Assembly (NCBI GenBank): GCA_027318475.1
Contig: DAHVPC010000012.1
Span: 1 to 33,906 of the forward strand
Direction of reading: 5' to 3'
From: Candidatus Cloacimonadota bacterium
GTDB taxonomy: Bacteria; Cloacimonadota; Cloacimonadia; Cloacimonadales; Cloacimonadaceae
DNA: 33,906 nt
Shown here: positions 1 to 33,906 of the stretch, piece after piece
Layout of the letters: every line of letters starts with the position of its first letter
Numbering within the stretch: position 1 is the first letter of the stretch
Notes under the pieces: model-generated
Databases searched by the model: none
Told to the model about the DNA's origin: nothing
What the model saw: only the letters and a program-made list of their open reading frames with translations
Translations under genes and position numbers: made by a program

Positions 1-97
1 GGAAACCAGTGGCGGCGGCCCCTCCTTCCCAGACGGCGACAACATCCTCCCGGGACTGTAAAATCTCACAGAGGGCAGATTTCAACGTGTGCAACAT
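1..97 (-). CDS. Nucleotidyltransferase-domain protein, N-terminal fragment
   Basis: Only the first 32 codons are in the window; the gene runs off the left edge. The start is well supported: an AAGGAGAT ribosome binding site lies 5 nt before the ATG at 95-97. The protein begins MLHTLKSALCEILQ and continues with VVAVWEGGAAATGF, which resembles the opening strand and GG(S/A)xATG turn of Pol-beta-like nucleotidyltransferases, where a catalytic (S)D(I/L)DL motif would follow just outside the window. The canonical Ser after GG is replaced by Ala here. Function beyond this fold cannot be stated; with only 32 residues the assignment is tentative. Confidence 0.5.
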   Translation of the reverse strand, partial: MLHTLKSALCEILQSREDVVAVWEGGAAATGF

Positions 98-294
98 GTA
101 TCTCCTTCTAAGGCTGGAAACACGCCTTCATTCCTTGTGGGTAAGCAGCAGATTGAAGGCTTGGGAGGAATCGTAAGCGCGTCCTCATCTCTGAACCAGG
201 TGTCCATCGTGCTGCTCGAATTGTATATGAGCGTTGTACATGATCAGAACACTGCGTGAACGCATTGTTCCGGATTATATCCCGGCCTCATAAA

Positions 295-346
295 TCTTAA
301 AAATCATTTGAATCTAGTGGACCGACCGGTCGAAACCGGCGTTCCG
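295..346 (+). repeat. 52-nt twin-hairpin repeat, copy 1
   Basis: Begins TCTTAAAA and ends CCGGCGTTCCG. It aligns without gaps over 52 nt with copies at 15229-15280 (inverted), 15327-15378, 15402-15453, 28263-28314 (inverted) and 28355-28406. The second half can form a small hairpin (ACCGG / TCGAAA / CCGG); the first hairpin is degenerate in this copy. Confidence 0.7.
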
Positions 347-493
347 GGCCATGCACCAATCATGCCAAGGGCTGGCGCCCCCATCTCTGCCGAACCGCCC
401 CCGGACCTCCCCCGATATTCGCGGGAGGCGCGGCAGTTGTCCGCCGGAATCACGTGAGCCAGGCTCCAGGAAATGGTTGGAAAGAAGACCAGA

Positions 494-520
494 AACCCCG
501 GGAGTTAGCGTCCCGGGGTT
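494..520 (-). terminator. Rho-independent terminator of the 561-4634 gene
   Basis: A perfect 10-bp stem (AACCCCGGGA at 494-503 pairing with 511-520) with a 7-nt loop. On the minus strand it is followed by a T-rich tract (TTTCTGGTCTTCTTT). It lies about 40 nt past the stop codon of the large exported protein, as expected for its terminator. Confidence 0.8.
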
Positions 521-560
521 GATATCAGACGCCTGATCCTATGTCGATCCGGCAGGAATT

Positions 561-3500
561 CTAATTCACGAGCGCCAGTTTCCTGGTCTGGCTCAGTGAG
601 GGCGTGCTCAGCCTATAAAAGTAGATTCCGCTGCCGCAGGGTTTGCCATTGGCGTCGCGGCCATTCCAGTTCAGGGTGTGGAATCCGGCGTCCACGCTGA
701 AACTCATCACGGTCTGGCCGGCCACGTTGTAGATGGTTACCAGCCCGGTTTCGCCAGCCTTGATACCCACTTCGATGCAGGTGCTGCCGGAATTGCGGAA
801 GGGGTTGGGATAGGCGGCGCGCAGCGTGCTCACTTCGGGCAAAACAGGCGGGACTTCGCCGGACAGCTGTACGGATACGGGTCCGTGGTAACTGCTCTGG
901 TTGAATTCCACGCATTCCAGCCAGTAGTACCAGATCTGGCCGCTGCCCGCTTCGGAGTCGGTCCACTGGTAGTTTTGGGCGTTGCTGGTATTGCCGGCGG
1001 GAATCAAGGCCGGGGTAATCCGTAGCGCGGTGGCCTGGTCGGCGCTGGAATTACGGTAGAGCAGGAAGCCCAGCATGCCGGTTTCGGACTGTGTGGTCCA
1101 GGCCAGGGTGACCTGGTTGCCAGCAGTTGCGAGGGCTGTGAAACTGCTCAGTTCAAAGGGCAGGGGTTCATCCAGAACCTCGATTTGCAGGCCGGGAGTG
1201 ATGTCGTTGGCGGGAATCGCGTCTCCGATCATGTCCACCCAACCGGTCAGAGTCAGCGGACCAGTATCGCTGGGCGTCCATTCCATGGCGAAGGAATGGC
1301 TGGCTCCGGGAGCCAGGTCGACCCCTTCCAGCAAGGCCTGTTCGTGGGTTCCCTCCATCAGCCAGACAAGGTAGTCCAGGCCGTTCAACATGGTGTTGCC
1401 CAGGTTTTGAACCAGCACGGTGTAAACCGTGGTTTGGCCGATCACGGGGTTCTGCGGGCCGAGTATCGACACAGCGCAGATATCGGTATGGCTGCCGCGG
1501 GTCAGCACGTTGGAGAAGGCCGGCGGTCCCAGCAACCCTCCGCTGTAGGCGCTTTTCACGGCCCAGCGATGGTTCCCGGTGGGTGCCGTGCCCCACAGTT
1601 GGTCGGCCCAAAATGTATCCGGAACATCAGCGTCTGTGACGGAAATCCACGCGGCGGGATTCGCTTCAGCGCCTTCAGGCAAGCGCCATACTCTATAACC
1701 CAGCAGGGTTCTGGCGCTGGTTTGGGCAATGGTCCCGGGATTCTGTATGGGCTTGGGCTGAGCCCAGATCGGAGGAGGCGGAACGCGCTCTCCATCGCCA
1801 TCGAGCGCCGCGACCTGCCCCAAACCCTCAGACTTGGCCGGCGCTCCCAACAGGACATCGTCCACGAACAGGATATAGGCGTCGTTGGATACGCAATGCA
1901 GGGCTACGTAAATGGGTTGGCCGGCATAGGCGGAAAGGCTGTAACTGTAAGGAGTCCAGGCCACAGGCACCTGGACGTAGGGACTGCCGCTGATGATGGA
2001 GAAGTCGCCGGGGTCTGTTCCGGTGGTGGAAATCCCGACCGTAAACCTTTCCAGGCCATAGGACGCGGTGTAGGACCTGGCCCAGAAACTGAAAACGTCC
2101 CCGGAGGCAGGAGTGAATTGCGGGCTGATCAGCCAGTCGTCATTGATCGGGTTGGGCTGGCAGGCGAAGCAGGCGGCCATTTTGGAACCGCCATGCGCCG
2201 TAACAGAGGTCATAGGCGGGGTGGTGGCGCTGGGATTGAAGATCATGAAGGCCATCAGGGCAGATTCGTTGGGGAAATTGTACTGGTTCAGTCCGTAGGT
2301 GGGGCGCTGATCTCCGTCGATGAGGGTCCAGGGTGGGAAAGACAGCGTGAAATTGTCGTAAGTTTCAAAGCCATCGGCAAAAGGCTCGGAAGCGGTACCC
2401 GGCGCGAACCAGCTCAGATTGGCCGTGCCGTGGTCGGCGCTCTCTGCGGCTTCCACATGGGAAACGGGTAGCGTAATCTCGTTCAGGGTGATGTTCAGAG
2501 TCGTGATTTGGGCTCCAGGGATATAGACATTGTCCACGCTGTAGTTCTGATAGCCCGTTTTGGTGCAGGTGACCGTATATGTCCCCTGGTAGGCGGTGAA
2601 CTGGTAGATTCCGGCGGTATTGGTGCTTCCGCTGTAACTGCCGGCTGTTACCAGCGCGCCGGCAATTGGCAGTCCAGAGCCAGAATCGGTGACGGTTCCG
2701 GTGAGCGAGCCGATCATGCCTTTCTCGATGCTATTGGAGAAGGCCGGTACTGACAAAACTCCGTTGGTATAGGCGCTTTTTACGGCGAACTTATAGATGC
2801 CGGAGGGTTGGGGAGCCCAGGCGGTGTCGGTAAAAGAGGTCTCGACGATCGGTGCGGGAGTCAGGCTGGCCCAGGCGCTTTCGTTGCTTTCCTGGCCTTG
2901 CAGCAAGCGCCAGACCTGGTAGCCCACCAAGGAACGCCCGGTTTCGCCAGCCAGTGTGATTTGCGGCGCGTCCTTGCTTCCGGACCCCACATAGCCTTGG
3001 ATGTTCCAGTTAAAATCAAGGTTGGGGGCCAGTTGCAGCAGCGTGCTCCAGTTGTTGTTGAAATAGATCATGTTGCCCAGTCCATTGACGGCGGGGCCCG
3101 CGTCGCAACCCGCGGGATAACCGTTGTTCACCACGCAGCGCATGCCGATCCAGAGTTCTTCGGAGCCGGTGATCGCCACCATGTTGCTTAGGTCTACTGT
3201 ATTGTAGGATTGCAGGGTGGGAGTGAAGGCTTGGTCGATCACCAGCGTTCCAGGCGCTGATGCGGAACCGCCGGTCCAGACGCGGACGGAAAAGTTACCC
3301 GCCGATGCAGGCCAGACCTTGACTTGCCCGAGGAAAGCCCCGGCGTAATCGGCCATGGCGCTGGCAGGGAAACGGATCGCGACGGTGAAGTCCACAGCGC
3401 CGCCAGTTCCGATGGCTTCATGGTTCTCGCCGCTGTCGTAATGGATCCATTCGCCCGCGAAAGTGCCCGGAGGCGACCAAGTGACCAGTGCGCTGTTCAG

Positions 3501-4634
3501 ATCGGCTGCTTCAGCCGCCAACACATTGGTCGGGGGGATAGCGAGTTCGGAGAGGATGAGCGTCCCCATATCCGCGTCCTGGGTTCCCACCACGTATTGA
3601 CCCGACGCGTTCGCATAACCCTGAGCGGTAACTGCGTAGGCGTAGGCCTGGTTGGCGTAAACTCCCGGAATGCTGAAGTAGCCGCCAGTTCCGCTGGTGG
3701 CGCTGTAAGGTTCGTAACCGGTGAGGGAGATCCCGGCGCCTTCGATGCCCGCATCCGGAGCGTCGCTGCCGACTATTCTGCCGCTGAGGGTAACCGTCGG
3801 CAGTTGCTGCAGGTAAAAGTCCTGGGTGGTGGTCTGCGATTCGGAGACGGTCACAGTCTGTTCGGAGCTGATGTAGCCATGCTTGGCGGCGGTAACGGAG
3901 TGATCTCCCATCAGCACATAGGGAAAGTTGTAGGCTCCTGTTGCGCCGGTCGTATAACTGAGCGTGGTGCCGGCAACTGCGACCGTGGCTCCATCCAGGG
4001 GTTGGCTGGCAGAGTCGTAAACCGTGCCGTTCAGAGCGCCAACTCCGGCCATGGTGTAGGTGAAAGTGGTTTTGGGGAACTGGCCCGAAAGCGAGCCGGA
4101 AGGTGGATTCGCCGGATCGTAGGCGGTGTTGTCGTTATAAGCTTTACGGGCTCGGTTCGTGCCGATCGTCTGGCAGTAGAAACGATCGTTAATCGAATAA
4201 TAAACGGTGTCCATGGGCCGCTGGACCAGCATCACGAGGTTTCCTCCAGTATAGACAAAGGGGGAATCCAGAGTGATCGCGATGGTGTTTGCCCCATTGG
4301 GATAATTGACCGGACCGCTGAAGACCGGCGTCAACTGGCCAGAGGGGATCATCCCTGCTGAAAGGTTGGACAGGGTGGTATTGCCCAACCAGATGTTGGT
4401 GGGGCTGGCGCTGATGTTGGTGGTGAAAGTGTTGTAAAAAGTCACCGCGGTGATCGTGCCAGTGGCGAAGTTCAGTTCGCTCTGCAGATAGATGCACTCA
4501 AAGAGCGAATTACGGTAATACATGTCCATGGGGATGCGCGCGGTTTGGTTCCCTGCCCCGATGGTTACCTCATCGGCATGGAGAAAGGCGGATAACAATA
4601 AAACGAACGAAAGGCACAACAGTAGTCTTTTCAT
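561..4634 (-). CDS. Large exported multidomain adhesin-like protein with C-terminal sorting domain
   Basis: A 1357-aa secreted or surface protein. The start at 4634 is chosen because AAAGGAG lies 9 nt upstream and a clean signal peptide (MKRLLLCLSFVLLLSAFLHA) follows; an earlier in-frame ATG would add 14 non-signal residues. Approximate order: a VTIG...RIP domain (22-195) that recurs in the 10555-13140 protein; two carboxypeptidase-regulatory-like beta domains (200-370); a beta-rich region; an Fn3-like unit with GYQVWRL; a third carboxypeptidase-regulatory-like domain; a cleaved-adhesin / choice-of-anchor-J domain (about 745-915, with DDWLISPQF and LFVDDVLLG); a second GYRVWRL unit duplicating the first; a CARDB-like domain; an Fn3-like domain (LPFELSSFTA...WTTQSETG); and a C-terminal YPNPF domain (about 1270-1357) ending in ...GIYFYRL..RKLALVN. 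No catalytic residues are recognised. A role in adhesion or substrate binding is inferred from the domains only. Confidence 0.85.
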   Translation of the reverse strand: MKRLLLCLSFVLLLSAFLHADEVTIGAGNQTARIPMDMYYRNSLFECIYLQSELNFATGTITAVTFYNTFTTNISASPTNIWLGNTTLSNLSAGMIPSGQLTPVFSGPVNYPNGANTIAITLDSPFVYTGGNLVMLVQRPMDTVYYSINDRFYCQTIGTNRARKAYNDNTAYDPANPPSGSLSGQFPKTTFTYTMAGVGALNGTVYDSASQPLDGATVAVAGTTLSYTTGATGAYNFPYVLMGDHSVTAAKHGYISSEQTVTVSESQTTTQDFYLQQLPTVTLSGRIVGSDAPDAGIEGAGISLTGYEPYSATSGTGGYFSIPGVYANQAYAYAVTAQGYANASGQYVVGTQDADMGTLILSELAIPPTNVLAAEAADLNSALVTWSPPGTFAGEWIHYDSGENHEAIGTGGAVDFTVAIRFPASAMADYAGAFLGQVKVWPASAGNFSVRVWTGGSASAPGTLVIDQAFTPTLQSYNTVDLSNMVAITGSEELWIGMRCVVNNGYPAGCDAGPAVNGLGNMIYFNNNWSTLLQLAPNLDFNWNIQGYVGSGSKDAPQITLAGETGRSLVGYQVWRLLQGQESNESAWASLTPAPIVETSFTDTAWAPQPSGIYKFAVKSAYTNGVLSVPAFSNSIEKGMIGSLTGTVTDSGSGLPIAGALVTAGSYSGSTNTAGIYQFTAYQGTYTVTCTKTGYQNYSVDNVYIPGAQITTLNITLNEITLPVSHVEAAESADHGTANLSWFAPGTASEPFADGFETYDNFTLSFPPWTLIDGDQRPTYGLNQYNFPNESALMAFMIFNPSATTPPMTSVTAHGGSKMAACFACQPNPINDDWLISPQFTPASGDVFSFWARSYTASYGLERFTVGISTTGTDPGDFSIISGSPYVQVPVAWTPYSYSLSAYAGQPIYVALHCVSNDAYILFVDDVLLGAPAKSEGLGQVAALDGDGERVPPPPIWAQPKPIQNPGTIAQTSARTLLGYRVWRLPEGAEANPAAWISVTDADVPDTFWADQLWGTAPTGNHRWAVKSAYSGGLLGPPAFSNVLTRGSHTDICAVSILGPQNPVIGQTTVYTVLVQNLGNTMLNGLDYLVWLMEGTHEQALLEGVDLAPGASHSFAMEWTPSDTGPLTLTGWVDMIGDAIPANDITPGLQIEVLDEPLPFELSSFTALATAGNQVTLAWTTQSETGMLGFLLYRNSSADQATALRITPALIPAGNTSNAQNYQWTDSEAGSGQIWYYWLECVEFNQSSYHGPVSVQLSGEVPPVLPEVSTLRAAYPNPFRNSGSTCIEVGIKAGETGLVTIYNVAGQTVMSFSVDAGFHTLNWNGRDANGKPCGSGIYFYRLSTPSLSQTRKLALVN

Positions 4635-4743
4635 TTGGGCGAACTCCTTTGACCTGATTACAGGCTTAAATCTCACAGTAAATCCGGCGATGATGCCGGA
4701 GGAAAAAGTAAACGAAAATCACGCAATTTTGTACTGAATTTCT

Positions 4744-4749
4744 TGTCAA
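4744..4749 (-). promoter_or_regulatory. Possible -35 box (TTGACA) of the adhesin gene
   Basis: A perfect TTGACA on the minus strand, 110 nt upstream of the chosen start. No good -10 hexamer sits 16-18 nt downstream, so this is only a candidate. It gains some weight because perfect TTGACA also precedes several other lead genes in this window. Confidence 0.25.
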
Positions 4750-4836
4750 GATTTAGTTTTACCAGAGGGGCGGTCCATTTTGATTCACGTTAATCCCAAT
4801 TTTGAATTGGGTTTGCCCTCCAGAGAGCTCCCGCTA

Positions 4837-4914
4837 TCAATACGCCGTCATTGCGCGCTCAATACGGGCAAAGCGCGCAATGAGCGCGCAATGACCCCGC
4901 AATGATCACGGGAA
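4837..4914 (-). repeat. Palindromic repeat with 11-nt phased TCATTGCG units, copy 1
   Basis: The reverse complement matches 28414-28491 closely over about 78 nt; a 36-nt core (4848-4883) is an exact inverted copy of 28450-28485. Within it, TCATTGCG recurs every 11 nt on one arm and its complement CGCAATGA recurs on the other. Intergenic position and palindromy are typical of REP-like elements. Confidence 0.75.
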
Positions 4915-5126
4915 CAAAATCCATGTTTCATTAGAGTGGGTGGCACTACAACGTAGTCCAAGCCAGGAAGAGCGTGAAGTGAATTCAGGTTCAGCGACAG
5001 TCCCGGATGGACGATATTATAAATTGTTTTACTTAGTTTATCCGCCTACCGTCCTACGCGCTTCGGACCGCCCAGCGGGATAACTGCGGACTACCCCATG
5101 AGATTGCATGGAACCAAGTAAACGAA

Positions 5127-5151
5127 AACGCCGGGCTGTAAACCCGGCGTT
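5127..5151 (-). terminator. Rho-independent terminator after the beta-helix gene
   Basis: A perfect 9-bp stem (AACGCCGGG at 5127-5135 with 5143-5151) and 7-nt loop, about 30 nt past the stop codon at 5178. Minus-strand downstream sequence is TTCGTTTACTT, moderately T-rich. A TTTGTTT run on the other side means it might act in both directions. Confidence 0.75.
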
Positions 5152-5177
5152 TGTTTCCGTGATAACTCTTTTGCGGT

Positions 5178-6635
5178 CTAGAAACCCGTCGTTCCGGTGT
5201 TGGCGGTCACCCGGAAAAACATGCGCTGCGTGGTTCCCGAGGCCTCCTGGATATCCAGCCCGGTATCGGAAACGGTAGCGTACAGGGCATCTGGAGTGCA
5301 GGCAAAGTCGGGTGTGAAACCCGCGTAAACGTTGTATGAATCCACGTTCAGGGGATGGCCGAACTCATCGGCGGTCACAGCCTCCCAATCCAGGATCAGG
5401 GCGCCATCACCCCGGACGATGCTGAAATTCTGCGGGATGGCCGGGTTCGCGCCCACGAAGGGGTCAAAATCCACAGTGGCCAAGGCTGGATCGTCGAAAT
5501 GATCCTGGATGCCCAGCGGGATTTCGCTGGCGTCGTTGGTGCCCCAGTAGTTGTTTTCCGCCTTGATCACGATCGCCGCGTTGGTGTAGGAATAGCAATA
5601 CACGCTGTGCAGGATGCTGCTGCCGTCGATGTTGTTGTAGATGCGGTTTCCACCCTGCGCCCTGTTATCTGTGCTGGCGAGGTCGCCGAGGCAGGGTTGG
5701 GCGTTGGTGCCCAGATAGAAACCGGTGTAGTTGCCATAGACGTCGTTGCGCTCGAAGTAAGGCGCGCTGGTGGCTCCGGCGACCATGACCCCGGCTCCGG
5801 AATTGGCGTTGCCGGTGATGTAATTGTTGCGGATGTAGTTGTCCGCCACGTATCCGGAGGAGTTGAGCAGATACACACCGGTGAGGTTGTTTTCGATGTT
5901 GTTGTTCAGGATTTGCGGTTGGATGGCGCTCACGGACATCAGATCCCAGGCGGTGATGCCCTGTTTGTTGTTGTGGTGGATATGGTTGTTGGCGATGGTG
6001 GGGCTGCAGTGGCCGGAGCCGGACTGGTTGGAGAGCTGGATCGCCCCGTAGTATTGAGTTCCGGTGCCGTTGAAGCGGATCTCGTTGAAGGCAATGTCGG
6101 CGTTGCTTTGTTCTACCACATAGATTCCGCTGCGGATGCTCTGCTCGATCAGGTTTTGGCGGATGACGACCGTCGGAGGAGCCGCGTTGCCGATGCCGTA
6201 GGCCTGCATGCCGTATTGGTTTTTGTTAAAGCGGTTGAATTTGATGATGGCGGGGGAGTTGATAGAGTTGATGCCATAAGTGGCGTTCTCGATGTAGCAA
6301 TGTTGGATGGAACTGCCCTGGGTGGTGTTTTCCAGCCGGATTCCGCCCCACAAAGCTGTTGGGCTGGCCTGTCCGTTCAGGAAACGGATGGAATCGGCCT
6401 CTGTGCCTTCAGCGGTGAGGGTTCCGGCGGCGGTGATGCGGTAGTTGCCCATCGCGAAGATCTGCACGCCGGGTTCGATGGTCAGGTTTCCACCTACTGG
6501 AATGGTGACGTCTCCGATGATGTTAAAAGGGCTGAGTGACAAAGGCCAGGTGCCGGTGTGAGATCCGGACACGTTCGTGGCGGCAAGGGCCAGGACGCCC
6601 AGGCAGAGGATGGCGATCAAAGCCAGGTTTTTCAT
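5178..6635 (-). CDS. Secreted right-handed beta-helix protein
   Basis: 485 aa. The start at 6635 has AAGGAGAAT 5 nt upstream and gives a signal peptide (MKNLALIAILCLGVLALAAT); a longer reading would put 18 polar residues in front. Residues about 30-400 are short repeats rich in N, G and I (for example FNRFNKNQYG, NNHIHHNNKQGI, NNNIENNLTGVYL, NYIRNNYITGN), characteristic of the NosD / pectate-lyase-like parallel beta-helix. A loop holds ENNYWGTND, a motif common in such proteins. A Fn3-like domain follows (LDWEAVTADEFGHPLNVDSY) and the protein ends ...TANTGTTGF. Unlike its exported neighbours it has no YPNPF sorting domain, so it may be released rather than anchored. It is 66 nt downstream of the endonuclease gene and probably co-transcribed with it. 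No enzymatic activity can be assigned. Confidence 0.8.
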   Translation of the reverse strand: MKNLALIAILCLGVLALAATNVSGSHTGTWPLSLSPFNIIGDVTIPVGGNLTIEPGVQIFAMGNYRITAAGTLTAEGTEADSIRFLNGQASPTALWGGIRLENTTQGSSIQHCYIENATYGINSINSPAIIKFNRFNKNQYGMQAYGIGNAAPPTVVIRQNLIEQSIRSGIYVVEQSNADIAFNEIRFNGTGTQYYGAIQLSNQSGSGHCSPTIANNHIHHNNKQGITAWDLMSVSAIQPQILNNNIENNLTGVYLLNSSGYVADNYIRNNYITGNANSGAGVMVAGATSAPYFERNDVYGNYTGFYLGTNAQPCLGDLASTDNRAQGGNRIYNNIDGSSILHSVYCYSYTNAAIVIKAENNYWGTNDASEIPLGIQDHFDDPALATVDFDPFVGANPAIPQNFSIVRGDGALILDWEAVTADEFGHPLNVDSYNVYAGFTPDFACTPDALYATVSDTGLDIQEASGTTQRMFFRVTANTGTTGF

Positions 6636-6701
6636 GGTATTCTCCTTGTATATCGGGCAGGGAACAAACTCCCCCGTGCGTATTTTCATCTTGGGCAGGG
6701 C

Positions 6702-7736
6702 TTATTTCAGCAGGACTTTCGCGTTCAGGGTCGTTCCCGAAGCGCTGATCCGGATGAGGTAGAGCCCGGCGGGAAGTCGCTGTCCGGAGTCTCCGGTGGC
6801 GTCCCAGCTTAGTTCCGACGTGCCTTGCTGCAGGTTCTGGTCCCAGGCGCGGAGTTTCTGGCCACGGGCGTTGAACACGGCGATCTGGGCGGTTTGGGGC
6901 TGTTTGCTGGAAAGGCTCAAGTTCACCCGCGCGGTGAAGGGATTGGGAAACACCCTGTCCAGCAGCAACCCGGCGATTTCCGGGGCGGAACCGTCCTCGA
7001 CAGGTGTTCCACCCCAGATGCGGCCTACGAATTCCGGATGGTCCACAAAGGGATTGCGGTTAGTCTGAAATGTGTAAATGCCGTTGTTGCGGGCAATCTC
7101 GATGGCGTCCGGAGGGTCGGCAAAATGCCACTGCACAAGGTCCGGAAGCATGTTCACGTTCTGTTGGGTGAGGGTGTCGTAATAACGCGTGTTGAAATAG
7201 AGGAGGGCGCGCGCGATATCACCCTTGGATTCATCGGCCGGCTCGAACACGGTGTAGCCGCCGGAGCTGGATCCGCGGTAGCTTTGCCAGGGGGTGTTAC
7301 TGTAATAGACGTTGGCGGAGGCGTGGTTGGCGACGGTGAACAGCGGATAGTTGCCGCGGGAACTGTTGACCACGGAATTGGAGGGGAAGAGATGATGCAG
7401 GTCGGCTTTTTTGACCGAGGTTTCCGGCGAAGAAAACCAGCTTTGGGCGTAGGTATGCTCGGTGTTGGGATTGGAGGATCCGGTGTAGTTGTAGCCGACG
7501 TTGTAGACCTGCCCCGTGTAAATGCAGGTCACATTGCCGTTCACGTTGTCCAGGGTCTGGAAGAGATATTCTTTGGAACCGTCGTAGCTGCTGTTGGTGT
7601 TGGTGCTGATCAGGCCGTGCAGCCCGGCGTAGAGGGCCTGGCCGGTGAGGTCGATGACGGCGTTGTAGTAGTTTCCCTGGGCGCAGGCCAAGGCAACTGC
7701 CAGCAGGAACAGGAAGGAAAGTGCTGTTTTTCGCAT
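6702..7736 (-). CDS. Secreted endonuclease I family nuclease with sorting domain
   Basis: 344 aa with a signal peptide (MRKTALSFLFLLAVALACAQ). The body (about 21-235) matches the endonuclease I (EndA/Vvn) family: NTEHTYAQSWF, then KADLHHLFPS and NSSRGNYPLF, then SKGDIARALLYFNTRY. These supply the conserved His/Asn/Glu residues of a beta-beta-alpha-metal nuclease fold. The C-terminal ~80 residues (VFPNPFTARVNLSL...GLYLIRI...KVLLK) are a YPNPF-type sorting domain, indicating export across the outer membrane. The likely role is degradation of extracellular DNA or RNA for nutrients. The start codon lies 6 nt after the gmhA stop codon, so it sits in the add-gmhA transcript although it is unrelated to those genes by function. 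Confidence 0.88.
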   Translation of the reverse strand: MRKTALSFLFLLAVALACAQGNYYNAVIDLTGQALYAGLHGLISTNTNSSYDGSKEYLFQTLDNVNGNVTCIYTGQVYNVGYNYTGSSNPNTEHTYAQSWFSSPETSVKKADLHHLFPSNSVVNSSRGNYPLFTVANHASANVYYSNTPWQSYRGSSSGGYTVFEPADESKGDIARALLYFNTRYYDTLTQQNVNMLPDLVQWHFADPPDAIEIARNNGIYTFQTNRNPFVDHPEFVGRIWGGTPVEDGSAPEIAGLLLDRVFPNPFTARVNLSLSSKQPQTAQIAVFNARGQKLRAWDQNLQQGTSELSWDATGDSGQRLPAGLYLIRISASGTTLNAKVLLK

Positions 7737-7742
7737 GGATCG

Positions 7743-8333
7743 TTAATCCGCAGGAGCCAGGCTGCCAAAGAGGAGCGATTCCACGCACTCGATGAGGATG
7801 TGCAGGATGGTGGTGTGCACTTCCTGGATGCGGTCCGCGGTTTCGGCCGGAACGATGATCTCGTGGTCGCAAGTGCCGGCGAGCGTTCCGCCGTCGCGTC
7901 CCAACAGGGCGATGGTGGAGCAGCCCATGCGAGTTGCGGTCTTCAGGGCGGTGATCACGTTGAGCGAATTGCCGCTGGTGGAGATGCCGATCACGACGTC
8001 GCCAGGCCTGGCAAAGGCTTCCACGCCGCGGGAAAAGATCTGGTCGAAGCCATAGTCGTTGGCCACGCAAGTGATGTGGGCGGGATCGGAGATGGCGATG
8101 ACGGGCAGCGAAGGCCTGTCCTGCCTGAATTTGCCGGTGAGTTCCTCCGCGAAATGCATGGCGTCGCACATGGAGCCGCCGTTGCCGAAGATCATGGCTT
8201 TGTTGCCCGCGCGGAAGCAGCCGGCGAGCAGTTCGGAGATGGCGGCGATGTTGTCGAGGTTGGCGGGTTGGGCCAGAAAGCCGCCCAAAGTCCGCTCCGC
8301 ATCGGCAAAAGAGTTCCGGATGAGGTCTTGCAT
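7743..8333 (-). CDS. gmhA: Phosphoheptose isomerase
   Basis: 196 aa, the normal family length. GmhA converts sedoheptulose 7-phosphate to D-glycero-D-manno-heptose 7-phosphate, the first step of ADP-heptose synthesis for the LPS inner core, in the cytoplasm. The sequence shows a SIS domain with GNGGSMCDAMHFAEELTGKF (substrate and metal-site region with the conserved His and Glu), the STSGNS phosphate-binding loop, and QEVHTTILHI, which carries the conserved Gln/His pair. The ribosome binding site GGGAGGG is 4 nt before the ATG and the gene begins 10 nt after the add stop codon. Its presence implies a Gram-negative envelope. No other heptose genes are in the window. Confidence 0.93.
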   Translation of the reverse strand: MQDLIRNSFADAERTLGGFLAQPANLDNIAAISELLAGCFRAGNKAMIFGNGGSMCDAMHFAEELTGKFRQDRPSLPVIAISDPAHITCVANDYGFDQIFSRGVEAFARPGDVVIGISTSGNSLNVITALKTATRMGCSTIALLGRDGGTLAGTCDHEIIVPAETADRIQEVHTTILHILIECVESLLFGSLAPAD

Positions 8334-8343
8334 GATCCCTCCC

Positions 8344-9423
8344 CTAGAGGTTTTCCTTCACCTTGATCTTGGTTTTCAGTTCGCTTTCCTCCAGTTCCTC
8401 AAATTCGCGCAGGGTCTCGTTGATCAGGCGGACGCGCTCTTTGTAAGGCAGGAAGGCGCTTTTGAAGCCGTTCAGGATCACGTATTTGATCGTGGAATAG
8501 TCCAGTTTCAGTTCGTTGATGGCGAGCATGTATTCGTCCGTGACGTTGGTGTCGGATATGGTGCGGTTGTCCGTGTTGATGGTCACCCGGAGGCCGTAAT
8601 CGATGTAGAAGTCGATGGGATGGCTGCGGATATCGGGCACCGCCTTGGTGTGGAAGTTGCTCTTGATGCAGATTTCGAGCGGGATGCGGTGGTCGTTCAC
8701 GTAGTTCAGCAAGTCGCCGTCCTCCACCAACCTGGTGCCATGGCCGATGCGGTGCGTGCCGCAATAGTGCAGGGCCTGGTGGATGCTTTCGGGTCCGTAG
8801 GCTTCGCCGGCGTGAATGGTGATGTTGAGGTTGTTCTTCAGCGCGAGGTCGAAGGCTTCCTTGTGGGCTTTGGCGGGATGGTTCAGTTCGCCGCCGGCCA
8901 GATCGAAGCCGATCACGCCCTTGTTCTTGAAGGCGATGGCGAGTTCGGCGAGTTTCAGCGAGGTGGTGGGATCCATGTTGCGGATGCCGCAGATGATCAC
9001 GCCTGTCTTGATGTGGAATTCTTTTTCGGCCTGCTTCAAGCCGTCGATCACGGCCTGGGAGATCTCGGTGAGTTTGAGTCCGTCCTGGGTGTGCAGGATG
9101 GGGGAGTAGCGCACTTCCATGTAGCGGACGTTTTCCGCGGCTGCGTCTTCGGCCAGTTCATAGGCGGCGCGTTTCAGGCCTTCCTTGCTCTGCAGCACCA
9201 GGTTGACGATGTGGAAGCCGCGCAGGTAATCGTCCAAACTGGTGGTATGTTCGCCGCAGACGATGAGTTTGCGCAGTTCATCCGGATCGAGGGTGGGCAA
9301 CTTGATATTCTGCTGCTTGGCCAGATCGATGATGGTATCGATGCGCACGCTGCCGTCGAGATGCACGTGCAGGTCCGTTTTGGGGAGTTTGCTGATGAAC
9401 TCCCGGGTAAGTTTGATCTTCAT
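8344..9423 (-). CDS. add: Adenosine deaminase
   Basis: 359 aa, the first gene of a four-gene minus-strand run. It hydrolyses adenosine to inosine and ammonia (purine salvage or catabolism). The zinc and catalytic residues of the family are visible: His19 and His21 (TDLHVHLDGS), His204 and Glu207 (HAGEAYG), His228 (GHGTRL) and Asp285 (NTDNRTIS). The NTDN form, rather than NTDD, is common in bacterial homologues; a related adenine or 6-aminofutalosine deaminase activity cannot be fully excluded. The ribosome binding site AAAGGAT precedes the ATG. It may feed the purine-type degradation genes further along, though it lies in a separate transcript. Confidence 0.9.
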   Translation of the reverse strand: MKIKLTREFISKLPKTDLHVHLDGSVRIDTIIDLAKQQNIKLPTLDPDELRKLIVCGEHTTSLDDYLRGFHIVNLVLQSKEGLKRAAYELAEDAAAENVRYMEVRYSPILHTQDGLKLTEISQAVIDGLKQAEKEFHIKTGVIICGIRNMDPTTSLKLAELAIAFKNKGVIGFDLAGGELNHPAKAHKEAFDLALKNNLNITIHAGEAYGPESIHQALHYCGTHRIGHGTRLVEDGDLLNYVNDHRIPLEICIKSNFHTKAVPDIRSHPIDFYIDYGLRVTINTDNRTISDTNVTDEYMLAINELKLDYSTIKYVILNGFKSAFLPYKERVRLINETLREFEELEESELKTKIKVKENL

Positions 9424-9601
9424 AATTCATATCCTTTAAAAGAATTAACCATTTTGAATGCCTGGCGGTATGTGTCAATCAAAATATTAAGATAGACCGC
9501 CCATCCTTTACGAATTGAGATTTGCATTGACAGGAATCCGTTAAGCGGGACGTTGAAACACACGGCGTAAATGCCGGGTCAATACTCAAAGAGGATGGAA
9601 T
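9424..9601. promoter_or_regulatory. Divergent intergenic region with two TTGACA boxes
   Basis: Sits between add (minus) and the 9602 gene (plus), so both promoters should be here. A perfect TTGACA occurs for each: minus strand at 9473-9478 (50 nt before add, followed after 16 nt by CAAAAT, a 4/6 match to the -10 box) and plus strand at 9527-9532 (70 nt before the 9602 start, with no clear -10). Confidence 0.4.
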
Positions 9602-10558
9602 ATGCGTGCCGGGAAAGCGCTAAAGGTGCTGTTTGCCGTCATTGCCCTGGCCAGTTGTTCGTTGCTGTCCGGGCAGACGAGCAGCCTGGATTCGCTGGCC
9701 TGCCTGCAGAGCAACGACGGGGTGGTCGAACTCACCCAAAGCGGAGTGTCCGGCGTCTATTACGACTCCTCCCAATACCAGGTCGGCGACTACCTAAGTT
9801 GGATCGACAGCAACTATTACGCCACCGTGGCCTACCTATCCTTTCCAGCACCGACGCTTCCGGCAAACCACCGTTTGGCGGCCGCCAGCCTATATTGCTA
9901 CGTCGTTTACTGTGTTGGCAACTCCCAGATGAACGCCTATCCCTCCTTTGAATTTCAGGGCGGAACCATCATCCCCAATTGCCTGCTGACCCATGTCGAT
10001 TACGGCGCCACCCTGGAAATCGCGGACTATGGCACGGCGGGACTGCATGATCCGGCGAACTTTTTCAACTCCTACATCCAGGGCTGGAATTGGATCGACG
10101 TCACGCCATTCGTGCAGGACGACCTTGACAATGGCAGAACCTATTCGCAATACCAGCTGCGGTTGCAACTACTTTCCGACTGGGGCGGGGGCGACGACTA
10201 CATCGTATTCGCCGGAGCCGCCATGAACGGCTACAATCCCTATCTGCACCTGGAATACGCGCCCCTTACTTCCAGCTCGGACAATCTTCTCCCCGCGCCA
10301 CTTATAACCGCCGGACCCAATCCCTTCCGTGAATGCCTGAGCATCTCACTGCTGGGAAAAACAGCCCAGCCCAGCCAGATCGGCGTCTATAACCTCAAGG
10401 GCCAGAAGGTGGCCTCACTGCCCTGGCCCAATGGCACGCCAAACATCGTCTGGACAGGCAGCGACGGCTCCGGCCGCCAAACCCCTCCCGGAATCTATCT
10501 GCTGCGTTGGCGATCCGGCGCGAAAACCGGGCAGATCAAGGTGGTGAAGCTGCCATGA
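9602..10558 (+). CDS. Exported DNRLRE/CBM96-like protein with sorting domain
   Basis: 318 aa. An AGAGGA ribosome binding site precedes the ATG. The N-terminus (MRAGKALKVLFAVIALASCSLLSG) is a signal sequence; LASC fits a lipobox, so it could be a lipoprotein, but ordinary cleavage later is also possible. The middle (about 30-215) has the pattern of disaggregatase-related DNRLRE domains: a VELTQSG...Y start, a tyrosine-rich strand with AYLSFPAPTLPANHRLAAASLY, and WNWIDVTPFVQDDLDNG. The C-terminal 80 residues (ITAGPNPFRECLSISL...GIYLLRW...KVVKLP) are the YPNPF-type sorting domain. Its stop overlaps the next start codon (ATGA), so the two are translationally coupled. The function is probably cell-surface binding of a polymer; this is inference. 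Confidence 0.75.
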   Translation: MRAGKALKVLFAVIALASCSLLSGQTSSLDSLACLQSNDGVVELTQSGVSGVYYDSSQYQVGDYLSWIDSNYYATVAYLSFPAPTLPANHRLAAASLYCYVVYCVGNSQMNAYPSFEFQGGTIIPNCLLTHVDYGATLEIADYGTAGLHDPANFFNSYIQGWNWIDVTPFVQDDLDNGRTYSQYQLRLQLLSDWGGGDDYIVFAGAAMNGYNPYLHLEYAPLTSSSDNLLPAPLITAGPNPFRECLSISLLGKTAQPSQIGVYNLKGQKVASLPWPNGTPNIVWTGSDGSGRQTPPGIYLLRWRSGAKTGQIKVVKLP

Positions 10559-13140
10559 ACGCCCGCTCTACAATGCTTATAGCCCTTTTGTTCTGCCTGG
10601 GTGTGGCTTCTTTGGTGGCGACCCAGGTCACCATCGGTTCCGGCGACGACACCCACAACCTGCCGATGTACGTGAACTTCCACAACAGCCTCTGCGAGAT
10701 CATCTTCTATTCCAATGAGATTGGCACCACGGGCACTATCACGGCCCTGAGTTTCTACCCCGATTTCTACACCGAAGTGCCGCTGCAATGGCTGAAAGTG
10801 TGGCTGGGAACCACGGACTGGCAGAACATGAGCGCGGGCTGGATCCCCTCCACCGAGCTGACCCTGGCTTTTGACGGGATCGTGTATTACCCGGAAGGGG
10901 AAAGCCAGGTCACGCTGGGCTTGGACACGCCCTTTGACTATACCGGCGGCAACCTCGTGCTGCTGATTCAACATCCCTGGGAAATTGACGCTTTTCACAA
11001 CAACAACCTGTTCCGCGGCCAATACAGCGGTCCGCTCCGCACCCGCAGCGTGGTCAGCAACAGCGACGTTCTCGATCCTGCTTTGCCTCCAGCACCACTT
11101 GGAGGGCAACTGACGGTTATGTTCCCCCAAACCACGCTGCATTTCGCCGCGCAGCCTCCGCAGCCGGAGATCTTCATCCAGCCGGCATCCTGCGCCTTCG
11201 GCGAAGTGCTGGCCGAGGGCATGGACAATCTGCTGCTCAGCCTGTTCAACACGGGATTGAGCCCGCTGGACCTCAGCGAAATCACGCTAACGGGCAGCCA
11301 GTACTTCAGCCTGCTCCAGCTGCCCGGTCTGCCCCAAACATTGCCCAGCGGCAGCTCGGTATCCTTCATCGTCCACTACGAGCCGCTCCAACCCGGACCC
11401 CACACCGCAACGATCAACATTTCCGCCAATACGAATCCAACGCTGATAACGGTCCCGGTTTCCGGCACGGGCATCGACCCCACCATCTACAGTTTGCCTT
11501 ACAGCCAGGATTTCGACGCCTGCGAACCTCCGGACCTCCCCATCGATTGGAGCGCGTATCTGGAGCCCGTGGCGCATTTGCCTTTCGTGCGCACCTTCGC
11601 CGAAGCCGAAGCGCCCACCCAGCCCAATCTGGTGCGCATCATGGCCGACATGGACGGAATCGGCCGTGCCATCCTGATTGCGCCGCCCTTGGATCAAACC
11701 ATACCGGTTAGCTCCACCCAGATCTCTTTCTCCGCGCAAGCCTTTGGCACAGTTATAGAAAGCGCGATCTCCATCGGTGTGATGAGCGATCCGGAGGATC
11801 CGTTTACCTACACCGAAGTGCAATACATCGACATCGAAACCTCGAATTGGGCCTACTACACCGTGCAGTTTTTCGGTTATCAGGGCGCGGGCCGATACAT
11901 CGCGTTCAACCTGCCTCAACTGGGCGGCTACAACTGGGTCAAACTGGACCATGTATCGATCTCATATCTGGCCGGCAACGACCTCGCCGCGATTGGTGTT
12001 TCGGGAACCACTTTTCCCTGTGTGGATGACGTCTCGGAATATCTGGTCAGCGTCGCCAACCATGGCAACGCGACGCAATCCGGCTATCTGGTGAAACTGC
12101 TGAATGACGAGGGCGCAGTGTTGGGTTCGGTGGAGGGGCCAACCCTCGCGCACAGCGAAACCGCGCAAGTGGCGATTCCCTGGACGCCTGACCAGCCGGG
12201 AATCCACTATCTGCGGGGCGAAGTGGTCCTGGCGGGCGATACCGCCCCTGCCAACAACTCTTCTCCGCTATATCAGGTGAACGTCCTCAGCGCCGGAACC
12301 ACAACCGTCACCATTGGCGATGGCAGCCAACTGGCGCGTATTCCGGCCGATTTCTACCGCCATAACAGCCTGTTCGAAACGCTGTTCCAGGCCTCGGAAC
12401 TACATCATACGGGCACCCTCACCGGATTGCAGTTCTACAGCAATTTCTTTACTTCCACGCCGCTGACCAAACCCTTGCGAGTCTGGCTGGGAGAGACTTC
12501 TGTGAGTGATCTGAGCGCCGGGTGGATCAGTTCCAGCGAACTGCAACTGGTCTTTGAGGGAAACGTGGATCTGCGTCCGGGCAACGACATCGTGCCGGTC
12601 CTGTTCACCGTTCCCTATGCGTATCAGGGCGGTAATCTGGTCCTGCTGGTCCAGCGGCCCTGGGACGGCCAATTCCATAGTTCTTCCGACTTTTTCCTTT
12701 GCCAGACTTGGGGTGGCACACGCTCCCGCAATTTCGCCAGCGATACCATCGAACTGCAGCCCGCAGCTCCGCCCCTGCCTACTCTGGCGCAACTGTCTGG
12801 CCAGTTTCCCCGCGCAACTTTCTTCATCCAGGGCGGTTCACCGGTGTCGGAAGAACTGCAAGGCGTGACACTTGACGTCCGCATCAGCCCCAATCCCTTC
12901 AGGGAAGCCTGCAGGATCAGTTTTTCGCTCCCGGGCCCTTGCAATGTGGATCTGCAGGTGTTCAACCTTCGGGGGCAACGAGTGCGCTTTCTGGTTCAGG
13001 ACAGCAAACCCACCGGCGAGCACAGCTTTCTCTGGGATGGCAAGGACGCGGACGGAAGGCCTGTTTCCAGCGGTATCTATCTGTGTAGGATGAAGATAGG
13101 TAAGCAGCAGACGGTGCGGAAACTTCTGCGTATAGAGTAA
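10555..13140 (+). CDS. Exported protein with two VTIG-type domains, choice-of-anchor region and sorting domain
   Basis: 861 aa. The start at 10555 overlaps the previous stop (ATGA) and yields a signal peptide (MNARSTMLIALLFCLGVASLVAT). Domains in order: a VTIGSGDD...LPM domain (about 24-205); an Ig-like abnormal-spindle / HYDIN-type segment (about 210-310, with CAFGEVLAEG and PVSGTGIDP); a jelly-roll-like choice-of-anchor segment (about 315-475); a CARDB-like segment (about 478-578); a second VTIGDGSQLARIP domain (about 583-765); and a C-terminal ISPNPFREACRISF...SGIYLCRM..RKLLRIE sorting domain. The two VTIG domains are homologous to each other and to the N-terminus of the 561-4634 protein, each carrying a Y.GGNLV.L.Q.PW/M motif. 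No enzyme motif is visible. Likely a surface-exposed partner of the preceding gene product. Confidence 0.82.
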   Translation: MNARSTMLIALLFCLGVASLVATQVTIGSGDDTHNLPMYVNFHNSLCEIIFYSNEIGTTGTITALSFYPDFYTEVPLQWLKVWLGTTDWQNMSAGWIPSTELTLAFDGIVYYPEGESQVTLGLDTPFDYTGGNLVLLIQHPWEIDAFHNNNLFRGQYSGPLRTRSVVSNSDVLDPALPPAPLGGQLTVMFPQTTLHFAAQPPQPEIFIQPASCAFGEVLAEGMDNLLLSLFNTGLSPLDLSEITLTGSQYFSLLQLPGLPQTLPSGSSVSFIVHYEPLQPGPHTATINISANTNPTLITVPVSGTGIDPTIYSLPYSQDFDACEPPDLPIDWSAYLEPVAHLPFVRTFAEAEAPTQPNLVRIMADMDGIGRAILIAPPLDQTIPVSSTQISFSAQAFGTVIESAISIGVMSDPEDPFTYTEVQYIDIETSNWAYYTVQFFGYQGAGRYIAFNLPQLGGYNWVKLDHVSISYLAGNDLAAIGVSGTTFPCVDDVSEYLVSVANHGNATQSGYLVKLLNDEGAVLGSVEGPTLAHSETAQVAIPWTPDQPGIHYLRGEVVLAGDTAPANNSSPLYQVNVLSAGTTTVTIGDGSQLARIPADFYRHNSLFETLFQASELHHTGTLTGLQFYSNFFTSTPLTKPLRVWLGETSVSDLSAGWISSSELQLVFEGNVDLRPGNDIVPVLFTVPYAYQGGNLVLLVQRPWDGQFHSSSDFFLCQTWGGTRSRNFASDTIELQPAAPPLPTLAQLSGQFPRATFFIQGGSPVSEELQGVTLDVRISPNPFREACRISFSLPGPCNVDLQVFNLRGQRVRFLVQDSKPTGEHSFLWDGKDADGRPVSSGIYLCRMKIGKQQTVRKLLRIE

Positions 13141-13206
13141 GTCCACCCGCAAGTCTCACACGATCTCCAAACCGGGGATGATAACATATAATTCTCGTGA
13201 ATCGAA

Positions 13207-13482
13207 TGGGTAAGCCCCGGAGGGTGCGTCAGAACATAGCGAGGGTGCGCAGCGACCGCGTCCCCACAAAGGAGCGCAGCGAATTTGTGGGGAGGGGAGC
13301 AGAGCCCCTCGTCCAGTCAGCCGCAATATTTTTTTCTCAGCCCTTCCCCCTCCCTGTAAACAAACCCCCAGGAGTTTGTTTACAGGGAGAGGGATGGGAA
13401 TTTACTTGTAAGGGAATGTCTTGCCGTTTCGAGGGGCTTCGCACCCTCGCTATGTTCTGACGCACCCTCCGGGGCTTACCCA
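13207..13482. repeat. 276-bp MITE-like element with 42-bp perfect terminal inverted repeats
   Basis: Positions 13207-13248 are an exact reverse complement of 13441-13482 (42/42). Inside are three further hairpins: CCCCACAAA/TTTGTGGGG (13262-13270 with 13284-13292), GAGGGG/CCCCTC (13292-13297 with 13305-13310), and a 16-bp perfect stem (13350-13365 with 13374-13389). No credible gene is inside. The termini end TGGG...CCCA. No clear target-site duplication is visible, so mobility is inference. Confidence 0.75.
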
Positions 13483-13575
13483 CTTGGTTTTTGAGAGAGT
13501 TAAATATTGACCCTTGGTAATATACGCGCTTTTTGTGCTTCCTTATTAAGTAGATTTTTTAAGGAAAGAAAATCC

Positions 13576-13605
13576 TTGACAATAAATCGGGATTAGATTT
13601 ATTAT
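13576..13605 (+). promoter_or_regulatory. Sigma-70-like promoter of the 13769 gene
   Basis: A perfect -35 box TTGACA (13576-13581) and a -10 box TATTAT (13600-13605, 5/6) with an 18-nt spacer, in an A+T-rich stretch. This is the best promoter match in the window. Transcription would start near 13612, giving a leader of about 155 nt. Confidence 0.65.
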
Positions 13606-13768
13606 GCAGTCCGTTGAACGTCAGGGTTACGTTAAGCATTAAACACATATTGTATGAGGCGAAGACCTGCTCTCAGGACTTCATAAAATATGAGCGACAA
13701 GGAGCGGGAATTTACGCTCACCTTAAGGCTCAACTTATGAAACACGCCGCGTGGCAAAGGAGATGAAC

Positions 13769-15061
13769 ATGAAACGTTTTGTGAGCCTTGTTATGCTGTT
13801 GGGGTTGTTCACCACAGCGGTCTGGGCACAAGGACCGCGCAAAGGCATGCATTCACGTATGGGCGTTCCCTTTCCGGAAACGCAGAACCGCGGTTACCGC
13901 CTCACCCATCAATACCTTGACTATTATCAGACCGGGTCTGAAACTTGGTTTACGAACAGCAGTTGGGATTTTCATTACCCTTCTACCCAGTATGCCTTGT
14001 TCGACTCGTTCTATTGCCATTACTTCGATGAAGACGGGTATTACCAGGAGGGGGTGGCGGACTGCCAATACGACGGCCTGGGCTATATGACGAGCTGGCA
14101 TTACGAAACCGGGTGGGACGACCAATACCAAATATACACCACCACCAATTACTTCGATGCGGGACATCGCCTCACACGCAGCTTCTGTATCAACTCTAAC
14201 CAACTCGTTGATATGATCTTTTCGGATTTGAATCCGGTCTATGCAGGAGCCAGCATATCTTCTCTTTACTTGACATTATATTTTTTCACTAACGGCGTCT
14301 ACTATACGCGCCTGGTCTATCTGACCGATGCTCAGGGCAGGATCGCCACGGTAACTAATTCTACATCCCCTGACTCGCTTGACTGGTCATATTTGGAAAA
14401 ATCTGAGATAACTTATCACCCCAGCGATGACGGAACAATGGCGGATTTCATCGAAAACCTGTCTCGTAGATATGCCGCGGACATAGACAGTTACTTTGCA
14501 GACACGTATTATATGTACTACTCCGGAAAACCAATCCAGATCCTTTACTATATGCAGGGCTATCCGGAAAGGCCCTGGACTCTCTCAGGTAGGAATTTGT
14601 ATTATTATGACAGTTTTGGCGACCTGGACCATATCGCCTTTGACTATTATTATAATGAGGTTTGGGAGTCATATGGTCTCTATGAATACATCTACGACGC
14701 TAACCGTAATCTATCCAGCATCGAGTATTGGCGTGAAAACTATAACCGCCAGATGGAGCCAGTTGAACGCTATCGCTTTGAGTGGGAAATCTTTACTGCC
14801 AATGACGATCAGATCGCTACCCCGTCAGTTTTTTCCGCCTATCCCAATCCCTTCAAAGGCGCTCTTAATCTGGAGTTTAAGTCCGCTAAATTGGCCGAGG
14901 TCACCATCTATAACCTGAGAGGCCAGAAAGTATATTCCGCCCAGGTTTCCGGCGCGGATACAGTGACCTGGCAGGCGGAAAACCTTCCCTGTGGAGTGTA
15001 TCTGGTCTCGGTCCGGCAGAATGGAGTGATTTCCACCCGCAAGGTAGTGCTCTTGGAATAG
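13769..15061 (+). CDS. Exported tyrosine-rich protein of unknown function with sorting domain
   Basis: 430 aa. The start at 13769 is chosen for AAAGGAG with a 6-nt spacer; the signal peptide is MKRFVSLVMLLGLFTTAVWAQ. I do not recognise the body (about 22-345). It is strikingly rich in Y, W, D and S (for example HQYLDYYQTGSETWFTNSSWDF, split by strands; NLYYYDSFGDLDHIAFDYYY), with a loose repeat of the form YxYDxxGxLxxIxxxYYYN that recalls YD/RHS-like beta repeats and similar Cloacimonadota/Bacteroidota surface proteins. The C-terminus (FSAYPNPFKGALNLEF...GVYLVSV..RKVVLLE) is the sorting domain. Codons are visibly more A+T-rich than in neighbouring genes, which may indicate a different history. 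It stands alone between a promoter and a repeat-rich region. Confidence 0.75.
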   Translation: MKRFVSLVMLLGLFTTAVWAQGPRKGMHSRMGVPFPETQNRGYRLTHQYLDYYQTGSETWFTNSSWDFHYPSTQYALFDSFYCHYFDEDGYYQEGVADCQYDGLGYMTSWHYETGWDDQYQIYTTTNYFDAGHRLTRSFCINSNQLVDMIFSDLNPVYAGASISSLYLTLYFFTNGVYYTRLVYLTDAQGRIATVTNSTSPDSLDWSYLEKSEITYHPSDDGTMADFIENLSRRYAADIDSYFADTYYMYYSGKPIQILYYMQGYPERPWTLSGRNLYYYDSFGDLDHIAFDYYYNEVWESYGLYEYIYDANRNLSSIEYWRENYNRQMEPVERYRFEWEIFTANDDQIATPSVFSAYPNPFKGALNLEFKSAKLAEVTIYNLRGQKVYSAQVSGADTVTWQAENLPCGVYLVSVRQNGVISTRKVVLLE

Positions 15062-15228
15062 TTTGATCCTGGTTTAAGCAGTGTGCTGCACAGGTTTTTC
15101 CCGAGCCTGATCCCTAGAAGTTTTTACCCAACCAAGGCTATCAAATTGCCCACTCGATCTGAAATTGAGCCTTGTTGGAGCACCTATCTGACACAAACTG
15201 ATTCAATACCTGAGAGCGTTGAATAAAC

Positions 15229-15280
15229 CGTAACACTGGATTCATCAGGTCGTTCCACCGCATTTATGCGGATGAGGAGC
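15229..15280 (-). repeat. 52-nt twin-hairpin repeat, copy 2 (inverted)
   Basis: Read on the minus strand it contains CCGCATAAATGCGG (hairpin 1), then TGGAACGACC and TGATGAATCCAGTGTTACG, aligning without gaps with copies 3 and 4 nearby. Hairpin 1 differs in sequence from copy 4 (CCAGATAAATCTGG) yet stays self-complementary, which suggests selection for the fold. Confidence 0.75.
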
Positions 15281-15326
15281 GAGATAGCAGGCTTAAATTT
15301 CGAATATGTCATAGCCTGGTTACTTA

Positions 15327-15378
15327 CTCTAAAAAATGCCTGAAAGCAGCGGAACGACCGGATGAATCCAGTGTAACG
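15327..15378 (+). repeat. 52-nt twin-hairpin repeat, copy 3
   Basis: Starts CTCT and ends GATGAATCCAGTGTAACG. The second half is nearly identical to copy 4 at 15402-15453; the first half is degenerate. Confidence 0.7.
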
Positions 15379-15401
15379 TGTCCGTGCGGCACTCTTTGAT
15401 T

Positions 15402-15453
15402 CTCTGAAAACCAGATAAATCTGGTGGAACGACCGGATGAATCCAGTGTTACG
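15402..15453 (+). repeat. 52-nt twin-hairpin repeat, copy 4
   Basis: Starts CTCTGAAAA, has hairpin 1 CCAGATAAATCTGG, linker TGGAACGA, and second element CCGGATGAATCCAGTG. It matches the reverse complement of 28263-28314 at most positions, although the two are 13 kb apart. Confidence 0.8.
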
Positions 15454-15531
15454 GATATGTGCAACGGTCTCAAAATCTATGTTTAACAAGCGCTTACCTG
15501 CTCCGCACTGGAGGGATGGCGTTAATCAAGT

Positions 15532-15588
15532 CTTAATCAAGCCTTAATCAAGCGTTAATTATTAACGCTTGATTAAGGCTTGATTAAG
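15532..15588. repeat. 57-nt perfect palindrome made of CTTAATCAAG units; probable bidirectional transcription end or protein-binding site
   Basis: Positions 15532-15559 pair perfectly with 15561-15588 (28 bp, one-nt centre at 15560). The left arm carries TTAATCA three times at 11-nt spacing (counting the unit beginning at 15521 just outside the perfect stem); the right arm carries the complement. It lies between convergent genes and could extrude as a cruciform or act as a terminator, but no U-tract follows the stem. Confidence 0.8.
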
Positions 15589-15735
15589 ATGTGATTGACT
15601 GCAACCCGCCAGGGCATACTGAGAGCACATCAGACAAGTGATTGAGATGCATGGAATAATGACGTGCCAATGAACTCTGGATGGCCAAAAACGCGGATCA
15701 TAATCTGTAAGAATTAGTTAGCTGAGATCGAGCCT

Positions 15736-16074
15736 TTACTTCTGCTTCAGGTTGTTGAGGTTCTCCAAGGATTTGGAATTACTGGTCCAGATGAACTGGC
15801 CTTGTTCACAGGGGAAGTCGGAGCATTCCGCGCAGGTGGCGAAACCTTTGCCAAAGGCGCACTTACGGATTCCGCACTCGGCGCAGAAACCGATGTGGCG
15901 TCCCTCGACGGGACATCCATCGCAGACGATGGTCTCGGGGTCTATCTCCTTGCCGTAGGCTTGTTTGAAGCCCTCGGCCATTTTCTGGCGGGCTTCCGGG
16001 TCGTCGTTCTGCGTGGCGATGTAGCAATCGCAAATGGCGCAATTGATGCCGCAGGGGGCAAAAATCTCGATCAT
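15736..16074 (-). CDS. DUF3795 cysteine-rich protein
   Basis: 112 aa, last gene of the long minus-strand run. It begins MIEIFAPCGINCAICDCYIA and has repeated Cys pairs: CDGCPVEGRH, CAECGIRKCAFGKGFATCAEC and FPCEQ. This matches the DUF3795 family of small, probable metal-binding proteins (zinc or iron-sulphur); the biochemical role is unknown. Its ATG overlaps the nitroreductase stop (ATGA), so it is translationally coupled to that gene. Whether it serves the purine-type pathway or simply rides in the operon cannot be told. Confidence 0.8.
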   Translation of the reverse strand: MIEIFAPCGINCAICDCYIATQNDDPEARQKMAEGFKQAYGKEIDPETIVCDGCPVEGRHIGFCAECGIRKCAFGKGFATCAECSDFPCEQGQFIWTSNSKSLENLNNLKQK

Positions 16075-16634
16075 GATTTCTCCTTATTCAGATAGGTGAC
16101 GATTTCGCGCAGGGGCAGCCGGTCCGCGCTGCCCGCAAAACTGCTTAAGGCTTTGGCATACAAACTCTTGCTTTCGGCTGGATAACCAAAGGGCGACATG
16201 GCGACGATGCGCCAGGAAGCCGGCAACTTCAGGTAGGAGCGCAGTTTCTTCTCGCTGAAGGCGGCCAGCCAGCAAGTTCCGAGGCCGTGGTTCCAGGCGG
16301 TTAAGACCATCTGCTGGAAGGAGATGGCGGTATCCACCAGGTAGTAGTCCTGTTTGTTGATACGCACGTTTTTGCGGGTGTCGGCGCAGGCGATGATCAG
16401 GCAGGGAGCGCTGCGGATGAAATAGTTGGAGAGACCGATCAACCCGCAATTCAAGGCCAGTTTCTTGATCCGGTCGGCGCCCAGGACCACGATGTAGCGC
16501 CAAGGCTGTTTGTTTTGGGCGGAAGGGGCCAGGCGTCCAGCTTCCAGGATCTCGTTCAGGATTGCGTCGGGGATGGGGTCCGGCAGAAAGTTGCGTACGC
16601 TGTGCCGGCTGGCGATCAATCCCTTTAGGTCCAT
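16071..16634 (-). CDS. Nitroreductase family FMN oxidoreductase
   Basis: 187 aa, typical length. The N-terminal RHSVRNF motif and APSAQNKQPWRYIVV are the FMN-binding signatures of the family, followed by GLGTCWLAAFSEKKL, the usual second FMN contact region. Such enzymes reduce nitro groups, quinones or other substrates with NAD(P)H; the physiological substrate cannot be read from sequence. The start overlaps the stop of the MocA-like gene (TAATG), showing translational coupling. In this operon it might move electrons for the FAD-less molybdenum hydroxylase, but this is speculation. Confidence 0.85.
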   Translation of the reverse strand: MDLKGLIASRHSVRNFLPDPIPDAILNEILEAGRLAPSAQNKQPWRYIVVLGADRIKKLALNCGLIGLSNYFIRSAPCLIIACADTRKNVRINKQDYYLVDTAISFQQMVLTAWNHGLGTCWLAAFSEKKLRSYLKLPASWRIVAMSPFGYPAESKSLYAKALSSFAGSADRLPLREIVTYLNKEKS

Positions 16635-17149
16635 TATTCCTCCAACTCACTGGGCTGGTTGATGTTGCGCAGGATGCCGGGATCGTCCACGGGCAGGTCA
16701 ACCACCGTGCAGACCTGGCTGCCGATGATTCCAGCCAGCCCTTGTCCCATATCGTCCTGGCCGAGGTCAACCCAAGCTGGGACGAGCACCGGATGCCCGG
16801 ATTTACCTTGGTAAACTGGACGGAAAACAGCGTCGGGGCTGGCGCTCCACGCTTCGCACAGGGCTACGACCGTAGAGGGTTGCACCAAGGGATGGTCCAC
16901 CGGCCAGATCAGGTAACCCTCAGCCTGGTTAGGTTTTATGCCAGCGATAACCTGGCGCAGCGTGGCCAGCATATCCGGAGTGTCCAGATCCCTGGCAATA
17001 TGGATCTGCGTGATTCCAGCCCCGCGCAGTGTGGTCTCGATCCGCTCCGCGAAGGTCTGGTCCGCTATCCGGGCTTCCGCTTTGGCACCGCCGAAGCGCG
17101 TCCCTTTTCCCGAGGCGGGAACGATGGCGACGATCTTAGGCCAGGGCAT
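16634..17149 (-). CDS. MocA-like molybdenum cofactor nucleotidyltransferase
   Basis: 171 aa. The N-terminal IVPASGKGTRFGGAKAEA is the nucleotide-binding loop of the NTP-transferase / MocA family (normally LAAG.S.RMG..K); WPVDHPLV replaces the usual P.VDQP metal motif; GHPVLVP and ..GILRNINQPSE are the conserved later motifs. MocA attaches CMP to the molybdopterin cofactor used by xanthine-dehydrogenase-type enzymes. That fits the molybdenum hydroxylase genes upstream in the same run. It overlaps the 3' end of the PLP enzyme gene by 14 nt. A pure MobA role is less likely given the context, and the protein is slightly shorter than typical MocA (about 190 aa). Confidence 0.82.
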   Translation of the reverse strand: MPWPKIVAIVPASGKGTRFGGAKAEARIADQTFAERIETTLRGAGITQIHIARDLDTPDMLATLRQVIAGIKPNQAEGYLIWPVDHPLVQPSTVVALCEAWSASPDAVFRPVYQGKSGHPVLVPAWVDLGQDDMGQGLAGIIGSQVCTVVDLPVDDPGILRNINQPSELEE

Positions 17150-18584
17150 TGAACTCCTCGATGGCGGCGTCCAGTTCGTCCAGATTGCTCTCGAAGGTCT
17201 CGGCCCAATATTCCGGGTTCCATTGGCGCAGGATTTCCGCGTAGGTTTTGCCCTGTTGCTCCACCCAGGTGTAATACTTGAGGTTGTGGATGCGCTTCTT
17301 ATCCAAGTAACTCAGTTCCAGATAGTTGTCCGTGGACTGGGCTCTGAGGCAGCCTTCCAGGTCCAGGGCGGCCTGCAGTGTTGAGTAGGGTCCTTTGGCG
17401 GCAGTCTGTTCCTGAATCCGGGATTGATACATCTCCGCGGAGTCGGTGAAGATGGTGAAGATCACGTCGTCCGCATTGAGCTCGAAGTATTTGGCCTGCT
17501 TGATAACGGCCAGTAGGTTGGCGATGGAGGAGATGCCCAGATGGGGCAGGGCGCGCGCTGTTACCTCCGCAATGCCTTGGGAGACAAGGTATTCCTGGCC
17601 GGTGGGCTCGTTGAACAAGCGCAGCAGGCGCAGGCAATCCTCGTCCCGGATGGCTGCCACGGCGTCGGTGTTGCGGACGTTGTGCACCCAGGGGATGTGT
17701 TTGTCGCCGATGCCTTCGATGCGGTGTCCGCCGAAGCCGTTGTTCAGCAGGGTTGGGCATTCCAGCGCTTCCGAGGCCGTGGTTTTAAGCAAGGGATGGA
17801 GTGTCTTCAGGAAGTCGCCGGCCGCAATGGTACCCGCGGAGCCGGTGGCGCTCACGAATCCGCTGAGGCGCGAGCCGGGGGCTTTCACCAGGTTCCAGAC
17901 CTCGGCGATGGCGTTTCCGGTTACATGATAGTGCCAGAAGGGGTTGCCCATCTCGTCGAACTGGTTCAGGATCACGTTGTGGGGGTCGAGCCGGAGTTCG
18001 GCGCATTTGTCGTAGATTTCCTTGACGTTGGATTCGCAGCCGGGCGTGGCAAATACCTCCGCGCCGATCTCTTTCAGCCAGGCAAAGCGTTCCGGGCTCA
18101 TTTCCTCGGGCAGGATGGCGACCGCGGGGCAGGCCAGCAAAGCGCAGTCGAAAGCGCCGCCGCGGCAATAATTGCCGGTGGAGGGCCACACCGCCTTGTC
18201 CGCGTCCGGATCGAAGGTGCCGCTCACCAGGCGCGGGGCCAGGCAACCGTAAGCGGCGCCGACCTTATGGGCTCCGGTGGGGAAGTATTTGCCCACCATT
18301 CCGATGATGCGGGCCGGGACGCCGGTCAGCGCGGAAGGGATCTCCAGGTAATTCGGCGCGCCGAAGAGTCCGCTGCGGATGTCGTTTTTCCAGGTGATAC
18401 GGAAGAGGTTGAGGGGGTCGACGTCCCAGAGTCCGATGGGTTTTATGCGCTGCTTGATGGCGTCCGGGATCGTCTCGGGGTACATCTGCTGCCGGATCGT
18501 GGGCAGGATGATGCCGCGGTCTTTGCAGCGCCGGGCGTTCTTCTTGATCACTTCAAAGTTCTTGATCAATATCAGTTTAGGCAT
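17136..18584 (-). CDS. Fold-type-II PLP-dependent enzyme of unknown specificity
   Basis: 482 aa, longer than cysteine synthase or threonine dehydratase. The PLP lysine is probably Lys107 in FPTGAHKVGAAYG (compare TrpB-type GSHKIN / GAHK..), and STGNYCRGGA (135-144) is the phosphate/substrate loop (STGN). GFVSATGSAGTIAAGDF later gives the glycine-rich PLP phosphate site. The N-terminal ~70 residues and C-terminal ~120 residues are extensions with no recognised motif. The family is annotated at best as PLP-dependent lyase/thiolase. It follows ygeW by 24 nt and overlaps the mocA-like gene. In the purine-type pathway a PLP lyase must release ammonia from diaminopropionate or a ureido derivative; this or the 23568-24722 protein may do that in place of YgeX. 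That assignment is inference. Confidence 0.75.
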   Translation of the reverse strand: MPKLILIKNFEVIKKNARRCKDRGIILPTIRQQMYPETIPDAIKQRIKPIGLWDVDPLNLFRITWKNDIRSGLFGAPNYLEIPSALTGVPARIIGMVGKYFPTGAHKVGAAYGCLAPRLVSGTFDPDADKAVWPSTGNYCRGGAFDCALLACPAVAILPEEMSPERFAWLKEIGAEVFATPGCESNVKEIYDKCAELRLDPHNVILNQFDEMGNPFWHYHVTGNAIAEVWNLVKAPGSRLSGFVSATGSAGTIAAGDFLKTLHPLLKTTASEALECPTLLNNGFGGHRIEGIGDKHIPWVHNVRNTDAVAAIRDEDCLRLLRLFNEPTGQEYLVSQGIAEVTARALPHLGISSIANLLAVIKQAKYFELNADDVIFTIFTDSAEMYQSRIQEQTAAKGPYSTLQAALDLEGCLRAQSTDNYLELSYLDKKRIHNLKYYTWVEQQGKTYAEILRQWNPEYWAETFESNLDELDAAIEEFNALA

Positions 18585-18608
18585 TTCCTTATCCTTAGAT
18601 GTTATGTG

Positions 18609-19781
18609 TTATATGAAAGTCCTGATTTTCGCTGCCACATCCTTAACCTTGGATGTAAAGATCATCGCCGCGATCACGAACGGCTTGAACCCCGCCTCCT
18701 GATAGGTGTGCAGCCGGTAACGCTCGAAGACGGATTTCGCCACTTCGCCCCGCTCGCAACTCACGCCTGAGATATCGGCGGGCAGACAATGCTCGTAAAG
18801 CGCTGCTCCGTTGCGGGTTAGTTTCATCATCTCTTCCGTACACTCCCAATCCAGATGCCGCGCGTTTTCGGCCAGGCAAGACTGTTCCAATTGCTTGAGG
18901 CCCTCTTTGTCGCCCTGCTTGAGCAGTTGGGTCCGCTTCTGCATCACGGCCATCGGCGCCCAGGATTTGGGATAGACCACATCGGCCTGGTCAAAGGCGT
19001 CCTCCATGGAGTGGGTGACCCGGAACTGGGCTCCGCTTTGCGCCGCAAAGTGGTTTGCCGACTCCAGGGTCCCGGGCAGCAGGTCGTAGCCCTCCGGGTG
19101 GGCAAGAACTACGTCCATACCAAAGCGGGACATTAAGTTAATCACTCCCTGGGGTACCGAAAGCGGCTTGCCGTAGGAGGGAGAATAGGCCCAGCTCATG
19201 GCGATTTTCTTGCCCTTCAGGTTTTCCCAGCCGCCGAAGTAGTCTTTCAGTTTCAGCAGGTCGGAAAGGCTCTGGGTGGGGTGGTCCAGATCGCATTGGA
19301 GGTTGACCAAAGTGGGCCGCTGAGCAAGGATGCCGTGGTCAAATCCGTCGGTGACCGCGTCCGCGACTTCGGTCATGTAAGTGTGGCCTTCGCCGGGGTA
19401 CATATCGTCGCGGATGCCGATCACTTCGGTGAGGAATGAGATCATGGCTGCGGTTTCGCGGACTGTTTCGCCATGCGCGACCTGGGATTTGACCTCATCG
19501 AGCTCTGAAAGAGCCAAACCTAGTCCATTGACCGCGGAGGCGAAACTGAAGCGGGTTCGGGTGCTGTTGTCGCGGAAGATCGAGATTGCCAGGCCCGAGT
19601 CGAAGATCTTCCAGGTTTTGCGTTCCCGGTGCAGGATTTGCAGGACCTCCGCCACCAGCATCACCGCTTTCAGGTTGTCCAGGCTGTTTTCCCAGGTTAG
19701 CAGGAAATCTTTGCCGTAGGTCGTGGTGGTCAGGGTTGCCAGTTCTTCCAGGCGGGAGTTCAGGGCTTCTGATACGTTCAT
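18609..19781 (-). CDS. ygeW: YgeW-type carbamoyltransferase
   Basis: 390 aa, close to E. coli YgeW. It belongs to the aspartate/ornithine carbamoyltransferase superfamily: FRDNSTRTRFSF (STRTR at 73-77) binds carbamoyl phosphate, HPTQSLSDLL (HPTQ at 167-170) and HCLPADISGV are the other conserved signatures. YgeW is the UTCase subgroup found with ygeX, ygeY, ssnA, hyuA and xdh genes; it is thought to run in the catabolic direction, cleaving a ureido compound with phosphate to give carbamoyl phosphate. The exact substrate is not established from sequence. An AGAGG ribosome binding site lies before the ATG. It follows the 2Fe-2S subunit gene after 83 nt, the largest gap within this run, so a separate internal promoter is possible. 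Confidence 0.9.
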   Translation of the reverse strand: MNVSEALNSRLEELATLTTTTYGKDFLLTWENSLDNLKAVMLVAEVLQILHRERKTWKIFDSGLAISIFRDNSTRTRFSFASAVNGLGLALSELDEVKSQVAHGETVRETAAMISFLTEVIGIRDDMYPGEGHTYMTEVADAVTDGFDHGILAQRPTLVNLQCDLDHPTQSLSDLLKLKDYFGGWENLKGKKIAMSWAYSPSYGKPLSVPQGVINLMSRFGMDVVLAHPEGYDLLPGTLESANHFAAQSGAQFRVTHSMEDAFDQADVVYPKSWAPMAVMQKRTQLLKQGDKEGLKQLEQSCLAENARHLDWECTEEMMKLTRNGAALYEHCLPADISGVSCERGEVAKSVFERYRLHTYQEAGFKPFVIAAMIFTSKVKDVAAKIRTFI

Positions 19782-19864
19782 GGTATAACCTCTATAGTTT
19801 ATTGTCTGGTATATCCTTACACTTAGTGTTTAGGCAGGTGGAAGGGCCTTGGGGTTGGCCAAGC

Positions 19865-20320
19865 TCAAGGGCGCATCCGTTCCGCGGCGAGCAGCACGGC
19901 ATCGACGATCTGCTGGTAACCTGTGCAGCGGCAAAGGTTTCCCTTCAGCGCCTGGCGGATTTCGGCACGAGTAGGCCGGGGTGTTTTGGCAAGCAGGGCG
20001 TAAGCGGACATCACCATGCCCGGAGTGCAAAAACCGCATTGGATGGCGCCGGTATCCAGAAAGGCCTGCTGAATGGGATGCAGGGTACCGTCGGGCTGCG
20101 CAAGTCCTTCAATGGTAAGGATATCGGCACCTTCAACGTCCTTCAGCAGCACTTTGCAGGAACGCCTGGCTACACCATCGACCAACACCGTGCAGGAACC
20201 GCAGACGCCGATAGCGCAGCCGATCTTGGTGCCGGTGAGGAGCAGGCCTTCGCGCAGCCAGACCGAGAGTTTTTGAGCGGGATCGTAATCCGCGTGTGTA
20301 ACGCCGTTGACTTTGATCAT
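19865..20320 (-). CDS. xdhC: Molybdenum hydroxylase 2Fe-2S subunit
   Basis: 151 aa. Start chosen at 20320 because it overlaps the large-subunit stop (ATGA) and gives the standard N-terminus (MIKVNGVTHADY); further upstream codons only read through the neighbour. Two 2Fe-2S sites are visible: the plant-ferredoxin type, Cys35, Cys40, Cys43 and Cys55 (GCAIGVCGSC), and the helical type, Cys95, Cys98, Cys130 and Cys132 (CGFCTPGM, CRCTG). It passes electrons from the molybdenum centre of XdhA to an acceptor. The gene symbol follows E. coli xdhABC naming. No FAD subunit gene (xdhB) accompanies it here. Confidence 0.93.
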   Translation of the reverse strand: MIKVNGVTHADYDPAQKLSVWLREGLLLTGTKIGCAIGVCGSCTVLVDGVARRSCKVLLKDVEGADILTIEGLAQPDGTLHPIQQAFLDTGAIQCGFCTPGMVMSAYALLAKTPRPTRAEIRQALKGNLCRCTGYQQIVDAVLLAAERMRP

Positions 20321-22557
20321 AATTTGATCCTTAAAGGCTGTTCGCAGTATCGTTTGCCCGTGGCCCGGAAGATCGCGTTGGCGATGGCGGGAGCCATTAG
20401 TTCGTTGGTGGGTTCGCCGATGCCCTTGGCTTGGGAGGGTGAGTTGGGATCGGGGTTTTCCACGATTATGGCCGTCATTTCCGGCAGGTCGGTGCTCCTC
20501 GGGATGCGGTACTGGTGCAAGTTGGCGGGCACGACCTTGCCTTCGGAACAGACGCACTCCTCCATAAGGCCGTAGCCAGCGCCCATGGCCATCCCGCCGT
20601 AGAACTGCCCTTTAACGAGGGCAGGATTCACCGCCTTGCCCACATCGTGCGCCGCGACCATGTTGAGCAGTGTGACCGCGCCCGTCTTCGGATCGACCTT
20701 GAGTTCCACCGCCTGGCAGCCGTAAACCCATGTGAAATAAGCGTTACCCTGTCCGGTGCGCTCATCCCAGGTCACCTGTGGGGCTTGAAACACGCTAAAG
20801 GCGTAAGGGTAAATCTGGTGGCTGTAACAGAGGCGGATAGCATCGTTCCAAGTCATTATTCTGGAACCGTTTGCGTCGAGTAGTTCCTCGTTTGCAAAAC
20901 TCACGACCGCGTGGTCCGAGTTCTTCTTTACCATTTCTATGATGATGTCTTTCAGGATCCTGGCGGCGTTAACCACCGCGCCTCCGCCCATGATCGTGCC
21001 CCGGGAGGCCACTGTGGTACCTCCGTCGGGGATGTTGGAAGTGGATGGCAACCTGTATCTTAGGCGTTCGGGCGGTAGGCCCAGCTGTTCGGTGGCGAGC
21101 AGCAGCATGGCGGATTCGGAGCCCTGTCCGTTTTCATGCACCCCGGTTTCCAATAGCACCGAGCCGTCGGGCTGGACGCTGAGGATGGCGGAGTTGAAAT
21201 CGGTGCCTTCGGCGCCTAAACTCATGCCGCGGTAACTAATAGCGAATCCGATGCCGTACCATTCCGACTGGTTGGGGTCGCCCATAGAGCAGTTCCTGCG
21301 CTTGGTAGAATAGTCGATCTCAGCCAGGACCACGTCCATAACCTGTTGCAAGGATACCACATGCGTGTCCAGAACTTGACCTGTGACGGTGGTCGAGTCC
21401 TGCCGCACCATATTCCGGCGCCGGAACTCGATCTCGTCCAAATTCAATCTTTCCGCCGCCATTTCCACCAGTTGTTCGATGGCGAAGTTCACCTGGGGCG
21501 AGCCGAAACCCCGCATCGCGCCGCAGAAGATGTTGTTGGTATAGACTCCATACACGTCTGCCTGGACATGCGGAACCTCATAGCAGCCACAGCATTGAAC
21601 CGTGGAACGCCATGTTACCCAGGGCGTTACGCTACAGTACGCGCCGCCGTCCGCCACCATGCGGACCCGCACGGAGCGGATCAGCCCATCCCTGGTCAAA
21701 CCCATGCGGTAGTTTATCTTATAAGGATGCCGCTTGTAACTTTCGCGCAGGCTCCATTCCCGCGAGTAAGTGATCTTCACCGGACGCCGCAAATGCCAGG
21801 CGCAGAGGGCGGCCCGGGCGCAAACCAGTGCGGCCGTGTCGTCCTTGCCTCCGAAACCACCGCCCATGGGAACGGTTTTCACCTCCACGTCCTTGAGTTC
21901 CACGCCCAGAGTCGAAGCCACGAAGCGCCGGGTGGAGAACGGATGTTGCATGCTGCCAAACACTTCCATCACTCCGTCCGGCCTTGGAACGGCCAGGGCG
22001 GACTCCGGCTCCAGATAGGCGTGCTCGATGCGAGAGGTGGTAAACTCCTGTTCGATAATCAGATCCGATTCCGCTTCACCAGTTTCCACAGAGCCTCTGC
22101 GCACCCGATGATAGTTGGCGAGATTGGAGCCGTGGAAGGGATGCAGGATCTCAGCGCCGGGTAATATGGCCTCCTCAGGATTGAGAATGGGTTGGCGTGG
22201 CTCTAAATTAATATCCACCAAGGGGATGGCGGCAATGGCCTGGTCCCGGGTCTGAGCCACGATCAGGGCCAGGACGTCGCCGGTGGAGTTGACATCCTCG
22301 TCAGCCAGAGTGGGATAGTCCTTGATGATCTGGCCGAATTTGATGCTGCCCGGGATGTCTTGAGCTGTAATAACTGCAACTACGCCAGGCAGATGCAGGG
22401 CCTCGGCAGCGTCGATCGAGACGAGTTTAGCCCGCGGCAGCTCGCTGTAAACGGGAACCGCGTGCAGCATTCCGGGCAGGCTGAGGTCGTCGGTGTAGCG
22501 GGCCCGGCCGGTAACTTTGGCCACCCCGTCATTGCGGAAGGCGGGCTTGTCATTCAT
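20317..22557 (-). CDS. xdhA: Xanthine-dehydrogenase-type molybdenum hydroxylase large subunit
   Basis: 746 aa, full length for a stand-alone molybdenum subunit. It hydroxylates a heterocycle with water as the oxygen source, using a molybdopterin cofactor. Visible motifs: GGGFGGK (232-238), GAMRGFGSPQ (346-355), HENGQGSESA (475-484), ASRGTIMGGGAVVNAA (518-533) and the catalytic Glu715 in GIGEPTNEL. By ungapped alignment with remembered bovine xanthine dehydrogenase, Gln204 = Gln767, Asp239 = Glu802, Arg317 = Arg880, Arg349 = Arg912 and Glu715 = Glu1261. An acidic residue at 239 and Arg at 317 favour a purine over an aldehyde. The start overlaps the upstream stop (ATGA) with AAGGAGAT before it. 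Substrate could be hypoxanthine, xanthine or another purine, working in either direction; not decided by sequence. Confidence 0.92.
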   Translation of the reverse strand: MNDKPAFRNDGVAKVTGRARYTDDLSLPGMLHAVPVYSELPRAKLVSIDAAEALHLPGVVAVITAQDIPGSIKFGQIIKDYPTLADEDVNSTGDVLALIVAQTRDQAIAAIPLVDINLEPRQPILNPEEAILPGAEILHPFHGSNLANYHRVRRGSVETGEAESDLIIEQEFTTSRIEHAYLEPESALAVPRPDGVMEVFGSMQHPFSTRRFVASTLGVELKDVEVKTVPMGGGFGGKDDTAALVCARAALCAWHLRRPVKITYSREWSLRESYKRHPYKINYRMGLTRDGLIRSVRVRMVADGGAYCSVTPWVTWRSTVQCCGCYEVPHVQADVYGVYTNNIFCGAMRGFGSPQVNFAIEQLVEMAAERLNLDEIEFRRRNMVRQDSTTVTGQVLDTHVVSLQQVMDVVLAEIDYSTKRRNCSMGDPNQSEWYGIGFAISYRGMSLGAEGTDFNSAILSVQPDGSVLLETGVHENGQGSESAMLLLATEQLGLPPERLRYRLPSTSNIPDGGTTVASRGTIMGGGAVVNAARILKDIIIEMVKKNSDHAVVSFANEELLDANGSRIMTWNDAIRLCYSHQIYPYAFSVFQAPQVTWDERTGQGNAYFTWVYGCQAVELKVDPKTGAVTLLNMVAAHDVGKAVNPALVKGQFYGGMAMGAGYGLMEECVCSEGKVVPANLHQYRIPRSTDLPEMTAIIVENPDPNSPSQAKGIGEPTNELMAPAIANAIFRATGKRYCEQPLRIKL

Positions 22558-23581
22558 AATCCATCTCCTTGCCCAACAATTGGTTCAGAGTCCATTCCGG
22601 CCTCGCCACCGTCCGCATCAGACCGGCCGGACGCAGGCAACACAGGTCCACGAGCCGTTCGAGGCTGATGGCCCCCTTCAGCACCAGCTTGCGGTAGATT
22701 GAATTAAAGAGGGACTCGAGGCCCGGAATGCCGCAGGGCACTTGTTCCGGGCGGTCCCGGAAGCGGTCCTTATCTTCCTTCGTGAAGGCGCAATGGTCGC
22801 TGGCGAGGATGTCGAAGACACCGTCCTGCAGAAGTTCGACCAACGGTCCTCGTGACTGTTCGGAGCGGAACGGCGGAGAGCACAGCCAGCGATGGGCGTT
22901 GTCGCCTTTCAGCCGGTCCTCGTTATAGATAAGGTAATGCGGGGCGGTTTCGCAAGTGATATCGGGATTGGCGGTTTTGGCCTCTTTGATCAGCAGGGCT
23001 GCCTGGGGCGCGGACACATGGACGATATGGACGGGGTAGGCGTGCTTGACCGCCAGATCCAGAACACGTTCCACGGCAAGGACTTCCGCCTGTTCCGGAC
23101 GTCGCAGCGTATGGTCGAAAGGCGTATTGAAGGGATGCCTGGCGCTGGACTCTTCCACAATGGCGTTATCTTCGCAATGCACCAGGATGCGTGGTTTGAA
23201 GCCGCTCAAGTCCTGCATCCAGCGTCCGATGCGCTCATAGGATGAATACAGGCCGGCCTGTTTGTAGGTGGTGTAAAACTTGAGGTCGCAGCCTTCCTCT
23301 ACAAGCGGATAAACTTCATCCACGGAAGCGGTTATGGGCGTCAGGTGCCAATGCACGTGGCCGGAAAAGTGCTTGCTTGCGTCGTCTTGCATCCGTCTGT
23401 ATTTATCGGTGAGGGAAAGCCCCGCTTCCTCAGTTACAAACGCGCCGATTACTGCTATGCCGTGCTTTTTTGCCATACTGTCCAGAGCCGCGAAGTCGTC
23501 GCGCAATTTATAACCGCCGATGCGTTCGCCCACATGGACGTGGAAGTCGCAGAGCCAGGGATAGAGTTTATCTGACTGCAT
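22550..23581 (-). CDS. Dihydroorotase/hydantoinase-like amidohydrolase, barrel only
   Basis: 343 aa. Cyclic amidohydrolase motifs are complete: His14 and His16 (DFHVHVGE), Lys101 in DLKFYTTYK (position of the carboxylated lysine), His135 (LVHCED), His188 (HIVHVS) and Asp262 (SDHCAF). It should hydrolyse a cyclic amide or ureide, opening a hydantoin-like ring. It differs from HyuA, dihydropyrimidinase and dihydroorotase (about 430-480 aa): the metal motif begins at residue 12, so the usual ~50-residue N-terminal strands are absent, and it stops soon after the barrel (CCLRPAGLM), so the C-terminal half of the beta-sandwich is missing too. Both ends overlap neighbours (14 nt upstream, 8 nt downstream), so it is a natural compact form rather than a broken gene. 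Confidence 0.82.
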   Translation of the reverse strand: MQSDKLYPWLCDFHVHVGERIGGYKLRDDFAALDSMAKKHGIAVIGAFVTEEAGLSLTDKYRRMQDDASKHFSGHVHWHLTPITASVDEVYPLVEEGCDLKFYTTYKQAGLYSSYERIGRWMQDLSGFKPRILVHCEDNAIVEESSARHPFNTPFDHTLRRPEQAEVLAVERVLDLAVKHAYPVHIVHVSAPQAALLIKEAKTANPDITCETAPHYLIYNEDRLKGDNAHRWLCSPPFRSEQSRGPLVELLQDGVFDILASDHCAFTKEDKDRFRDRPEQVPCGIPGLESLFNSIYRKLVLKGAISLERLVDLCCLRPAGLMRTVARPEWTLNQLLGKEMDYE

Positions 23582-24722
23582 TGATATCCTTTAGCCCATG
23601 TCCGGTGATGAGCAGGACCACCGACTCGGAGCGCTCTATCCAGCCCAAGGCCAATGCTTTTTTCAAGCCGGACAGGGTCGCCGCGGAAGAAGGCTCGGCA
23701 AAAACGCCAGTCTTCTGCGCCAGTTCCCGTTGATCACGCAGGATTTCTTCATCGGATACCCTGATTGCATTGCCATGGCAGGCACGCAAGGCCTTGACCG
23801 CCATCAGCGCATTGCTTGGCGTCTTCACGGAGATGGAATCCGCTACGGTGCAAGGGCTTGCCGCGTCCGCGTAAACCCCGCTTTCCCAAAATGAGGTGAT
23901 GGCGTCCGAACTTTCCGCCTGCACTGCCAAAAGCCGCGGCAATTTGTCGCTAAAGCCGCATTCTTTGAGATCGTAAAAGGCTTTGTAGATGCCGGCCAGA
24001 ATAACGCCATCGCCGACCGGAACGACTATCCAGTCCGGAATTTTACGCAGTTTGCAAAAAATTTCCAGGCCGGCGGTCTTCTTGCCTTCGATGGTAAACG
24101 GATTGTAGGCGGTGTTGCGATTCAGGCACTCATGCATTTGGGAATACATCATCGCGGCGCGAAATGCGTCGTCGTAAGTGCCATTCACCAAATGCAGTTG
24201 CGCGCCGTGCACGCGGATCTGGGCCAGTTTCGCGGCAGGAGCGGAAGCCGGAGCGAAGATCACGGCAGTTTTGCCGGCGGAGGCGCACAGGCAGGCCAAA
24301 GAGGAAGCAGCGTTGCCGGTGGACGCGCAGACTATGTCCTTGACACCCAGGCGGTTGGCCTCAGCCACCACCAGTTGGGAAGCGCGGTCCTTCAGCGAGC
24401 CGCTGGGATTGAGGCCGTCGTTCTTGATAAGGAGGCGCGGCAATCCCAGATCAGCGGCCAGCCGGCCGGCCTGAAAAAGAGGCGTATTGCCAACTGGCAG
24501 AGGCGGATAGAACATCGGTTCCAGCGCGCTGAACAACTCCAGAGAAGGCTGCGTTTTCCACTCCAGACCGATCTGGGCATAGTCAAAAATTGCTTCCAGC
24601 ACGCCCGGCAAGGGAATCCCCGGCTGGTAATCCTTACTGCACACAGGGCACTGGTAGCGCGCCTCGTCCCGGGCGTATTCCGCGCCGCAGCCCACACAGC
24701 GGAAGCACTTGAAATGCGTCAT
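23568..24722 (-). CDS. Threonine-synthase-like PLP enzyme with N-terminal zinc ribbon
   Basis: 384 aa. The start at 24722 overlaps the ygeY stop (ATGA); upstream codons in frame are only readthrough of ygeY. An N-terminal ribbon carries Cys6, Cys9, Cys12, Cys25 and Cys28 (CFRCVGCG, CPVC). The catalytic domain has PVGNTPLF, the PLP lysine Lys111 in PSGSLKDRAS, CASTGNAASS (substrate/PLP loop) and VPVGDGVILAG (phosphate site). These match archaeal-type threonine synthases. Canonical threonine synthesis is possible, but no other threonine genes are near, whereas the gene is embedded and coupled between ygeY and the hydantoinase. A beta-eliminating lyase on diaminopropionate or its ureido derivative, replacing YgeX, is the contextual alternative. 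Confidence 0.78.
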   Translation of the reverse strand: MTHFKCFRCVGCGAEYARDEARYQCPVCSKDYQPGIPLPGVLEAIFDYAQIGLEWKTQPSLELFSALEPMFYPPLPVGNTPLFQAGRLAADLGLPRLLIKNDGLNPSGSLKDRASQLVVAEANRLGVKDIVCASTGNAASSLACLCASAGKTAVIFAPASAPAAKLAQIRVHGAQLHLVNGTYDDAFRAAMMYSQMHECLNRNTAYNPFTIEGKKTAGLEIFCKLRKIPDWIVVPVGDGVILAGIYKAFYDLKECGFSDKLPRLLAVQAESSDAITSFWESGVYADAASPCTVADSISVKTPSNALMAVKALRACHGNAIRVSDEEILRDQRELAQKTGVFAEPSSAATLSGLKKALALGWIERSESVVLLITGHGLKDINAVR

Positions 24723-25912
24723 TGGTTCAGTTGATATACCAACGCGGCATAAAACGCGGCGGCTTCGGTCAGATGCTGGATGGGCGTCGCTTCGTTGGGC
24801 GCGTGGGCGTAAACTTCGTTGCCCGGACCCATGCCGATGCAGGGGATCTTGTGCATGCCGGCGATGGCCACGCCGTTGGTGGAAAAGGTCCATTTATCCA
24901 CCTTGGGGACGCGCTTGAGGGTCTGTTCATAGGCTGACCGGGCGGCTTCCAGCCAGGGTGAATCGGGCGGCGTGACCCAGGTAGGGAAATACTTCTGAGT
25001 GGGGTAAACCAGCCCAGTGAAAGCGGCTTCGGAATAGGTCAGGACTTCGATATCGGCGTCCGGTTCGCCAGCCAGTTCGCAAGCCTGGCGCACTTCCGCG
25101 ACCGCCGACTCCTTGGTTTCGCCTGCTGTGAGGCGCCGGTCCAGATGGATGCGCGCGCTGTCCGGCACCGCGCATTGCGATGGACCGGTGAAGTAAACTT
25201 CTGTCACGCAGACGCTTCCTTTGCCCAAAAAAGCGTCCGTCCGCAGCCGTTCATGCAGTTTTTCGATTTCCAAAGCTATGCGGCTGATTTTGTAGATGGC
25301 GTTGACGCCGCGTTCCGGCGCCGACCCGTGGCAGGACAGGCCTTTGACGTGCACCTGCATTTCCATGCGGCCGCGGTGGCCGCGATAGATGTTCAGGTTG
25401 GTGGGTTCCGTGATCACCACCAGTTCCGGCACGATCTTGTCCTCGTTGATGATGTATTGCCAGCAGAGGCCGTCGCAGTCCTCTTCCATCACGGTGCCGG
25501 TGAACCAGATGCTGAAATGCCGGTTCAAACCCAAATCCTTGATGATGCGCGCCGCGGTGAGCATCGACGCCATGCCTCCTTCCTGGTCAACTGAGCCGCG
25601 CCCCCAGACCATGCCGTCCTTGACGTGCGCGTCGAAGGGATCGATATCCCAGAGGGCGAGGTCGCCCGGATAGACGGTGTCAATATGCGCGTCGAAGGCC
25701 AGAACGCGCTCTCCGTCTCCGATACGGCCAAGCACATTGCCGATGGGGTCGATGAAGGCCTCGTCGAAACAGGCATCTTGCATCTCTTTGAGGATATATT
25801 CCACCACCTCCTTCTCCTTGGTGGAAAAGGCGGGAATGCGGATCATATCGGAAAGGTAGCGGATGCTTTCTAACTCCAGCGCTGTTGCTTTGGCTAAGAT
25901 TTTCTCATACAT
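24719..25912 (-). CDS. ygeY: YgeY-type M20 family hydrolase
   Basis: 397 aa, first gene of the ten-gene run. M20 metallopeptidase residues are present: His76 and Asp78 (FDAHIDTV), Asp109 (SVDQEGG), Glu143-Glu144 (VMEEDCDG), Glu169 (ITEPTN), His195 in the dimerisation domain (SCHGSAPE) and a late His in EVYAHAPNEAT. Overall it resembles E. coli YgeY, long annotated as a peptidase but found with ygeX/ygeW and implicated in purine-type breakdown, where it would hydrolyse an amide or ureido bond in an open-chain intermediate. An AGGAG ribosome binding site precedes the ATG by about 9 nt. It is coupled to the next gene by an ATGA overlap. Confidence 0.9.
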   Translation of the reverse strand: MYEKILAKATALELESIRYLSDMIRIPAFSTKEKEVVEYILKEMQDACFDEAFIDPIGNVLGRIGDGERVLAFDAHIDTVYPGDLALWDIDPFDAHVKDGMVWGRGSVDQEGGMASMLTAARIIKDLGLNRHFSIWFTGTVMEEDCDGLCWQYIINEDKIVPELVVITEPTNLNIYRGHRGRMEMQVHVKGLSCHGSAPERGVNAIYKISRIALEIEKLHERLRTDAFLGKGSVCVTEVYFTGPSQCAVPDSARIHLDRRLTAGETKESAVAEVRQACELAGEPDADIEVLTYSEAAFTGLVYPTQKYFPTWVTPPDSPWLEAARSAYEQTLKRVPKVDKWTFSTNGVAIAGMHKIPCIGMGPGNEVYAHAPNEATPIQHLTEAAAFYAALVYQLNQ

Positions 25913-26043
25913 TGTTTAGGCTCCTAGTGTTCACTTTTCAATCGTTAGCAAATGCCTGACTGTGCAACGTCTGAGCCATGAAATCAGGCCTCAGGGCACA
26001 AGTTGAAATTTGCACAGGCCGAACAATCGCTCCTGCGACCAAT

Positions 26044-26096
26044 CCCGAAGGGATGAAACAACTTAGCCCAGGGTGTAGCGCAGCGGAACCCTGGGT
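26044..26096 (-). repeat. Palindromic repeat linked to the IS200-type gene, left copy
   Basis: Contains GCCCAGGGTGTAGCGCAGCG followed by GAACCCTGGGT: a hairpin of CCCAGGGT arms around a GTAGCGCAGCGGA loop, plus an AACTTAG link to a CCCGAAGGG hairpin. Read in reverse complement it matches the right-hand copy at 26711-26767, so the two lie inverted on either side of the transposase gene. Confidence 0.75.
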
Positions 26097-26142
26097 CAGG
26101 CATACCGCACAAAACTGAAAAACCCCGGAGGGGTGGCACATC

Positions 26143-26583
26143 TCAATTTTTATGGAACCATTCATCGCTGACCTGGGCTTGTCCGAGTTTCTCGAAATAC
26201 GTTTTCATCTCTGATTCGAAAGTCCGCACCTTATGATGCTCCTTTTGATTGTCAATGTACTTTTGCACGCTGGGGATGTTGGTGTGGCTGACACCGAAGG
26301 CCGCGTAGCCCTCCTGCCATTGCATTCTGCCCTTACCTTGCGCATTGAACCATTTGGAGGAATTGCTCTTAATGGTTCGGATAAAATCCGCGATAGACAT
26401 GTCACGGGGCAAATAACACAGGATATGGACGTGATCCTGTGTGCCGTTGATCGTCACGGGATGGCCTTTGTGATTGGTTATTATGCCGTTGATGTAGGGA
26501 TGGAAGGAATCGTTAAGGAATCTCTGGTGCCTTTTCAAACCGAAAATGATATGCACGGCGAGCTGACAAAATGAGTGTGCCAT
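26143..26583 (-). CDS. IS200/IS605-type Y1 transposase (TnpA / RAYT-like)
   Basis: 146 aa, full length for the family. The HUH nickase motif is DHVHILCYLP (His-hydrophobic-His), and the catalytic tyrosine is in VQKYIDNQKEHH. The N-terminus MAHSFCQLAVHIIFGLKRHQ matches the first strand of the family (usually Y...HIVF..K). It nicks and rejoins single-stranded DNA at hairpin ends. The palindromic repeats on both sides look like its cognate hairpins or like REP-type elements tended by a domesticated RAYT. It stands between ssnA and ygeY, probably splitting an older continuous gene set. All key residues are present, so it may be active. Confidence 0.88.
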   Translation of the reverse strand: MAHSFCQLAVHIIFGLKRHQRFLNDSFHPYINGIITNHKGHPVTINGTQDHVHILCYLPRDMSIADFIRTIKSNSSKWFNAQGKGRMQWQEGYAAFGVSHTNIPSVQKYIDNQKEHHKVRTFESEMKTYFEKLGQAQVSDEWFHKN

Positions 26584-26636
26584 ATTAGTTCAATGTGCTG
26601 CCCCTATTGGACTTTGTGGTGTATTAAATCGTCTTT

Positions 26637-26685
26637 GGATCCCAGGGCAGTCACCTTGGGCTAATATGTGTCGCCCCTTCGGGGC
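26637..26685 (+). repeat. Palindromic repeat linked to the IS200-type gene, right copy A
   Basis: CCCAGGGCAGTCACCTTGGG hairpin followed by GCTAATATGTGTC and a CCCCTTCGGGG hairpin. It has the same two-hairpin layout as the copies at 26044-26096 and 26711-26767, with a different loop in the first hairpin. Confidence 0.65.
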
Positions 26686-26710
26686 TTTTTGATCAGGAGG
26701 CGTATCGGGT

Positions 26711-26767
26711 ATCCCAGGATTCCGCTGCGCTTCATCCTGGGCTAAGTTTTTTTGCCCCTGCGGGGCA
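26711..26767 (+). repeat. Palindromic repeat linked to the IS200-type gene, right copy B
   Basis: CCCAGGATTCCGCTGCGC then TTCATCCTGGG hairpin, GCTAAGTTTTTTT link and GCCCCTGCGGGGC hairpin. The reverse complement of the left copy (26044-26096) matches it, including the TTCCGCTGCGCT loop and the GCTAAGTT link. Confidence 0.75.
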
Positions 26768-26845
26768 TTACCAAAAACTCTTCTAAGTTGAATCAGGTAG
26801 TCTAAGTGCTTGATCATAATCTCTATCTATGTCTATCCAGCATGC

Positions 26846-28174
26846 TTAAAATCTGTCCCATAAGGCCTTGGCAAGTTCGCGGCTGCGGGCTTTGACCTCG
26901 CTTTCATCCACGTTCACGGCCAGTTGCCCGTTCCACATCAGGATTTCGCCGGCGCAGATGGTGGTATTCACTGCGGCCTGGGAAATCCCGTAAACCAGAT
27001 GCCCAATCCAGGTTTCGGCGTTGAGCGGAGTGTGCGGCTCGTAATCCACGAAGATGATGTCCGCGGGGCTGCCATCGGCAAGGATGCCGTGCCCGGAACC
27101 CCAGTATTTCTGCGCGATGCGCGGATTGTTCTGCGCCAGCGCCAGCGCCAGTTCCATAAATCCTTTGGAGGGGTCGTTTTGCCTTAGGTGCTGCGCCCAG
27201 ATGCCCACGCGCAGTTCCTCCAGCATGTTCACCGTCATGGCGTCCGTGCCGAGGCCCACCGTAACGCCCAATTCCGCCATCTTGCAAACGTCCGCGATGC
27301 CCACGGCGTTGTTCAGGTTGGACTGCGGATTGGTGACCAACGCGGCGCCGGAATCCGCCACCAGCATCATTTCCCGGGCATTCATATGGACTCCGTGCGC
27401 CAGGATACTATCTTTATTTACCAAGCCGAAGTCGCAGAGCCGTTCCACGACCCGTTTGCCATGGCGCTGGATGTTGTAAAGTTCGTCCGACTCGGCTTCA
27501 GCGGCGTGGATATGTGTGCCGCAGTTGAGTTTGGAAACCCAATCAGCGATTTCCTTGAGGGTGGCGTCGGAGAGCGTGAACGCCGCGTGCATGCCGAACA
27601 GCCCTTGCAGCAGGGGATCTGGATGCGAGCGCAGCTGGCGCAGCCAGTCCACGTTTTCCTGGATGCCGGCCTGGCAGATCTCCGCGCCATCCCGATCCGA
27701 AACCTCGTAGCAGAGGGAGCCGCGGATGCCGCATTCCTTGATGGCTTGGGCGATCTGAGCCAGGGATCCGGTAACGGCGCCGGGGCTGGCATGGTGGTCG
27801 ATAACGGTGGTGCAGCCTTGCTTGATGGCGTTGAGGGCAGAGACCAGCGCACTGACATACACGTCTTCCAGGAGGAGTTTTTTATCCAGGCGCCACCACA
27901 GGTTTTCCAACACGGCGTTGAAATCCTTTGCCGGCGCGGCCTTGCCCAATCCGGTCACCAAGGTGGAATAGAAGTGGTGGTGCGCGTTGATCAGGCCGGG
28001 CATGACGACCTTGCCGGATGCGTCCATGCGTTCGCACTGGATGAGCGATAATTCCGCGACTGGAGCGATGCGGATGATCCGGCCGTCTTCCACCAGGATG
28101 CCCTGATTTTCCAGCACTGGTTGCGCGGGATCGAAAGTGACCAGTGTGCCGCCCGTAACGATGTAGGGTTTCAT
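26846..28174 (-). CDS. ssnA: SsnA-type aminohydrolase
   Basis: 442 aa. Start chosen at 28174: AGAGGA lies just upstream and MKPYIVTGGTLVTFD is the family N-terminus. It belongs to the cytosine/guanine-deaminase-like amidohydrolases. Metal and catalytic residues: His65 and His67 (NAHHHFYS), His223 (GTHIHAAEAESD), His260 and His263 (LAHGVHM) and Asp311 (GLGTDAM). SsnA is repeatedly found with ygeW, ygeY, hyuA and xdh genes, where it is thought to deaminate or open a purine-derived ring; in E. coli it was first linked to stationary-phase survival. It is separated from ygeY by the IS200-type gene, and its promoter region borders the repeat cluster at 28263-28503. Confidence 0.88.
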   Translation of the reverse strand: MKPYIVTGGTLVTFDPAQPVLENQGILVEDGRIIRIAPVAELSLIQCERMDASGKVVMPGLINAHHHFYSTLVTGLGKAAPAKDFNAVLENLWWRLDKKLLLEDVYVSALVSALNAIKQGCTTVIDHHASPGAVTGSLAQIAQAIKECGIRGSLCYEVSDRDGAEICQAGIQENVDWLRQLRSHPDPLLQGLFGMHAAFTLSDATLKEIADWVSKLNCGTHIHAAEAESDELYNIQRHGKRVVERLCDFGLVNKDSILAHGVHMNAREMMLVADSGAALVTNPQSNLNNAVGIADVCKMAELGVTVGLGTDAMTVNMLEELRVGIWAQHLRQNDPSKGFMELALALAQNNPRIAQKYWGSGHGILADGSPADIIFVDYEPHTPLNAETWIGHLVYGISQAAVNTTICAGEILMWNGQLAVNVDESEVKARSRELAKALWDRF

Positions 28175-28230
28175 AATCGGAATCCTCTGCTTAATAAAGT
28201 ATCTGCAACAAAAAAACGCCTCCACGTTTC

Positions 28231-28236
28231 TGTCAA
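28231..28236 (-). promoter_or_regulatory. Possible -35 box (TTGACA) of ssnA
   Basis: A perfect TTGACA on the minus strand 57 nt upstream of the ssnA ATG. The hexamer 17 nt downstream (TTTTGT) is a poor -10 box; TACTTT further on resembles the TAnnTTTG element of Bacteroidota promoters. Candidate only. Confidence 0.25.
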
Positions 28237-28262
28237 TCAGAAACTGAGACGGGAGGTATTTC

Positions 28263-28314
28263 TGGAACACCGGTTTCAACCGGTCGGTCCGCCAGATTCA
28301 TCTGGTTTTCAGAG
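28263..28314 (-). repeat. 52-nt twin-hairpin repeat, copy 5 (inverted)
   Basis: The best-formed copy. On the minus strand: CTCTGAAAA, hairpin 1 CCAGATGAATCTGG, linker CGGACCG, hairpin 2 ACCGGTTGAAACCGGT, then GTTCCA. Both hairpins are perfect. Confidence 0.8.
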
Positions 28315-28354
28315 ATTGGTTCAACAAACCAATTCGCGCAAGATTCGGTTTCAT

Positions 28355-28406
28355 TTCTTAAAACCGGATAAATCCAGCGGTCTGGCCGGATAAATCCGGT
28401 GTTCCG
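28355..28406 (+). repeat. 52-nt twin-hairpin repeat, copy 6
   Basis: TTCTTAAAA, then CCGGATAAATCCAGCGG, linker TCTGG, hairpin 2 CCGGATAAATCCGG and TGTTCCG. It faces copy 5 at 40 nt distance, so the pair is inverted. Confidence 0.8.
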
Positions 28407-28420
28407 TTATGCGCAGCGTT

Positions 28421-28503
28421 CCCGCGATCATTGCGCGGTCATTGCGGGCTCATTGCGCGCTTTGCCCGTATTGAGCGCGCAATGACCGCGCAATGATCGT
28501 GGG
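28421..28503. repeat. Palindromic repeat with 11-nt phased TCATTGCG units, copy 2
   Basis: Two 32-nt arms (28421-28452 and 28472-28503) are reverse complements except for two positions, with a 19-nt centre. The left arm repeats TCATTGCG at 11-nt steps. The inner 36 nt (28450-28485) is an exact inverted copy of 4848-4883, 23 kb away. Confidence 0.8.
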
Positions 28504-28705
28504 AGCCAGGGCAGGAACTTTTGGCAGGATAAAGGGAATTCTTCCTCCTTCCGGCTTTGCTGCAGAGACTCCGCGGAGCCCGAAAAACCGGAAACTGCAA
28601 ACAAGTTCTGGACAAGATACGCCCCATAGACAAAAAGGAGTTCACCCAGCTGGCAACCAAACCAGCGGGGAGCAGAAACGCAGAATGGATCAAGGATAGA
28701 GGATC

Positions 28706-30082
28706 TTGCAGAAATCGCCCGACAGCCAACAGCTCAGATTGCGCCAAGCCCAGCGGAAACGCTACTTGGTGTCGCGCGCTTACCGCATCTCCATTTTTGA
28801 GGGCATCTTCGCCCAGGTGTATGGAGGCCTGGCGACCATTGGCAGCAGTTTCATCACCAAGTTCATGGTCCTGTTGGGCGCATCGCCGGTGCAATTCAGC
28901 ATTTTGAGCGCGCTGGGGCAGGTTTCCGCGGTGTTTCAACCCTTGGGCGTGGCGCTGATGCACCGGCTGAAACGCAGGCGGAGGGTGTGCATCGCGGTCA
29001 CGGCAGCCGGGCGTTTTCTGAGTTTCTTCATCGGCGCCGCGCTACTCTTCCACAATTCCCAAAGCGGGATCGCCTTTCTGCTGGCGCTGCTCTTTGCCAG
29101 CGCTGGCTTGCAGGCCATTGGTGGCAACATCTGGATCGCCTGGGTCAGCGACCTCATTCCCATCGGTATCAGGGGGCGCTTCTTCGCCAAACGCAACCAG
29201 ATCCTGGTGTTGGCAGGCCTGGTGGTGGGCTACGCGTTCAGTTTCTGCACCGACCTGTTTGAGAAGGGCGGCGGGGCGCTCAAAGGGATATCCACACGCT
29301 GGCTGGATCCAGCGCGGTTTTTCACCCCGGCGAACCAGGCGCGTTTTCTGGCCGGCGTATTCGTGTTGGCGGCGGTTTTGGGCTTCATCGGCTTGGTGAT
29401 CCTGGCCAGGCAGCCCGACCGCAAACGCTCGCTGCAACAGCGGATCGCCCTCAGGCAGAAATTCCTGGAACCTTTCGGAGACAATAATTTCCGCCTGCTG
29501 TTAGCGTTCGGAGTCTGGTGGATGCTGGCGATCGGCGTGGGCAGCGCGTTTTGGGGCCCCTTCATGCTGAAGAAACTGCACATGAGCATGTTTCAGATGC
29601 AGCTCTACGGCACTCTGCACATGGCCTCCTCGCTGCTTTCCTACACCTTTTGGGGCAGGTTCATCGACCGCTGGGGCAACAAAACCGCGATGGTCATCTG
29701 CGTGCTTTTGGGCGGATTCAATCCCATGCTCTGGCTGACGATGACGCCCCAAAACTACGGCGTCCTGTGGTTCGAAGCCCTGATCTCCGGTTTCATGTGG
29801 GCGGGAAACGGGGTGGTGACCACCAACTTTGTGCTGGCCATCGCCGGCAAAGGACGCGAACAGACTTACAGTGCTGTCTATGGAGCCATTGCCGGAGTGA
29901 GCATGATGGCCTCCACGCTACTCACAGGGGTGCTGTTCCCCGGAGAACTGGCCCTGGGAGCAAAGGTCCTGGAGCCGGAACAAGTGGTGTTCGGCATCGG
30001 CGGCATCCTGCGCTGGCTGAGCATCGTTCCGCTCTTGGCAGTGCGGGAACAGACCAGAACGCGGCGGGCTGCCCGGATCTGA
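28706..30082 (+). CDS. MFS transporter
   Basis: 458 aa with about 12 hydrophobic segments. The start is a TTG at 28706 with AAGGA 9 nt upstream; the next in-frame ATG would delete the first membrane segment, and the upstream ATG near 28685 runs straight into a stop. Features of the major facilitator superfamily: the cytoplasmic loop after segment 2 (LMHRLKRRRRVCIAV), a basic inner loop (SDLIPIGIRGRFFAKRN) resembling the conserved D/RxxGRR-type A-motif loop, and a central loop (LARQPDRKRSLQQRI). The substrate is unknown. It diverges from ssnA across a shared 531-nt region, so uptake of a purine-type substrate is possible, but it also precedes the rpmF operon by 217 nt. Confidence 0.82.
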   Translation: MQKSPDSQQLRLRQAQRKRYLVSRAYRISIFEGIFAQVYGGLATIGSSFITKFMVLLGASPVQFSILSALGQVSAVFQPLGVALMHRLKRRRRVCIAVTAAGRFLSFFIGAALLFHNSQSGIAFLLALLFASAGLQAIGGNIWIAWVSDLIPIGIRGRFFAKRNQILVLAGLVVGYAFSFCTDLFEKGGGALKGISTRWLDPARFFTPANQARFLAGVFVLAAVLGFIGLVILARQPDRKRSLQQRIALRQKFLEPFGDNNFRLLLAFGVWWMLAIGVGSAFWGPFMLKKLHMSMFQMQLYGTLHMASSLLSYTFWGRFIDRWGNKTAMVICVLLGGFNPMLWLTMTPQNYGVLWFEALISGFMWAGNGVVTTNFVLAIAGKGREQTYSAVYGAIAGVSMMASTLLTGVLFPGELALGAKVLEPEQVVFGIGGILRWLSIVPLLAVREQTRTRRAARI

Positions 30083-30299
30083 ACCGTAAGGGCCACAGCG
30101 GGCAGGCGGTAACTAAAAGAAAGGCTTGAGGTTAGCGATTTTCATTGACAAAAATGCGCCTGACCAGGACTTTGCCCTTACAACATATTTGTGCGCGCTG
30201 GTAGCAGGATGCTTCCTAACTGACGGCAAACCAATACCCTTGCGGCAATTCCTGAGCCGCTCCGGCGCTTGAAGCAGAACGACACCCAAAGGAGAACCC

Positions 30300-30479
30300 A
30301 TGGCAGTTCCAAAAAGAAAGACCTCGAAAACACGCAGAGATAAACGCAGAACCCACGACGCGCTCACAGCTCCGGCAGTAAGCACCTGCAGCAAATGCGG
30401 CGAGCCGAAACGGCCGCACCACGTTTGCGACAAATGCGGCACCTATTCCGGAAAGCAGATCAAAGCCGCCGCGGAGTGA
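30300..30479 (+). CDS. rpmF: 50S ribosomal protein L32
   Basis: 59 aa, standard size. It begins [20 protein letters not shown], the L32 signature, and keeps the zinc-binding form with CSKCG and CDKCG. The ribosome binding site AAAGGAG is 5 nt before the ATG. L32 sits in the large ribosomal subunit near the peptidyl-transferase side. It heads the classic rpmF-plsX-fab operon; the yceD (DUF177) gene often found just upstream is not seen. A TTGACA at 30145-30150 is a weak promoter candidate, without a clear -10 box. Confidence 0.97.
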
Positions 30480-30480
30480 T

Positions 30481-31479
30481 ATGCGCATCGCCTTAGACGC
30501 CTTCGGAAGCGACAAAGCCCCATTTCCGGAGGTCGAGGGCGCGGTCCTGGCGATCAAAGAGGACTACTGCGAGCAAATCTTGCTGGTGGGCGACGCGGAT
30601 GTTCTGAACGCGGAACTGGAAAAGTATTTCTACGACAAGAAGCGCATTCGCGTGGTGCACGCCGCGGAGCGCATCACCATGGAAGACCATGCCGCCACAG
30701 CTGTGCGCTCCAAAAAAGACTCCTCCATGGTCCGGACTGTGGAACTGCACAAAGCGGGTGAAGCCGACGCCGCTCTGAGCGCCGGAAATTCCGGAGCCTT
30801 CATGGCCGCCTCGCTGCTGGCTTATGGCCGCATCAAGGGTGTGGAACGCCCCGCGATAGCGGTCACGATCCCCACCCAGGTGCATCAGGAAATCCTTCTG
30901 GATATGGGCGCCAACGTTGACTGCGACGCGCGCAACCTGGTCCAGTTCGCCCAGTTGGGCAGCATCTATTTCAGCTATCTTTACCAAGTTCCGCAACCAC
31001 GGGTCGCACTGCTCAACATCGGCGAGGAAAGCGCCAAGGGCAACAACATTTCCCGGGAAGCCCACCAACTGCTTTCCACTGCCAAAGACCTGAATTTCAT
31101 CGGCAACATCGAGGGCAAGGACGTGCTGAAGGGAATTTGCGACGTGGTGGTCTGCGACGGCTTTGTGGGCAACGTGGTGCTCAAGACCATCGAGGGCGCG
31201 GTAATTTCGATTTTCGACATCCTGAAAGAGCAATTCAACAAAGATTGGATTGCCAAATTCGGCGCCATGCTTTCCTACCCGGTGTACCGCTACCTGAAAA
31301 ACAAGCTGGACCATACGGAATACGGCGGCGCTTTGCTGGTGGGCTTGAACGGCACCAGCATCGTGAGCCACGGCCGCAGCAACGCCAAGGCGATCAAGAA
31401 CGCCATCCGCATGGCTGGACGGACCGCGCAATCCGGCTTCGTCCAGCACACCAAAGAGTATTTTGAGAGGATGCCCTGA
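30481..31479 (+). CDS. plsX: Phosphate acyltransferase PlsX
   Basis: 332 aa. PlsX converts acyl-ACP and phosphate to acyl-phosphate, the acyl donor for PlsY in phospholipid synthesis, at the cytoplasmic side of the membrane. Family signatures: MRIALDAFGSDKAP (usually MDAMGGD..P), DAALSAGNSGAFMA, RPAIAVTIP, LLDMGANVDCDARNLVQFA, LLNIGEE..KGN and VVCDGFVGNVVLKT. Gly-Gly of the common MGGD is FGS here, a mild deviation. It starts 1 nt after rpmF ends, consistent with one transcript. Confidence 0.96.
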   Translation: MRIALDAFGSDKAPFPEVEGAVLAIKEDYCEQILLVGDADVLNAELEKYFYDKKRIRVVHAAERITMEDHAATAVRSKKDSSMVRTVELHKAGEADAALSAGNSGAFMAASLLAYGRIKGVERPAIAVTIPTQVHQEILLDMGANVDCDARNLVQFAQLGSIYFSYLYQVPQPRVALLNIGEESAKGNNISREAHQLLSTAKDLNFIGNIEGKDVLKGICDVVVCDGFVGNVVLKTIEGAVISIFDILKEQFNKDWIAKFGAMLSYPVYRYLKNKLDHTEYGGALLVGLNGTSIVSHGRSNAKAIKNAIRMAGRTAQSGFVQHTKEYFERMP

Positions 31480-32471
31480 TGCCCCTTTACAACGCGAAAT
31501 TCTCCAGTTTCGGCAGTTTCGCGCCGAAAAAGGTCGTAAACAACTTTGATATGGAAAAGTTGGTCGAGACTTCCGACGAATGGATCCGCACCCGCACCGG
31601 CATGTTTGAACGGCACTATGCCTCCGCCGAAGAAGCAGCCAGCGACCTCGCAGTGCACGCCGCGACGAACGCCATCGAGGCTTCCTCTGTGAAATACAAG
31701 GATATCGACCTGATCATCGTCGGCACGGTCACCGGCGACCATCCTTTCCCTTCCACAGGCTGCATGGTGCAAAAGAAACTGGGATTGAAAAACATCCCGG
31801 CCTTTGACGTTTCGGCAGGCTGCACCGGCTTCGTTTACGCCGTCGAGGTCGCCCGGAACTTCGTGGAAAGCGGCAACGCCCAAAACGTCCTGGTCATCGG
31901 CGTGGACGTGCTCACCAAGATCACGAACTGGAACGACCGCAACACTTGCGTCCTGTTTGGCGACGGTGCCGGAGCCACGATCGTTTCCCGGGCCGGCAAA
32001 GGCGATATTTCCCGCATCATCGACGCCCTCATTTTTGCCGACGGCAGCCAGAGCGACCTGCTCTATCAAGCCGCCGGAGGTTCCAGGATGCCAGCCAGCC
32101 ACGAAACCGTGGATAAAAACCTGCACACGGTCTATATGGAAGGCAACAAGATCTACAAGAACGCCATCCGCTCGATGTTTGCCTCCACGGAAGAGCTGCT
32201 GCGCCGCAACAAACTGGAAGTCAAGGACATCGACTGGGTGGTGCCGCATCAGGCCAACCTGCGCATCATCGAAGGCCTGGCGGAAAAACTGCACTTGCCG
32301 ATGAGCAAGGTGATCGTGAATATCGAAAAATACGGCAACACCTCTTCCGGAACCATACCTTTGGCCGCTGACGAAGCCATCCGCTCCAAGAAGATCCGCC
32401 GCGGCGACATGATCGTGCTCACATCCTTCGGCGCGGGCCTCACCTGGGGCAGCATTCTGGCCAGATATTAA
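31479..32471 (+). CDS. fabH: 3-oxoacyl-ACP synthase III
   Basis: 330 aa. FabH starts fatty-acid synthesis by condensing acetyl-CoA (or a branched acyl-CoA) with malonyl-ACP. The catalytic triad is visible: Cys115 (DVSAGCTGFVYA), His257 (VVPHQANLRII) and Asn287 (EKYGNTSSGTIP). N-terminal SDEWIRTRTGMFERH and the FGDGAGA loop are typical. The ATG overlaps the plsX stop (TGATG). Chain-length preference cannot be judged reliably from sequence. Confidence 0.97.
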   Translation: MPLYNAKFSSFGSFAPKKVVNNFDMEKLVETSDEWIRTRTGMFERHYASAEEAASDLAVHAATNAIEASSVKYKDIDLIIVGTVTGDHPFPSTGCMVQKKLGLKNIPAFDVSAGCTGFVYAVEVARNFVESGNAQNVLVIGVDVLTKITNWNDRNTCVLFGDGAGATIVSRAGKGDISRIIDALIFADGSQSDLLYQAAGGSRMPASHETVDKNLHTVYMEGNKIYKNAIRSMFASTEELLRRNKLEVKDIDWVVPHQANLRIIEGLAEKLHLPMSKVIVNIEKYGNTSSGTIPLAADEAIRSKKIRRGDMIVLTSFGAGLTWGSILARY

Positions 32472-32481
32472 GGAGTTTACG

Positions 32482-33444
32482 ATGCGAACGGCATTTGTTT
32501 TTCCCGGACAAGGTGCGCAATATGTGGGCATGGCCATGGATTACATTACCCGCTACCCGGAATTCGCCAAGGTCCTGAGCGATTTTGACCAGACCCATGG
32601 CACGCAGCTGGCCGCCATCATGCAGGACGGCCCGGAGGACGCGCTCAAGGAAACGAAATACACCCAGCCCGCCATCCTCTTCCACAGCATCTGCGCGCTG
32701 CAGGTCTTCATGCGCAGCAGCGGCGTCCGGCCGGATTTCGTGGCCGGGCATTCCCTGGGCGAGTTCAGCGCTTTGGTTGCCAACGGAACTTTGAATTGGC
32801 AGGATGCCCTGCATCTGGTGCATAAGCGCGGAGAATTCATGATCCAGGCCAATGCCGGCGTGCCTTTCGCTATGGCAGCGGTATTGGGGTTGGACGCCCA
32901 GGTCGTGATGGATATCTGCGCGGAAGCCGAAGCCGCTGGCTTGGTCCGCGCCGTGAATTTCAACACACCCACGCAAACTGTGATCTCCGGAACCAAGGAA
33001 GGGGTGGAAAAAGCGGGCGAACTCGCCAAAGCCATGGGCGCCAAACGCGTGCTGCCGCTTGTAGTGGGCGGACCCTTCCACACTCCTCTGATCCATCCGG
33101 CCAGCGCTTGGCTGGCCCGGGAAATGGACACTGTCGAGTTCCGCGACGCCCAGATCCCTGCTGTCTCCAATCTGGACGCCTTGCCCAACACTCTGGGCAG
33201 CGCCAGCCGGGAAAAACTCGCCTTGCAGATCATTTCGCCGGTGTTGTGGGTGGATTCCGTGCGCTTCATGGTGAACGCCGGAGTGCGGCGCTTCATCGAA
33301 TTCGGGCCGCAGAAAGTCCTGAGCGGAATGATCAAGAATATTGACAAAGATGCTGTTGTTTTAAACTTGGATAAACTGGAAGAATTAGACGCTTTATTGG
33401 GCGGCCTGGAACCAGACGGACCGCCGGAAACGCAGGATAGATAA
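32482..33444 (+). CDS. fabD: Malonyl-CoA:ACP transacylase
   Basis: 320 aa, normal length. It transfers malonyl from CoA to acyl carrier protein. Family motifs: FVFPGQGAQYVGM, the nucleophile Ser91 in GHSLGEFSAL, Arg116 (HKRGEFM) that binds the malonyl carboxylate, and His200 in GGPFHTPLI (usually PFHSPLM). The AGGAG ribosome binding site is 7 nt before the ATG and 10 nt separate it from fabH. The C-terminal tail (LGGLEPDGPPETQDR) is a slightly longer acidic extension. Confidence 0.96.
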   Translation: MRTAFVFPGQGAQYVGMAMDYITRYPEFAKVLSDFDQTHGTQLAAIMQDGPEDALKETKYTQPAILFHSICALQVFMRSSGVRPDFVAGHSLGEFSALVANGTLNWQDALHLVHKRGEFMIQANAGVPFAMAAVLGLDAQVVMDICAEAEAAGLVRAVNFNTPTQTVISGTKEGVEKAGELAKAMGAKRVLPLVVGGPFHTPLIHPASAWLAREMDTVEFRDAQIPAVSNLDALPNTLGSASREKLALQIISPVLWVDSVRFMVNAGVRRFIEFGPQKVLSGMIKNIDKDAVVLNLDKLEELDALLGGLEPDGPPETQDR

Positions 33445-33451
33445 GGAAAAC

Positions 33452-33906
33452 ATGGTTTACGATCTTCAAGGCACAGTCACCCTGGTCACTGGTTCCGCGC
33501 GCGGAATCGGCCTGGCCATCGCAACTGCGTTCGCCGCCCAGGGCGCTCACACCGCCGTCCTGGATCTGAAACAGGAGGATGTGGACGCCGCGATCCGTTC
33601 TTTGACGGACCAGGGTTGGTCCGCCTCCGGCTACGTGACCAGCGTCACCGACGGCGCGGCCATGGAAGAGGTCTTCGCCGACGTCGTCGCCCGGCATGGC
33701 AAGATCGATTGCCTGGTGAACAACGCCGGCGTCACACGCGACAACCTCCTGCTCCGCATGAAGGAAGAGGAGTGGCAATTGGTGCTGGACATCAACCTCA
33801 AGGGCACATTCATCTGCACCCAGAAGGCCTTCAAACACATGATGAAAGCGCGCGGCGGCTCCATCGTGAACATCGCCAGCGTCATCGGCCTCATGGGGAA
33901 TCCCGG
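33452..33906 (+). CDS. fabG: 3-oxoacyl-ACP reductase, N-terminal part
   Basis: The first 151 residues; the gene runs off the right edge. It is a short-chain dehydrogenase: TGSARGIGLA (NADPH-binding TGxxxGIG at 13-20), NNAGVTRDNLLLRM (90-103, typical FabG), DINLKGTF and NIASVIGLMGNP with catalytic Ser143. The YxxxK pair lies beyond the window. FabG reduces 3-oxoacyl-ACP in the elongation cycle. It starts 7 nt after fabD with AAGGA upstream, and acpP and fabF would be expected next. Confidence 0.95.
   Translation, partial: MVYDLQGTVTLVTGSARGIGLAIATAFAAQGAHTAVLDLKQEDVDAAIRSLTDQGWSASGYVTSVTDGAAMEEVFADVVARHGKIDCLVNNAGVTRDNLLLRMKEEEWQLVLDINLKGTFICTQKAFKHMMKARGGSIVNIASVIGLMGNP

Follow-up and report, generated by a model that had tools for sequence, protein, structure and literature searches.

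One of the closest described counterparts of the element reported here is a MITE of Microcystis aeruginosa, given in the available part of its source as an ISL3-type element of 187 nt with ends GGCTCTTCG and 8-nt direct repeats (PMC11448079). A second point of reference is the REPINs and BIMEs, the former being pairs of REP palindromes that form long hairpins, according to the section of the REPIN paper at hand (PMC3116915). Target duplications of 8 bp are not produced by IS200-type enzymes, as stated in an extract of PMC2817692. Two further lines of work touch on the locus, both through excerpts of the papers concerned: the Acido-Lenti-1 RNA (RF01687) is listed as an RNA candidate (PMC2864571), and template switching between imperfect inverted repeats is described as homogenizing their arms (PMC8604942).

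The window is the whole 33,906-nt stretch analyzed, from contig DAHVPC010000012.1 of a Candidatus Cloacimonadota bacterium (GCA_027318475.1). Judged from sequence, it holds a MITE that was most likely mobilized by a DDE transposase of the ISL3 type acting in trans. The reading as a whole, that of an old ISL3-mobilized MITE with REP-like cargo whose arms were homogenized after insertion, is considered quite probable. The element appears to occupy about 13188-13501. A first-pass annotation had placed it at 13207-13482, with perfect 42-bp terminal inverted repeats; the perfect arms are real and measure 43 nt, but they are not terminal. Positions 13207 and 13482 fall in the inner part of the real terminal repeats, whose ends lie about 19 bp further out. 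The sequence previously taken for the end, TGGGTAAGCCCCGG, is inner terminal repeat joined to a REP-like palindrome, and the real end starts GGCTCTCTTTC. The element comprises the following features.

13188 to 13211, forward strand: left outer terminal repeat, ISL3-type, decayed, aligned to the family end GGCTCTCTTTCAAAYCGAGTGGGT; its outer 19 nt equal the right end at 9 of 19 positions.
13207 to 13249, forward strand: left perfect arm, 43 nt, comprising the inner terminal repeat and the start of a REP-like unit.
13214 to 13231, forward strand: REP core GCCCCGGAGGGTGCGTCA, among 98 genome sites at up to two mismatches (reversed control 0).
13238 to 13312, forward strand: left REP-like hairpin (CGAGGG...CCCCTCG), read from the sequence and from the arm pair 13295-13311/13430-13446.
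13262 to 13270 and 13284 to 13292, forward strand: hairpin nested in the left REP-like hairpin, CCCCACAAA/TTTGTGGGG.
13341 to 13398, no strand assigned: central hairpin, with a 16-bp perfect stem at 13350-13365/13374-13389.
13430 to 13449, reverse strand: right REP-like hairpin CGAGGGGCTTCGCACCCTCG, which also scores as terminator-like, with equally many such scores in shuffles.
13440 to 13482, reverse strand: right perfect arm, 43 nt.
13458 to 13475, reverse strand: REP core GCCCCGGAGGGTGCGTCA, inverted, from the genome-wide core search.
13478 to 13501, reverse strand: outer terminal repeat at the right end, partly decayed.

The left perfect arm is the exact reverse complement of the right one; inverted matches in 100 Markov resamples of these 276 bases reach 18 nt at most. 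A repeat search extends the arm pairing to 61 nt at 89% (13193-13253/13436-13496) and adds inverted pairs of 28 nt (13341-13368/13371-13398) and 17 nt (13295-13311/13430-13446). The 16-bp perfect inner stem that had been described is present and reads CTCCCTGTAAACAAAC, and the interior consists of two REP-like palindromes, inverted, around the central hairpin. The claim that the element lacks coding capacity also holds: a search for frames of at least 80 aa returns one of 87 aa (13197-13460), which has no Pfam family match. The element thus has the short length (about 314 bp), non-coding sequence and terminal inverted repeats of a MITE.

Alignment of the copies shows similarity continuing beyond 13207 and 13482 to the family terminus GGCTCTCTTTCAAAYCGAGTGGGT. 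This 24-mer has 39 sites in the genome of origin (G000) at up to three mismatches and none in the reversed control, so that the family, which is genus-wide, is dispersed in several copies; a search for further copies had been proposed as a check. The end is present in 13 of the 41 genomes searched, with the genome of origin counted, and an exact degenerate end pattern occurs on 28 contigs of named genomes, 27 of them labelled Cloacimonadota or Cloacimonetes and one Pseudomonadota. The sole contig with the latter label carries a copy (L209, 3954-4306) that contains REP units and is flanked by a perfect duplication of 8 bp, a case of mis-binning or transfer. The genome of origin is an assembly of 2.34 Mb in 251 contigs and 89% complete. 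Contigs that start inside such elements include C8, C16, C19, C122, C173, C184, C195, C204, C221 and C224, which indicates that the assembly breaks there and that the copy numbers are lower bounds. The region has 131 local matches in the same genome, many of which pair one arm with another arm and hence do not represent copy number. Copies with the family ends but without the REP core also exist, among them C8, C169, C175 and C180 and the 195-196-bp copies of a related genome, G006. MITE ends adjoin or lie within other MITEs at L003 (1639-1725), L016 (1650-1690) and L178 (274-1923); the elements seem to insert near one another, with AT-rich duplications.

This distribution bears on whether the window element might instead be a structured regulatory RNA or terminator under selection at its locus. 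Folded as RNA, 13190-13500 is very stable (-202.5 kcal/mol, z = -19.8, equalled by none of 100 shuffles), a terminator-like hairpin lies at 13430-13449, and the element is flanked by two genes that share a strand, of which the one upstream encodes a product with a FlgD-like/type IX secretion tail and the one downstream a product with a type IX secretion sorting tail. Against a role in place, however, stand the dispersed, multicopy family with its target duplications and the lack of an in-place counterpart in 13 genomes of the genus, which is the reverse of the single copy conserved across relatives that had been named as favouring an RNA. No Rfam family matches inside the element at gathering score, and terminator-like matches are no more frequent than in shuffles. 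An RNA or terminator under selection is accordingly regarded as extremely improbable.

Target-site duplications argue for movement as a DNA element. Automatic pairing of ends (at least 19/24 identical, starting GG, with the nearest partner at 80-1000 bp) yields 43 end pairs in the relatives and omits decayed copies, including the one in the window. A perfect 8-bp target duplication accompanies 12 of these pairs, and 16 match at seven or more of eight positions, a number reached by none of 20,000 permutations. In the genome of origin, two of seven automatic pairs match at that level, and 442 of 20,000 permutations do as well. This pairing supersedes an earlier test on 18 hand-picked pairs and the window copy, in which some matches had already been seen by eye. 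Six of the eight 195-196-bp copies listed for G006 have perfect duplications. Two REP-bearing copies, L042 and L209, likewise have perfect 8-bp duplications, which indicates that the composite of MITE and REP units moved as one unit. Duplications are thus established for the family, which bears out the first-pass description as MITE-like, but none is visible at the window copy.

Empty sites, proposed as a further check, were not found. No relative aligned across the insertion of the window copy; one locus (L130) matches part of the upstream gene at 67%, and the element was not found there. For the REP-bearing L042, the joined flanks gave, besides its own locus, partial matches that nearly all covered one flank, and the junction was never crossed with both flanks. 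Duplications of 8 bp, unlike the products of IS200-type enzymes, imply a DDE enzyme.

The family of that enzyme is suggested by full-length elements elsewhere in the phylum. ISL3 transposases occur in 6 of 41 relatives and in 16 of 124 genomes of the phylum. Three loci (L228, L229 and L230) are complete ISL3 elements in which like ends flank the gene left and right, with direct repeats matching at 8/8, 8/8 and 7/8, so that the MITE family shares the 8-bp duplication of ISL3. L230, from the same family as the window genome, is spanned by a 413-aa frame, and its end reads GGCTCATTTTCAATTATAGTGGGTAAGCCCC, the likeness extending to the AGCCCC that leads on into the window element. At L197, a decayed ISL3 C-terminus runs into GGCTCTCTTTCAAACT. 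Like ends, sorted by reading, lie beside 13 of the 21 ISL3 loci fetched, including partial or cut genes (L195, L231, L233, L235, L237, L238, L239, L240 and L241), and are absent at eight (L193, L194, L196, L198, L227, L232, L234 and L236). The best of them is 20/24 identical and no identical end pair was found, the ISL3 ends as a whole being only 16-20/24 identical to the MITE consensus. Of 210 Markov resamples, 206 gave a best score per locus of 13-16/24, three gave 17 and one gave 18; with chance reaching 16-18, the scores of 16 (L229, L233 and L238) count only by their place beside the gene.

A MITE of some other DDE family that also makes 8-bp duplications would account for the partial likeness to ISL3 ends. 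It would also fit the searches of the genome of origin (89% complete and broken at repeats) and of G006, whose copies look youngest: neither returned an ISL3 gene, and the ISL3 assignment therefore rests on the relatives. The alternative family searched, IS1595, was nevertheless rejected as parent, as no such transposase turned up in 25 genomes, 13 of which belong to the genus, and the phylum's ISL3 elements agree with the MITEs in starting with GG, in having TGGGTAA at the inner end and in duplicating 8 bp. A parent outside ISL3 is unlikely on this evidence. A separate candidate, the ISL3 gene of G003 (L194), was set aside as its ends do not match; it is suspected to sit on a foreign contig in the G003 bin. 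The expectation that mobility would depend on a transposase supplied elsewhere is supported. The search for an end-matching transposase, proposed as a check, found similar ISL3 ends in relatives, identical ends nowhere and no ISL3 gene in the genome of origin.

The interior of the element points to a second kind of mobile DNA. The REP core GCCCCGGAGGGYGCGDCA has 98 sites in the genome of origin at up to two mismatches and none in the reversed control. Half of these (49/98) are no more than 600 bp away from a MITE end, in stretches that together make up 1.5% of the genome, and 27 of the 39 MITE ends have a REP core within the same distance. These counts use the ends alone and replace an earlier one whose pattern overlapped the REP start. 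Conversely, no clear MITE end lies near 22 of the 43 REP clusters, some of which are situated where a contig ends. Two genes for Y1 transposases are present in the genome. One, on another contig (L121), lies between REP units of opposite orientation, with the left end of a MITE upstream. The other lies in the window with its own flanking palindromes.

26041 to 26095, reverse strand: Acido-Lenti-1 palindrome beside the Y1 gene (RF01687, 45.5 bits).
26143 to 26583, reverse strand: Y1 (IS200-like) transposase gene, 146 aa (PF01797, 66.8 bits).
26641 to 26686, forward strand: Acido-Lenti-1 palindrome on the other side of the Y1 gene, inverted (RF01687, 41.6 bits).

The two Y1 proteins are 49% identical over 121 aa. 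The window gene is tied to this second palindrome class and not to the MITE-like element, and Acido-Lenti-1 makes two inverted matches inside each of two MITEs of the genome (L095 and L117). It appears that each Y1 gene has its own palindrome class and that both classes are found within MITEs; Acido-Lenti-1 may in this genome represent a palindromic DNA unit of REP-like type and not a gene for a small RNA. As a general palindrome of Y1 loci it was rejected, with no match at gathering score at the 20 relatives' Y1 loci searched, out of 30 fetched. Across 22 Y1 loci of the phylum (those 20, L121 and the window gene), 12 have flanking inverted repeats that exceed 99% of cross-locus controls. Against the IS200 model, the L121 protein clears the cut-off of 55 with 64.6 bits, and the window protein falls narrowly short of it with 52.5. 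Both lie far below the cut-off of 80 in the curated RAYT model (19.4 and 22.7 bits), and the arrangement is therefore termed RAYT-like and not RAYT. The REP units have heads of ATAG or TTAG in place of GT(A/G)G.

At L121 (7290-8156, G000:C133), the Y1 gene and REP units lie just inside a MITE left end, and the contig ends before any right end; the locus is possibly a MITE that has captured an entire Y1 gene. At L187 (508-1450, G003:C1), a second Y1 gene lies near an end of MITE type and is flanked left and right by different palindromes (CGGTGGCTTCAGCCACCG); a right MITE end was not found there.

Such features raise the question of whether the element is itself of REPIN or BIME type, an inverted REP pair that a Y1 (RAYT-like) transposase moves in single-stranded form, without participation of a DDE enzyme. 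The inverted palindrome pair, the long hairpin characteristic of REPINs (PMC3116915, in the portion available), the same palindromes around the L121 gene in inverted orientation and the repeats flanking 12 of 22 Y1 loci would all fit. Complete copies, including the REP-bearing L042 and L209, nonetheless have 8-bp duplications of a kind that the cited extract denies to IS200-type enzymes (PMC2817692), and copies exist with the same ends but without REP units. The duplications have already largely refuted movement by Y1 alone, which is rated improbable. Since palindromes of the same class flank a Y1 gene in this genome, the element is better read as a MITE carrying REP-like cargo.

The perfect arms had been taken to imply recent movement. 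A recent insertion whose outer repeats and duplication were lost or never present would explain the 43/43 identity of the arms. However, just outside them only 9 of 19 positions match, and the outer repeats are decayed on both sides at the expected distance; together with the lack of a visible duplication, this shows that the window copy is not a fresh insertion. The nearest copies, C99 and C17, have the right arm and interior in common with the window copy (C17 without the middle) but a different, longer left arm, and the interior differs from C99 by 17% (148 of 178 bases shared). A recent insertion is consequently a poor explanation, of low probability, and the inference of recency is not sustained.

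The window copy is old, with decayed outer ends and no visible duplication. At the divergence of its interior from that of C99, about 8 differences would be expected between independently evolving 42-bp arms; the arms show none (a simple Poisson model gives P of about 3e-4), so they were made or kept alike after the split from C99, whatever the ancestral state. Given the different left arm of the closest copies, the perfect arms are better explained by arm homogenization in an old copy than by recent movement. Selection for a perfect stem is a less likely cause, given that in both C99 and C17 the two arms differ from each other (24/37 identical in each). In a set of 12, the two arms of one element resemble each other more than they resemble the arms of other elements (a value equalled in 30 of 20,000 permutations), a result inflated by subfamily structure and drawn from elements picked for having both arms visible.

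The mechanism proposed is thus that of a non-autonomous DDE transposon, a MITE at about 13188-13501, which an ISL3-family transposase would mobilize in trans by recognizing ends of type GGCTCTCTTTCAAAYCGAGTGGGT and duplicating an 8-bp AT-rich target. The REP units would have entered the MITE as cargo, and template switching in the quasi-palindrome may then have kept or made the 43-nt arms identical after insertion. A broader idea, possible but less likely than not, is that ISL3-type MITEs serve as both landing sites and vehicles for Y1 REP palindromes: the REPs might spread as passengers of DDE elements, with the palindromes supplying a stem that template switching between the arms keeps perfect, and with at least two, probably three, palindrome classes in the same ends.

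The first-pass annotation thus identified a real element and typed it largely correctly, with the ends misplaced and recency unsupported. The family is new but of a type already known. The element is an ordinary MITE, of above-average interest through an interior loaded with REPs and through arms that are perfect in a copy otherwise decayed. A search of open-licence papers found no REP-loaded MITE and no MITE of Cloacimonadota. A little-studied phylum gains a family of MITEs whose ends and target duplications are defined. Perfect inverted arms are moreover no clock of recent transposition, as the window copy combines perfect inner arms with decayed outer ends.

Among known systems, the Microcystis aeruginosa MITE is alike in being non-coding, with ends that begin GGCTCT, 8-nt repeats and an inferred ISL3 parent. 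Unlike the present family, it has an ISL3 transposase with matching ends in the same genome; its sequence and phylum are also different, and the part of the report available does not mention REP-like pairs or a Y1 link (PMC11448079). The phylum's ISL3 elements (L228, L229 and L230) share the end type GGYTC...GTGGGTAA and the 8-bp target duplication but are about 1.35 kb long and coding, with ends only 16-19/24 identical to the MITE consensus. Acido-Lenti-1 exceeds its gathering score next to the Y1 gene of the window and within two MITEs of the genome, the window element itself not scoring; unlike the RNA candidate in the accessible text of PMC2864571, it behaves here as a dispersed inverted palindrome. 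REPINs, BIMEs and RAYTs, as far as the sections at hand describe them, resemble the present arrangement in their dispersed, inverted palindrome pairs, in the same palindromes flanking a Y1 gene and in the few distinct Y1 genes per genome (PMC3116915, PMC2817692). The Y1 proteins here nevertheless score below the curated RAYT cut-off, and ATAG or TTAG precedes the hairpin in place of the GT(A/G)G given in the RAYT extract (PMC2817692). Unlike in REPINs and BIMEs, the palindromes are enclosed in DDE ends with target duplications, and REP-kind palindromes riding in a DDE element would represent a route of spread that is not part of the REPIN model in the portion of its source available (PMC3116915).

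What the first reader, a model, noticed from the sequence alone, without database searches (positions are those of the whole stretch)
17136..18584. 482-aa PLP enzyme of uncertain family next to ygeW
It has the GAHK and STGN motifs of fold-type-II PLP enzymes, but long N- and C-terminal extensions I do not recognise. It directly follows the carbamoyltransferase and overlaps mocA. No YgeX is present, so this protein is a candidate for the terminal lyase, possibly on a carbamoylated substrate.
Basis: partly seen in the sequence, partly recalled or inferred. Interest (0 to 1): 0.6.

Follow-up and report, generated by a model that had tools for sequence, protein, structure and literature searches.

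The report
Uncharacterised PLP enzyme of urate breakdown
The 482-residue vitamin-B6 enzyme next to ygeW belongs to an unnamed, highly conserved family that occurs almost only in bacteria carrying the newly described anaerobic uric-acid breakdown pathway, so it is very probably a missing piece of that pathway that published work has not told apart from the known final enzyme YgeX.

Summary
In detail: an intact 482-aa ORF on the minus strand, a PLP fold-type II enzyme (CysK-like core plus conserved N- and C-terminal extensions), 24 nt after ygeW and overlapping a mocA-like gene by 14 nt. It passes no NCBIfam equivalog cut-off. Relatives at 58-84% identity occur in at least nine phyla. Their distribution follows the reductive urate pathway: in 120 Elusimicrobiota genomes the family and SsnA occur in exactly the same 26 and in none of the other 94, usually at unlinked loci. 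Of 50 carrier genomes, 48 have SsnA, 44 YgeW, 42 YgeY, but only 2 have a YgeX-family gene. In one acidobacterial cluster a YgeX-family gene takes that second enzyme's slot while the 482-aa family stays, so a simple YgeX replacement is not proven. All 40 aligned members carry an Asp (D294) aligned with Asp232 of Fn1055, a CysK homologue that replaces a beta-group with water to give serine. Best guess: Cbeta-N cleavage of 2,3-diaminopropionate, perhaps forming serine. A carbamoylated substrate is less likely, because two ureido-removing functions are usually retained. New variant of a known pathway; the reaction is unproven.

The parts
17136..18584 (-). The 482-aa PLP fold-type II enzyme (P0001); unnamed family tied to the reductive urate pathway
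18264..18275 (-). GAHK, residues 104-107; Lys107 is the predicted PLP lysine
   Evidence: G104, H106 and K107 invariant in 40 sequences; Lys107 aligns with the E. coli CysK/CysM PLP lysine
18171..18182 (-). STGN, residues 135-138, the substrate-carboxylate loop (TSGN in CysK)
   Evidence: invariant in 40 sequences; alignment with CysK
17703..17726 (-). HRIEGIGD, residues 287-294; Asp294 is in the column of Fn1055 Asp232 (Ala in E. coli CysK)
18609..19781 (-). ygeW, knotted carbamoyltransferase
   Evidence: 638.7 bits vs cut-off 453
19865..20332 (-). XDH-type [2Fe-2S] subunit (start inferred)
20317..22557 (-). XDH-type molybdopterin subunit, candidate urate reductase
22550..23581 (-). Compact (343 aa) hydantoinase-like amidohydrolase in the HyuA position
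   Evidence: dihydropyrimidinase model 4e-45
23568..24722 (-). ThrC-like PLP fold-II enzyme; true start about 57 codons inside the 441-aa ORF; second terminal-step candidate
24719..25912 (-). ygeY, M20 hydrolase
   Evidence: 526.8 bits vs cut-off 321
26846..28162 (-). ssnA, aminohydrolase marker of the reductive urate pathway
   Evidence: 465.7 bits vs cut-off 455.5
16634..17149 (-). mocA-like nucleotidyltransferase (Mo cofactor), overlapping the end of the PLP gene
16071..16634 (-). nitroreductase-family flavoprotein, conserved next gene in Cloacimonadota

Best explanation
The protein is a dedicated enzyme of the SsnA-dependent reductive (anaerobic) uric-acid degradation pathway and acts at its C3 end. 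Strongly supported by computation: it is a PLP fold-type II enzyme with a CysK-type core, it is physically and phylogenetically tied to SsnA, YgeW and YgeY in many phyla, and its genomes usually lack YgeX and instead carry it together with a ThrC-like PLP enzyme. Inferred: its substrate is the de-ureidated product 2,3-diaminopropionate (DAP). It forms an external aldimine through Lys107, abstracts the alpha-proton, and cleaves the Cbeta-N bond with Asp294 as acid/base near Cbeta, giving an aminoacrylate. My most likely detail is that Asp294 then adds water, as Asp232 is reported to be needed for in Fn1055, so DAP + H2O gives serine + NH3; the ThrC-like partner (or, rarely, a YgeX-family lyase in the same slot) performs the alpha,beta-elimination that yields pyruvate. 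The pathway role is about 90% likely, action on Cbeta-N of DAP about 60%, the serine-forming detail about 30%.
For: Co-occurrence: P0001 and SsnA in the same 26 of 120 Elusimicrobiota genomes and in none of the other 94 (Fisher p 7e-27, not corrected for shared ancestry), mostly on different contigs. In 99 Cloacimonadota, P0001 with SsnA [[59,10],[8,22]] p 2e-8 and with YgeW-like genes [[62,7],[3,27]] p 1e-14. In 50 carrier genomes: YgeW 44, SsnA 48, YgeY 42, YgeX-family 2. Linkage: ssnA-ygeY-ThrC-like-hydantoinase-xdh-FeS-ygeW-P0001-mocA order in Cloacimonadota and Ignavibacteria, and different orders with YgfK, carbamate kinase and two or three carbamoyltransferases elsewhere. De-ureidating enzymes vary while P0001 stays: YgeY is absent in G009, G018, G020, G025, G026, G043, and those of this group that were read carry paired carbamoyltransferases; in G116, G118, G127, G143 an allantoate-amidohydrolase-type enzyme is present without YgeW or YgeY. 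Active site: Lys107, STGN, near-invariant Gln208 and invariant Asp294; Fn1055 reads HRIEGISDEFIP there, and Fn1055 turns cysteine into serine by beta-replacement with Asp232 as a key residue (PMC12940168). Pathway chemistry: PMC12507026.
Against: No enzyme assay exists. E. coli and C. difficile run the pathway without this family (no counterpart gene is listed in their clusters in PMC12507026). A YgeX-family gene coexists with P0001 in the G102 cluster and, on another contig, in G106, which argues against P0001 being only a YgeX substitute. Asp294 could simply protonate the leaving group (plain elimination) rather than add water. The equation of alignment position 236 with Fn1055 Asp232 rests on an inferred tag offset of about four residues. 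Overall similarity to Fn1055 (60 bits) is lower than to ordinary cysteine synthases (85 bits). Many genomes are fragmented MAGs.
Confidence: 0.55

Rival explanations
1. The 482-aa enzyme is itself the terminal DAP ammonia-lyase, a non-orthologous replacement of YgeX (DAP to pyruvate + 2 NH3), and the ThrC-like protein does a neighbouring or enantiomer-specific job.
For: YgeX nearly absent where P0001 occurs (2 of 50); tighter co-occurrence with SsnA than the ThrC-like protein, which also occurs without SsnA; in G123, G126 and G141 P0001 occurs with no ThrC-like hit.
Against: A YgeX-family lyase shares its cluster in G102 and its genome in G106. The YgeX loop TDGNHG is STGNYC here.
Confidence: 0.28
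2. The ThrC-like protein is the terminal DAP lyase, and the 482-aa enzyme converts the D-configured pathway product to the L-form (racemase) or handles only the D-enantiomer.
For: HyuA is D-stereospecific and YgeX accepts both D- and L-DAP (PMC12507026), so a one-enantiomer lyase would need help; in G102 a YgeX-family gene takes the slot of the ThrC-like gene; in ThrC-like proteins the residue aligned with the Arg of the canonical threonine synthases fetched here (NPYRIEGQKT) is Thr or Ala.
Against: No direct sign of racemase chemistry; the conserved Asp294 lies in the column of a beta-replacement residue.
Confidence: 0.17
3. One reading: the enzyme acts on the still carbamoylated alpha-amino acid albizziin (3-ureidoalanine), releasing urea.
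For: It lies directly after ygeW; CysK relatives include O-ureido-L-serine synthase (3x43, weak match); YgeW product is albizziin (PMC12507026).
Against: A second ureido-removing enzyme is usually present: YgeY in 42 of 50, or a second carbamoyltransferase, or an amidohydrolase. G113 has YgeW but no YgeY and was not resolved.
Confidence: 0.12
4. It supplies sulfide or selenide (from cysteine or selenocysteine) for the molybdenum centre of the XDH-type urate reductase, as a CysK/Fn1055-like H2S-releasing enzyme.
For: Overlaps mocA in the window; Asp294 column shared with H2S-releasing Fn1055.
Against: Not consistently next to mocA; often beside ygeW or the ThrC-like gene, or alone; the published E. 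coli cluster does not contain it.
Confidence: 0.1
5. It is an ordinary cysteine synthase or cystathionine beta-synthase with extra ends, unrelated to urate.
For: Best sequence and fold matches are cysteine synthases.
Against: Far below every equivalog cut-off, separate CysK-like genes exist in some genomes, and the same-26 co-occurrence with SsnA.
Confidence: 0.04

Closest known systems
Reductive uric-acid degradation pathway of E. coli and C. difficile (XdhD, YgfK/UacX, SsnA, HyuA, YgeW/UacY, YgeY, YgeX; PMC12507026)
   Same: The window has ssnA, ygeY, a hydantoinase-like gene, XDH-type subunits, ygeW and a mocA-like gene
   Different: No YgeX in the window; two other PLP fold-II enzymes instead. 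The paper scores YgeX as any PF00291 neighbour, which would not tell these apart.
YgeX, 2,3-diaminopropionate ammonia-lyase (TIGR03528, PRK08206)
   Same: PLP fold-type II (PF00291), same pathway
   Different: P0001 does not match the model at E 0.001; different loop (STGNYC vs TDGNHG), extra N- and C-terminal parts
CysK / O-acetylserine sulfhydrylase (TIGR01139) and CBS
   Same: Best sequence match (1e-28) and best fold match (8srt_B, E 5e-16, target TM 0.80); PLP lysine, Gln208 and a G(T/S)xGT-type phosphate loop aligned
   Different: 100 bits vs cut-off 351; AHK instead of SVK, STGN instead of TSGN, GIGDKH instead of GIGAGF, about 170 extra residues
Fn1055 cysteine (hydroxyl) lyase of Fusobacterium nucleatum (5b53)
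   Same: HRIEGI-x-D motif with Asp in the same column
   Different: Shorter, TSGN loop, acts on cysteine; lower overall similarity than to ordinary CysK
Threonine synthase / PRK08197 group (for the partner gene)
   Same: The ThrC-like partner matches threonine synthases best (2d1f, 3e-52)
   Different: Arg of NPYRIEGQKT replaced by Thr or Ala in the sequences read; separate branch from canonical ThrC

Membership tests
PLP fold-type II (PF00291) superfamily | PALP domain with PLP lysine, Asn loop and phosphate loop | tested here: met
   PF00291 58 bits vs 35; aligned motifs; fold match
YgeX / diaminopropionate ammonia-lyase | Match to TIGR03528 or PRK08206 over cut-off | tested here: not met
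   Not among the 8 NCBIfam matches at E 0.001
YgeX / diaminopropionate ammonia-lyase | DAP to pyruvate activity | not testable with these tools
   needs assay
CysK / cysteine synthase | Score over an equivalog cut-off | tested here: not met
   100.4 vs 350.95 bits for cysK; all others also far below
TrpB (tryptophan synthase beta) | Match to TrpB models | tested here: not met
   No TrpB model among the NCBIfam matches in spite of the shared AHK
Fn1055-type beta-replacement with water | Asp in the Asp232 column | tested here: met
   Invariant in 40 sequences; printed alignment to 5b53; the residue numbering offset is inferred
Fn1055-type beta-replacement with water | Serine as product | not testable with these tools
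   needs assay
Component of the reductive urate pathway | Genetic linkage to ssnA, ygeW, ygeY, xdh | tested here: met
Component of the reductive urate pathway | Phylogenetic co-occurrence with SsnA | tested here: met
   26/26 and 0/94 in Elusimicrobiota; 59/69 vs 8/30 in Cloacimonadota
Component of the reductive urate pathway | Needed for growth on or degradation of urate | not testable with these tools
   needs genetics

The most novel reading that the evidence does not exclude
A previously undescribed PLP enzyme, 2,3-diaminopropionate hydroxyl-lyase (DAP + H2O to serine + NH3), works with a ThrC-like serine-deaminating partner as a two-enzyme route that replaces YgeX in many environmental phyla, feeding urate carbon into serine as well as pyruvate.
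Probability: 0.28. Interest if true: 0.72.

Novelty: new variant of a known kind. Interest (0 to 1): 0.58.

Why it matters
The reductive urate pathway was only worked out biochemically in 2025, with YgeX as its last enzyme in the organisms studied. Here YgeX is nearly absent from a large set of other carriers of the pathway, and two uncharacterised PLP families stand in the operon instead. Annotation by Pfam alone (PF00291) hides this. It gives a specific marker family for urate degradation outside Enterobacteria and Clostridia and makes the open C3-end chemistry (which ureido group, which enantiomer, which product) directly testable with a few recombinant proteins and commercial substrates.

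Tried and rejected
(1) OrtB (2-amino-4-oxopentanoate thiolase), thought of from memory because of similar size: no such match among the NCBIfam hits, and the literature search was uninformative. (2) TrpB, suggested by GAHK: no TrpB model matches. (3) Ordinary CysK/CBS: scores too low and the distribution does not fit. (4) 'ThrC-like protein is just threonine synthase': it lies in the pathway operon, lacks the canonical Arg in the aligned position, and the SsnA-negative copies form a clade nested inside the pathway-linked copies, so they look derived. (5) 'The Elusimicrobiota homologues next to lepA/metF/tRNA-nucleotidyltransferase mean a non-urate role': rejected because those genomes also carry SsnA and mostly YgeW at other loci. 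(6) A reader-style albizziin lyase: weakened, not excluded. (8) Aligning the STGN region to Fn1055 to fix the residue offset failed because Fn1055 was not among the printed alignments.

Full report
What is there. The ORF at 17136-18584 lies on the minus strand, encodes 482 aa without internal stops and starts 24 nt after the ygeW stop codon; its end overlaps a mocA-like ORF by 14 nt. Its only Pfam domain is PALP. NCBIfam gives cysteine-synthase models as best matches, all far under their cut-offs (cysK 100 vs 351 bits). GAHK and STGN are at residues 104-107 and 135-138.

The operon. On the same strand, in transcription order: ssnA (26846-28162; 465.7 bits vs cut-off 455.5), an IS200-like transposase, ygeY (over cut-off), a ThrC-like PLP enzyme, a compact hydantoinase-like protein, XDH-type molybdopterin and Fe-S subunits, ygeW (over cut-off), the 482-aa enzyme, a mocA-like gene and a nitroreductase-family gene. 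These are the genes of the reductive uric-acid degradation pathway described in E. coli and C. difficile, where YgeX converts 2,3-diaminopropionate to pyruvate and ammonia (PMC12507026; comment PMC12990295). YgeX is not in the window; two other PLP fold-II enzymes are. The 441-aa ThrC-like ORF very probably starts about 57 codons later, at 24722, where homology begins and where it overlaps the end of ygeY.

The family. A scan of bacterial genomes found 406 relatives, of which 80 were kept, in Cloacimonadota, Ignavibacteria, Bacteroidota, Acidobacteria, Verrucomicrobia, Planctomycetes, Elusimicrobia, Oligoflexia, Myxococcota and others. Forty aligned members are 58-84% identical to the query, with many invariant residues also in the extensions. 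The AlphaFold model is confident (pLDDT 89.2, pTM 0.91), and its core matches cysteine synthases best in the PDB.

Link to the urate pathway. The order ssnA-ygeY-ThrC-like-hydantoinase-xdh-FeS-ygeW-P0001-mocA recurs in Cloacimonadota and Ignavibacteria; other genomes keep the same genes in other orders with YgfK (one checked: 1430 bits vs cut-off 835) and carbamate kinase. In 50 carrier genomes YgeW is found in 44, SsnA in 48, YgeY in 42 and a YgeX-family gene in 2. In 120 Elusimicrobiota genomes the family is in 26, SsnA in exactly those 26, and neither in the other 94, although the two genes mostly lie on different contigs; Fisher p is 7e-27, without correction for shared ancestry. In 99 Cloacimonadota the association is weaker but clear (p 2e-8 with SsnA, 1e-14 with YgeW-like genes); some exceptions are in fragmented assemblies.

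Two PLP enzymes. The ThrC-like protein has matches of about 200 bits or more in 46 of 51 genomes tested, mainly in the same operon or beside ygeW and carbamate kinase. It resembles threonine synthases, but where the canonical threonine synthases fetched here read NPYRIEGQKT it has Thr or Ala in the place of the Arg (in the odd case L022, Leu). From memory, that Arg binds the substrate phosphate; I did not test this. SsnA-negative Elusimicrobiota carry a ThrC-like gene too, but their copies form a derived clade inside the pathway-linked ones, with four fixed differences.

Which step. Two ureido-removing functions are usually retained next to this family: YgeW plus YgeY; or, in six YgeY-less Cloacimonadota genomes, carbamoyltransferase copies in tandem in those read; or an allantoate-amidohydrolase-type enzyme in Elusimicrobiota without YgeW and YgeY. 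That points to a de-ureidated substrate, DAP. One genome (G113) has YgeW without a recognised YgeY and stays unexplained. In the Acidobacteria genome G102 the cluster is ygeW-P0001-ssnA-carbamate kinase-YgeX-like-xdh, and G106 has P0001, a ThrC-like gene and a partial YgeX. These two cases argue that the ThrC-like protein, rather than P0001, holds the YgeX slot. Against that, P0001 tracks SsnA more tightly, and in three genomes occurs without any ThrC-like hit.

Mechanism. Invariant Asp294 sits in HRIEGIGD. The aligned stretch of Fn1055 reads HRIEGISD, while E. coli CysK has Ala in that column. Fn1055 converts cysteine to serine and H2S by beta-replacement, with Asp232 a key residue (PMC12940168). 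The deposited chain is probably numbered four residues ahead of the native one, so its position 236 is taken as Asp232; this is an inference. I remember, but could not read here, that the D232N mutant stalls at aminoacrylate (the PDB title of 5b55, agrees: D232N in complex with an aminoacrylate intermediate). By analogy P0001 may cleave the Cbeta-N bond of DAP and add water to give serine, with the ThrC-like partner deaminating serine. Asp294 might equally protonate the leaving amine for plain elimination. All of this is inference.

Verdict. The exact reaction is open. The published survey of the pathway scored YgeX as any PF00291 neighbour, which could not reveal the difference; within the papers searched I found no description of this family.

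Noticed in passing
   Followed up: partly
L082, L083 and L084, L085 (Cloacimonadota, families f2 and f11): Two or three tandem divergent carbamoyltransferases with carbamate kinase in the urate cluster; YgeY is absent from six Cloacimonadota genomes of these families. A second carbamoyltransferase may replace YgeY and save a second carbamoyl phosphate.
   Followed up: partly
L113, L114, L133, L134 (Elusimicrobiota): Urate clusters in genomes without YgeW and YgeY carry an allantoate-amidohydrolase/carbamoylase-type M20 enzyme beside SsnA, P0001 and the ThrC-like gene.
   Followed up: partly
L112 (G102, Acidobacteria): Cluster with P0001 and a divergent YgeX-family gene together, in the slot usually held by the ThrC-like gene.
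   Followed up: partly
window 26143-26583: IS200/IS605-like transposase between ssnA and ygeY; related loci such as L010 have the two genes adjacent.
   Followed up: partly
window 22550-23581: Hydantoinase-like protein of only 343 aa (about 440-450 aa in L015 and L020), a compact HyuA form in this Cloacimonadota family.
   Followed up: no
window 6702-9423: T9SS-tailed DNase I-like protein, GmhA-like isomerase and adenosine deaminase; in L010 and L012 the adenosine deaminase and the next genes directly follow the urate operon, suggesting nucleic-acid and purine scavenging. In the window about 6 kb of other ORFs, several T9SS-tailed, lies between.
   Followed up: partly
L142, L143, L144 (CysK-like genes of other Cloacimonadota genomes): Separate CysK-like proteins with the Fn1055-type GISDEFIP motif.
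   Followed up: no
L120-L126 (SsnA-negative Elusimicrobiota): Derived ThrC-like proteins; in L121 and L123-L125 the gene follows a 599-aa (or 598-aa) and a 397-aa ORF that were not identified by a profile search. Function unclear.
   Followed up: no
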